Shown here: piece after piece, positions 1 through 64,000 of the stretch
Position numbering within the stretch: the first letter of the stretch is position 1
Layout: each line of letters starts with the position of its first letter
Source: Procambarus clarkii
Lineage: Eukaryota > Arthropoda > Malacostraca > Decapoda > Cambaridae
Direction of reading: 5' to 3'
Assembly (NCBI RefSeq): GCF_040958095.1
Contig: NC_091199.1
Coordinates: 31,840,008-31,904,007 of the forward strand
Length of the DNA: 64,000 nt
Program-made: the position numbers and the translations under genes
The notes under the pieces: generated by a model
Database searches by the model: none
Told to the model about the DNA's origin: nothing
What the model saw: only the letters and a program-made list of their open reading frames with translations

Positions 1-540
1 AGTGACCAGCCCCAGGGACCAGGTGGTGACCCGTGACCAGCCCCAGGGACCAGGTGGTGACCCGTGACCAGCACCAGGGACCAGGTGGTGACCCGTGACC
101 AGCACCAGGGACCAGGTGGTGACCCGTGACCAGCCCCAGGGACCAGGTGGTGACATGTGACCAGCCCCAGGGACCAGGTGGTGACCAGCCACAGGGATCA
201 GGTGTTGACCAGCCCCAGGGACCAGGTGGTGACCCTTGACCAGCACCAGGGACCAGGTGGTGACCAGTGACCAGCCCCAGGGACCAGGTGGTGACCCGTG
301 ACCAGACCCAGGGACCAGGTGGTGACCCGTGACCAGACCCAGGGACCAGGTGGTGACCCGTGACCAGCCCCAGGGTCCAGGTGGTGACCCTTGACCAGCA
401 CCAGGGACCAGGTGGTGACCAGTGACCAGCCCCAGGGACCAGGTGGTGACCCGTGACCAGCCCCAGGGACCAGGTGGTGACCCGTGACCAGCCCCAGGGA
501 CCAGGTGGTGACCCATGACAAGCCCCAGAGACCAGGTGGT
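1..540. repeat. 31-bp minisatellite, left block
   Basis: Tandem copies of a 31-bp unit with core gaccagccccagggacc followed by aggtggtgacccgt, with a few shortened units. The block runs off the left window edge. It stops abruptly at 540, where the foldback element begins, and resumes in the same orientation at 12616. Its last ~540 bases match 13725-14265 unit for unit, including the rare variant gggatcaggtgttgacc at 192 and 13917. The minus strand is stop-free in several frames, which produces false open frames. Confidence 0.95.
535..540. other. Left 6-bp target site duplication (GGTGGT)
   Basis: GGTGGT directly precedes the element terminus AGTAGTAGGG, and the same six bases follow the opposite terminus at 12610-12615. 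Removing the element and one copy of the six bases restores a normal minisatellite unit (agagaccaggtggttacccg). Confidence 0.85.
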
Positions 541-720
541 AGTAGTAGGGATGACACGCCAGCGGCTCCTTTTTTTTTTCAGGCCGGAGGACCCCTGTGG
601 ACTGTACACGCCAGCGGCTCCCTTTTTTTTTCAGGCCAGAGAACCCCTGTGGACTGTACACGCCAGCGGCTCCTTTTTTTTCTGGGAAATATCCCGCGTG
701 TTAGCCAGGGTTTTCAGGTA
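541..720. repeat. 52-bp terminal tandem repeats of the foldback element
   Basis: Units begin acacgccagcggctcc, continue with a T8-T10 tract and aggcc, then acccctgtggactgt. Starts are at 554, 606 and 658 (period 52), and the third copy is partial. The mirror image is at ~12431-12609. Poly-T length differs between copies and arms. Subterminal repeats like these are common transposase-binding platforms in DNA transposons; that role is only inferred here. Confidence 0.85.
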
Positions 721-1320
721 AATTTTGTCAGTCACAGATTTTAGAAGTAAGGATTTCTTATGATGAAAATAATTTCCGAGACATAGAAGTTTGTTAAGGG
801 CTTATGGGAGAAATTCAAATATCGTGTGTAGCGCTTTAGGGTTTCCAGGATAACTCTACGGACATATTTTACATGTTTTCAACTTACAAATATCGTCTAT
901 GTAAGCCATAGTTTTTCAGGTAAATTTAGAAAATCACCTTTGTAAGTCAGGGTTTTCAGGGGCTCGTACCTCACACCCTCCTCCCTCCCCCTTACCTCGC
1001 AATCTCTCGCGTCACCTTTATTTACCTTACGCCCGGCCAGCCAGTCTCCTCTTATCATATCTTATCTTCTCCATAATATCTGGACCGTCCCTCCTCTCTC
1101 TCTCTCTCCTCCTATGTCCTTACAACTATTTTCAGAGTTTCAAATAATCATAGAAGTTTATTTATATGTTTATGACCGAATTTGTAAAAGGACCATTTTC
1201 AGAGAATATTGTCTTAGATGTTTTGTTAAGGAAAACAGACAACTTATCCATAACATTTAGTTTTATATCCATTTACGGCTATTTCATCTGTAAAGATCAA
1301 AATTGAACAGAGCCCAGTTT
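721..1320. other. Arm segment of mostly unique sequence
   Basis: Non-coding sequence with a C/T-rich stretch (about 965-1110, cctcctccctcccccttacc and tctctctctctcctcc). It mirrors ~11880-12430. No gene, promoter or RNA gene is recognisable. Confidence 0.6.
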
Positions 1321-1860
1321 TAAGCTCATATTTCATCAGAGTCCAGTTTATACCGAAAATTCGCCAGAGTCTACTTTGAGAGCAAAATTAGTCAGAGACA
1401 GTTTTAAGCTCATATTTCATCAGAGTCCAGTTTATACCGAAAATGCGCCAGAGTCTACTTTGAGAGCAAAATTAGTCAGAGACAGTTTTAAGCACATATT
1501 TCATCAGAGTCCAATTATCAACAGAAATTCGCCAGAGTCTACTTTGAGATCAAAATTAGTCAGAGACAGTTTTAGCTCATATTTCATCAGAGACCATTTT
1601 ATATCTAAAAATGAACAGAGTCTACTTTAATAGCAAATTCATCAGAGTCCAGTTTTCTAGCAAATTTCATCAGTGTCCTGTAATCTGTGAAAATTTGACA
1701 GAGTCCAGTTCTTGATCGAAATTCATCAGAGTCCAGTTTTCTAGCAAAATTCGCCAGAGTCTACTTTGTGCCAAAATATTCAGAGTCCAGTTCATGATCG
1801 AAATTAATCAGAGTCTAATTAAAGACCCAAATTTGGCAGAAACCACATTTTCGCTACTAG
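1320..1860. repeat. 84-bp and half-unit tandem repeats (tcagagtccagttt family)
   Basis: Units combine cagagtccagtttataccg, aaaattcgccagagtctac and ttagtcagagacagttttaa. The left arm has three full 84-bp units, while the mirror region (~11460-11830) has one. Shorter 30-40-bp derivatives follow toward 1850. The frame open across 1376-1630 is just this repeat, since 84 is divisible by three. Confidence 0.8.
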
Positions 1861-1929
1861 CAGTCCAATCCCCCTGAAATTTTAAACAGTCATATTTCAG
1901 ACGTAGTAAATAAGATCAAGTCAGTTACA

Positions 1930-2380
1930 GAGCTCCAGCTCTTGTCCCCCTGTATTTGCATATTTTCTCTATATTCAGCTGCGTTCTCCACATTTTGTCC
2001 ATGTTTTCTGTGTTCATTCCATGTTCTACAAATGTTCACAGCATGCTCAGTTCAATTCTTTTCACCTGTTTTTTCTCATTTTTTCTGTAATCTTTCTCTT
2101 AGTCTCATTATGTTCTCTGCAAATTCTAGTCATATTTTCTATGTACATCATATGTTCTCTGTATAACTTTTATACTCAATATTCATGTTCTCAATGTTCT
2201 AGCTTGTTCTTCACACGTTCAGTGTTCATTCTTTGTATTCCCTATGTTCCTTATCATGTCTTCATATTTTCTATAAGTTCATATTCCCTGCATGTTCACT
2301 CTATTCATCAACTTTTTCTTACATGTTTTCTGTGTTCACCGTATGTTCACTGTGTTCATTCCCTTACTTAACCTCAATTT
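1930..2380. repeat. tgttc-rich short degenerate repeats
   Basis: Irregular repetition of atgttctctgtgttcat-like words roughly every 15-30 bp, T/C-rich on the + strand. Mirror at ~10950-11390. The open frames here translate to Phe/Ser/Cys-rich low-complexity peptides and are not considered genes. Confidence 0.7.
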
Positions 2381-2389
2381 TTTTTATGT

Positions 2390-3440
2390 TCTTTGTTTCT
2401 TCCATTCGCTAACTAGTTCTTTGTCAAATATTAGCATCAGCAATACAGTTCCCTCAACAATTTTAGTCACCAAGTTTTATTTTCAAAACTATATCAAAGT
2501 AATTCTCGTTGTCAACTTAATAGTTCTACCAGCCATGTTCTTAAACAAATCTACACTTTATTCAGTTCCAAATTTACAAAAGACAAACCTTTCTTGTAAC
2601 TTCTTAACTAAAAATCTTTCGCCAATCAACTGAAACATAGTCACTTTCCTCATTTCTCAACTAACTTATTATCCAATCAACCAAAAATTGTCAAAGGAAA
2701 CTTTCCAAAACTGTTCATAACTAAACTTATTCCCTAGTCAACAGAAAATAACCGTGTTCTTCATGTTTCATTGTCATTTCATAACTAAAATTATCCGCCA
2801 ATCATCAGAAAAAGTCATGTTCATCATGTTTTGTCTTTTGCTTAACTAAAATTATGTTTTGTCAAGTAAGAAAAAATAACCAAAGATATCTTTCATCGCT
2901 GTTCTTAACTGACATTATACTTTGGGGAGCAAAAAATAGTCACTGTCATCATGTTTTGTCTTTTTCCATAACTAAAAGTGTTCATCGGTCAACTATAAAT
3001 AGTTACTTCATCATGTTTCCTTGTCATTTCTTAACTGAAATATCACTTCTCTCATCTGAAAATAGTCAGGATTAATCTCATTCAACACCGTTCTTAACTA
3101 AAACAGCCTTTCGCTTAGCTAAAAATTGTCAAAGGAATCTTTTCAGCACTGTTCATAACTAACTTTATCCATAGTCAAGTAAGAAAATATAGTCAAAGAT
3201 ATCTATCATCGTCGTTCTTAACTGGCATTATACTTTGTGGAGCACTAAAATAGTCACTGTCGTCATATTTTGTCTTTTTCCTCAACTAAAATAGTCAAAT
3301 GTAACTTTTTCAACACTTTCGTAACTAAAATTATATGTCGCTAAGTAAGAAAAAATAGTCAAATGTAACTTTTTCAGCACTTTCGTAAAAATTATATGTC
3401 GTTAAGTAAGAAAAATAGTCAAAGGTGCTCTCCGTAACAC
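2390..3440. repeat. Degenerate 60-85-bp repeats (cataactaaaattat / aaaatagtca family)
   Basis: Recurring words are ttcttaactaaaatta, gtcaactaaaaatagtca and catcatgttttgtctttt, spaced about 60-85 bp apart. Clear repetition spans about 2640-3440; 2390-2640 is less clearly periodic. Mirror at ~9880-10930. No coding signal beyond short chance frames. Confidence 0.65.
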
Positions 3441-5170
3441 CAAAGTTACTCTTCAAGATAACAAAAGACACTCTCAAACAATCAAAAATTTACTCGCATC
3501 CTCAAAGTTATTCTCAGTCATCAAAAAGTTAATCTCAGTCATCAAAATGCTATTCTCCAAGTAGCCTTTCATTCATCAGAGAACTTTCTAAGACATCTTC
3601 GTTCATTAAAGTTAATCTCAGAGGCATAAAAGTTATTCTCGGAGCTATCAAAAAGTTAATCTCTAAAACAACAAAAGTTAATCTCTGTCATCAAAGTTGA
3701 TCTGCAAGATATCTTCGAGTCATCAAAGTTACTTTTCATTACATCAAAGACGCATTCAAATACTACCCATGTTCTCAGAAGTCATTCTCAAAGTCATCAA
3801 AGTTATTCAAAGAGCTAACAAAAGTTATTCTCAGTCACCTTCGTTCTTCAGAGAAACTTTCCAAAACATCTTTGTTCATCAAAGTTATTCTCAGAGTTAA
3901 CAAAGGTAATCTCTAACTCACTTTCGTTCAACATATTAATTCTCTAAGTCCTCAAAGTTATTCTCTAAGACAACAAAGGTAATCTCTAAGACAACAAAGT
4001 CTTTCTAAGAGCTATCAAAAGTTATTCTCAGTCATCAAAAGTTATTCCAAGAGACGTCAAAGTTAATCCAAGACATCATCTTTCATCAAAGATATTCTCT
4101 CTAAGCCATCAATGTTCTTCTCTAAGACATAAAAGTTATTCTCTATGTCATCAAAAAGTTATTCTCTGAGCTAACAAAATACTACTCATGTTCTCAAAGA
4201 CATTCTCCAATTCATCAAAGTTGTTTCAAAGACATCAAAGTTAATCTCAGAGTTATCCAAAGACATTCTCAAAGTCATCTAAAGTTATTCTCTAAGACAT
4301 CAAAGTTATTCTAAGAGTTATTCTCAGTCATGTTATGTTATTCTCTAACTCACTTCCATTCATCAAAGACATTCTCTAAGCCCTCAAAGTTATTCTCTAA
4401 GACAACAAAGTCATTCCCAGAGTCATCAAAAAGTTATTCTTCGAAACGTAAAATTTGCTCTGTAAGATATCTTCGTTCATCAAACTTATTCTCAGAGATA
4501 TCTTAAGTTATTCTCAGAACAATCAAAAGGTATTTTAAGACAACAAAAGTTATTCTCAGAGCTACCCAAAGCTATTCTCAGAGTCACCTTCGTTCGTCAG
4601 AGAAACTTTCAAAACATCTTTGTTCATCAAACTTGTTTTCAAAGTCATCAAAAGTTAATCTAAGACATCTTCTTTCATCAAAGTTATTTTCAGAGACATC
4701 TAAAGTTATTATGTAAGACATAAAAGTTATTCTCAGAGTCATCAAATGTTATTCTCGAAGTCATCAAAGATATTTTCAGAGACATCTAAAGTTAATTTCT
4801 ATGTTATAAAAGTTATTCTCAGAGACATCTAAAGTTAATCTTGGTCATCAAAGTTGTTCTCTAAACATCAATGTTGTTCTCCAAGACATCAAAGATGTTC
4901 TCAAAATCATAAAAGTTATTCCCAGAGCTATCAAAGTTATTCTCAAAGTCATCAAAGTTATTCAAAGAGCTAGCAAAAGTTATTCTCTAAGTAACCTTTC
5001 GTTCATCAGAGAAGCTTTCTAAGACATCTTCGTTCATCAATGTTGATCTCTAAGTCACCTTGGTTCATCAAAGAAACTCTCCTTCTTCCATCAAGTTATA
5101 CTTTAAGACAACATTGTTGTTCTCTAAGACATCTTCAGGCATAAAATTTCTCTCCAAAATGTAACTAGTT
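3440..5170. repeat. Short interspersed tandem words (aaagttattctcagag family)
   Basis: About 1.7 kb of near-tandem words of 22-30 bp such as catcaaagttattctc, agagacatctaaagttaat and ctaagacatc. Mirror at ~8150-9880. The array is too degenerate for one consensus period. No gene. Confidence 0.75.
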
Positions 5171-5269
5171 CAGCTTTTCATACCAAACCTGCATTTCTGT
5201 TAAAACATATTTTCTTAGTTGCTTTACCCTAAAACTGTTCTCTGAACTACACTGTTCAAACCTACGTAA

Positions 5270-5810
5270 CCTATCCTCTCCACCCAATGTTACTTAGTTA
5301 TCGTAACGTTCCTAAACCTAACTTTACCTATCCTAACATAACTTACCTTACCTTACCTAACTTTACCTATCTTACCTAACTTAACCTGCATAACCTAACT
5401 TTACCTATGTTACCTTACCTTACCTATCTTACCTAACCTAACCTAACTTTACCTATGTTACCTTACCTTACCTACCTTTCCTAACTTAACCTGCTTAACC
5501 TATCTTACCTATCTTACCTAACTTTACCTATCTTACTTAACTTTCATAACCTAACTTTACCTATCCTAACATAACTTACCTTACCTTCCCTATCTTACCT
5601 AACTTTACCTATCCTAACATAACTTACCTTACCTATCATACCTAACTTAACCTAAATTACCTATCCTAACTTAACTTACCTAACTTATTCTGCTTAACCT
5701 AACTTACCTACATTACCTAACTTAACCTGCTTAACCTAACTTATTTAACTTATCTTACCTATCCTAACCTAACTTGCTTTACCTAACTTAATCTTACATT
5801 CCCAAACTGA
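5270..5810. repeat. Degenerate telomere-like CCTAA array, left arm
   Basis: Dense repetition of cctaac, ttacctaac and tttacctatc, i.e. a degenerate CCTAA pattern with interposed TTAC. TTAGG/CCTAA is the usual arthropod telomere motif. Mirror at ~7520-8050 reads TTAGG on the + strand. It is not a perfect (TTAGG)n tract, so it is a telomere-like internal repeat, not a working telomere. Confidence 0.75.
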
Positions 5811-5869
5811 TGTATCCTAACTTATCTAGTCAAACCAGACATGATCTAACTTACATAAGTATTCCTTCT

Positions 5870-6310
5870 TGTCTTTTGTGTTTCGTCAATCAGTGTCTCA
5901 TATTCATTTACTCATTTCATTAGTTAATTTCTCAAATGGTCACTTATGCGTTTCAAGTGCTATTTGTTAGAGATTTGATATTTAAGCATTTCAAAGAATT
6001 TTTGTTATATATGTGCATTTACTCATTTCAAGGGTTAATTTCTCAAATGGACATTTTTGCATTTCAAGTGTCATTTGTTTAAGATTGGGTGTTTAACCAT
6101 TTCAAAGGTTTTTGTTATATATGGGAATTTACTCGTTTCAAGGGCTAATTTCTCAAATGGTCATTTTTGCAGATCAAGGGTTATTTGTTACAGTTCATCA
6201 AGTTGCTCATAAGTTGTATTTATTATGTTTGTTATCATTTATTCTTATTCCCCAACCCCTTAACCTAACCTCTTGTAATCGTAGTGTATTTGGTAGGTTC
6301 TAGCTTATGT
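5870..6310. repeat. ~90-bp tandem repeats (atttcaagggctaatttctc family)
   Basis: Three to four copies of a ~90-110-bp unit containing ttactcatttcaaggg, tttctcaaatgg and gttatatat. They are followed by two copies of a taacctaacctttcatatgtag-like segment up to 6430. Mirror at ~7010-7450. An identical 63-codon frame on opposite strands (6112-6303 and 7016-7207) only reflects the palindrome. Confidence 0.7.
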
Positions 6311-6467
6311 TCTTATTCCCAACCCTTTAACCTAACCTTTCAGATGTAGTTTATGGTGTTTTTGACGTATTTGTTGAATATATTATCCTTTTCCTAACCT
6401 TTCATATGTAGCTTTGTTTCTCCTTTTTGTATATTTTTACCCAAACCTTCTTTCCTTCTTTACTTTG

Positions 6468-6851
6468 TTTTCACATATAAGTTCATTCTTTATCTTAGTA
6501 ATAATAGAATTACAATAGTAAAGAATCAGATCTACTAAGACTTGAAATTGAGAAACAAGAGCTCAAGGGATTGAGAGCATGAAAGAAGAGCAAGGAGTAA
6601 GAGAGAGGGGGTAGAAGAAAATGGGACCAAAGAAGAGAGAATGAGAGAGAGTGTGGGCATGGGAGCACTAAGACTTGAATTTGAGAAAAAGAAAAACTAA
6701 GTGAATGAGAGTGAGGGTGTGAGAATGGGAGCAATAATAATTGAATTTGAGAAACAAGAGAGCATTTGAGCAAATGAGGGAGAGAGAGGGGGAGGAAGAG
6801 AGAGAATAAGGGAGAGAGATAGAAAAGGAGGGTTAGAAGGAGTAGGAGAAT
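6468..6851. other. Purine-rich loop of the palindrome
   Basis: 384-bp single-copy centre between the arms, strongly A/G-rich on the + strand (runs such as gagagagaggggg and gaagagagagaataaggg). It contains two similar segments built on actaagacttgaa-ttgagaaa and their variants. The complementary strand is open for 131 codons only because polypyrimidine lacks stops; the product would be Leu/Ser-rich low complexity. A polypurine tract between long arms could adopt triplex or cruciform structure, which is inference. Confidence 0.75.
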
Positions 6852-9800
6852 CAAAGTAAAGAAGGAAAGATGGTTTGGGTAAAAATATACAAAAAGGAGA
6901 AACAAAGCTACATATGAAAGGTTAGGAAAAGGATAATATATTCAACAAATACGTCAAAAACACCATAAACTACATCTGAAAGGTTAGGTTAAAGGGTTGG
7001 GAATAAGAACATAAGCTAGAACCTACCAAATACACTACGATTACAAGAGGTTAGGTTAAGGGGTTGGGGAATAAGAATAAATGATAACAAACATAATAAA
7101 TACAACTTATGAGCAACTTGATGAACTGTAACAAATAACCCTTGATCTGCAAAAATGACCATTTGAGAAATTAGCCCTTGAAACGAGTAAATTCCCATAT
7201 ATAACAAAAACCTTTGAAATGGTTAAACACCCAATCTTAAACAAATGACACTTGAAATGCAAAAATGTCCATTTGAGAAATTAACCCTTGAAATGAGTAA
7301 ATGCACATATATAACAAAAATTCTTTGAAATGCTTAAATATCAAATCTCTAACAAATAGCACTTGAAACGCATAAGTGACCATTTGAGAAATTAACTAAT
7401 GAAATGAGTAAATGAATATGAGACACTGATTGACGAAACACAAAAGACAAGAAGGAATACTTATGTAAGTTAGATCATGTCTGGTTTGACTAGATAAGTT
7501 AGGATACATCAGTTTGGGAATGTAAGATTAAGTTAGGTAAAGCAAGTTAGGTTAGGATAGGTAAGATAAGTTAAATAAGTTAGGTTAAGCAGGTTAAGTT
7601 AGGTAATGTAGGTAAGTTAGGTTAAGCAGAATAAGTTAGGTAAGTTAAGTTAGGATAGGTAAAGTTAGGTTAAGTTAGGTATAATAGGTAAGGTAAGTTA
7701 TGTTAGGATAGGTAAAGTTAGGTAAGATAGGGAAGGAAAGGTAAGTTATGTTAGGATAGGTAAAGTTAGGTTATGAAAGTTAAGTAAGATAGGTAAAGTT
7801 AGGTAAGATAGGTAAGATAGGTTAAGCAGGTTAAGTTAGGAAAGGTAGGTAAGGTAAGGTAACATAGGTAAAGTTAGGTTAGGTTAGGTAAGATAGGTAA
7901 GGTAAGGTAACATAGGTAAAGTTAGGTTATGCAGGTTAAGTTAGGTAAGATAGGTAAAGTTAGGTAAGGTAAGGTAAGTTATGTTAGGATAGGTAAAGTT
8001 AGGTTTAGGAACGTTACGATAACTAAGTAACATTGGGTGGAGAGGATAGGTTACGTACGTTTGAACAGTGTAGTTCAGAGAACAGTTTTAGGGTAAAGCA
8101 ACTAAGAAAATATGTTTTAACAGAAATGCAGGTTTGGTATGAAAAGCTGAACTAGTTACATTTTGGAGAGAAATTTTATGCCTGAAGATGTCTTAGAGAA
8201 CAACAATGTTGTCTTAAAGTATAACTTGATGGAAGAAGGAGAGTTTCTTTGATGAACCAAGGTGACTTAGAGATCAACATTGATGAACGAAGATGTCTTA
8301 GAAAACTTCTCTGATGAACGAAAGGTTACTTAGAGAATAACTTTTGCTAGCTCTTTGAATAACTTTGATGACTTTGAGAATAACTTTGATAGCTCTGGGA
8401 ATAACTTTTATGATTTTGAGAACATCTTTGATGTCTTGGAGAACAACATTGATGTTTAGAGAACAACTTTGATGACCAAGATTAACTTTAGATGTCTCTG
8501 AGAATAACTTTTATAACATAGAAATTAACTTTAGATGTCTCTGAAAATATCTTTGATGACTTCGAGAATAACATTTGATGACTCTGAGAATAACTTTTAT
8601 GTCTTACATAATAACTTTAGATGTCTCTGAAAATAACTTTGATGAAAGAAGATGTCTTAGATTAACTTTTGATGACTTTGAAAACAAGTTTGATGAACAA
8701 AGATGTTTTGAAAGTTTCTCTGACGAACGAAGGTGACTCTGAGAATAGCTTTGGGTAGCTCTGAGAATAACTTTTGTTGTCTTAGAATACCTTTTGATTG
8801 TTCTGAGAATAACTTTAGATATCTCTGAGAATAAGTTTGATGAACGAAGATATCTTACAGAGCAAATTTTACGTTTCGAAGAATAACTTTTTGATGACTC
8901 TGGGAATGACTTTGTTGTCTTAGAGAATAACTTTGAGGGCTTAGAGAATGTCTTTGATGAATGGAAGTGAGTTAGAGAATAACATAACATGACTGAGAAT
9001 AACTCTTAGAATAACTTTGATGTCTTAGAGAATAACTTTAGATGACTTTGAGAATGTCTTTGGATAACTCTGAGATTAACTTTGATGTCTTTGAAACAAC
9101 TTTGATGAATTGGAGAATGTCTTTGAGAACATGAGTAGTATTTTGTTAGCTCAGAGAATAACTTTTTGATGACATAGAGAATAACTTTAATGTCTTAGAG
9201 AAGAACATTGATGGCTTAGAGAGAATATCTTTGATGAAAGATGATGTCTTGGATTAACTTTGACGTCTCTTGGAATAACTTTTGATGACTGAGAATAACT
9301 TTTGATAGCTCTTAGAAAGACTTTGTTGTCTTAGAGATTACCTTTGTTGTCTTAGAGAATAACTTTGAGGACTTAGAGAATTAATATGTTGAACGAAAGT
9401 GAGTTAGAGATTACCTTTGTTAACTCTGAGAATAACTTTGATGAACAAAGATGTTTTGGAAAGTTTCTCTGAAGAACGAAGGTGACTGAGAATAACTTTT
9501 GTTAGCTCTTTGAATAACTTTGATGACTTTGAGAATGACTTCTGAGAACATGGGTAGTATTTGAATGCGTCTTTGATGTAATGAAAAGTAACTTTGATGA
9601 CTCGAAGATATCTTGCAGATCAACTTTGATGACAGAGATTAACTTTTGTTGTTTTAGAGATTAACTTTTTGATAGCTCCGAGAATAACTTTTATGCCTCT
9701 GAGATTAACTTTAATGAACGAAGATGTCTTAGAAAGTTCTCTGATGAATGAAAGGCTACTTGGAGAATAGCATTTTGATGACTGAGATTAACTTTTTGAT

Positions 9801-12609
9801 GACTGAGAATAACTTTGAGGATGCGAGTAAATTTTTGAGTGTTTGAGAGTGTCTTTTGTTATCTTGAAGAGTAACTTTGGTGTTACGGAGAGCACCTTTG
9901 ACTATTTTTCTTACTTAACGACATATAATTTTTACGAAAGTGCTGAAAAAGTTACATTTGACTATTTTTTCTTACTTAGCGACATATAATTTTAGTTACG
10001 AAAGTGTTGAAAAAGTTACATTTGACTATTTTAGTTGAGGAAAAAGACAAAATATGACGACAGTGACTATTTTAGTGCTCCACAAAGTATAATGCCAGTT
10101 AAGAACGACGATGATAGATATCTTTGACTATATTTTCTTACTTGACTATGGATAAAGTTAGTTATGAACAGTGCTGAAAAGATTCCTTTGACAATTTTTA
10201 GCTAAGCGAAAGGCTGTTTTAGTTAAGAACGGTGTTGAATGAGATTAATCCTGACTATTTTCAGATGAGAGAAGTGATATTTCAGTTAAGAAATGACAAG
10301 GAAACATGATGAAGTAACTATTTTTAGTTGACCGATGAACACTTTTAGTTATGGAAAAAGACAAAACATGATGACAGTGACTATTTTGTGCTCCCCAAAG
10401 TATAATGTCAGTTAAGAACAGCGATGAAAGATATCTTTGGTTATTTTTTCTTACTTGACAAAACATAATTTTAGTTAAGCAAAAGACAAAACATGATGAA
10501 CATGACTTTTTCTGATGATTGGCGGATAATTTTAGTTATGAAATGACAATGAAACATGAAGAACACGGTTATTTTCCGTTGACTAGGGAATAAGTTTAGT
10601 TATGAACAGTTTTGGAAAGTTTCCTTTGACAATTTTTGGTTGATTGGATAATAAGTTAGTTGATAAATGAGGAAAGTGACTATGTTTCAGTTGATTGGCG
10701 AAAGATTTTTAGTTAAGAAGTTACAAGAAAGGTTTGTCTTTTGTAAATTTGGAACTGAATAAAGTGTAGATTTGTTTAAGAACATGGCTGGTAGAACTAT
10801 TAAGTTGACAACGAGAATTACTTTGATATAGTTTTGAAAATAAAACTTGGTGACTAAAATTGTTGAGGGAACTGTATTGCTGATGCTAATATTTGACAAA
10901 GAACTAGTTAGCGAATGGAAGAAACAAAGAACATAAAAAAAATTGAGGTTAAGTAAGGGAATGAACACAGTGAACATACGGTGAACACAGAAAACATGTA
11001 AGAAAAAGTTGATGAATAGAGTGAACATGCAGGGAATATGAACTTATAGAGAATATGAAGACATGATAAGGAACATAGGGAATACAAAGAATGAACACTG
11101 AACGTGTGAAGAACAAGCTAGAACATTGAGAACATGAATATTGAGTATAAAAGTTATACAGAGAACATATGATGTACATAGAAAATATGACTAGAATTTG
11201 CAGAGAACATAATGAGACTAAGAGAAAGATTACAGAAAAAATGAGAAAAAACAGGTGAAAAGAATTGAACTGAGCATGCTGTGAACATTTGTAGAACATG
11301 GAATGAACACAGAAAACATGGACAAAATGTGGAGAACGCAGCTGAATATAGAGAAAATATGCAAATACAGGGGGACAAGAGCTGGAGCTCTGTAACTGAC
11401 TTGATCTTATTTACTACGTCTGAAATATGACTGTTTAAAATTTCAGGGGGATTGGACTGCTAGTAGCGAAAATGTGGTTTCTGCCAAATTTGGGTCTTTA
11501 ATTAGACTCTGATTAATTTCGATCATGAACTGGACTCTGAATATTTTGGCACAAAGTAGACTCTGGCGAATTTTGCTAGAAAACTGGACTCTGATGAATT
11601 TCGATCAAGAACTGGACTCTGTCAAATTTTCACAGATTACAGGACACTGATGAAATTTGCTAGAAAACTGGACTCTGATGAATTTGCTATTAAAGTAGAC
11701 TCTGTTCATTTTTAGATATAAAATGGTCTCTGATGAAATATGAGCTAAAACTGTTTCTGACTAATTTTGATCTCAAAGTAGACTCTGGCGAATTTTCGGT
11801 ATAAACTGGACTCTGATGAAATATGAGCTTAAAACTGGGCTCTGTTCAATTTTGGTCTTTACAGATGAAATAGCCGTAAATGGATATAAAACTAAATGTT
11901 ATGGATAAGTTGTCTGTTTTCCTTAACAAAACATCTAAGACAATATTCTCTGAAAATGGTCCTTTTACAAATTCGGTCATAAACATATAAATAAACTTCT
12001 ATGATTATTTGAAACTCTGAAAATAGTTGTAAGGACATAGGAGGAGAGAGAGAGAGAGGAGGGACGGTCCAGATATTATGGAGAAGATAAGATATGATAA
12101 GAGGAGACTGGCTGGCCGGGCGTAAGGTAAATAAAGGTGACGCGAGAGATTGCGAGGTAAGGGGGAGGGAGGAGGGTGTGAGGTACGAGCCCCTGAAAAC
12201 CCTGACTTACAAAGGTGATTTTCTAAATTTACCTCAAAAACTATGGCTTACATAGACGATATTTGTAAGTTGAAAACATGTAAAATATGTCCGTAGAGTT
12301 ATCCTGGAAACCCTAAAGCGCTACACACGATATTTGAATTTCTCCCATAAGCCCTTAACAAACTTCTATGTCTCGGAAATTATTTTCATCATAAGAAATC
12401 CTTACTTCTAAAATCTGTGACTGACAAAATTTACCTGAAAACCCTGGCTAACACGCGGGATATTTCCCAGAAAAAAAAAGGAGCCGCTGGCGTGTACAGT
12501 CCACAGGGGTTCTCTGGCCTGAAAAAAAAGGGAGCCGCTGGCGTGTACAGTCCACAGGGGTCCTCCGGCCTGAAAAAAAAGGAGCCGCTGGCGTGTCATC
12601 CCTACTACT
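6852..12609. repeat. Right inverted-repeat arm of the foldback element
   Basis: Reverse complement of 541-6467 at what looks like 98-99% identity by eye. It carries the same order of tandem-repeat families in mirror image: TTAGG-like block at ~7520-8050, tttgatga/gagaataac block at ~8150-9880, longer repeats at ~9880-10680, gaacat-rich block at ~10950-11390, actggactctg block at ~11460-11830, and 52-bp terminal repeats at ~12431-12609. No gene was seen. Confidence 0.93.
7520..8050. repeat. Degenerate telomere-like TTAGG array, right arm
   Basis: Mirror copy of 5270-5810, reading taggtaagttaggttaag on the + strand. TTAGG-type repeats therefore face each other across the centre of the palindrome. 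Confidence 0.75.
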
Positions 12610-12615
12610 GGTGGT
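12610..12615. other. Right 6-bp target site duplication (GGTGGT)
   Basis: GGTGGT follows the terminal CCCTACTACT and matches the six bases before the other end. It is followed by tacccgtgaccag, the normal continuation of the minisatellite unit. Confidence 0.85.
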
Positions 12616-15600
12616 TACCCGTGACCAGCCCCAGAGACCAGGTGGTTACCCGTGACCAGCCCCAGGGACCAGATGGTGACCCGTGACCAGCCCCAGGGAC
12701 CAGGTGGTGACCCATGACCAGCCCCAGGGACCAGGAGGTGACCCGTGACCAGCCCCAGGGACCAGGTGGTGACCCGTGACCTGCCCAAGAGACCAGGTGG
12801 TTACCCGTGACCAGCCCCAGGGACCAGGTGGTGACCCATGACCAGCCCCAGGGACCCGGTGGTGACCCGTGACCAGCCCCAGGGACCAGGTGGTGACCCG
12901 TGACTAGCCCCAGGGACCAGGTGGTGACCAGCCACAGGGACCAGGTGTTGACCAGCCCCAGGGACCAGGTGGTGACCCGTGACCAGCCCCAGGGACCAGG
13001 TGGTGACATGTGACCAGCCCCAGGGACCAGGTGGTGACCCTTGACCAGCCCCAGGGACCAGGTGGTGACCAGCCACAGGGACAGGTGTTGACCAGTCCCA
13101 GGGACCAGGTGGTGACCCTTGACCAGCACCAGGGACCAGGTGGTGACCCGTGACCAGCCCCAGGGACCAGGTGGTGACCCGTGACCAGCCCCAGGGACCA
13201 GGTGGTGACCAGCCACAGGGACAGGTGTTGACCAGCCCCAGGGACCAGGTGGTGACCCTTGACCAGCACCAGGGACCAGGTGGTGACCAGTGACCAGCCC
13301 CAGGGACCAGGTGGTGACCCGTGACCAGACCCAGGGACCAGGTGGTGACCCGTGACCAGCCCCAGGGACCAGGTGGTTACCCGTGACCAGCACCAGGGAC
13401 CAGGTGGTGACCCGTGACCAGCCCCAGGGACCAGGTGGTGACCCGTGACCAGCCCCAGGGACCAGGTGGTTACCCGTGACCAGCACCAGGGACCAAGTGG
13501 TGACCCGTGACCAGCCCCAGGGACCAGGTGGTGACCCGTGACCAGCCCCAGGGACCAGGTGGTGACCCGTGACCAGCCCCCGGGACCAGGTGGTGACCAG
13601 CCACAGGGACCAGGTGTTGACCAGCCCCAGGGACCAGGTGGTGACCAGCCACACGGACCAGGTGTTGACCAGCCCCAGGGACCAGGTGGTGACCCTTGAC
13701 CAGCACCAGGGACCAGGTGGTGACCAGTGACCAGCCCCAGGGACCAGGTGGTGACCCGTGACCAGCCCCAGGGACCAGGTGGTGACCCGTGACCAGCACC
13801 AGGGACCAGGTGGTGACCCGTGACCAGCACCAGGGACCAGGTGGTGACCCGTGACCAGCCCCAGGGACCAGGTGGTGACGTGTGACCAGCCCCAGGGACC
13901 AGGTGGTGACCAGCCACAGGGATCAGGTGTTGACCAGCCCCAGGGACCAGGTGGTGACCCTTGACCAGCACCAGGGACCAGGTGGTGACCAGTGACCAGC
14001 CCCAGGGACCAGGTGGTGACCCGTGACCAGACCCAGGGACCAGGTGGTGACCCGTGACCAGACCCAGGGACCAGGTGGTGACCCGTGACCAGCCCCAGGG
14101 ACCAGGTGGTGACCCTTGACCAGCACCAGGGACCAGGTGGTGACCAGTGACCAGCCCCAGGGACCAGGTGGTGACCCGTGACCAGCCCCAGGGACCAGGT
14201 GGTGACCCGTGACCAGCCCCAGGGACCAGGTGGTGACCCATGACCAGCCCCAGAGACCAGGTTGTTACCCGTGACCAGCCCCAGAGACCAGGTGGTTACC
14301 CGTGACCAGCCCCAGGGACCAGATGGTGACCCGTGACCAGCCCCAGGGACCAGGTGGTGACCCATGACCAGCCCCAGGGACCAGGAGGTGACCCGTGACC
14401 AGCCCCAGGGACCAGGTGGTGACCCGTGACCTGCCCAAGAGACCAGGTGGTTACCCGTGACCAGCCCCAGGGACCAGGTGGTGACCCATGACCAGCCCCA
14501 GGGACCCGGTGGTGACCCGTGACCAGCCCCAGGGACCAGGTGGTGACCCGTGACCAGCCCCAGGGACCAGGTGGTGACACGTAACCAGCCCCAGGGACCA
14601 GGTGGTGACCCGTGACCGGCACCAGGGACCAGGCGGTGACCCGTGACCAGCCCCAGGGACCAGGTGGTGACCCGTGACCAGCTCCAGGGACCAGGTGGTG
14701 ACCCGTGACCAGCCCCAGGGACCAGGTGGTGACCCGTGACCAGCACCAGGGATCAGGTAGTGACCAGCCCCAGGGACAAGGTGGTGACCCGTGACCAGCC
14801 CCAGGGACCAGGTGGTGACCTATGACCAGCCCCAGGGACCAGGTGATGACCCGTGACCAGCACAAGGGACCAGGTGGTGACCCGTGACCAGCCCATAGGA
14901 CCAGGTGGTGACCCGTGACCAGCCCCAGGGACCAGGTGGTGACCCGTGACCAGCCCCAGAGACCAGGTGGTGACCCGTGACCAGCCCCAGGGACCAGGTG
15001 GTGACCCGTGACCAGCCCCAGGGACCAGGTGGTGACCCGTGACCAGCCCCAGGGACCAGGTGGTGACCCGTGGCCAACCCCAGCGACCAGGGGATTACCC
15101 GTGACCATCCCCAGGGACCAGGTGGTGACCCGTGACCAGCCCCAGGGACATAGGGGTGACCCGTGACCAGCCCTAGGGACCAGGGAGTGACCCGTGACCA
15201 GCCCCAGGGACCAGGGGTGACCTGTGACCAGCCCCAGGAACAGGTGGTGACCCGTGACCAGCCGCAGGGACCAGGTGGTAACCCGTGACCAGCCCCAGGG
15301 ACCAGGTGGTGACCCGTGACCAGCCCCAGGGACCAGGTGGTGACCTGTTTAGCCCCAGGGACCAGGTGGTGACCCTTGACCAGCACCAGGGAACAGATGG
15401 TGACCCGTGACCAGCACCAGGGAACAGATGGTGACCCGTGACCAGCCCCAGGGACCAGGTGGTAACCCGTGACCAGCCCCAGGGTCCAGGTGGTGACCCG
15501 TGACCAGCACCAGGGAACAGATGGTGACCCGTGACCAGCACCAGGGAACCGATGGTGACCCGTGACCAGCCCCAGGGACTAGGTGGTGATCCGTGACCAG

Positions 15601-16715
15601 CCCCTGGGACCAGGTGGTGACCTGTGACCAGCACCAGGGACCAGGTGGTGACCAGCCCCAGGGAACAGGTGGTGAACAGCCCCAGGGACCAGGTAGTGAC
15701 CAGCACCAGGGAACAGGTGGTGACCAGCCTCTGGGACCAGGTGGTGACCCGTGACCAGCACCAGGGACCAGGTGGTGACCCGTGACCAGCCCCAGAGACC
15801 AGGTGGTGACCCGTGACCAGCCCCAGGGACCAGGTGGTGACCACCCCCAGGGAACAGGGAACAGCCCAAGGGACCAGGTAGTGACCAGCACCAGGGACCA
15901 GGTGGTGACCAGCCCTTGGGACCAGGTGGTGACCCGTGACCAGCCCCAGGGACCAAGTGGTGACCCGTGACCAGCCCCAGGGACCAGGTGGTGACCCCTG
16001 ACAAGCCCCAGGTACCAGGGGGTGACCCGTGACCACCCCCAGAGACCAGGAGGTGACCCGTGAGCAGCCCCAGGGACCAGGTGGTGACCCATGACCAGCC
16101 CCAGGGACCAGGTGGTGACCCGTGACCAGCCCCAGGGGACCAGGTGGTGACCCGTGACCAGCCCCAGGGACCAGATGGTGACCCGTGACCAGCCCCAGGG
16201 ACCAGGTGGTGACCAGCCCCAGGGACCAGGGGGTGACCCGTGACCAGCCTCAGGGACTAAGTGGTGACCCGTGACCAGCCTCAGGGACTAAGTGGTGACC
16301 CGTGACCAGCCCCAGGGACCAGGGGGTGACCCGTGACCAGCCTCAGGGACTAAGTGGTGACCTGTGACCAGCCCCAGGGACCAGGGTGTGACCCGTGACC
16401 AGCCTCAGGGACTAAGTGGTGACCCGTGACCAGTTCCAGGTGGTGACCCGTGGCCAGCCTCAGGGACCAGGGGGTGACCCGTGACCAGCCTCAGGGACTA
16501 AGTGGTGACCCGTGACCAGTTCCAGGGACCAGGGGGTGACCCGTGACCAGTTCCAGGGACCAGGGGGTGACCCGTGACCAGCCTCAGGGACTAAATGGTG
16601 ACCCGTGACCAGTTCCAGGGACCAGGGGGTGACCCGTGACCAGTTCCAGGGACCAGGGGGTGACCCGAGACCAGTTCCAGGGACCAGGGGGTGACCCGTG
16701 ACCAGCTTCAGGGAC
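12616..16715. repeat. 31-bp minisatellite, right block
   Basis: About 4.1 kb of the same 31-bp unit as 1-540, with variant units (ccacagggaccaggtgttgacc, ctgcccaagagaccag) that mark a larger duplication. 12616-12900 matches 14266-14550, and 1-540 matches 13725-14265, an offset of 1650 bp. Toward 16200-16715 units become cctcagggactaagtgg and gttccagggaccaggggg types. Because 31 is not a multiple of three, stop-free minus-strand frames of up to 713 codons arise that repeat a 31-residue Gly/Pro/Trp/His-rich block. I do not regard them as genes. Confidence 0.95.
14256..14275. other. Paralogous empty site for the foldback insertion
   Basis: accaggttgttacccgtgac corresponds base for base to left flank (to 540) plus right flank (from 12616) with one substitution in the duplicated hexamer (ggttgt for ggtggt). 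It shows what the locus looks like without the element and supports a 6-bp target duplication. Confidence 0.8.
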
Positions 16716-16889
16716 CAACTGAGGTCGGCCATAATTATCTTCACATAATTAACCAACTTTTCCTCCAGTGATTGTAATGTTAAACAATAAAACTCAATAC
16801 GATACTTTTTTTCCTCTCATGAGGGAAATATTTGATGAGTTGAGGGTAACCCTAAGTAAAATTAATCTCAGTATTCCAGCCTTTATTCC

Positions 16890-18080
16890 ATATGTTTATG
16901 TATTGATTATTTGCTTTTGATACCTGAGATTATGACTCCTAGATATTTCTCCAATAAATTCTTCAGATGTTTAATATTGTCCAGGTGATATATGGAAACT
17001 CTAGTATTATTATTACTAAGATCAAATCCCAACATTTTACAGCATTAAGCTGCATCCGCTAATGTTTTGTCTACGTGGAAAGTCTATACAGATTGTCTTT
17101 TAGCTTTTTTGTGAGTTTAACTCCCACATGGAACGTAAATCCCCGAGGGATTTAACTCCATTCACGCCAACTCTCTGCTGTCTTTATTAATAACCAAGAT
17201 CTAATCAAAGATAAACCGCCATTACCATGTGCCTCCAGCTCTTTAGTCTTGTGTGGCGCAGTATTAAAGACCTTGTTGGTGTCAAGTTAAAGAATGTTAC
17301 AGTCTTTCCTACTATCACCTTGAAATTTACAGGAAAAGAATGATAAAAATGTCTTAAACATGAACGGCCCTTAGTGAAACCTTTTCAAGGTGAAAACGAA
17401 TTGCTTTGGCAATTATCAATTAAATCCATTTGCAGCAATTGGCACCCCATCATCAACCATCCATCACTTCGGTACTCTGCTCGAGTCTAATGATTAATTA
17501 AACATGGTAGACAATGGGTCACTAAGCTTTGCTTTACCTTACTTAATCTCCCTGGATAATGTTTTGTCTGGCTCTGGGGACTAGTTTGTCCTCAGTTTGA
17601 ATATTGTTTAATAACTTCCTCGCTAGTAACTACTAAACTAATTAACTACTAAACTAGTTAACTACTAAATTAGTCATCTCGACCTTCAAAGATTTGTTCT
17701 GCTGAATGCATAGTTGAGTTTCTTTAGTAAAATACAGAGATGAAGAATTTATTTGAAATACGTCACATTTCTCTTTCATTCTCAGTTACCTGACCTGCCT
17801 CAGATATAATTTGTGCAGTCTTTTCCTTAATCTTTCTTTTATATATCAGAAAAAATGTTTTAGAAATTGTCATTTCCTGGTCTGCTTTACACACTTCATA
17901 ATTTCTTGATGCTTTCATTATTTCTAACATTTCTAGCTAGTTTGGGATATTGTTGTTCAAGATTGACTTCCTCATTCTCAGGCCTTTGATCATAGTTTTT
18001 CCTACAGATAAGGTTTTTAATCACATGATTATCCATTTGAGGTCATTGTTATTTGACCTAACCAATCTTGATGGTACACC
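16890..18080 (-). pseudogene. Decayed non-LTR retrotransposon (LINE) reverse transcriptase fragment
   Basis: Read 18080 to 16890 on the minus strand, this shows scattered but ordered remnants of a CR1/Jockey-like LINE. They are the linker before the RT (words resembling NEREM.NVF.KFF near 17760), GFTKGRSCL near 17380, KVFNTAPHK and LEAHGNGG near 17250, a WSEKW-like stretch with MQLNAVKC near 17040, and EKYLGVIIS near 16950. Many stops and frame changes intervene, so it is an old dead copy. It is recognised by motif order only; the exact ends are uncertain and no poly-A tail was seen. Confidence 0.6.
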
Positions 18081-18175
18081 ACATCTTTGGTCTTTATTAA
18101 GCATGTTTAATTATATTTGTTTGAATATATATTGAAAAGTTTTTAATTTATTTTTGTTAAATCCTTTCTCCCATC

Positions 18176-18434
18176 TTCTTGAGGTTATTTTGAGATGATT
18201 TCGGGGCCTAGCGTCCCCGCGGCCCGGTCCTCGACCAGGCCTCTTGCTACACACACCTAAAATAGCAGAACGTAGCAGCTGTAACTTCCAGGTACCTATT
18301 TACTTCTAGGTAACAGGAGCATCAGAGTGAAAGAAACTTTTTGCCCATTTGTCTCCGCCTCCACTGGGGATCGAACCCGAAACCTCAGGACTACAAATCC
18401 GAAACACTGTCCACCCAGCTGTAAGGCTCCCCAT
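18176..18434 (-). mobile_element. tRNA-derived SINE
   Basis: On the minus strand the head (from ~18434) has a B-box-like gggttcgatccccag preceded by an A-box-like tacagctgggtgg. Then follow the body (gcaaaaagtttctttcactc, ggtaacag, ggtacctgg) and the tail ggcctggtcgaggaccggg ... cggggac ... cccgaaatcatctcaaaat. The same body and tail occur in the SINE at 39318-39565 on the other strand. RNA polymerase III transcription from the internal promoter and LINE-driven reverse transcription are the known mode for this class. Confidence 0.85.
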
Positions 18435-18796
18435 ATTAATATTTCAGTCATGTAGACCTTTACTCTTCACCTTTCACCCATGTTAATACTTCACCCATGT
18501 TGACCTTTACTCTCACCTTTCACCCATGTTAATACTTCACCCATGTTGACCTTTACTCTTCACCTTTCACCCATGTTAATACTTCACCCTTGTTGACCTT
18601 TACTCACACCTTTCACCCATGTTAATACTTCACCCATGTTGACCTTTACTCTCACCTTTCACCCATGTTAATACTTCACCCATGTTGACCTTTACTCTCA
18701 CCTTTCACCCATGTTAATACTTCACCCATGTTGACCTTTACTCTTCACCTTTCACCTATGTTAATACTTCACCCATGTTGACCTTTACTCTTCACG
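18434..18796. repeat. 46-bp tandem repeat
   Basis: About eight copies of a 46-47-bp unit with acttcacccatgttgacc and tttactctcacctttcaccc. The first copy is degenerate. The array abuts the start of the SINE at 18434. Confidence 0.9.
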
Positions 18797-19214
18797 TTGT
18801 CAGATAATATACATTAAGATATTTTAACTTCTCGACGGTGCTTCATAGTCTTCCCGGCTTGGCGCTTTGTTCTGATAATTACTGACATCTTAAGATCTCG
18901 CCATGTGTGAGAGAACCTTTTCCTGGGAGCAACTGTTGTCCCTCGCTGCTCACGTGCAAGTAACCTCATGGCCATTCTTCAGTATGGCGACTATGAAATG
19001 CATAATCTAAATGGGGCCTAACAAGAGAGACATAATGATGAAGAACAATATATCTTGTTAGTTTGGTTTGTTGTCTTAGGCCTATCTACCTCTGGCGGGT
19101 TATTGAGGCCACACAAGAGCTCGCTGACCAAACAGCGAGAATACTTTATGTCAGCACAACTGTAAACAATGGTTACAACCAAGAATGCAAAGGTTGTCCA
19201 ATATGTAAATAAAT
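18797..19214. other. Unassigned sequence
   Basis: No gene or repeat is recognised. A 92-codon minus-strand frame (19018-19296) overlaps the RT remnant on the other strand and shows no family motif. Confidence 0.4.
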
Positions 19215-19370
19215 CTGACTGGTCAAAATGTTGAGTGAGGTACCTCAAGGATCCATCTTGGGCCCAACCCATTAAGATATACATCAATGACATCAATGAG
19301 ATTGTTACAAAACATCAAGTTTGCACATGACACTAAGATTTATGCTAAGGTAGGAAGTGTTTATATTAAG
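19215..19370 (+). pseudogene. LINE reverse transcriptase remnant
   Basis: The + strand contains EVPQGSILGP (near 19236-19265), followed after a short gap and frame change by IYINDINEIV and DTKIYAKV. This is the order of the conserved RT block between the template-contact motif and the catalytic F-A-D-D region. The FADD segment itself is damaged. Short, 5'- and 3'-truncated, no tail visible. Confidence 0.5.
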
Positions 19371-19435
19371 GTAGGAAGTTAGGTCCACCCTAGCTGCCCT
19401 ACACACCAGTGACCATAGTCAACAGCTCTATATAT

Positions 19436-19531
19436 GGACCCCAAAACATCCTGTGGGCGGTAGTGGACACCATACCCATCCAGTGGGCGGTAGTGGACTC
19501 CATACCCATCCTGTAGACGGTAGTGGACCCC
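19436..19531. repeat. 30-bp minisatellite, left fragment
   Basis: Three copies of a 30-bp unit with cccatcctgtgggcggtag and tggaccccata. The array is interrupted at 19531 by a solo LTR and continues at 20693. Confidence 0.85.
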
Positions 19532-20207
19532 TGTTACGGCCACTGTGGGTTGTAACCGGGTTCTTGATGGATGAACTTAAGTGATAGTATCCAACCCCAA
19601 GTCGGTAATGGCTTTCAAGGAGTTGGCTAGGTAAGGTAATGCAACAAAAAAGGGGAGAGATTAACACAACACTGATTCCTTTATCAATATATTCATCACC
19701 TTAAATAGAAACAAAATATGAAATATTACTACACTTAGATGTATATACAGATGTCGCTCTCACATAGGACACCGAGCACTCCACGACACTAACACAATGC
19801 AGCCTTCGACGATCTTCGTGTTTCCCCGACACAGTACCGTTCCCGACCTGACCGGCCACAGTACTGGGAAACACTGACGCGTCTACCTTTGACGTGGGCT
19901 AGCCTACCGGCAGTCTCACGAGGTGCTTCTCTGCCCACAACCACTCTCCAGCCAAGTGCTGGCAGAGTACCTCAGCCACACGCTGAGTGGGGTCACAAAC
20001 CAGTACAGGGGTAGCGATCCCCTGGCAGCAGTCTCTAGCGACCAGCTAGCAGCACTACTTAAGAGGCACCTCCCTGTCGTCAGTCTCTCCCCTAAGCCAG
20101 TCCCGAAGGTACGCCGATCTTTTCAACACTTAAGCACTTGCAGCTACCACACTGCTTCATCGGCGGCGGCTTCCTTGGTCGTTTCCAGGACCATGTGGGG
20201 AGACTGT

Positions 20208-20283
20208 ACTCACCTAGTTGTGCTTGCGGGGGGGTTGAACTCTGGCTCTTTGGTCCCGCCTCTCAACCGTCAATCAACTGTGG
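20208..20283 (-). mobile_element. 3'-terminal fragment of the CR1-like decapod LINE family
   Basis: Contains gtactcacctagttgtgctt, gggttgaactctggctcttt and cccgcctctcaaccgtcaat, matching the 3' end of the LINE at 25600-25690 closely. It is nested in the solo LTR and strongly 5'-truncated. Confidence 0.75.
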
Positions 20284-20341
20284 ACTGCCCAAGATGAACT
20301 GCCTTCTCCAGTACCGCTGCCCCCAGGCGTCACCTCTGTGG

Positions 20342-20478
20342 ACAAAAACGTCATCAATGATCTTATGTCATCAAAAACGTCATCAATGATCTTATGTCAT
20401 CAAAAACGTCATCAATGATCTTATGTCATCAAAAACGTCATCAATGATCTTATGTCATCAAAAACGTCATCAATGATC
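20342..20478. repeat. 29-bp tandem repeat within the solo LTR
   Basis: About 4.7 copies of a 29-bp unit (aaaaacgtcatcaatgatc plus ttatgtcatc), nearly identical to one another, so recently expanded. Confidence 0.9.
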
Positions 20479-20692
20479 AATTTAGCCATTTGATAGCCAC
20501 CACAAGATGACATTGTCCACATTATGTACTATTCCGGGGCAGTTCGGGTGCAGACTCGTAGATGGCGCTGGAACTGCCACTCTACCCCTTAACAAGGGTG
20601 ACGAGTCCGTAACAGTGGGGTTAGAGAGCAAACTCACAGATGGTGCTGACGTTGCTACTCCATACTCCGACGTTGTAGTCGGATTCGTAACA

Positions 20693-21365
20693 ACCCCATA
20701 CCCATCCTGTGGACCGTAGTGGACCCCATACCCATTCTGTGGACGGTAGTGGACCCCATACTCATCCTCTGGGCGGTAGTGAACCTCATACCCATCCTCT
20801 GGGCGGTAGTGGACCCCATACCCATCCAGTGAACGGTAGTGGACCCCATGCCCATCTTTTGGGCGGTAGTGGACCCCGTACTCATCCTGGGGCGGTCGTG
20901 GACCCCATACTCTTCCTATGGGTGGAAGTGAACCCCATACTAATCCTTTGAGCGGTAGTGGACCCAGTACCCATCCTATAGGCGGTAGTGGATCCCATAC
21001 CCATCCTGTGGGCGGCAGTTGACCTCATACCCATCCTGTGGGCGGTAGTGGACCCCATACCCATCCAGTGGGTGGTAGTGGATCCCATACCCATCCTCTG
21101 GGCGGTAGTTGACCTCATACCCATCCTGTGAGCGGTAGTGGACCCCATACTCATCAAGTGGGCCATAGTGGACCCCCATACCCACCCAACAGGCGGCATT
21201 GGACTCAATACTTGTCCCTTTGGGCGGCAGTAGACCCCAATACCCACCCAACAGGCGGCATTGGACCAAATACTTGTCCCTTTGGGCGGTAGGGGATCCC
21301 CCATAAACATCTTGTGACTTACTGTGGACCCAATAGCAATTCTGTTTGAAGCAGTGTACCCCATA
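20693..21365. repeat. 30-bp minisatellite, main block
   Basis: About 22 copies of the 30-bp unit (catcctgtgggcggtagtgg, accccata), grading into a diverged form (cccaacaggcggcattggac, cttgtccctttgggcgg) near 21180-21300. As 30 is a multiple of three, both strands give repetitive open frames (MGMGSTTAHR-like on minus), which I do not treat as genes. Confidence 0.9.
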
Positions 21366-21729
21366 GACATTCTAACGTCATATCGTTTTCTGTGTACATT
21401 CGCGCACAACATTCTCTATATAATTTTTAAAGCATCAACTATTGTATATAATATTGTTTGGCGCCCGCATCATTATTATATGTAATAATTTATTGACTTA
21501 TTATTATAATTTACAGAGGAGCACCAAGATTTCTTCTGAGTGCTAACCTTTAACAGGATGCACTGTAGAATAGTGGTTTAAATTATGGATGAAAACATTA
21601 GTTGACTCAGAATGGAGACATTATAACTTTTCTTTAACTATTTCCATTTAGTAAAGAGAGCATTCAGCTGTCAACAGCTACCATCATCGCTGACGTCTTC
21701 ACTAACATCTTTATTATTAAGCCTTAAAA
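21366..21729. other. AT-rich unassigned sequence
   Basis: Non-coding, with short A/T palindromic stretches (for example around 21465-21510). Nothing recognised. Confidence 0.4.
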
Positions 21730-23040
21730 TCATCCAAAATACTGAAATAAGGAACCATAGGTGGTAGCTATGTATACCACAGGTGAACTATGAATATATA
21801 ATGCATGGATTAATCTTACATATGTGGTGTATAAGGTTCTGAATGATTCCTTACACAGATTCCTGAAGGCTGTTGTGATGTTAGCCAACCTTGCATATGC
21901 CTCCGATCTTATTCTTGTTATGTGGGCTTCAGGAGACATGTTTGGTGTGATATCAACTCCTAGATCTTTCTCTCTGTCCGTTTCATGAAGGACTTTTTCT
22001 CCCATTCGGTATCTTGTGTCTGGTCTCCTGTTTCCACTGCCTAGTTTCATTACCTTACATTTACTTGGGTTGAACTTTAGTAGCCATTTGTTTGACCATT
22101 CATTCAGGATGTCTAGGTCATCTTGTAGCCTCCTACTATCTTCGTCTGTCTTAATCCTCCTCATAATCTTTGCATCATCAGCAAACAGTGAGAGGAACGA
22201 TTCTATACCCTCTGGGAGATCATTTACATAGATCAGAAACAGTATAAGGCAAGGAGTGAACCCTGTGGGACTCCACTGGTGACGCCTCGCCAATCTGAGA
22301 CCTCACCCCTCACAGTGACTCACTATTTTCTGTTGCTTAGGTAATCTCTTATCCAGTGGAGTACCTTCCCTTTCACTCCCGCCTGCATCTCCAGCTTGTG
22401 CACTAGTCTCTTATGTGGTACTGTGTCAAAGGCTTTCTGGCAATCCAAAAATATGCATTCTGCCCATCCCTCTCTATCTTGCCTGATTTGTGTTGCTTTG
22501 TCGTAGAATTCCATTAATCCTGTGAGGCAGGACTTGCCATCCCTGAACCCATGCTGCTGTTCTGTTACAAAGTTCTTTCGTTCCAGATGTTCCACTAGTT
22601 TTTTCGCACAATCTTCTCCATCATCTTGCATGGTATGAAAGTTAGGGACACTGGCCAGTAGTTCAGTGCCTCCTACCTATCACCCTTCTTGTATATTGGT
22701 ACTACATTGGCCATCTTCCACATTCATGGCAGTTCACCTATTACCGGTGATTTGTTGTACACAATGGAGAGTGGCAGGCACAGAGCTTATGCTACTTCCT
22801 TTAGTATCCATAGTGAGATTCAATCCGAGCCTATAGCCTTTGTCACATCCAATTCTAGCAGATGCTCCCTCACCTTCCCCCTGGTGGTCACAAACTCCTC
22901 TAGTGGCGTCTGGTTTGATATTCCCCCTCTTATCTCTAGGACTTCTCCTTGCTCTACTGTAAAGACCTCCGGGAATTTCTTATCGAGTTCTTTGCCCACC
23001 TCCTTGTCGTTTGTCGTTGCTTCGCTATCTTACATCTCTG
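21730..23040 (-). pseudogene. LINE reverse transcriptase, copy 1 (broken)
   Basis: Ordered RT blocks on the minus strand are: LLELDVTKAIGSD near 22840 followed by an in-frame stop, a region equivalent to NYRPVSLT near 22665, QQHGFRDGKSCLTGL at ~22565, FLDCQKAFDTVPHKRL at ~22440, a frameshifted GVPQGS region near 22270, then FLIYVNDLPEG and FADDAKIM (the catalytic F-A-D-D) near 22180, and WSNKWLLKFNPSKC near 22095. At least two frame changes and several stops are present. It is CR1/Jockey-type, the same family as copy 2. The thumb is cut short near 21800. Confidence 0.85.
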
Positions 23041-23266
23041 ATTAAACCATGGGTTTTTGTCTCCATTTCATTTTTTTTACTTTTGGACTGGGATGAACTT
23101 CTCTGCTGCCTCCTTACACTTCTGCATGATGTAGTCCATCATGTCTTGGGCCGTCATTCCTCTGTGCTCTGTTTCCCAAGCTACATCTGTTAGAAATTTT
23201 CTTCTCCTCATAGTTTCCCTTCCAGAACGCCGGCCTTTTGTGTTCTGAGCCTTTCCTTGAGTATCT

Positions 23267-23983
23267 TTACCCTACTTCGACCAGGTACTCAAACATCAAT
23301 ACACTGTGATCACTCATTCCCACTCGGGGTTCGTAACCAATTTCCCTTATGTCGGAGTCGTTCAGAATGAATACTAGGTCGAGTCTGGCTGGTTCATCGT
23401 TGCCTCTCATTCTTGTAGCATCCCTAACGTGCTGACTTAAAAAGTTCCTAGTCGCCACTTCCAGTAGTTTAGCTCTCCATCTTTCCTCACCTCTATGTGG
23501 TTCCTTGTTTTCCCAGTCTATCCTTTCGTGATTAAAGTCCCCCATGATGAGCAGGTGGGATCGGTTTCTACTGGCGGCAGCAGTTGCTCTCTCAATTATG
23601 GTGTTAACCACTTTGTTGTTCCTGTCATACTCTTGCCTGGGTCTTCTGTCATTTGGTGGTGGGTTATATATCACTGCTTCTACTATTCTTGGTCCTCCCA
23701 TCGTCATGGTAGACAGAACCATGAATTCTCTGAACCCCTCGCAGCCAGAAATAGTAATTTCCTCGAAACTCCATTCCTTTCTCATCAGTAGGGCCACTCT
23801 ACCACCCCCCCCCCTTTCTTCCCTCTCTCTCCTTATTACAGTGTACTCCTGGGGAAACACGACATTCGATATTATTCCTGAGAGTTTTGTTTCAGTGAGG
23901 CCAATTACATCTGGGTTTGCTTCTTGTGTACTTTCCCTAAGTTCACTTGCCTTGTTTGTGATCCCATCTATGTTCGAATACAT
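23267..23983 (-). CDS. LINE endonuclease domain (AP-endonuclease-like), uninterrupted
   Basis: 239 codons with the exonuclease-endonuclease-phosphatase fold signatures in order: N4 in MYSNIDG, E31 in GLTETKL, GDFN at residues 148-151, LDLVF at 201-205 and SDH at 224-226. These are the metal-binding and catalytic positions of APE-like LINE endonucleases, which nick target DNA to prime reverse transcription. The frame ends just after the SDH block, where the normal protein would continue into the RT, so this is the N-terminal part of a larger ORF2. The true start may lie upstream, since the first ATG here sits directly before the SN motif. Domain intact; element dead. Confidence 0.85.
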   Translation of the reverse strand: MYSNIDGITNKASELRESTQEANPDVIGLTETKLSGIISNVVFPQEYTVIRREREERGGGGRVALLMRKEWSFEEITISGCEGFREFMVLSTMTMGGPRIVEAVIYNPPPNDRRPRQEYDRNNKVVNTIIERATAAASRNRSHLLIMGDFNHERIDWENKEPHRGEERWRAKLLEVATRNFLSQHVRDATRMRGNDEPARLDLVFILNDSDIREIGYEPRVGMSDHSVLMFEYLVEVG

Positions 23984-24675
23984 TACCTTAAAGCTGACTC
24001 TCTTCTGTCCATTCTCAGTTTCTGTCGATTCCCGTGGAGTAGGGGGGCAGGGGGTGTCTGGGGGGGGGGGGAGGGCCTGGGAAGGGGAACCTGAGGTGCG
24101 AGGGGATTTGGAGGCTCTGGTACATGGGGGGCTGGCATGGTCTGTGGTGGTGTGGCTGAGAGGGTCTGGTGTTGGGGGTCACTTAGGGCATGGGATGGGG
24201 GAGCAGATGGGGCATGTGGTGGAGGGAGAGGGAGGTCATGGGCTGGGGTTGTATGGAGTTTGGGGTGGGACGGCAGGGAGAACAGTCGTTAGGGAGGGAG
24301 CTTGTGAGATGGTTAACAGAGTATTATCAGATGCTGGGGGATAAGGGGGGGGGGGTCAAGGAAAGGGGTGACAGGGAGGGTATGGGTTGAGAGGGGTGGT
24401 GGGGCAGGGAGGATATTGGGTGAGGGAGGAGGGGGGGGCCAAGAAGGGAATGGGGTGAGGGAAGAGCGGGGCCCAGGAAGGTATGGAGTGACCGGGAGGG
24501 AATGGGGTGAGAGGGGGAAAGGGAACAGCGAGGATAGGGAGTGATGGGGAAGAGGAGTACAGGAAGGGTATGGGGTGAGGGAGGGAAGGACTTGGAGGGG
24601 AACGGGAGAGGGGGAAGGGAGGGTTGACTGAGCCTTGGCATGAGGGCAGGAAGGGTTTAGTGTAGGTGGGGATTT

Positions 24676-25463
24676 CTATGTGGAGGAAGATACGGGTGTT
24701 GTTCTCTCCTCTGGGGTTGCTGGGGCGCTGGTTGGGATTATCCCACCATTCTCTGGGGCTGCTGAGTTGGGGTCTGTTGCTCCCTGGTTCTGTCCTCTCC
24801 TCCTGTGTTTTCTCCTCGCTTCTGCTGCCTTTACTCTCCCTTCCTTTGTCATGTCCCTCTGGAGGAATACTTTCCTGTAGCCTCCCACATGGTACAGACG
24901 GCTCTTCCTTGCTAGAATTTCTTCCTTTACGTGCTCGTTTGTAAACATTATCTTTATCAGACGATCTCTGTCCTTGTTGTACCAGCCTACCCTGAAAACC
25001 TTCTCTATGCATGGTCCAGCCCCTTCCATCTGCAACCTCTGTTGTATCCCCTGCACTGCCTCATTGTCTTTACTAATCCACTCCATCTTATTGGAGCCTT
25101 CCTGTTCTTTAATGCCTGGTACTACCACTGATCGTTTCCTCTAAAGCAGTTGACTAGTGCACCTTGCCGCTTCCTATGAGGCAGCTGCTTTCATGGCTGC
25201 CTCCCTCACTGTGGCCATTACATCTGGACTCTTTTTAAGTATCTCAGCAAATGATGCTTGTACAGTGGCAGTCTCTTCCACTGATACATTTCCACCTTCT
25301 CTTGGTATGGTGTTTGGAGCTGAGTCGGAGTATTGTTTTCCTTGAGCCTTCTTATCTCCTCATTTGCTGCTAATAGCTCTTTATGCAGGATGCTGATTAC
25401 ATCCCTCATTTGTTTCTTCTCCTTGCTGATACAATCCCAAGCTTGGTCAAACATCTCCTTCAT
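24676..25463 (-). pseudogene. LINE ORF1 protein remnants (coiled coil and RNA-binding-like region)
   Basis: Two pieces in different frames. 25463-25218 encodes a heptad-rich segment (ELLAANEEIRRLKENN), typical of the ORF1 coiled coil. 25128-24676 encodes a basic domain with FRVGWYNKDRDRLIKIMF and KVFLQRDMTKEGR, resembling the RRM-like, nucleic-acid-binding module of LINE ORF1 proteins, followed by a basic KHRRRG stretch and a Pro/Thr-rich tail. In LINEs this protein coats the RNA and is carried with it to the target. The frameshift between 25218 and 25128 breaks the gene. The assignment rests on position and general pattern. Confidence 0.6.
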
Positions 25464-25482
25464 TTGGACTCACTCACTTTTC

Positions 25483-27237
<1,755 letters not shown>

Positions 27238-28179
27238 GGGGCCGGATTCAGGAAGGTACTTACGAAGGTTTTTCCTCATAGCTACGAATGTTTTCCTTCT
27301 TAGCGCCTTCGTGGCGGCTACGGCGGTATTCAGGTAGCTACACTAAGTGGAAAAACCTTCGTAAGTTCATTCCGGGATTGAAGTGTGGTTTCGACCACTC
27401 GTAGCTTTACGTAAACTGGATATAACTCAATTTTTCTCTGCTACATAACACTGGGATTTTTTTTAAGATTTTGGAACATAAACAAAAGCTTATAAAAATT
27501 GAATCTAGTGAAGAGGAGTCCTTCCTGTTAGTTATATATGCATTCTCTGCTTGAAACTTAAAGTAAATATGTCTTTTATGATAGTAGAATTAGTTTTATA
27601 ATAGCAAGATATTATACCCGTAGTTATTAAGTAAATAAACACTGGTGAACATGAAATATGAGAGAAGGTGATGAGCCCTTCCTGATGGGATCATTTACTA
27701 TCACCAAATGCGCCTGTTCACCTAGTAGTAAGGGTGTAGCTTAGCTATACATACCCAATTCTAATTTATTTAGTTTGGTTTTATTTTGAAATTAAATCTG
27801 GGTGAGACATAAAATAAAAATATGCTGCACAAATGATGTTAGGTAAGGAGAAGGGTAAAAATGTCAAAAACTTTATTCATTGAATACTTAAAGCTATAAT
27901 TATGACTATATAGATTATTAAAAAAAGAGAGAGGGAAGTAGGGGTCCAAGACCTCTTCCTGTTATACAATTTGGGTGTGGAACAAGTAATTATCAAAAGA
28001 AGGCACCATGCCGGGAAGGCTATGTAGCAATAAGGCAGTGAGGTGAGGCAGCTACTTATTTGAGAAATGCTTATTTTATTTACCTTATAAGCTGAGGCAA
28101 CTTATTTTATTTGAGGAATACTCAGCTGATTCCTCTACATTTAGCATGGAGCAAATTTGTGTCCAAGACCTCTTCCTGT

Positions 28180-28660
28180 TACACAATTTGGCTGTGTGTA
28201 ACCAAACTAGAAGTACTCTACAAATCAAGGGACCCAGAATGTGGAATGACCTCCAGAATCATGTCAAAGGCTGTACCTCTCTCAACCAGTTTAAGAGTTA
28301 AACCAAGTACTGCCTAATTAACACCATGTAACCTAACTTACCTCCTAAATGTCAACCCATGTCTTGCTATTTTTTAAACAACGCTGTTCACCAACGTGTG
28401 CAATTGCTGATTTATGCTATGTTAACCCCCCTTTTTGTATTTTTTATTCCTTCTTTCAACACAATTTATACCTAATCCCGATTACTATTAAGTTTTAGTC
28501 TGTGTTTTTTCCCCCACACCTTGCCTGAAATGCTATGAGTATTAGTGACTTTAGGTATTGTATGTACTAGCTCTGTCTATAAATCCAACATTATGTTTGT
28601 AAATCAACTGTATGTACTTTTCCTGAATAAAATGTATTTATTATTTATTTTTAAATCAGT
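28180..28660 (+). pseudogene. LINE 3' end fragment inside the insertion
   Basis: A + strand peptide with KGPRMWNDLQNHVKGCTSL resembles the conserved C-terminal end of LINE ORF2 proteins (a pattern of the type RGPKIWNSLP). It is followed by a ~300-bp T-rich 3' UTR ending in aataaaatgtatttattat. Heavily 5'-truncated. Confidence 0.5.
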
Positions 28661-29029
28661 AAGTATTAAAAGAAGGCACCAAGCTGGGAAGGCTATGTAG
28701 CACCATTGTGTGTAACAATAAACCAATTTTTTTTTTAACAAATAATGCACCTGTATGGTAAAACAAATCCTGGCAGCTGTAAAAATATTGATGCAGTTAT
28801 TTAAATGAAAAATATAATGAAAGAAATATTACTGGTTTATTTTTATCCTATCTTTTTGTACTGTACAGTATATCCAAGGAAGTGAAAAATTGAGACATAA
28901 TGCACAATTTAATGAATGATTAGCATGGATTAGCAGTTCAAAAGAAATATGACTATTACATATCAACATGAGATCTTAATGATCCATGGTCAACATGATT
29001 TAATAAGGATAATACAGTACTGAATTTGT

Positions 29030-29600
29030 AATAATACAAACTATAATTTAAAATCTTTATTACTGATTTTTTTTATTGAGAAGATTAGGTATACACAGCA
29101 ATGTACTACTACCCTATTCTATATGGAATATTACACAGTGTAGATAAAAAACTAGCTATAAGTTTATCTAATATTCCCATCTCACAGGATGGTTAGACAT
29201 ACTGTACATGGAATCAATTTAGAAAATACCAGCCTCAATACAAGAAACAAATCAACTCTGACTAAACAACTCTAAGCAATTTTCACAAGAGGTAAGCACT
29301 GAATCATGGAAACATTATATTATAATTACTCTTACCAGTTTCTACCAGACTCCTCTCAAACAATGTATTTTTAAACATGTTTAGGTATACACAGCAATGT
29401 GCTGCTTCCCTATTCTGTATAAAGGACCACACAGTGTAGATCAAAAACCAGCTACAAGCTCATCCAACATCCTCACCTCACAGATTGGCCAGTCATACAT
29501 GGAATTAGGAGAGAACAAAATACTTAATGCTGATCTATTAGCCTCCACTGGCAAACTCTGGGTGCAGCACAAGAATATCTTCCAATATTCCTGAGTGTAT
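29030..29600. repeat. Diverged ~300-bp direct duplication
   Basis: ttaggtatacacagcaatgt occurs at 29085 and 29381, and the following ~150 bp are alignable (ctattct, cacagtgtagat, agctaca/agctata, catccaac). Two diverged tandem copies, no gene. Confidence 0.6.
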
Positions 29601-29699
29601 GAAGTAATTACAGAGCTCAAAATACCTCATACCATTTGTTATGAAGTCACTGATAACAGGGCAATCATAGATATAGTGTTGGAGAGTATGTTCTCTCAA

Positions 29700-29930
29700 G
29701 TAGGACTGAAAACAGATGTTTTTTTTTCCACCAAGAGGGCTATAAACCCATGGAACCGCCTTCCCGCTGAAGCCGTAAATGCCAAATTCCAGCTAAAAAA
29801 TATCATTAAGACAATTGGCGAGCTCTTTAACAAGCCGCCGGCTTTCTGTCCTTTTCGAGGCCACTAGATAGTTAGTGGCCCTTGGGTAAATTCAGTAAAT
29901 ATATACAATAATTGTCAACGCATCTTCCGA
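29700..29930 (+). pseudogene. Second LINE ORF2 C-terminal fragment
   Basis: INPWNRLPAEAVNAKFQLKN on the + strand resembles the same terminal block of LINE ORF2 proteins (I..WN.LP..VVNA). It is followed by a stop and about 50 bp of trailer. It is unrelated in sequence to the fragment at 28180. Confidence 0.5.
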
Positions 29931-30328
29931 GCAACACGGACAGCTTCACAGTATCTCTTAGAATTACGTAGGTAAGCAGCAAATGTAACATATTTGTTTA
30001 CTACAATGTCGGTGCTAGCTGTAGAAGTTGAAAAAACATTGTTTTACTTCGAAATATACTAATTTTATAAGAAAATTCGAGGTAAATAGGAGGCAGTAGA
30101 GCTCCGATAAGCCAGCGCTAAATCTTCAATATGAAGAATGTTGCTGCTCTCTGATTGGCCAAACGAAACACAGTAGTGACCTCTATCGGCGCGCAGGTGA
30201 ACCAACAATTTTCTTCCTAAGTGGACGTTATTGAATTGCACCTAAGCCTCTTCTTAGGGCGCACTTAGGAACCTTCGTAGCAAACCCACTTACGAAGAAA
30301 TACACAGAGCTTCATGAATCTAGGTCCA

Positions 30329-30366
30329 GGTTTGCTGCCACCTCTCCTAGCGCAACCCGTTCTCAC
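30329..30366 (-). mobile_element. LINE copy 2, remaining 5' stub
   Basis: Continuation of the LINE interrupted at 27237. Its far end marks the 5' truncation point of copy 2. Confidence 0.6.
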
Positions 30367-30480
30367 AAATTTAATAAGTCAATATTGACTTATTAAATAT
30401 GTGCATAGGTGACATACTTAACATAATAGTTTCCCTTGAAAAGCTTCATAGAAAACACCGACCTTACATAACCTACTTAG
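30367..30480. other. Unassigned fragment with a 30-bp perfect palindrome
   Basis: 30369-30398 is a perfect palindrome centred on gtcaatattgac. The rest (gtgacatacttaacataata, tcatagaaaacaccgacc) looks like part of another dispersed element. It separates LINE copy 2 from the truncated BEL/Pao copy. Confidence 0.6.
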
Positions 30481-31255
30481 GAGTGTTGGCATCATACAAG
30501 ATACCTAGAGACTTGGTTAATTTATCTGGAAGATTTTCATATTCACTTCCATATGTCTCTTGCTGGGCACGTTTGATCCAGTAGAGGATAGGATTGGGAA
30601 ACTTATGTCTGATTCCTATCTTAGCAAGAAAGTCAAACACATGTGCTGTCACTCTTAATAACTTACTCAAGTTAGAATAATTGTGAGGATTAATAACTAA
30701 GATTCGATGAGGTTCTGGTTCTTTCATGGGAGTAGTGATATTGGTCACTATGACTTGTGGCTTTTGTTTGGGTCACTGACCACTAATAAGCCATGAAGGT
30801 CCATTAAGCCACATCGAAGACTTGATAAGTTGTTTTAGTGTCAATCCTCGAGATAAGTAATCTGCAGGATTGTCCTTAGTGGGAACATGTCTGAATTTAT
30901 ATCCAGCAGATAATTCATAAATTTCCCTAACACGATTACTAACGTAGGGAGTTTTATTGTTGTTGTTGTTTCTTACCCATTGTAAGACTGCCTCATTGTC
31001 TGACCACACGACGATTTCACCAAAGTGGATATTATTGAGTGTCTTGGTCAGGCAATGAGCCAATCTTACTCCCACCAGCAATGCAGTTAACTCCATTTGA
31101 GGTAAAGATCTCTTCTTAATGGGAGCAACTCTTGCTTTAGATGTGAACAAAATTGATTCTGCACTATTGACTAAGTAGGATACAGCGCCATATGCTTTAC
31201 CAGAGGCATCGCAAAAAAACGTGCAAATTTGTGGGCAAGTTTTGTCCTGAAGCAT
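30473..31255 (-). pseudogene. BEL/Pao RNase H domain, copy 1
   Basis: Continues the RT polypeptide but in another frame, because a run of seven A residues near 31210 (six in copy 2) shifts the frame. Motifs: FCDASGKAYGAV, MELTALLVG and VWSDNEAVLQW, giving the D-E-D metal-binding positions of RNase H, then HVPTKDNPADYLSRG, typical of BEL/Pao. It degrades the RNA strand during reverse transcription. A stop occurs at 30773-30775 (TGA; copy 2 reads TGG in WPKQ). The frame ends at the truncation point. Confidence 0.88.
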
Positions 31256-32519
31256 TACGAGGAAATTTCAAAACACTTAACTGATTGAAATCTGTTGTGA
31301 GTATCTGCCATTTAGCTTGCAACTCAATTGGCAACGTATCATCCCATCCCATATGTTTCTGCCAGCATTCCTGCATTAGGAGTTTGCCCCTTATTAATAT
31401 AGGACTAAGTAAGCCTAAAGGGTCAAATGGTTGACTGACATACGAGAGTAATTTTCTCATGGTAAGGGATGAATTATCGGTTTGTACTGACTTGACATTC
31501 ATCTCGTCAGTACTTGTGTTCCATTCCACACCCAGAACTTTTAATTGATTAGGCACCTGATAACCTGGAAACTCTTTCTCGATTATCTGGTTTAATGATT
31601 TATTATTTGAGGTCCATGATTGTAGTGGCATATTGGCTCCTAACATCTCACGGTTAGCCTCATGGTAGATTTCTACCAAATTGGATTGATCATTTGTAGT
31701 TCCCTGGAAATTATCGACATACAAGTTGTCACTGATTTCTGCCTTATAAGGGCTATTTGACTTCCTCAAATGTGTATCTAATGTTGCTTGAAGTAGAAAC
31801 GGGGAGGAAGTCGCTCCGAATAGCACTGAGGCAAAACGATAAGTTATGATATCACTGTTAGGATCCAGTAGGTCCTTAATCCAGAGAAACTTGGCGTAAT
31901 TACGATCCTCCTCTTGTAAACCTACTCTAAGGAAAGCTTTACTGATATCAGCAGTATAAGCAAAAATACCAGTACGGAATCGTAATAACACATCATGTAG
32001 CCTTTGTGTTAGGTTAGGTCCCGTTTGGAGACATTCATTCAAAGACACACTGTTTGGCTTCACTTTGGCTTCAGCACTACAGTTGAAGACAATACGTATT
32101 GGTGTCGTCAATGAATCTTTCCCCACAGCGTGATGAGGTAAATAGTGACCTGTTTTTCGGTCATCATTATCAACAACCTTGATAAATTTACTGTTGAGTT
32201 GTTGTTGGATTAGTTGATGATACATGTTCAGTTTGTCTGGCTGCTTCTTCAGTCGTGTTAATTGAGACTGTAATTGTGAGGCTGCCATGAAATAATTAAC
32301 TGGAAGTTGTGGATGATTCAACTTCCATGGTAGTCTCACCCAGTATTGTTTATCTTTATAGACAACTGTATCCAGATATTGCTGGTATATCCACATATCA
32401 TCAGGGCTTGGTTGTTCAGGGATAATGCCTAAAGTGTCTAAATCCCACAGACGATGTACAGGTGGATCAGACTCAATATCTTCAGATATTTCTCTGAAAT
32501 GTAGGGGTGACTGTTCCAA
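31197..32519 (-). pseudogene. BEL/Pao reverse transcriptase, copy 1
   Basis: 440 codons. IPEQPSPDDMWI (residues 33-44) precedes the fingers, HHAVGKDSLTTPIRIVFNCS (129-148) is the family's RT entry block, DISKAFLRV (191-199) holds the first catalytic Asp, and NLYVDNFQGT (265-274) is the second. YVDN replaces YVDD, with Asn at 270 in both copies; such replacement is known in other BEL/Pao elements. The protein is in frame with the protease ORF, from which it is separated only by the TAA at 32640. It ends by frameshift at the A7 tract near 31210. The listed start is simply the first ATG-type codon after that stop. Confidence 0.9.
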
Positions 32520-32639
32520 GCCTAGTCACGCCACTATTGTATTGTTAGATTGTTGGTTGGTTGACGCTGGATTTTGTTGGAAAAGCACCGGTCCAGTAAG
32601 CAATTTGCCTCCAGCAGATGACAACAAATTCATTCCGTG

Positions 32640-33605
32640 TTATCTGGTGCATCCCGTTATAAATTTATAATAATGGTCAGCGCCTATAAGTATTCCAACA
32701 TCAGTGAGGCAGTCAGAATTTATTTTGTAGTCTGCTAGCCTCATGCGGTTTCGTTTAAGATATTTCGCAGTGCGAGCTAATCCTGTGACCTGCAGGTCTG
32801 TAGGAAGTTTGTCTACTACTACCACTTGTATTGGGCTAGTGGAAGATCGAAGTCTCACTAATACCTTAACTACTTGGTATTCACGAGGTCCACTATTAGT
32901 CAAGAAACCAGAAATATTCAATCTCACACTTTTGGCAGGTTTTAATTTTAACTGCTCGACTAATTGTTGTGTAATGAAGGTTTTCTGTGATCCTTGGTCG
33001 AAAAGACCTCTAGTGTTAACTCTGGATTTCCTGTTAATTAATCTAAGTTGAGCTGTAGGCAGAGTGATATTATTGCCTTGCTCAGTAGCAAGTTCATTTA
33101 TTTCTTGATATACCTTGCAATATTGTACTGTGGTAGAATTCGTGGAATTCTCCCCAGTTGTCATGGATTGGGTAGAAGTTTTTCTACACAAGGCATAATG
33201 ATGTATACCTTTGTTGCATCTACTGCATGAACGTAGTTGCACTACACATTTACTGGGATCATGAGAGCCCATGCACTTGGTGCACCTGTGTATTTCTTGT
33301 AACCGTTTAATCCTGGTATTAAAGTTAGGATAAACAGTGCATTGGTAGGTGGCATGTTCTTGACTACAGAACAGACACCTTATCTCTCTGGTTGACTTTG
33401 TCCCTTTAGTAGACAAGTCATTGGTTACACCAGAAGGAGATACTGAATAAGTACCTACATTACCACTCCCTTTTCCAGTGGATGGAGCAGTCCTAGGTTT
33501 AAATTTATTAGACTTATTTAGAGTCGTTTTGGGTTTGACTGAAGTGTCAATATGAGCTGAGTTACGATGGGAGTTAGTAGAGAACTTTGAAACACTTTTC
33601 CCATC
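32640..33605 (-). pseudogene. BEL/Pao nucleocapsid zinc knuckles and aspartic protease, copy 1
   Basis: From the first Met at 33416 (258 codons), three Cys/His clusters occur: C14-C17-H21-C26, C45-C48-H52-C57, and C64-C67 with H/C following. Next is the retropepsin-like motif GLFDQGSQKTFI with Asp140 in a D-x-G-S context, and later GILIGADHYY, the usual end of the BEL/Pao protease region. Zinc knuckles bind element RNA and the protease cuts the polyprotein. The same frame extends back to the TAA at 33606 through a Ser/Thr/Lys-rich linker. The TAA closing the frame (32640-32642) is shared with copy 2. Confidence 0.85.
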
Positions 33606-34546
33606 TTAGTTGACTCTTTGTCTTTCGACTAAGGTATGTAGACCTTCTGTAATTTCTTTCAAGGTCAGAAAGGTTTTATTGTACATAGTACACAATTTAT
33701 CTAAGGTTTCTCTTGGCAATTTTCGCCTAACAACTACTTTGGTCATCCATTCAGCTGTCTGAATTTGGACTTTAAGGCTTAAGGCCTTGAGTAAAGATTT
33801 TAACTCCAGCCTGAAAGTTTGGAGAGAATCTGTAGAATTATTAGCAGATGGTAAATCTAGTAATTTTTGAACTAAGACAGTAATAGTTCTCTCCTTGTTA
33901 TCGTAGTTGGTTTTGAGCAATTGAACAGCTAGGGTGTAACCATCACTGGTCAGTGTTATATTTGAGATTACTTTCAAGGCTTCATTTCGTAACAAGCCTT
34001 GTAAATAAGTGAATTTGGTTGTTTGAGGATGTTGACTTTAGAGTCTACTGCATCCACGAATTTACTCCAGAAATCATCCCAACTTTCATTCTCGCTACCA
34101 GAGAATGTGGGTATGTTGATTTGAGGTAATTTGACATCAGGATCTGTATGTGCAGTAGAAGGTATTGTTAATTTGTTTTTAGCAATTTGCTTTTTAAAGG
34201 GTTGAAGCTTAACCTGTATATCATCTTCATACTCCGCTAAGTCATTTACGACATCCTCAAGTTCACTATTGCCTATAGAAGTTGAGTGAAGTTCTGTCAA
34301 ATACAGATTCATATGTTGCTTAATATGGGCGAATTTGCTTTCAGCAATTTGAAGTAAATCTTCTAATTCAAAGTAGTCAACAGGTGACTGTTGTGACAGA
34401 TTTTGACATTTAGTAATCTGTCGGGTCAAATGACCTTTCAAACCGATAAGGGTCCTTTTCATTTTCTCAGCCGTTTCCATTATGGTGGGTAAAGGCTGGT
34501 TTGACAGTAAATAGTTGTTACTGAGATAACTGGGATATTGACTCAT
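33606..34546 (-). pseudogene. BEL/Pao gag-like protein, copy 1
   Basis: Starts with ATG at 34546. The first 190 codons include a helical region rich in Leu/Gln and INIPTFSGSENESWDDFWSK, the hallmark of BEL/Pao gag (DUF1759-type capsid). The frame then shifts by -1 near 34010, and the capsid continues in the protease frame with QGLLRNEALKVISN to MYNKTFLTLKEITEGL, ending with TAA at 33606. No canonical X-XXY-YYZ slippery heptamer was seen at the shift. The same shift is in copy 2, so it predates the duplication or is a property of the family. Capsid subunits would package the RNA. Confidence 0.85.
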
Positions 34547-35107
34547 TCAATGGAGTTCAATATCAATATTAATAGCCTAATATATTTGAATAGACTACAC
34601 CACCTCTTTCAGAGGTTAATTTACCTACCTAACAAGAAATAACTAATTATTTTGAGTAGTGCTTGAACTTCACCATTAACTTTCGTCCGGCTAGTTCATC
34701 TTTATCACCATTAGATGTAATTGTGATCATTCAGCAGCACTCAAAATGTATACACACAAAATAATGAGTACAAGAAGAAATAATATGGATATACTCTAAT
34801 CAGAGTTATCTTAAGGTTTAATCCCACCCTTGATAGGGTCAGCACAAATGAATAATATATGTACTACTAACTAGCTCAAGCCTAGTCGTGAGAATTTCTA
34901 CCTAAGAAACTACAAATTTATTTAGTCTGTGTTTGTGCCAAATTCAGCACAATCACAGCCTAAATTCCTACCTAATAAAGGTTGGCAAAGATTATTGTGG
35001 TGCAGTAATGTGAATATATAGTTGTGCTGTATTTTTGTTTTTTTTTGGATTATATAGTTTATAGAAATGTGCCACTTGCACACACAAGTGAAAACAATTA
35101 TGTACAG
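34547..35107. other. Non-coding spacer between SGNH-like frame and gag (copy 1)
   Basis: About 560 bp, AT-rich, with a poly-T tract near 35034-35047 and no open frame of note. It is conserved in copy 2 (43609-44172). Its function is unknown; it may hold packaging or internal initiation signals. Confidence 0.5.
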
Positions 35108-35646
35108 TTAATTTTGGCTTGCTAGCCACAGCCGTTTGTGATAATTGATTGTATAGATCAATTTGTCAACTACATGTGACCTAGACTCACCTGACAGGTG
35201 TACACCATCTCTAGCCAGGTTTTGTCTGTATGGTCTGGCTGTAAATTGAATATAAGTGGCATCCAATCGTACTCGTTTTTTCAGCCTGAAGTTTATGTAT
35301 TTGGCAGCTCTCTGGTAATATTCTGGTGTTACTCCCCAACGATTATCATTAGTCAGTTGGCGAGGTTCCACTAATGTGAATACACTAATGTGAGTTTAAA
35401 TGAAGAAATTATGGTTTTAAGGTGATTAATCACCTCAGCTGGATGACGAGTAGGATGGATGTCATTACCACCTAAATAAATAATAGTTAGATGGTGAGGC
35501 CACTCTAACGTAGGTGTTAGTGTGGAATTGTTATAAAAGTTATGAACTGTTGCTTCTGGTGACCTAAAGATTCTTACTTCAGTATGAGGTATAGGTCTAA
35601 ATGTTATGGGTAATTGACTGTGTCCCACGAGTGCTACCTTATACAT
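35108..35646 (-). pseudogene. SGNH/GDSL-hydrolase-like protein in BEL/Pao element, copy 1
   Basis: First frame after the primer-binding site: ATG at 35646. VALVGHSQLP carries the nucleophile-type Ser10, IIYLGGNDIHP (57-67) matches the G-x-N-D block, and in the second frame RDGVHLSGES gives the D-x-x-H block. These are three of the four SGNH signatures in correct order and spacing for a ~190-residue domain. Such enzymes are esterases or lipid/carbohydrate deacylases; the substrate here is unknown. The frame breaks between blocks III and V, where a cattagtgta stretch looks like a local copy of flanking DNA and creates a stop. It could instead be two peptides, but the continuity of the fold argues for one broken gene. 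Confidence 0.7.
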
Positions 35647-35801
35647 GAGGTATAAGTAGCAATGAATTGGTGTGAATTAGGCTAACCTGTGTGTTACTCT
35701 GTCAGTAGACACGGTTAATTAATGGGGTTAGTCTAGACTACTTCACACGATGATTAGTTATTACTAATTAGTATGTATATATTTATATTTATGTTTATCC
35801 G

Positions 35802-35819
35802 GTTCGATAAGGACCATAA
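35802..35819 (-). promoter_or_regulatory. Putative primer-binding site, copy 1
   Basis: Minus strand TGGTCCTTATCGAACCGG two bases after the LTR end. Its complement CCGGTTCGATAAGGACCA ends in CCA and contains GGTTCGA like a tRNA T-loop, as expected for a tRNA-primed element. The tRNA identity was not established, and the T-loop is closer to the 3' end than in a standard tRNA. The same sequence is in copy 2 near 44869-44884. Confidence 0.55.
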
Positions 35820-37444
35820 TGTGGAATATCTGGGCTGGACTCAATTTATTTAATTATTAAATTAATGAAATCAATTACGAAGGACCACCCACTTTTAAGA
35901 AAAGAGGGAAACTAATAAAAAGTGATCATTAAAAACACAAGGAAGAAGCAGTGTCTATGGATAAATATTAGAAAGCATAATCACTTAAATAATTAATGGG
36001 CTGTATGGTTAATTAACTTAAGTCAGAACCTCAAACACCTACATTGGGGGGGTATTGCTAGAACTTCATATACGTCTAGGAACTAGTGTGGTTCGTACAC
36101 CAGTTCATTGTTTGATGAATAATATTGTGACCAAAATGTTAAAGAATCAATAGGAGATTACCACCAGAAATTAAAGAGATTATTAGCATTAGAAAGTAAT
36201 CATCTAAATAAACACATATTATCTCCAGTGTACATGACGAGTATTCAATTAGATAGAATCATGAACAAATAGCAAAAATTGTAGTAATTATATGTGTACA
36301 AAAAGTCTTAGCTTAAAGACGATTTCTATGACATCATTCAAGCCTCGTCCTCGTGATCTCAGGAATTCCTCGTAGAAGCCCTTAGAGGTGAATAACATGA
36401 ATGTAGGTAACAGCTCGTTGACTCCTCACATACGAGCTGTAATTTAAGGGATATTACGTAGCATTGAACTAGGCTACTTAAATCTCAATATTCATGAAAT
36501 ATAAAATAAAAATTAGTGCGGTACTAACGTTGGATTTTTTGTAGTCGTTCGATATATTACGACAGGCTGCCCACGACATATACGATCTCTAATGATGCAT
36601 CAAAAAAGAACTATATACTTATCGAAAGGTGCAAATTATGCTGAAGCCTGCCAGTATCGCGTCTCAGGCTCAAACTTCCACAATGTCGTACACATGGTTG
36701 ATAGCTTGGCTTGAATATCGACGCGTTATTAGTTGACCGAGCACTGCAGATCACGTAGAACAATAATAATTCATTCTGGGTTGAGTATCAGTTTAATTCT
36801 TGCTGATAATCTCAACGTCACGTGTCTCAGACTCTGACCCCACGACCTTTGTTGCTCAATTCCGCAACACGAGTACACCACACACACACACAATGGCGTC
36901 TCCTTTCCCTCTTCAACCCGCGTCCCGCATTCACCACAGAAATTATTTATCACGAATAATATTATTTCGCGCGATTGTGGCTGAAAGACTTTAATAAAGA
37001 CTGGGTTGTAATTCTAGGGATTTAAATATTATTACTTTCTCGTCTTATGGTGGTAAACAAGAAATGGAGAAGATTTTAGTTTTCTCCATGAAATTCACGC
37101 GACGGAAAATTTCTTACTTGATAACAATTGTAGCTAAAACTCTCGATTTAGAATTACCTGGGAGTTATGTTATCCATAAATAATTATCACACGGAATACT
37201 GATGATTTTAGAGAATCACATTTAATTCTCTAACACACTGGCTATAAATGTGTTTAACTAGATATAATCTGACGCAATACTGGTGCTTGGTTTCGTAAGA
37301 ATTCCAGTATCCATATGCAGATATAATAGTTAGTTTATGTGAACATTACTGTTAATAAGTTTTAGTAACTACTGAAATTAGTATATTTTAATACTGATTT
37401 ATTATAATACAATAGTATTGTATTAGTGTTGGAAATTTCCAACA
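35820..37444 (-). repeat. BEL/Pao LTR B (1625 bp), shared by both copies
   Basis: On the + strand it runs TGTGGAATATC ... GGAAATTTCCAACA, giving TG...CA ends and short inverted ends TGTGGAA/TGTTGGAA. The end at 37444 is set by where similarity to LTR A stops; the end at 35820 is inferred from TG plus the adjacent primer-binding site. It serves as 3' LTR of the complete copy and 5' LTR of the truncated one. It carries a short (CA)n tract near 36883. It is roughly 97-98% identical by eye to LTR A. Confidence 0.75.
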
Positions 37445-38032
37445 TAACTCCGGGGGGAGATTTCTCGGGTCGCAGTGCAATGTTGAGTACTGACATACCT
37501 ATCCCGAAGTTAGTATTAATGTTAATATGTTAGTATGTTAGTACACACACGTAACGGATGTCCCGTAATTGTCAAGGACATGCCAGAAACTTAAGTCTTG
37601 CAAAGAAGTTCATGTTGAATGGAACATGTTATTGGAAATCATCTAAAGTTAATGACTAATAAAGCCTACAATGAACTCTGGGACTGGTGTCGCTATGACA
37701 TGTAATGTTTATGTTACTAAGTCTTAAAGTTTTGTAAACTCTCAGATACTCTAGACGAAATAATGTTATTATTAATAGCCTATACAACAAATTAAGATTT
37801 AAATCATACAATTTAAAGTAACTGAGAATCCACTGTGATGAGAACGTTCTGGGTCATTGTGACTTGTAACGATTTGTTACTTGACATTACAACACAGTAT
37901 CATCATGATTACTTAAATTGGATGGGAAATTATTTGCTCTTGGTCGAAGCTATAATAGGCTTGTAGTTTCCGTTTGCATTGTTGAGCAGCAGCTCTAGTA
38001 GGGCGGTTGCTCGGTGGATCAGAGTTGTTGTC
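37445..38032 (-). other. 3' non-coding region of BEL/Pao copy 2
   Basis: 588 bp between the integrase stop and LTR B. The bases directly upstream of the LTR on the minus strand are ctccccccggagtta, not a polypurine tract, which is odd for plus-strand priming. No open frame. Confidence 0.6.
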
Positions 38033-39172
38033 CTAGGAAACTGTTGGTGAAGCTGGTTCTGGTAACCACTCTCGTTCTGCTAATTCGAGAGGTACCAACT
38101 TCTCTAAGGTTTTTAGGGTAGTGTTGAATCGGCATAAAACCTTGACTACTCTCAGGATGCCTTGGTGATCTGGGTGGATAGCAACAATTTTGCCTATGGG
38201 CCACTCGGACCTTGGTCCATCACTGTCAACCAATACTAGGTCTCCTGGTTTAAGTTGTACTTTATTATAGGGACTCGAAGCTCCGTAGTGGTACTCTCGT
38301 AGAGCTGTGAGGTACTCTCGAGTCCACACCTCATTCCACCTTTCAATTACTCTTGAAAGATGTTGGTAACTTTCTACTAAGTAACTCCTGGTTACATGTG
38401 AAGGGTCGACGGGGTCCTCTTCTGCCAAAGGTATTAGAGGGCTCAGCAGGCCTCCATGTATTAAGTGTGAGGGACTCAGAGGTTCTCTCTGTGAGAAATT
38501 ATCTGATAGGTATGTTAATGGGCGATTGTTGACTCGCTCCTCGATTTCCACGACAAGTGTTTGGAGTTCGGAGTAACTAATTTTCTGTCGATGCAAGGTC
38601 TTCCTTAAACACTTCTTGACAGTTCCTATCATACGTTCGTAGAACCCACCTTGCCAGGGGGCTCTGGGAGCTATAAATTTCCAGTGGCATTGTCGTCTCT
38701 GTAGGACTGACTGCACTTCTGGATGATTCCATACCTCTCGCAGACAGGCTTCTCCTGCTACAAAATTTGAACCATTGTCTGATATCATTAGTTTGGGACA
38801 GGATCTGCGAGCTGCAAATCTACGAAAAGCTTGGATGAAGGCTTCAGCACTCATGTCCGAAGTTACTTCTAGATGTACGCCTCGCGTGGTAGCACACGTG
38901 AAGAGGCAAATATAAGCTTTCACTGGTATCTTATCTGGATTGCCAGTGAGAAGTATGGCTCCTGTGTAATCGACACCAGTGGTCTCAAAGGGACGAAGAT
39001 GAACTACTCTTTCTTCAGGGAGTGGTGGAGGTCCTGGGTAAGGACACACTCGAGCATCGTATCTTTTGCAGATCACACAGAATTTAATAATTGATTTGAC
39101 TGTTTGACGACCTTGAGGAAGCCAATATTTTTGTCTAAGGTCGGTGAGAGTGTCTAACACTCCACCATGCAA
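38033..39172 (-). CDS. BEL/Pao integrase (copy 2), open frame
   Basis: 379 codons. The N-terminal zinc-binding region is partly here (HGG at 2-4, CVIC at 32-35), with the upstream His-rich part (LHHHQYGT) just before the first ATG. The catalytic triad D68 (GVDYTG), D132 (SDNGSNF) and E179 (GGFYERM) has D-63-D-46-E spacing. The C-terminal part (SHLIHGGLL at ~226; LKPGDLVLVDSDGPRSEWP at ~317) is the DUF5641-type domain of BEL/Pao elements. It inserts the cDNA into chromosomes. The frame is the same as RT and protease of this copy, but an upstream TAG (39245-39247) and the SINE separate them, so it cannot be made as part of the normal polyprotein. Confidence 0.92.
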   Translation of the reverse strand: MHGGVLDTLTDLRQKYWLPQGRQTVKSIIKFCVICKRYDARVCPYPGPPPLPEERVVHLRPFETTGVDYTGAILLTGNPDKIPVKAYICLFTCATTRGVHLEVTSDMSAEAFIQAFRRFAARRSCPKLMISDNGSNFVAGEACLREVWNHPEVQSVLQRRQCHWKFIAPRAPWQGGFYERMIGTVKKCLRKTLHRQKISYSELQTLVVEIEERVNNRPLTYLSDNFSQREPLSPSHLIHGGLLSPLIPLAEEDPVDPSHVTRSYLVESYQHLSRVIERWNEVWTREYLTALREYHYGASSPYNKVQLKPGDLVLVDSDGPRSEWPIGKIVAIHPDHQGILRVVKVLCRFNTTLKTLEKLVPLELAEREWLPEPASPTVS

Positions 39173-39317
39173 AGTACCATATTGATGGTGATGTAAAACT
39201 AGAAGTTTGGTAATGATGTTGTGACGTGGTAGAAGGATTGGATTCTATGTATCCAGATCAATTTTGGCATGAAGCAAACGTCCTCCACACCTTAATATAT
39301 TATGAGTGTTGGCATCA
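39173..39317 (-). pseudogene. Integrase upstream region with stop, copy 2
   Basis: In the integrase frame this reads DANTHNILRCGGRLLHAKIDL, then TAG at 39245-39247, then ILLPRHNIITKLLVLHHH, the usual BEL/Pao junction between RNase H and the HHCC zinc domain. The stop is private to what can be seen, as copy 1 lacks this region. Confidence 0.8.
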
Positions 39318-39565
39318 GGAGGGCCTCGTAGCCTGGTGGATAGCGCGCAGGACTCGTAATTCCGTGGCACGGGTTCGATTCCCGCACGAGGCAGAAACAA
39401 ATGGGCAAAGTTTCTTTCACCCTGAATGCCCCTGTTACCTAGCAGTAAATAGGTACCTGGGAGCTAGTCAGCTGTCACGGGCTGCTTCCTGGGGGGAAAG
39501 GCCTGGTCGAGGACCGGGCCGCGGGGACACTAAAAGCCCCGAAATCATCTCAAGATAACCTCAAG
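39318..39565 (+). mobile_element. tRNA-derived SINE inserted in BEL/Pao pol
   Basis: 248 bp. The head 39323-39392 folds like a tRNA with a 7-bp acceptor stem gcctcgt/acgaggc, A box tagcctggtgg, loop ctcgtaa (anticodon position CGT) and B box gggttcgattccc. The body and tail share ttctttcaccctgaatgccc, ggcctggtcgaggaccgggc and cccgaaatcatctcaag with the SINE at 18176. The flanking atca on both sides (39314-39317 and 39566-39569) is a likely short target duplication. Copy 1 shows the empty site (ggcatcatacaagat at 30487). It has no acceptor CCA and is not a working tRNA gene. Confidence 0.9.
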
Positions 39566-40684
39566 ATCATACCAGATACCTAGAGACTTGGTTAATTTAT
39601 CTGGAAGATTTTCATATTCACTTCCATATGTCTCTTGCTGGGCACGTTTGATCCAGTAGAGGATAGGATTGGGAAACTTATGTCTGATTCCTATCTTAGC
39701 AAGAAAGTCAAACACATGTGCTGTCACTCTTAATAACTTACTCAAGTTAGAATAATTGTGAGGATTAATAACTAAGATTCGATGAGGTTCTGGTTCTTTC
39801 ATGGGAGTAGTGATATTGGTCACTATGACTTGTGGCTTTTGTTTGGGCCACTGACCACTAATAAGCCATGAAGGTCCATTAAGCCACATCGAAGACTTGA
39901 TAAGTTGTTTTAGTGTCAATCCTCGAGATAAGTAATCTGCAGGATTGTCCTTAGTGGGAACATGTCTGAATTTATATTCAGCAGATAATTCATAAATTTC
40001 CCTAACACGATTACTAACGTAGGGAGTTTTATTGTTGTTGTTTCTTACCCATTGTAAGACTGCCTCATTGTCTGACCACACGACAATCTCACCAAAGTGG
40101 ATATTATTGAGTGTCTTGATCAGGCAATGAGCCAATCTTACTCCCACCAGCAATGCAGTTAACTCCATTTGAGGTAAAGATCTCTTCTTAATGGGAGCAA
40201 CTCTTGCTTTAGATGTGAACAAAATTGATTCTGCACTATTGACTAAGTAGGATACAGCGCCATACGCTTTACCAGAGGCATCGCAAAAAACGTGCAAATT
40301 TGTGGGCAAGTTTTGTCCTGAAGCATTACGAGGAAATTTCAAAACACTTAACTGATTGAAATCTGTTGTGAGTATCTGCCATTTAGCTTGCAACTCAATT
40401 GGCAACGTATCATCCCATCCCATATGTTTCTGCCAGCATTCCTGCATTAGGAGTTTGCCCCTTATTAATATAGGACTAAGTAAGCCAAAAGGGTCAAATG
40501 GTTGACTGACATACGAGAGTAATTTTCTCATGGTAAGGGATGAATTATCGGTTTGTACTGACTTGACATTCATCTCGTCAGTACTTGTGTTCCATTCCAC
40601 ACCTAGAACTTTTAATTGATTAGGTACCTGATAACCTGGAAACTCTTTCTCGATTATCTGGTTTAATGATTTATTATTTGAGGT
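39545..40684 (-). pseudogene. BEL/Pao RT C-terminal and RNase H region, copy 2
   Basis: Same frame as the RT upstream, from which it is cut off by TAG at 40685-40687. It carries PLGLLSPILIRGKLL-type connection sequence (here PFGLLSPIL), FCDASGKAYGAV, MELTALLVG, VWSDNEAVLQW and DNPADYLSRG. It has the intact A6 tract where copy 1 has A7. The last residues read into the SINE tail. Confidence 0.88.
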
Positions 40685-41584
40685 CTATGATTGTAGTGGC
40701 ATATTGGCTCCTAACAACTCACGGTTAGCTTCATGGTAGATTTCTACCAAATTGGATTGATCATTTGTAGTTCCCTGGAAATTATCGACATACAAGTTGT
40801 CACTGATTTCTGCCTTATAAGGGCTATTTGACTTCCTCAAATGTGTATCTAATGTTGCTTGAAGTAGAAACGGGGAGGAAGTCGCTCCGAATAGCACTGA
40901 GGCAAAACGATAAGTTATGATATCACTGTTAGGATCCAGTGGGTCCTTAATCCAGAGAAACTTGGTGTAATTACGATCCTCCTCTTGTAAACCTACTCTA
41001 AGGAAAGCTTTACTGATATCAGCAGTATAAGCAAAAATACCAGTACGGAATCGTAATAACACATCATGTAGCCTTTGTGTTAGGCTAGGTCCCGTTTGGT
41101 GACATTCATTCAAAGACACACTGTTTGGCTTCACTTTAGCACTACAGTTGAAGACAATACGTATTGGTGTCGTCAATGAATCTTTCACCACAGCGTGATG
41201 AGGTAAATAGTGACCTGTTTTTCGGTCATCATTATCAACAACCTCGATAAATTTACTGTTGAGTTGTTGTTGGATTAGTTGATGATACATGTTCAGTTTG
41301 TCTGGCTGCTTCTTCAGTCGTGTTAATTGAGACTGTAATTGTGAGGCTGCCATGAAATAATTAACTGGAAGTTGTGGATGATTCAACTTCCATGGTAGTC
41401 TCACCCAGTATTGTTTATCTTTATAGACAACTGTATCCAGATATTGCTGGTAAATCCACATATCATCAGGGCTTGGTTGTTCAGGGATAATACCTAAAGT
41501 GTCTAAATCCCACAGACGATGTACAGGTGGATCAGACTCAATATCTTCAGATATTTCTCTGAAATGTAGGGGTGACTGTTCCAA
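40685..41584 (-). pseudogene. BEL/Pao reverse transcriptase, copy 2 (nonsense mutation)
   Basis: Matches copy 1 RT closely, with HHAVVKDSLTTPIRIVFNCS, DISKAFLRV and NLYVDNFQGT. A Trp codon (TGG in copy 1) is TAG at 40685-40687 just after MPLQS. Two residues (Ala-Glu type) are lost by a 6-bp deletion near 41136. It is separated from the protease by the same in-frame TAA (41705-41707) as copy 1. Confidence 0.9.
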
Positions 41585-41704
41585 GCCTAGTCACGCCACT
41601 ATTGTATTGTTAGATTGTTGGTTGGTTGACGCTGGATTTTGTTGGAAAAGCACCGGTCCAGTAAGCAATTTGCCTCCAGCAGATGACAGCAAATTCATTC
41701 CGTG

Positions 41705-42670
41705 TTATCTGGTGCATCCCGTTATAAATTTATAATAATGGTCAGCGCCTATAAGTATTCCAACATCAGTGAGGCAGTCAGAATTTATTTTGTAGTCTAC
41801 TAGCCTCATGCGGTTTCGTTTAAGATATTTCACAGTGCGAGCTAATCCTGTGACCTGCAGGTCTGTAGGAAGTTTGTCTACTACTACCGCTTGTATTGGA
41901 CTAGTGGAAGATCCAGGTCTCACTAATACCTTAACTACTTGGTATTCACGAGGTCCACTATTAGTCAAGAAACCAGAAATATTCAATCTCACACTTTTGG
42001 CAGGTTTTAATTTTAACTGCTCGACTAATTGTTGTGTAATGAAGGTTTTCTGTGATCCTTGGTCGAAAAGACCTCTAGTGTTAACTCTGGATTTCCTGTT
42101 AATTAATCTAAGTTGAGCTGTAGGCAGAGTGATATTATTGCCTTGCTCAGTAGCAAGTTCATTTATTTCTTGATGTACCTTGCAATATTGTACTGTGGTA
42201 GAATTCGTGGAATTCTCCCCAGTTGTCATGGATTGGGTAGAAGTTTTTCTACACAAGGCATAATGATGTATACCTTTGTTGCATATACTGCATGAACGTA
42301 GTTGCACTACACATTTACTGGGATCATGAGAGCCCATGCACTTGGTGCACCTGTGTATTTCTTGTAACCGTTTAATCCTGGTATTAAAGTTAGGATAAAC
42401 AGTGCATTGGTAGGTGGCATGTTCTTGACTACAGAACAGACACCTTATCTCTCTGGTTGACTTTGTCCCTTTAGTAGACAAGTCATTGGTTACACCAGAA
42501 GGAGATACTGAATAAGTACCTACATTACCACTCCCTTTTCCAGTGGATGGAGCAGTCCTAGGTTTAAATTTATTAGACTTATTTAGAGTCGTTTTGGGTT
42601 TGACTGAAGTGTCAATATGAGCTGAGTTACGATGGGAGTTAGTAGAGAAGTTTGAAACACTTTTCCCATT
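41705..42670 (-). pseudogene. BEL/Pao zinc knuckles and aspartic protease, copy 2
   Basis: From Met at 42481: the same three Cys/His clusters and FDQGSQKTFI protease motif as copy 1, with a few substitutions (for example CSICNKG for CSRCNKG, VRPGSST for VRLRSST). It ends at the shared TAA. Confidence 0.85.
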
Positions 42671-43608
42671 TTGGTTGGCTCTGTCTTTCGACTAAGGTAT
42701 GTAGACCTTCTGTAATTTCTTTCAAGGTCAGAAAGGTTTTATTGTACATAGTACACAATTTATCTAAGGTTTCTCTTGGCAATTTTCGCCTAACAACTAC
42801 TTTGGTCATCCATTCAGCTGTCTGAATTTGGACTTTAAGGCTTAAGGCCTTGAGTAAAGATTCTAACTCTAGCCTGAAAGTTTGGAGAGAATACGTAGAA
42901 TTATTAGCAGATGGTAAATCTAGTAATTTTGAACTAAGACAGTAATAGTTCTCTCCTTGTTATCGTAGTTGGTTTTGAGCAATTGAACAGCTAGGGTGTA
43001 ACCATCACTGGTCAGTGTTATATTAGAGATTACTTTCAAGGCTTCATTTCGTAACAAGCTTTGTAAATAAGTGAATTTGGTTGTTTGAGGATGTTGACTT
43101 TAGAGTCTACTGCATCCACGAATTTACTCCAGAAATCATCCCAACTTTCATTCTCGTTACCAGAGAATGTGGGTATGTTGATTTGAGGTAATTTGACATC
43201 AGGATCTGTATGTGCAGTAGAAGGTATTGTTAATTTGTTTTTAGCAATTTGCTTTTTAAAGGGTTGAAGCTTAACCTGTATATCATCTTCATACTCGGCT
43301 AAGTCATTTACAATATCCTCAAGTTCACTATTACCTATAGAAGTTGAGTGAAGTTCTGTCAAATACAGATTCATATGTTGCTTAATATGGGCGAATTTGC
43401 TTTCAGCAATTTGAAGTAAATCTTCTAATTCAAAGTAGTCAACAGGTGACTGTTGTGACAGATTTTGACATTTAGTAATCTGTCGGGTCAAATGACCTTT
43501 CAGACCGATAAGGGTCCTTTTCATTTTCTCAGCCGTTTCCATTATGGTGGGTAAAGGCTGGTTTGACAGTAAATAGTTGTTACTGAGATAACTGGGATGT
43601 TGACTCAT
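42671..43608 (-). pseudogene. BEL/Pao gag-like protein, copy 2
   Basis: ATG at 43608. The first 190 codons are nearly identical to copy 1 (INIPTFSGNENESWDDFWSK) and have the same -1 shift near 43072. The distal capsid half has a further private 1-base loss in a T-tract near 42928 (aattttgaac against aatttttgaac), and another indel near 42685, so this copy is more damaged in gag than copy 1. Confidence 0.82.
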
Positions 43609-44172
43609 TCAATGGAGTTCAATATCAATATTAATAGCCTAATATATTTGAATAGACTACACCACCTCTTTCAGAGGTTAATTTACCTACCTAACAAGAA
43701 ATAACTAATTATTTTGAGTAGTGCTTGAACTTCACCATTAACTTTCGTCCGGCTAGTTCATCTTTATCACCATTAGATGTAATTGTGATCATTCAGCAGC
43801 ACTCAAAATGTATATACACAAAATAATGAGTACAAGAAGAAATAATATGGATATACTCTAATCAGAGTTATCTTAAGGTTTAATCCCACCCTTGATAGGG
43901 TCAGCACAAATGAATAATATATGTACTACTAACTAGCTCAAGCCTAGTCGTGAGAATTTCTACCTAAGAAACTACAAATTTATTTAGTTTGTGTTTGTGC
44001 CAAATTCAGCACAATCATAGCCTAAATTCCTACCTAATAAAGGTTGGCAAAGATTATTGTGGTGCAGTAATGTGAATATATAGTTGTGCTGTATTTTTTT
44101 TTTTTTTATTATATAGTTTATAGAAATGTGCCACTTGCACACACAAGTGAAAACAATTATGTACAGTTAATT

Positions 44173-44713
44173 TTAGCTTGCTAGCCACAGCCGTTTGTGA
44201 TAATTGATTGTGTTGATCAATTTGTCAACTACATGTGACCTAGACTCACCTGACAGGTGTACACCATCTCTTGCCAGGTTTTGCCTGTATGGTCTGGCTG
44301 TAAATTGGATATAAGTGGCATCCAATCCTACTCGTTTTTTAAGCCTAAAGTTTATGTATTTGGCAGCTCTCTGGTAATATTCTGGTGTTACTCCCCAACG
44401 ATTATCATTACTCAGTTGGCGAGGTTCCACTAATGTGAATACTACCGAATTTGCTGATGAGTTTAAATGAAGAAATTATGGTTTTAAGGTGATTAATCAC
44501 CTCAGCTGGATGACGAGTAGGATGGATGTCATTACCACCTAAATAAATAATAGTTAGATGGTGAGGCCACTCTAACGTAGGTGTTAGTGTGGAATTGTTA
44601 TAAAAGTTATGAGCTGTTGCTTCTGGTGACCTAAAGATTCTTACTTCAGTATGAGGTATAGGTCTAAATGTTGTGGGTAATTGACTGTGTCCCACGAGTG
44701 CTACCTTATACAT
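44173..44713 (-). pseudogene. SGNH/GDSL-hydrolase-like protein in BEL/Pao element, copy 2
   Basis: Same architecture as copy 1: GHSQLP with Ser10, YLGGNDIHP at 58-66, then in a +1-shifted frame VEPRQLSNDNRWGV and RDGVHLSGES. The sequence between is longer than in copy 1 by 8 bp and the second frame is open back through SANSVVFTLVEP, so the intact ancestor probably read straight across. A TAA upstream in that frame places the lesion within about 40 bp (near 44455-44490). Substitutions between the copies are few and leave the S, N, D and H positions unchanged. Confidence 0.72.
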
Positions 44714-44886
44714 GAGGTATAAGTAGCAATGAATTGGTGTGAATTAGGCTAACCTGTGTGTTACTCTGTCAGTAGACACGGTTAATTAATGGGGTTAGTC
44801 TAGACTACCTCACACGATGATTAGTTATTACTAATTAGTATGTATTTATTTATATTTATGTTTATCCGGTTCGATAAGGACCATAA

Positions 44887-46509
44887 TGTGGGATATCTGG
44901 GCTGGACTGAATTTATTTAATTATTAAATTAATGAAATCAATTACGAAGGACCACCCACTTTTAAGAAAAGAGGGAAACTAATAAAAAGTGATCATTAGA
45001 AACACAAGGAAGAACCAGTGTCTATGGATAAATATTAGAAAGCATAATCAAATAATTAATGGGCTGTATGGTTAATTAACTTAAGTCAGAACCTCAAACA
45101 CCTACATTGGGGGGGTATTGCTAGAACTTCATATACGTCTAGGAACTAGTGTGGTTCGTACACCAGTTCATTGTTTGATGAATAATATTGTGACCAAAAT
45201 ATTAAAGAATCAATAGGAGATTACCACCAGAAATTAAAGAGATTATTAGCATTAGAAAGTAATCATCTAAATAAACACATATTATCTCCAGTGTACATGA
45301 CGAGTATTCAATTAGATAGAATCATGAACAAATAGCAAAAATTGGAGTAATTAAATGTGTACAAAAAGTCTTAGCTTTAAGACGATTTCTATGACATCAT
45401 TCACGCCTCGTCCTCGTGATCTCAGGAATTCCTCGTAGTAGCCCTTAGAGGTGAATAACACGAATGTAGGTAACAGCTCGTTGACTCCTCACATACGAGC
45501 TGTAATTTAAGGGACATTACGTAGCATTGAACTAGGCTACTTAAATCTCAATATTCATGAAATATAAAATAAAAATTAGTGCGGTACTAACGTTGGATTT
45601 TTTGTAGTCGTTCGATATAACGACAGGCTGCCCACGACATATACGATCTCTAATGATGCATCAAAAAAGAACTATATACTTATCGAAAGGTGCAAATTAT
45701 GCTGAAGCCTGCCGGTATCGCGTCTCAGGCTCAAAGTACCACAATGTCGTACACATGGTTGAGACCTTGGTTTGAATATCGACGCATTATTAGTTGACCG
45801 AGCACTGCAGATCACGTAGAACAATAATAATTCATTCTGGGTTAAGTATCAGTGTAATTCTTGCTGATAATCTCAACGTCACGTGTCTCAGACTCTGACG
45901 CCACGACCTTTGTTGCTCAATTCCGCAACACGAGTACACCACACACACACACACAATGGCGTCTCCTTTCCCTCTTCAACCCGCGTCCCGCATTCACCAC
46001 AAAAATTATTTATCACGAATAATATTATTTCGCGCGATTGTGGCTGAAATACTTTAATAAAGACTGGGTTGTCATTCTAGGGATTTAAATATTATTACTT
46101 TCTCGTCTTATGGTGGTAAACAAGAAATGGAGAAGATTTTAGTTTTCTCCATGGCATTCACGTGTGACGGTAAATTTCTTACTTGATAACAATTGTAGCT
46201 AAAACTCTCGATTTAGAATTATCTAGGAGTTATGTTATCCATAAATAATTATCACACGGAATACTGATGATTTTATAGAATCACATTCAATTCTCTAACA
46301 CACTGGCTATAAATGTGTTTAACTAGATTTAATCTGACGCAATACTGGTGCTTGGTTTCGTAAGAATTCCAGTATCCATATGCATATATAATAGTTAGTT
46401 TATGTGAACATTACTGATAGTAAGTTTTAGTAACTACTGAAAATAGTATATTTTAATACTGATTTATTATAATACAATAGTATTGTATCAGTGTTGGAAA
46501 TTTCCTACA
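44887..46509 (-). repeat. BEL/Pao LTR A (5' LTR of the complete copy)
   Basis: 1623 bp, TGTGGGATATC ... GGAAATTTCCTACA on the + strand. Its outer edge at 46509 abuts the 168-bp satellite (gtttggtttggac). As the opposite outer edge of the array is lost, no target duplication can be checked. Confidence 0.75.
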
Positions 46510-46675
46510 GTTTGGTTTGGACAAAATAAGACCCTTAGCCGTTTTCAGTAATTGGCATATTTTCGGAATAAAAGGTAAGAATTTGAAACTACAAATAGAT
46601 ACAGAGATCCAGAATTCGGCTCTAAAATGACGGCCAGGAGTCACATTTCGACATTTTAGATATTTTGAAAACTAC

Positions 46676-46815
46676 CTTACCTTGAGGAGCTTCCGGGGCT
46701 TAGTGTCCTCGCGGCCCGGTCGTCGACCAGGCCCCCTGGATGCTGGACTGATCAACCAGGCTGTTAGACGCGGCTGCTCGCAGCCTGACGTATGAGTCAC
46801 AGCCTGGTCACTACG
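46676..46815. mobile_element. LINE/SINE 3'-end fragment in satellite, first copy
   Basis: ccttgaggagcttccggggc, tagtgtcctcgcggcccggt, cgtcgaccaggccccctgga, ggactgatcaaccaggctgt. It shares the ttgagg...cggggc...ccggtc...gaccaggc tail with the SINEs at 18176 and 39318, but then continues into different sequence, so it is likely the LINE whose tail the SINE borrowed. It ends in a poly-G run. Confidence 0.65.
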
Positions 46816-49668
46816 GGGGGGGGGGGGGGGGGTTTGGGCAAAATATAACCCATTGCCGATTCAGTAATTGGCATATTTTAGGTATAAAAAGTCATAATTC
46901 AAAACTGCAAATAAGTGCAGAGAGCCAGAATTCGACTAAAAAAACGCACTCAGGAGTAAAATTTCCGATATCAGATATTTTGAAAACTGCACAAGGGTTT
47001 GGGCAAAATATGACCAATTGCCATTTTCAGTAATTGGCATATTTTCGGTATAAAAGGTAGGAATTTTAAATTGCAAATAGGTGCAAAGAGCCAGAATTCG
47101 ACTCAAAAATGACATTCAGGAGTCAAATTTCAGACATTTCAGATATTTTGAACACTGCAGAGGGGTTTGGACAAAATAAGACCCATCGCCGTTTTCAGTA
47201 ACTGGCATATTTTTGTTATAAAAATTTGTAATTTGAAACTGCAAATAGGTGCACAGATCCTGAATTCAGCTAAAAAATGACGCTCAGGTGTCAAATATCC
47301 GAGTTTTTAGATATTTTGAAAACTGCAAGGGGGTTAGGGTAAAATATGACCCATCGCCGATTCAGTAATTGGCATATTTTCTGTATAAAAAGTCATAATA
47401 TGAAACTGCAAATAGGTTCAGAGAGCCATAATTCGGCTCAATAATGATGCTCAGGAGTCAAATTTCCGAGTTTTAAGATATTTTGAAAACTGCAAGGGGG
47501 GTTAGGGTAAAATATGACCCATCGCTGATTCAGTAATTGGCATATTTTCGGTATAAAAAGTCATAATACGAAACTGCAAATAGGTGCAGAGAGCCAGAAT
47601 TCGGATAAAAAATGACGCTCATGAGTTAAATTTCCAACATTTTAGATATTTTGAAAACTGCAGGGGGGTTTGGGCAAAATAAGACAAATCGCAGTTTACA
47701 GTAATTGGCATATTTTCGGAACAAAAATTCGGAATTTGACACTGCAAATAGTTGCAAAGAGCTAGAATTCGGCTCAAAAATAACGCTCAGGAGTGAAATT
47801 TCCGACATTTCAGATATTTTTAGAACTGCACAGGGGTTTGGTCAAAATATGACCCATCGCCGTTTTAAGTAATTGGCATATGTTCGGTATAAAAAGTCAT
47901 AATATTTAACTGCAAATAGGTGCAGAGAGCCAGAATTCCGATACAAAAATGACGCTCATGAGTTAAATTTCCGACATTTTAGATATTTTGAAAATTGCAA
48001 GTGGGTTTGGGCAAAATTTAACCCATCGCCGATTCAGAAATTGGTATATTTAAGGCATAAAAATTCATAATTCGAAACTGCAAATAAGTGCAGAGATCCA
48101 GAATTCGGCTCAAAAATGACGCCGAGGAGTCAAATTTCCAACATTTCAGATATTTTAAAAACTAAGAGGGGGGGGGGGGGGGACTAAATATGACCCTTCG
48201 CCGTTTTCAGTAATTGGAATGTTTTCGGTATAAAAAGTCGTAATTTGAAACTGCAAATAGGTGCAGAGATCCAGAATTCGGCTAAAAAAAGACGCTCAGG
48301 AGTCATATTACCGACGTTTTAGAAATTTTGAAAACTGCAGTGGTGTTTGGGCAAAATATGACCCATAGCACTTTTCCGTGATTAGCATATTTTCGGTATA
48401 AAAAGTCGTAATTTGAAACTGCAAATACTCAGAGAGCCAGAATTCGGTTAAAAAATGACGCCCAGTAGTCAAATTTCCGACATTTTAGATAATTTGAAAA
48501 TTGCAGGGAGGTTTGGGCAAATATGGTCCAACGTCGTTTTCAGTAATTGGCATGTTTTCGGTATAAAAAATCGTAATTTGAAACAGCAAATAGGTTCAGA
48601 GAGCCAGAATTCGGCTCAAAAATGACGCTCAGGAGTTAAATTTCCGACATTTTTTGATATTTTGAAAACTGCAAGGGGGTTTGGGCAAATATGATCCATC
48701 GCCGTTTTCAGTAATTGGCATATTTTTGGTATAAAAATTCGTAATTTGAAACTGCAAATAGATGCAGAGAGCCAGAATTCGGCTAAAAAATGACGCTCAT
48801 GAGTTAAATTTCCGACATTTTAGATAATTTGAAAACTGCAGTGAGGTTTGCGCAAAATATGATCCATCGTCGTTTTCAGTAATAGGCTTATTTTCAGTAT
48901 AAAAAGTCGGAATTTGAAACTGCAAATATAGTTGCAGAAAGCCAGAATTCGGCTCAAAAACAACGCTCAAGAGTCATATTACCGACATTTTATATATTTT
49001 TGAAAACTGCAGTGGGGTTTGGGAAAAATATGACTCTTCGCTGTTTTCAGTAATTGGCATATTTTCGGTTTAAAAGGTAGGAATTTCAAACTGCAAATAG
49101 GTGCAAAGAGCCAGAATTCAGCTTAAAATTGACGCTCAGGAGTCAAATATCCGACATTTCAGATATTTTAAAAACTGCAGAGGGGTTGTGGCAATAAATG
49201 ACCCTTCGCCGTTTTCAGTAATTGGCATATTTTCGGTATAAAAAATCGTAATTTGAAATTGTAAATAGGTGCAGACAGCCAGAATTCGGCTCAAAAATGA
49301 CGCTCAGGAGTCAAATTACCGACATTTTAGATATTTTGAAAACTTCAGGGGGGGATTGGGCAAAATTGACCCATCTTCCATTTCAGTAATTGGCATATTT
49401 TCGGTAAAAAAAAGTCCTAATTTGAAACTGCAAATAGGTGCAGAGATCCAGAATTCCACTCAAGAGTCAAATTTCGACATTTTAGATATTTTGAAAACTG
49501 CAGTGGGGTTTGGGCAAAATATGACCCTTAGCCGTTTTCAGTAATTGGCATAGTTTCGGAATAAAAGGTAAGAAATTGAAACTACAAATAGGTGCAGAGA
49601 TCCAGAATTCGGCTCTAAAATGACGGTCTAAAGTCAAATTTCGACATTTTAGATATTTTGAAAACTAC

Positions 49669-49830
49669 CTTACCTTCAGGTTACCTTGAGGTTACCTTGA
49701 GGTGCTTCCGGGGCTTAGTGTCCCCACGGCCCGGTCGTCGACGTGGCCTCCTGGTTGCTGGACTGATCAACCAGGCTGTTAGACGTGGCTGCTCGCAGCC
49801 TGACGTATGAGTCACAGCCTGGTCACTACG
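49669..49830. mobile_element. LINE/SINE 3'-end fragment in satellite, second copy
   Basis: Same fragment and same flanking satellite phase as 46676-46815, with extra ggttaccttga repeats at its start. It arose by duplication of the satellite segment, not by a new insertion. Confidence 0.7.
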
Positions 49831-50618
49831 GGGGGGGGGGGGATTTGGGCAAAATATAACCCATTCCCGATTCAGTAATTGGCATATTTTAGGTATAAAA
49901 AATCTTAATTCAAAACTGCAAATAAGTTCACAGAGCCAGAATTCGACTAAAAAAAGACACTCAGGAGTATAATTTCCGATATTTCAGATATTTTGAAAAC
50001 TGCACAAGGGTTTGGGCAAAATATGACCTATCGCTGTTTTCCGTAATTGGCATATTTACGGTATAAAAAGTACTAATTTGAATCGGCACAATAGGTGCAG
50101 AGAGCCAGAATTCGGCTCAAAAATGACGCCCAAGAGTCAAATATCCGACATTTCAGATATTTTGAACACTGCAGAGGGGTTTGGGCAAAATAAAACCCAT
50201 CGCCGTTTTAAGTAATTGGCTTATTTTTGTTATAAAAATTCGTAATTTGAGACTGCAAATAGGTGCAGAGATCCTGAATTCAGCTAAAAAATGACGCTCA
50301 GGAGTCAAATTTCCGAGTTTTTAGATATTTTGAAAACTGCAAGGGGGTTGGGGTAAAATATGACCCATCGCCGATTCAGTAATTGGCATATTTTCTGTAT
50401 AAAAAGTCATAATATGAAACTGCAAATAGGTGCAGAGAGCCAGAATTCGGATAAAAAATGACGCTCATGAGTTAAATTTCCGACATTTTAGATAATTTGA
50501 AAACTGAAGTGAGGTTTGAGCAAAATATGACCCATCGCCGTTTTCAGTAATTGGCATATTTTCTGTATAAAAAGTTTTAATTTGAAACTGCAAATGGGTG
50601 CAGAGGTCCTGAATTCGG

Positions 50619-53600
50619 TTGTGTTGTTGTGTTGTTGTGGGGTGTGGTTTTGGGTTAAGGTGTTGTGGTGTGGTTGTATAGTGTGGGTGCATAGTGTGGT
50701 TATGGGGTTTGGATATGGGGTGTGATTGTAGGGTGTGGTTGTCGGGTGTGATTGTGGGGTGTGATTGTGGAGTGTGGTTTTGTGATGAGGTTGTAGGGTG
50801 TGGTTGTAGGGTGTGGTTGTGGAGTGTAGTTGTGGGGTTTGGTTGTGGGGTGTGGTTGTGTGGTGTGGTTGAGGGGTGTGGTTTTGGGATGTGGTTGTAG
50901 GGTGTGGTGGATGTGGTGGTATGGATGTGGGGTGTGGTTGTAGGGTGTTTTGGTGGGGTGTGGTTGTGGGGTGTTGTAGTGTGTGGTTGTGGTGTGTGTG
51001 GTTATCGGGTGTGGTTGTGGGGTGTTGTTGTACTGTGTGGTTATTGTGTGTGGTTGTGTGGTGTGGTTGTTGGGAGTAGTTGTGAGATGTGGTTGTGGGG
51101 TGTGGGTGTGGGGTGTGGTTGTGGGGTATCGGTGTGGAGTGTTGTTGTTTGAGTGTGGTTGTGGGTTAAGGTGTTGTGGTGTGGTTGTATAGTGTGGTTT
51201 TGGGGTGTGGTTGTGGGGTGTGGTTGTGGAGTGTGGTTGTAGGGTGTGTTTGTGGGGGTGTGGTTGTGTGGGTGTGGTTGTGGGGTGTGGTTGTTGAATA
51301 TTGTTGTAGGGTCTAGTTGTGGGGTGTGGTTTTGGGTTGTGGTTGTGGATTGTTGTTATTGGTGGGTGTGGTTGTGGGTTGTGGTTGTTGGGTGTGGTTG
51401 TATAGTGTGGTTGAATAGTGTAGTTGAATAATGTGATTGTGGGGTGTGGTTGTGGGGTGTGGTTGAGGTGTTTGGTTGTACTGTATGGTTGTGGGATGTG
51501 TTTGTGCGGTGTGGTGTTAGGGTGTGGTGTTGGGGTGTGGTTGTGGGGTTTGGTTGTAGGATGTTGTTGTGGGGTGGTGATGGGTGTGGTTGTAGGGTGT
51601 GGTTGTGGGGTGTGGTTTTGGGTTAAGGTGTTGTGGTGTGGTTGTATAGTGTGGGTGCATAGTGTGGTTGTGGGGTTTGGATGTGGGGTGTGATTGTAGG
51701 GTGTGGTTGTCGGGTGTGATTGTGGGGTGTGGTTGTGGAGTGTGATTTTGTGATGAGGTTGTGGAGTGTGGTTGTAGGATGTGGTTGTGGGGTGGAGTTG
51801 TGGGGTTTGGTTGTTTGGTGTGGTTGTGTGGTGTGGTTGTGGGGTGTGGTTTTGGGATGTGGTTGTAGGGTGTGGTGGTTGTGGTGGTATGGATGTGGGG
51901 TGTGGTTTTGGGGTGTTGTAGTGTGTGGTTGTGGTGTGTGGTTATGGGGTGTGGTTATTGGGTGTGGTTGTGTGGTGTGATTGTTGGGAGTAGTTGTGAG
52001 ATGTGGTTGTGGGGTGTGGTTGTGGGGTATGGTTGTGGAGTGTTGTTGTTTGAGTGTGGTTGTGGGTTAAGGTGTTGTGGTGTGGTTGTATAGTGTGGTT
52101 TTGGAGTGTGGTTGTGGGGTGTGGTTGTTTGGTGTGGTTGTAGGGTGTGGTTTTGGGGTGTGGTTGTAGGGTGTGGTTGTGGACTGTGGTTGTGGTGTGT
52201 GTTTGTGGGGTGTGGTTGTAGGGTGAGGTTGTGTGGTGTGGTTGTGGGGTGTGATTGTGGGGTATAGTTGTGGGGTGATTTTGTGGGTCGTGGTTGTGGT
52301 GTGAGGTTGTAGGGTGTGGTTGTAGGGTGTGGTTTTGTGGTGTGGCTGTATAGTATGATTGTGGGGTGTGGTTGTAATGTGTGGTTGTGAGGTGTGGTTG
52401 TTAGGGTGTGGTTGTGGGTTGAGGTTGTGGGGTGTGGTTGTGGGGTGTGGTTGTGGGGTGTGGTTGTAATGTGTGGTTGTGGGGTGTGGTTGTTAGGTGT
52501 GGTTGTGGGTTGAGGTTGTGGGGTGTGGTTGTGGGGTGTGGTTGTGGGGTGTGGTTGTGGAGTGTTGTAGGTTTTGGTAGTGGGGTGTGGTTGTGAGGTG
52601 TGGTTGTGGGGTGTGGATATATAGTGTAATTGTGGGGTGTGGTTGTGGGGTGTAGTTGTAGGGTCTGGTTGTGGAGTGTGGTTGTGTAGTGTTGTTTTGG
52701 GGTGTGGTTGTGGGTGTTGTTGTGGGGTGTGGTTGTAGGGTATGGTTGTGGAGTTTGGTTGTGGGGTGAGGATGTATAGTGTGATTGTGGGGTGTGGTAG
52801 CGAGATGTGGTTGTAAGGTGTAGTTGTGGTTGTGGGTGTGGTTGTGGGGTGTAGTTGTTTGGTTTGGTTGTGGGGTGTGGTTGTGGGGTGTTGTAGTGTG
52901 TGGTGGTGGTGTGTGATTGTGGGGTGTGGTTTTGGGTTGTGGTAGTGGGGGGTGGTTGTGGTGTGGTTGTCGGCTGTGGTTGTATTGAGTGGTTGTGGGG
53001 TGTGGTTGTGGGGTGTGGTTGTGGGGTGTTGTTGTGGGGTGTGGTTGTGGGGTGAGGTTTTGGGATGTGTTTGTGGGGTGTGGTTGTAAGGTGTGGTCGT
53101 TTGGTGTGGATGTCGGGTGATGTTGTGGGGTGAGGTTGTGAGGTGTGGTTGTAGGGTAAGGTTGTGAAGTGTTGTTCTAGGGTTTGATTGTGGGGTGTGG
53201 TTGTGGGGTGTTGTTGTTTGGTGTGGTTGTAAGGTGTGGTTGTGGGGTTTGGTTGTCGGGTGATGTGAGGTGAGGTTGTGAGGATGTGGTTGTAAGGTGT
53301 GGTTGTGGGGTGTGTGGTTGTGGGGTGTGGTTGGGGAGTGTTGTTATAGAGTTTGTTTGTGGGGTGTGGTTGTGGGGGTGTTGTTGTAGAGTGTAGTTGT
53401 GGGGTGTGCTTGTAGGGTGTGGTTGAGGGGTGTGGTCGTGGGGTGTGGTTGTGGGGTGTTGTTGTAGGGTGTAGTTGTGGGGTGTGCTTGTAAGGTGTGG
53501 TTGTGGGGTGTGGTTGTGGGGTGTGGTTGTGGGTTGTGGTTGTGGGGTGTTGTAGTGTGTGGTTGTGGGGTGTGGTTGTGGGGTGTGGTTGTGGGGTGTG

Positions 53601-56600
53601 GTTGTAGGGTGTGGTTGTGGGGTGTGTTTGTGGGGTGTGGTTGTCGAGTTTGGTTGTAGGGTGTGGTGTTGGGAGTAGTTCTGGGGTATGGTTTTGGAGT
53701 GTGGTTGTGGGTTGTGGTTGTTGGGTGTGGTTGTGAAGTGTGGTTGTTGGGTGTGGTTGTGGAGTGTGGTTGTTGGGTGAAGTTTTGTGGTGTGGTTGTG
53801 GGGTGTGGTTGTTGGGTGTGGTTGTGAAGTGTGGTTGTGGGGTGTGGTTGTGGAGTGTGGTTGTTGGGTGAGGTTTTGTGGTGTGGTTGAGGGGTGTGGT
53901 TGTAAGGTGTGGTTGTGGAGTGTGGTTGCAGGGTGTGTTTGTGGGGGTGTGGTTGTGTGGGTGTGGTTGTGGGGTGTGGTTGTGGAGTGTTGGTGTTGGG
54001 TATGGTTGTGGGGTGTGGTTGTTGGGTGTGGTTGTGGGCTGTGGTTGTATAGTGTGGTTGAATAGTGTGGTTGAATAATGTGGTTGTACGGTATGGTTGT
54101 GGGGTGTGTTTGTGGGGTGTGGAGTTGGGGTGTGGTTGTGGGGTATCGGTGTGGAGTGTTGTTGTTTGAGTGTGGTTGTGGGTTAAGGTGTTGTGGTGTG
54201 GTTGTATAGTGTGGTTTTGGGGTGTGGTTGTGGGGTGTGGTTGTGGAGTGTGGTTGTAGGGTGTGTTTGTGGAGGTGTGGTTGTGTGGGTGTGGTTGTGG
54301 GGTGTGGTTGTTGAATATTGTTGTAGGGTCTAGTTGTGGGGTGTGGTTTTGGGTTGTGGTTGTGGATTGTTGTTGTTGGTGGGTGTGGTTGTGGGTTGTG
54401 GTTGTTGGGTGTGGTTGTATAGTGTGGTTGAATAGTGTAGTTGAATAATGTGATTGTGGGGTGTGCTTGTGGGGTGTGGTTGAGGTGTTTGGTTGTACTG
54501 TATGGTTGTGGGATGTGTTTGTGCGGTGTGGTGTTAGGGTGTGGTGTTGGGGTGTGGTTGTGGGGTTTGGTTGTAGGATGTTGTTGTGGGGTGTGGATGG
54601 GTGTGGTTGTAGGGTGTGGTTGTGGGGTGTGGTTTTGGGTTAAGGTGTTGTGGTGTGGTTGTATAGTGTGGGTGCATAGTGTGGTTGTGGGGTTTGGATG
54701 TGGGGTGTGATTGTAGGGTGTGGTTGTCGGGTGTGATTGTGGGGTGTGGTTGTGGAGTGTGATTTTGTGATGAGGTTGTGGAGTGTGGTTGTAAGATGTG
54801 GTTGTGGGGTGGAGTTGTGGGGTTTGGTTGTTTGGTGTGGTTGTGTGGTGTGGTTGTGGGGTGTGGTTTTGGGATGTGGTTGTAGGGTGTGGTGGTTGTG
54901 GTGGTATGGATGTGGGGTGTGGTTTTGGGGTGTTCTAGTGTGTGGTTGTGGTGTGTGGTTATGGGGTGTGGTTATTGGGTGTGGTTGTGTGGTGTGATTG
55001 TTGGGAGTAGTTGTGAGATGTGGTTGTGGGGTGTGGTTGTGGGGTATGGTTGTGGAGTGTTGTTGTTTGAGTGTGGTTGTGGGTTAAGGTGTTGTGGTGT
55101 GGTTGTATAGTGTGGTTTTGGGGTGTGGTTGTGGGGTGTGGTTGTTTGGTGTGGTTGAAGGGTGTGGTTTTGGGGTGTGGTTGTAGGGTGTGGTTGTGGA
55201 CTGTGGTTGTGGTGTGTGTTTGTGGGGTGTGGTTGTAGGGTGAGGTTGTGTGGTGTGGTTGTGGGGTGTGATTGTGGGGTATAGTTGTGGGGTGATTTTG
55301 TGGGTCGTGGTTGTGGTGTGAGGTTGTAGGGTGTGGTTGTAGGGTGTGGTTTTGTGGTGTGGCTGTATAGTATGATTGTGGGGTGTGGTTGTAATGTGTG
55401 GTTGTGAGATGTGGTTGTTAGGGTGTGGTTGTGGGTTGAGGTTGTGGGGTGTGGTTGTGGGGTGTGGTTGTAATGTGTGGTTGTGGGGTGTGGTTGTTAG
55501 GTGTGGTTGTGGGGTGTGGATATATAGTGTAATTGTGGGGTGTGGTTGTGGGGTGTAGTTGTAGGGTCTGGTTGTGGAGTGTGGTTGTGTAGTGTTGTTT
55601 TGGGGTGTGGTTGTGGGTGTTGTTGTGGGGTGTGGTTGTAGGGTATGGTTGTGGAGTTTGGTTGTGGGGTGAGGATGTATAGTGTGATTGTGGGGTGTGG
55701 TAGCGAGGTGTGGTTGTAAGGTGTAGTTGTGGTTGTGGGGTGTGGTTGTGGGGTGTAGTTGTTTGGTTTGGTTGTGGGGTGTGGTTGTGGGGTGTTGTAG
55801 TGTGTGGTGGTGGTGTGTGATTGTGGGGTGTGGTTTTGGGTTGTGGTAGTGGGGGGTGGTTGTGGTGTGGTTGTCGGCTGTGGTTGTATTGTGTGGTTGT
55901 GGGGTGTGGTTGTGGGGTGTGGTTGTGGGGTGTGGTTGTGGGGTGTGATTGTGGGGTGTTGTTGTGGGGTGTGGTTGTGGGGTGAGGTTTTGGGGTGTGT
56001 TTGTGGGGTGTGGTTGTAAGGTGTGGTCGTTTGGTGCGAATGTCGGGTGATGTTGTGGGGTGAGGTTGTGAGGTGTGGTTGTAGGGTAAGGTTGTGAAGT
56101 GTTGTTCTAGGGTTTGATTGTGGGGTATGGTTGTGGGGTGTGGTTGTTTGGTGTGGTTGTAAGGTGTGGTTGTGGGGATTGGTTGTCGGGTGATGTTGTG
56201 AGGTGAGGTTGTGAGGTGTGGTTGTAAGGTGTGGTTGTGGGGTGTGTGGTTGTGGGGTGTTGTTGGGGAGTGTTGTTATAGAGTTTGTTTGTGGGGTGTG
56301 GTTGTGGGGTGTTGTTGTAGAGTGTAGTTGTGGGGTGTGCTTGTAGGGTGTGGTTGTGGGGTGTGGTCGTGGGGTGTGGTTGTGGGGTGTTGTTGTAGGG
56401 TGTAGTTGTGGGGTGTGCTTGTAAGGTGTGGTTGTGGGGTGTGGTTGTGGGGGTGTGGTTGTGGGTTGTGGTTGTGGGGTGTTGTAGTGTGTGGTTGTGG
56501 GGTGTGGTTGTGGGGTGTGGTTGTGGGGTGTGGTTGTAGGGTGTGGTTGTTGGGTGTGGTTGTGGGGTGTGTTTGTGGGTTGTGGTTGTCGAGTTTGGTT

Positions 56601-59600
56601 GTAGGATGTGGTGTTGGGAGTAGTTCTGGGGTATGGTTTTGGAGTGTGGTTGTGGGGTGTGGTTGTTGGGTGTGGTTGTGAAGTGTGGTTGTTGGGTGTG
56701 GTTGTGGAGTGTAGTTGTTGGGAGAAGTTTTGTGGTGTGGTTGTGGGGTGTGGTTGTTGGGTGTGGTTGTGAAGCGTGGTTGTGGGGTGTGATTGTGGAG
56801 TGTGGTTGTTGGGTGAGGTTTTGTGGTGTGGTTGAGGGGTGTGGTTGTAAGGTGTGGTTGTGGAGTGTGGTTGCAGGGTGTGTTTGTGGGGGTGTGGTTG
56901 TGTGGGTGTGGTTGTGGGGTGTGGTTGTGGAGTGTTGGTGTTGGGTGTGGTTGTGGGGTGTGGTTGTTGGGTGTGGTTGTGGGCTGTGGTTGTATAGTGT
57001 GGTTGAATAGTGTGGTTGAATAATGTGGTTGTACGGTATGGTTGTGGGGTGTGTTTGTGGGGTGTGGAGTTGGGGTGTGGTTGTGGGGTATCGGTGTGGA
57101 GTGTTGTTGTTTGAGTGTGGTTGTGGGTTAAGGTGTTGTGGTGTGATTGTATAGTGTGGTTTTGGGGTGTGGTTGTGGGGTGTGGTTGTGGAGTGTGGTT
57201 GTAGGGTGTGTTTGTGGGGGTGTGGTTGTGTGGGTGTGGTTGTGTGGTGTGGTTGTGGGGTGTGGTTGTTGAATATTGTTGTAGGGTCTAGTTGTGGGGT
57301 GTGGTTTTGGGTTGTGGTTGTGGAGTTTTGTTGTTGGTGCGTGTGGTTGTGGGTTGTGGTTGTTGGGTGTGGTTGTATAGTGTGGTTGAATAGTGTAGTT
57401 GAATAATGTGATTGTGGGGTGTGGTTGTGGGGTGTGGTTGAGGTGTTTGGTTGTACTGTATGGTTGTGGGATGTGTTTGTGCGGTGTGGTGTTAGTGTGT
57501 GGTGTTGGGGTGTGGTTGTGGGGTTTGGTTGTAGGATGTTGTTGTGGGGTGTGGATGGGTGTGGTTGTAGGGTGTGGTTGTGGAGTGTGGTTGTGGGGTG
57601 TGGTTGTGGAGTGTTGTTGTTGGGTGTGGTTGTGGGGTGTGGTTTTGGGTTAAGGTGTTGTGGTGTGGTTGTATAGTGTGGGTGCATAGTGTGGTTGTGG
57701 GGTTTGGATGTGGGGTGTGATTGTAGGGTGTGGTTGTCGGGTGTGATTGTGGGGTGTGGTTGTGGAGTGTGATTTTGTGATGAGGTTGTGGAGTGTGGTT
57801 GTAGGATGTGGTTGTGGGGTGGAGTTGTGGGGTTTGGTTGTTTGGTGTGGTTGTGTGGTGTGGTTGTGGGGTGTGGTTTTGGGATGTGGTTGTAGGGTGT
57901 GGTGGTTGTGGTGGTATGGATGTGGGGTGTGGTTTTGGGGTGTTGTAGTGTGTGGTTGTGGTGTGTGGTTATGGGGTGTGGTTGTACTGTGTGGTTATTG
58001 GGTGTGGTTGTGTGGTGTAATTGTTGGGAGTAGTTGTGAGATGTGGTTGTGGGGTGTGGTTGTGGGGTATGGTTGTGGAGTGTTGTTGTTTGAGTGTGGT
58101 TGTGGGTTAAGGTGTTGTGGTGTGGTTGTATAGTGTGGTTTTGGGGTGTGGTTGTGGGGTGTGGTTGTTTGGTGTGGTTGTAGGGTGTGGTTTTGGGGTG
58201 TGGTTGTAGGGTGTGATTGTGGACTGTGGTTGTGGTGTGTGTTTGGGGGGTGTGGTTGTAGGGTGTGGTTTTGTGGTGTGGCTGTATAGTATGATTGTGG
58301 GGTGTGGTTGTAATGTGTGGTTGTGAGGTGTGGTTGTTAGGGTGTGGTTGTGGGTTGAGGTTGTGGGGTGTGGTTGTGGGGTGTGGTTGTGGGGTGTGGT
58401 TGTAATGTGTGGTTGTGGGGTGTGGTTGTTAGGTGTGGTTGTGGGTTGAGGTTGTGGGGTGTGGTTGTGGGGTGTGGTTGTGGAGTGTTGTAGGTTTTGG
58501 TAGTGGGGTGTGGTTGTGAGGTGTGGTTGTGGGGTGTGGATATATAGTGTAATTGTGGGGTGTGGTTGTGGGGTGTAGTTGTAGGGTCTGGTTGTGGAGT
58601 GTGGTTGTGTAGTGTTGTTTTGGGGTGTGGTTGTGGGTGTTGTTGTGGGGTGTGGTTGTAGGGTATGGTTGTGGAGTTTGGTTGTGGGGTGAGGATGTAT
58701 AGTGTGATTGTGGGGTGTGGTAGCGAGGTGTGGTTGTAAGGTGTAGTTGTGGTTGTGGGGTGTGGTTGTGGGGTGTTGTAGTGTGTGGTAGTGGTGTGTG
58801 ATTGTGGGGTGTGGTTTTGGGTTGTGGTAGTGGGGGGTGGTTGTGGTGTGGTTGTCGGCTGTGTTTGTATTGTGTGGTTGTGGGGTGTGGTTGTGGGGTG
58901 TGGTTGTGGGGTGTGGTTGTGGGGTGTGGTTGTGTGGTGTGGTTGTGGGGTGTTGTTGTGGGGTGTGGTTGTGGGGTGAGGTTTTGGGGTGTGTTTGTGG
59001 GGTGTGGTTGTAAGGTGTGGTCGTTTGGTGTGGATGTCGGGTGATGTTGTGGGGTGAGGTTGTGAGGTGTGGTTGTAGGGTAAGGTTGTGAGGTGTTGTT
59101 CTAGGGTTTGATTGTGGGATGTGGTTGTGGGGTGTGGTTGTTTGGTGTGGTTGTAAGGTGTGGTTGTGAGGTGAGGTTTTGAGGTGTGTTTGAAGGGTGT
59201 GTTTGTGAGGTGTGGTTGTAAGGTGTGGTCGTGGGGTTTGGTTGTCGGGTGATGTTGTGAGGTGAGGTTGTGAGGTGTGGTTGTAAGGTGTGGTTGTGGG
59301 GTGTGTGGTTGTGGGGTGTGGTTGGGGAGTGTTTTTATAGAGTTTGTTTGTGGGGTGTGGTTGTGGGGTGTTGTTGTAGAGTGTAGTTGGCGGGTGTGCT
59401 TGTAGGGTGTGGTTGTGGGGTGTGGTCGTGGCGTGTGGTTGTGGGGTGTTGTTGTAGGGTGTAGTTGTGGGGTGTGCTTGTAAGGTGTGGTTGTGGGGTG
59501 TGGTTGTGGGGTGTGGTTGTGGGTTGTGGTTGTGGGGTGTTGTAGTGTGTGGTTGTGGGGTGTGGTTGTGGGGTGTGGTTGTGGGGTGTGGTTGTGGGGT

Positions 59601-62600
59601 GTGGTTGTAAGGTGTGGTTGTTGGGTGTGGTTGTGGGGTGTGTTTGTGGGGTGTGGTTGTCGAGATTGGTTGTAGGGTGTGGTTGTTGGGTGCGGTTGTG
59701 AAGTTTGGTTGTTGGGTGTGGTTTTGGAGTGTGGTTGTTGGGTGAAGTTTTGTAGTGTGGTTGTGGGGTGTGGTTGTGGAGTGTGGTTGTTGGGTGAGGT
59801 TTTGTGGTGTGGTTGAGGGGTGTGGTTGTAAGGTGTGGTTGTGGAGTGTGGTTGCAGGGTGTGTTTGTGGGGGTGTGGTTGTGTGGGTGTGGTTGTGGGG
59901 TGTGGTTGTGGAGTGTTGGTGTTGGGTGTGGTTGTGGGGTGTGGTTGTTGGGTGTGGTTGTGGGCTGTGGTTGTATAGTGTGGTTGAATAGTGTGGTTGA
60001 ATAATGTGGTTGTGGAGTATGGTTGTGGGGTGTGGTTGTGGCGTGTGGTTGTGGTGTTTGGTTGTACGGTATGGTTGTGGGGTGTGTTTGTGGGGTGTGG
60101 TTGTGGGGTTTGGTTGAAGGGTGTTGTTGTGGGCAGTGGATGTGGAGTGTGGTTGTAGGGTTTTGTTGTAGAGTATGTTTATGGGGTTTGGTTGTTGGTG
60201 TGGTTGTGGGATGTGGTTGTGGGGTGAGGTTGTGGTGTGTGGTTGTGGGGTGTTGTTGTAGGGTGTGTTTGTGGGGGTGTGGTTGTGTGGGTGTGGTTGT
60301 GGGGTGTGGTTGTGGAGTGTTGTTGTAGGGTCTGGTTGTGGGGTGTGGTTTTGGGGAGTATTTGTTGGGTTTTGTTGTTGGGTGTGGTTCTAGGGTGTGG
60401 TTGTGGGGTGTGGTTGTATAGTGTGGTTGAATATTGTGGTTGAATAATGTGGTTGTGAGGCGTGGTTGTGGGGTGTGGTGTTGGGGTGTGGTTGTGGGGT
60501 TTGGTTGTAGGATGTTGTTGTGGGGTGTGGATGTGGGGTGTGGTTGTGGGTTGAGGTTGTAGGGTGAGGTTGTGGGGTGTGGTTGTGGGGTGTAGTTGTA
60601 GGGTGTGAATGAGGAGTGTTATATTAGGGTCTGGTTGTGGGGTTTGGTTGTGTGGTGTGGTTGAGAGGTGTAGTTGAGAGGTGTGGTTGTGGGTTAAGGT
60701 GTTGTGGCGTGGTTGTATAGTGTGGTTGTGGGGTGTGGTTGTGGGATAAGGTGTTGTGGCGTGGTTGTGGGATAAGGTGTTGTGGCGTGGTTGTGGGATA
60801 AGGTGTTGTGGCGTGGTTGTGGGATAAGGTGTTGTGGCGTGGATGTGGGGTGTGGCTATGGGGTGTGATTGTAGGGTGTGGTTATAGGGTGTGGTTGTAG
60901 GGTGTGGTTGTGGGGTATTGTTGTGGGTTGTGGAGGTGGGGTTTGGTTGTGGGGTGTGGTTGTAGGTTGAGGTTGTGGGGTGTGGTTGTTGGGTGTGGTT
61001 CTGGGGTGTGGCTGTGGGGTGTGGGTTGTAGGGTGTGGTTGTGAGAAGTGGTTGTGGGGTGTGGTTGTGGGATGTGGTTTTGGGATGTTGTTGTAGTGTG
61101 TGGTTGTGGGGTGTGGTTTTGTGGAGTAGTTGTGGGGTGTGACTGTGGGGTTTGGTTGTGGGGTGTGGTTGTGGGGTGTTGTTGTGGGGTGTGGTTGAGG
61201 AGTGTTGTTGTTGGGTGTGGCTGTGGGGTGTGGTTGTGGGTTAAGGTGTTGTGGTGTGGTTATATAGTGTAGGTGCATAGTGTTGTTGTGGGGTTGTGGG
61301 GTTGTGGAGTAGTTGTGGGGTGTGATTGTGGGGTGTGGTTGTGGGGTGTGGTTGTGGGGTGTTCTTGTGGGGTGTGGTTGAGGAGTGTTGTTGTTGGGTG
61401 TGGTTGTGGGGTGTGGTTGTGAGTTAAGGTGTTGTGGTTGTGAGTTAAGGTGTTGTGGTGTGGGTCTATAGTGTAGGTGCATAGTGTGGTTGTGCGGTAT
61501 GGTTGTGGGGTGTGGTTGTGGGGTGAGGTTGTGGGGTATGGTTGTGGGGTGTGGTTGTATGATGTGATTGTGGAGTGTTCTTGTTGGTTGTGGTTGTGAG
61601 GTGTGGTTTAGGGGTGTGGTTGTGTGGTGAGGTTGTAGTGTGCGGTTGGGGGTGTGTGGTTGTTGGGTGTGGTTTTGGAGTGTTGTAGTAGGGTGTGGTT
61701 GTGGGGTTTGATTGTGGGGTGTGGTTGTGGGGTGTAGTTGTAGGGTGTTGTTGTGAGGTGTGGATGTGGAGTGTGGTTTTGGGGTGTGGTTGCGGGGGGT
61801 GGTTGTAGGGTGTTGTAGTGTTTGGTTGTGGGCTCTAGTTGTAGGGTGTGGTGGTTGGGTGTGGTTGTGGGGTGTGGTTATAAAGGTGTTGTTGTGGGGT
61901 ATGGTTGTGGGGTGTGGTTGTGAGGTGTAGTTATGGGGTGTAGTGTTTAGGAGTGGTTGTGGGTGGTTGTTGTTGGGTGTGGTTGTGGAGTGTAGTTGTG
62001 GGGTGTGGTTGTAAGGTGTGGTTGTGGGGTGTGGTTGTGGGGTGTGGTTGTGGGGTGAAGTTGTAGGGTGTGGTGGGGGAGTGTGGTTGTGGTGTGTTGA
62101 AGTGTGTGGTTGTGGAGTGTGGTTATGGGGTGTGGTTATGGGGTGTTGTTGTGGGGGTGTGGTTGTGGGGTGTGGTTGTATAGTGTGGTTGAATAATGTG
62201 GTTGAATAATGTGGTTGAATAATGTGGTTGTGGGGTGTGGTTGTGGGGTGTGGTTGTGGGGTGTGGTTGTGGGGTGAAGTTGAGAGGTGTGGTTGTGGGG
62301 GTTTCTTGTTGGGTGTAATTGTGGGGTGTTCTAGTGTGTGGTTGTGGGGTGTGGTTTTATAGTCTGGTTGTGGGGTGTGGTTGTGGGGGTATGGTTGTGG
62401 GGTGTGGTTGTGGGGTGTGGTTGTGGGGTGTGGTTGTCGGGTGTGATTGTAGATTGTGGTTGTGGGGTGTTACTGTGGGCTGTGGTGATGGGGTGTGGTT
62501 GTGGGTTGTTGTTGTGGGGTGTGGTTGTAATGTGTGGTAGTGGGGTGTGGTAAGGGTGTGGTTGTTGAGTGTGGTTGTTGGGTGCGGCAGTGGGGTGTGG

Positions 62601-64000
62601 GTTGTAGGGTGTGGTTGTGAAAAGTGGTTGTAAGGTGTGGTTGTGTGATGTGGTTTTGGGATGTTGTTGTAGTGTGTGGTTGTGGGTTGTGGTTTTGTGG
62701 AGTAGTTTGGGGTGTGATTGTGGGGTGTGGTTGTGGGGTGTGGTTGTGGGGTATGGTTGAGGAGTGTTGTTGTTGGGTGTGGTTGTGGTGTGTGGTTGTG
62801 GATTAAGGTGTTGTGGTGTGGTTGTATAGTGTGGGTGCATGGTGTGGTTGTGGGGTTTGGATGTGAGGCTTGATTGTAAGGTGTGGTTGTGGGGTGTGAT
62901 TGTGGGGTTTAGTTGTGGAGTGTGGTTTTGGGATGAGTTTTTGGGGTGTGGTTGTGGGGTGTGGTTGTGGGGTGTGGTTGTGGGGTGTGGTTGTAGGATG
63001 TGGTTGTGGGGTATGGTTGTGGGGTGAAGTTGTGGGGTGAGGTTGTGGGGTGTGGTTGTGGGGTGTGGTTGTAGGATGTGGTTGTGGAGTGTGTTTGTAT
63101 TTTGTGGTTGTGAGGTGTGGTTGTGTGGTATGATTGTAGTGTGCGGTTGTGGGGGTGTGGTTGTTGGGTGTGGTTTTGGAGTGTTGTTGTAGGGTGTGGT
63201 TGTAGCGTGTGATTGTAGGGTGTGATTGTGGGGTGTGGTTGTAGGGTGTTGTTGTGGGGTGTGGATGTGGGGTGTGGTTGTGGGGTGTCTTTGTGGGGTG
63301 TGGTTGTAGGGTGAGGTTGTGGGGTGTGGTTGTTATGTGTAGTTGTAGGGTGTGATTGAGGAGTGTTATTGAAGGATCTGGTTGTGGGGTTTGGTTGTGT
63401 GGCGTGGTTGTGGGGTGTGGTTGTATAGTATGATAGTGGGGTGGGGTTTTGGGGTGTGGTTGTAGGGTGTTGTTGGATGTGGTTGTGGGGTGTAGTTGAG
63501 AGGTGTGGTTATGGGGGTTTCTTATTGGGTGTAATTGTGGGGTGTTCTAGTGTTTGGTTGTGGGGTGTGGTTGTGGGGTGTGGTTGAAGGGTGTGGTTGT
63601 GGGGTGTGGTTGTATAGTGTGGTTGAATAGTGTAGTTGTGGAGTGTGGTTGTAGGGTGTGTTTGAAGGGGTGTGGTTGTGTGGGTGTTGTTGTGGGGGTG
63701 TGGTTGTTAAGTGTTATTGTAGGGTCTAGTTGTTGGCTGTGGTTTTGGGGTGTGGTTGTGGGGTGTTGTTGTTGGAGGGTGTAGATGTGGGGTGAGGTTG
63801 TGGTTGTGGGGTGTGGTTGTGGGGTGTGGTTGTGGGGTGTGGTTGTGGGGTGTGGTTTTAGGATGTGGTTATAGGTTGTGGTTGTGGGGTGTTGTTGTTG
63901 GAGGGTGTGGTTGTGGGGTGTGGTTGTTGGTTGTGGTTGTGGGATGTGGTTGTATAGTGTGGTTGAAAAGTGTGGTTGAATAATGTGGTTGTGGGGTGTG
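50619..64000. repeat. 13-bp G/T-rich minisatellite (runs off window)
   Basis: 13.4 kb of a 13-bp unit TGGTTGTGGGGTG with frequent variants. The + strand is almost free of C and poor in A. Three higher-order copies of about 3 kb are visible: the marker gggtatcggtgtggagtg is at 51124, 54141 and 57086 (spacing 3017 and 2945), and gaatagtgtggttgaataat marks their ends near 54060, 57006 and 59988. After ~60010 the order is less regular. Because 13 is not a multiple of three, long frames open on both strands (Cys/Trp/Val/Gly-rich on +, His/Pro/Thr/Asn-rich on -, up to 526 codons). None is treated as a gene. Confidence 0.95.

What the first reader, a model, noticed from the sequence alone, without database searches (positions are those of the whole stretch)
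541..12609. 12-kb near-perfect palindrome with precise 6-bp target duplication: a giant foldback transposon
Seen directly: complementary termini (AGTAGTAGGG / CCCTACTACT), arms of ~5.8-5.9 kb, GGTGGT on both sides, and minisatellite in one orientation on both flanks. An unoccupied paralogue of the same site exists at 14256-14275. Known foldback elements have long internally repetitive inverted repeats, but ~6-kb arms making up ~97% of the element are far beyond what I know for named families. The inference is a mobile element, not a chance inversion.
Basis: partly seen in the sequence, partly recalled or inferred. Interest (0 to 1): 0.9.

Follow-up and report, generated by a model that had tools for sequence, protein, structure and literature searches.

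The report
Giant palindromic hitchhiker of crayfish Mavericks
A 12,000-letter piece of crayfish DNA that reads almost the same on both strands belongs to a family of gene-less mobile elements that carry the ends of virus-like "Maverick" elements in the same genome, so it probably moves by borrowing their machinery.

Summary
Window 541-12609 is a 12,069-bp element with arms of about 5.93 and 5.76 kb (19 substitutions, one 168-bp unit difference, four small indels), a loop of about 380 bp and a 6-bp duplication, GGTGGT. An unoccupied paralogue of the site matches 497/500 without a gap. The source genome (4.03 Gb, by a contig-length match red swamp crayfish) holds relatives. Of 30 loci examined, all have AGTAGTAGGG at the end found and 25 have perfect, mutually different 6-bp duplications. 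AGTAGT...ACTACT with a 6-bp duplication is a published Maverick/Polinton signature. Three of the 30 are gene-bearing Mavericks; between them were found a DNA_pol_B_2 polymerase, chromodomain integrase, A32-type ATPase, mavirus-like capsid fold and a weak protease match. One of these shares 98.7% of 299 end bases with a palindromic copy. Best reading: a non-autonomous Maverick with foldback architecture, mobilised in trans. Arms agree far better within copies (99.5-100% where palindromic) than with the window copy (83-97%), so something keeps them alike, perhaps hairpin-type copying. Not every relative is palindromic: of seven tested inside, four were, two were not and one was a Maverick.

The parts
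535..540 (.). left target-site duplication GGTGGT
12610..12615 (.). right target-site duplication GGTGGT
541..6468 (+). left arm, about 5,928 bp (BLAST extends it to 6470)
   Evidence: arm alignment
6469..6850 (.). loop, about 380 bp, purine-rich on +; the 39 other matches scored in the genome are about 98% identical; copy C72 about 92%
6851..12609 (-). right arm, about 5,759 bp, reverse complement of the left
541..546 (+). (AGT)2 terminal motif; mirrored as (ACT)2 at 12604-12609
   Evidence: motif published for vertebrate Mavericks (PMC8097293)
541..1111 (+). part of the arm shared with the ends of gene-bearing Mavericks C45, C79a and C61: main blocks 84-96%; in C45 and the left ends of C79a and C61 arm bases 260-422 do not align
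12041..12609 (-). mirror of 541-1111 (coordinate derived from the arm alignment)
554..681 (+). subterminal 52-bp repeats, 2.5 copies (mirror 12472-12596)
1298..1833 (+). 28/84-bp tandem repeats in the arm; holds the 168-bp copy-number difference 1357-1524
3504..5075 (+). degenerate repeats of mostly 21-22 bp in the arm
5310..5796 (+). CCTAA-like (telomere-like) degenerate repeats in the arm
5906..6190 (+). 111-bp repeats near the loop
14016..14515 (+). unoccupied paralogue of the insertion site in the host minisatellite

Best explanation
The element is a non-autonomous member of the crayfish Maverick/Polinton population. It keeps the Maverick cis-acting end (AGTAGT motif, 52-bp subterminal repeats, about 0.6 kb of terminal inverted repeat) and has, in place of genes, about 5 kb of repeat-rich non-coding DNA per arm in inverted duplication around a loop of about 380 bp. 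Full Mavericks in the same genome would supply the integrase, which inserts it with a 6-bp duplication, and the protein-primed polymerase, which would start at the AGTAGT ends by jumping back. Shown: the family, the ends, the duplications, recent movement, near-identical ends in gene-bearing Mavericks, and arms more alike within than between copies. Inferred: trans-mobilisation, and hairpin (snap-back) copying of one arm from the other during replication as the process that keeps arms alike.
For: Copies: the terminal 200 bp matched 42 rows (40 places plus two partial rows), 40 of 1,285 candidates scored. The end found reads AGTAGTAGGG at 30 of 30 loci; perfect 6-bp TSDs at 25 of 30, all 25 different (window; 9 of 9 pairs; 15 of 20 singles). 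Mavericks: C79a has integrase rve (36.3 bits, cut-off 32.6) with Chromo (27.0/25.1) and Pox_A32 (32.3/22.8) and a DNA_pol_B_2 stretch (45.9/25.8). C61 has a 1,297-aa ORF, 4 of whose 23 homologues carry PF03175, and a 464-aa ORF whose model best matches the mavirus capsid in the PDB (E 3.4e-16, TM 0.50). C45 has polymerase, capsid-like and protease-like pieces 98.7-100% identical in amino acids to C61's and a 963-bp TIR. Shared ends: C44, palindromic where tested, is 98.7% identical over 299 bp to Maverick C45. Internal mirrors: C72 601/601 and C44 601/601, C48 300/300 and C36 301/301. Recent movement: C48/C49 99.7% over 5.1 kb and C72/C44 99.8% over 564 bp, with different TSDs and no match between the right flanks compared. 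Literature: (AGT)2//(ACT)2 and 6-bp TSD (PMC8097293, passages and section 7); adenovirus jumping-back at a doubled terminal triplet (PMC4974454, passages).
Against: No transposition or replication intermediate was seen. Beyond about 0.6 kb the arms have no demonstrated Maverick origin. Of 40 ORFs of 60 aa or more overlapping the element ten were scanned: none passed a Pfam cut-off, one came close (RM5_Med14, 21.1 of 22 bits, a repeat-coded stretch). C42 and C16b, with related arms, failed the internal mirror test. Six of 13 convergent pairs of the inner-arm query have slightly unequal scores (1-13 bits), so their arms differ a little there; seven are equal. C79b, C31 and C67 showed no matching partner end in the 10 kb fetched, C3a's right end reads N and C16a's TSD matches 5 of 6. 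Some TSDs lie in simple repeats (window, C50b, C17, C64), where a 6-bp match says less. The query began with AGTAGT, so finding that motif is partly built in; the TSDs are not. Full polymerase ORFs gave no DNA_pol_B_2 hit in hmmscan, only the cut-out stretch did. The protease match is below its cut-off. In-place gene conversion could also keep arms alike.
Confidence: 0.86

Rival explanations
1. A classical foldback element of a Mutator- or P-type (Galileo-like) lineage that only resembles Mavericks at its ends.
For: Long inverted repeats with internal tandem repeats and no transposase, as in Tetris (PMC4079207, passages). About 44% of the left arm is tandem repeat by TRF.
Against: TSD is 6 bp at 25 of 30 loci, against 8-10 bp for Tetris. 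The ends are up to 98.7% identical to gene-bearing Mavericks. No search for a MULE or P transposase in the genome was run.
Confidence: 0.04
2. Assembly or hairpin-read artefact (palindromic chimera).
For: Near-perfect palindromes are a known artefact class (recalled). No reads could be examined.
Against: The arms differ by 19 spread-out substitutions and a 168-bp unit difference. Exact 6-bp TSD and an unoccupied paralogue. Independent copies, four more with internal mirrors.
Confidence: 0.01
3. The palindromes are Maverick-derived as above, but their arms are kept alike by gene conversion in the chromosome, not during replication of the element. (Compatible with the core of the best explanation; concerns only one step.)
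For: Arms agree better within copies than with the window copy. Conversion between inverted repeats is well known (recalled).
Against: Copies that moved recently already mirror perfectly where tested (C72, C44, C48), and the window copy's 18 plotted arm differences are spread as chance would give, longest clean stretch 792 bp, P 0.85. This fits identity at insertion followed by decay but does not exclude conversion.
Confidence: 0.35
4. Ancient Maverick relics whose long terminal repeats expanded passively, no longer mobile.
For: End sequences of other loci differ from the window copy by up to 15%.
Against: C48/C49 and C72/C44 are 99.7-99.8% identical at unrelated sites, and 39 other loops are about 98% identical to the window's.
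Confidence: 0.05

Closest known systems
Maverick/Polinton (polintovirus), (AGT)2 end type
   Same: 5'-(AGT)2//(ACT)2-3' ends and 6-bp TSD (PMC8097293, passages and section 7); ends shared with gene-bearing crayfish Mavericks, up to 98.7% for copy C44
   Different: No genes found. Inverted repeats of about 5.8-5.9 kb; intact vertebrate Mavericks have 46-1,447 bp and crayfish C45 has 963 bp.
Foldback elements: Tetris (read in passages); Galileo and Drosophila FB (listing and recall)
   Same: Long inverted repeats with internal tandem repeats, a middle domain, no transposase in Tetris
   Different: TSD 6 bp instead of 8-10 (Tetris). Most foldbacks seem to be Mutator-related; this one carries Maverick ends.
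Snap-back defective genomes of AAV
   Same: Self-complementary derivative that keeps the replication end (PMC8235507, abstract and passages)
   Different: AAV snap-backs arise in a virus population. This is a genomic family with a shared loop.
Dada transposons
   Same: 6-bp TSD
   Different: Dada-U6 and Dada-U1 lack terminal inverted repeats and target small RNA genes (PMC3706591, passages).

Membership tests
Maverick/Polinton | 6-bp target-site duplication | tested here: met
   window; 24 of 29 other loci perfect
Maverick/Polinton | (AGT)2//(ACT)2 terminal motif | tested here: met
   window; 30 of 30 found ends, with query bias
Maverick/Polinton | polymerase, integrase and capsid genes in the element | tested here: not met
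   10 of 40 listed ORFs of arm and loop scanned, none above a Pfam cut-off. It can only be a non-autonomous derivative, not a Maverick proper.
Maverick/Polinton (non-autonomous derivative) | shares terminal sequence with gene-bearing copies in the same genome | tested here: met
Maverick/Polinton (non-autonomous derivative) | moved by Maverick proteins | not testable with these tools
   needs bench work
Foldback (architecture) | long inverted repeats with internal tandem repeats making up most of the element | tested here: met
Foldback of the Tetris type | 8-10 bp target-site duplication | tested here: not met
   6 bp; Tetris values
Foldback (Mutator or P lineage) | related transposase between the same ends | not tested
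   no MULE or P transposase search of the genome was run
Dada | no terminal inverted repeats, insertion in small RNA genes | tested here: not met
   huge terminal repeats; target is a minisatellite

The most novel reading that the evidence does not exclude
The palindromes are a molecular parasite of an endogenous virus. They replicate as linear, protein-ended palindromes whose displaced strands snap into roughly 6-kb hairpins (which would restore arm identity each cycle) and are packaged in Maverick capsids. The gene-free repeats would act as stuffer that keeps the length near that of the Mavericks: elements with both ends found, other than the three Mavericks, span 10.4-13.1 kb and pairs estimated from inner hits 8.6-13.2 kb, none longer than the Mavericks at 13.3-13.6 kb. 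The sample is small, and for single ends only partners 7.5-17.5 kb away were looked for.
Probability: 0.25. Interest if true: 0.88.

Novelty: new variant of a known kind. Interest (0 to 1): 0.74.

Why it matters
Foldback elements are usually tied to cut-and-paste transposons. Here the architecture appears on Maverick ends, in numbers: 40 matches scored per query, with 1,285, 2,765 and 1,599 first-look candidates for end, inner arm and loop, most not scored. If the reading is right, virus-like transposons have gene-less palindromic satellites, comparable to defective genomes of viruses but inherited. The family offers a natural test of how protein-primed elements replicate, since arm identity within and between copies records the copying process. 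If a good part of the candidates are real, hundreds or more 6-kb inverted repeats would also bear on crayfish genome stability and double-stranded RNA (recalled reasoning, not tested).

Tried and rejected
Exact patterns from the element's end were sought in IMG/VR. A 16-mer gave 23 contigs with no blastn similarity to the element at E<=1e-3 (empty result), so taken as chance; patterns of 20, 22 and 23 bases gave none. ORFs of the arms were rejected as genes: of 10 scanned (40 listed) none passed a Pfam cut-off. An Rfam scan at gathering thresholds gave only a tRNA outside the element. A simple snap-back of a whole Maverick end was considered: beyond about 0.6 kb the arm does not match the Maverick end sequence held, so the inner arms have another, unknown origin. 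That related copies are always perfect palindromes was rejected by C42 and C16b. Mirror symmetry of base composition was not used as evidence because it follows from the palindrome. Literature: no title on palindromic or foldback Mavericks appeared in the listings (20 of 26 papers listed; 5 of 5; 8 of 8; 10 of 10; 14 of 14; 15 of 143; 10 of 13); most subscription journals and Repbase are not held. Kapitonov and Jurka 2006 was not held.
Full report
What was checked. The element at 541-12609 is as described. A global alignment of the arms gives 19 substitutions, one 168-bp gap (two units of an 84-bp repeat present only in the left arm) and four indels of 1-2 bp over about 5.75 kb; the loop is about 380 bp. 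The palindrome ends abruptly at 541 and 12609. With one GGTGGT removed, 250 bp of each flank join into a 500-bp sequence that matches 14016-14515 of the same minisatellite array at 497/500 without a gap. With 120-bp flanks, of removals of 0 to 12 bp only 6 gave a gap-free best match. The duplication is therefore 6 bp, and the element was inserted into an existing array.

Host. The window lies in a 4.03-Gb assembly of 2,308 contigs. One protein cluster named as Procambarus clarkii lies on a contig of 36,280,329 bases, exactly the length of contig C52 of this assembly. I take the host to be the red swamp crayfish, a decapod. The rest of the window holds BEL/Pao and LINE-type retroelement pieces and long tandem arrays.

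A mobile family. The first 200 bp of the element matched 42 rows: 40 places plus two partial rows at already listed ends. Only 40 of 1,285 candidates were scored, so counts are lower bounds. The 40 places make 30 loci: the window copy, nine convergent pairs and 20 single ends. In the nine pairs each element starts AGTAGTAGGG, ends CCCTACTACT and is bracketed by its own perfect 6-bp repeat: CCCCAG, GTGGTG, ATCATT, TATGTC, CACACA, AACAGA, CACGAC, GTAGGT, GGCGGG (read by eye from the flanks printed). For the 20 single ends 10 kb around the expected partner (7.5-17.5 kb away) was fetched. Fifteen have a partner end and a perfect 6-bp repeat. One (C16a) matches at 5 of 6, one partner end (C3a) reads N, and three (C79b, C31, C67) showed no matching partner end in that stretch. 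In all, 25 of 30 loci have perfect duplications, all 25 different. Those of the window copy, C50b, C17 and C64 lie in simple repeats and say less. Because the query began with the terminal motif, its presence at the hits is partly expected; the duplications are independent of the query.

Ends of a Maverick. A study of vertebrate Mavericks reports 5'-(AGT)2//(ACT)2-3' as the commonest end motif together with 6-bp target-site duplications, and inverted repeats of 46 to 1,447 bp (PMC8097293, passages and section 7). By hand, one given hexamer at the end of a random element has a chance of 1 in 4,096. DNA_pol_B_2 (PF03175; the family of protein-primed polymerases, recalled) has 95 match rows in this genome, 91 of 1,428 candidates scored. 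One lay 9 kb from the end hit C79:12318937. That locus, C79a, is a 13,327-bp element with AGTAGTAGGG ends and TSD GTACTG. Its pieces hold an integrase core (36.3 bits, cut-off 32.6) with a chromodomain (27.0, cut-off 25.1), a Pox_A32-type ATPase (32.3, cut-off 22.8) and a DNA_pol_B_2 stretch (45.9, cut-off 25.8). The full polymerase ORFs gave no DNA_pol_B_2 match in hmmscan, only the cut-out stretch did. C61 (13,459 bp, TSD CACCAC) holds a 1,297-aa ORF with 23 homologues, ten of them named as P. clarkii or Cherax proteins and four bearing PF03175; a 188-aa ORF with a sub-threshold C48 protease match (14.2 of 20.7 bits); and a 464-aa ORF with 33 hits. The model of the last (mean pLDDT 79.9) matches double-jelly-roll capsids: in the PDB the mavirus capsid comes first (E 3.4e-16, TM 0.50, rmsd 12.5); among viral models an unnamed bracovirus protein comes first (E 2e-21, TM 0.36), followed by adomavirus, virophage and NCLDV proteins, many named as capsid proteins. 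C45 (13,606 bp, TSD CCCCAG) is a third: its 963-bp inverted repeats agree 99.7%, and its pieces match C61's polymerase, capsid-like and protease-like ORFs at 98.7, 99.5 and 100%.

The palindrome shares these ends. The first 571 bp of the window arm match C79a, C61 and C45 in main blocks of 84-96%; in C45 and in the left ends of C79a and C61 arm bases 260-422 do not align. Copies C44 and C72, palindromic where tested, agree with Maverick C45 at 98.7% over 299 bp and 97.7% over 260 bp. Beyond about 0.6 kb the palindromes and the Mavericks differ. The palindrome's inner arm looks non-coding: of ten ORFs tested (40 listed) none passed a Pfam cut-off, and about 44% of the arm is tandem repeat by TRF.

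Palindromes elsewhere. Internal mirror tests on seven other copies gave perfect mirrors in four (C72 601/601, C44 601/601, C48 300/300, C36 301/301), no perfect mirror in two (C42, C16b, where related but different arm sequence was found), and a Maverick in one (C45). The centre of C72 has inner arms of 380 bp (99.5%) around about 440 bp, and matches the window's centre, loop included, at 91.9%. The loop as query gave 40 scored matches of 1,599 candidates, the 39 others at 98%. An inner-arm query (921-1300) gave 40 scored of 2,765 candidates at 95-100%, with 13 convergent pairs besides the window's; the two members of a pair score equally in seven and differ by 1-13 bits in six. The shared loop suggests that the palindrome is an inherited form, not repeated accidents; that the loops are flanked by inverted arms was shown directly only for the window and C72. 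C48 and C49 are 99.7% identical over 5.1 kb, and C72 and C44 99.8% over 564 bp, with different TSDs and no match between the right flanks compared: recent movement.

How it probably works. Shown: a gene-less element family with Maverick ends and 6-bp duplications that moved recently in a genome with gene-bearing Mavericks bearing near-identical ends. Inferred: Maverick integrase inserts it and Maverick polymerase replicates it. The doubled triplet at the end suits the jumping-back start of protein-primed replication described for adenovirus, whose template ends are 3'-GTAGTA (PMC4974454, passages). Arms agree 99.5-100% within the palindromic copies tested, against 83-97% in best blocks between the window copy and others. 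I favour identity restored at each replication, because a displaced strand of such an element could fold into one long hairpin in which either arm can template the other. In-place gene conversion is the main rival. AAV snap-back genomes are a known parallel of a self-complementary derivative that keeps the replication end (PMC8235507, abstract and passages).

Length. Elements with both ends found, other than the three Mavericks, span 10.4-13.1 kb, and pairs inferred from the inner-arm query 8.6-13.2 kb (assuming standard ends). The three Mavericks are 13.3-13.6 kb. This would fit a packaging limit, but the sample is small, chosen by similarity and limited in the distance searched, so it is offered only as the bolder reading. 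Several of these loci (among them C17, C37, C66, C27, C47, C28, C64) were not classed as palindrome or Maverick.

Comparison. In architecture it is a foldback element. Tetris in Drosophila virilis likewise has long inverted repeats with internal repeats and no transposase, but 8-10 bp duplications; that paper says most foldbacks seem to be Mutator-related and that the form may arise independently from different lineages (PMC4079207, passages). The present family appears to be such an origin from Mavericks. I saw no title describing one in the listings (of only 15 of 143 papers were listed); Repbase and most subscription journals could not be searched, so an unnamed library entry may exist.

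Verdict. Real, mobile, Maverick-ended, palindromic, non-autonomous: a new variant of a known kind, with an unusual and testable replication problem.

Noticed in passing
31197-34546 and 39545-43608: Two very similar BEL/Pao-type element bodies in the same orientation; an integrase ORF at 38033-39244 lies between them.
   Followed up: partly
50629-64000: More than 13 kb of a degenerate 13-bp minisatellite (GTGTGGTTGTGGG) reaching the window's end, next to a 168/335-bp array at 46827-50618.
   Followed up: no
5310-5796 (mirror about 7522-8010): Telomere-like degenerate repeats inside the arms: CCTAA 26 times in 5251-5850 against 1.8 on average in 1,000 shuffles.
   Followed up: partly
G000:C394:155521-179255: Two convergent pairs about 0.7 kb apart by inner-arm hits; likewise two pairs about 33 kb apart on C44 (34.74-34.79 Mb).
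   Followed up: no
G000:C75:10326952-10355264: Three inner-arm hits on one strand spaced about 13.95 kb: tandem copies or an array.
   Followed up: no
L078 / L109 (C42) and L073 / L110 (C16b): TSD-bracketed copies whose two arms belong to the family but are not mirror images where tested: possible hybrids of two subfamilies.
   Followed up: partly
L064 (C28), L067 (C64): TSD-bracketed elements whose fetched half shares only about 0.57 kb of the arm end plus a small 28-bp-repeat piece, and no tblastn match to the ten Maverick ORFs tried; perhaps further non-autonomous types.
   Followed up: partly
G000, PF03175 matches: 40 rows at E<1e-12 and 55 weaker rows, many with open frames near 1,250-1,300 aa: several polymerase lineages may coexist.
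   Followed up: no
39323-39393 +: tRNA-Thr (CGT) prediction close to the Rfam threshold (30.2 against 29 bits) inside retroelement sequence; perhaps a tRNA-derived piece.
   Followed up: no
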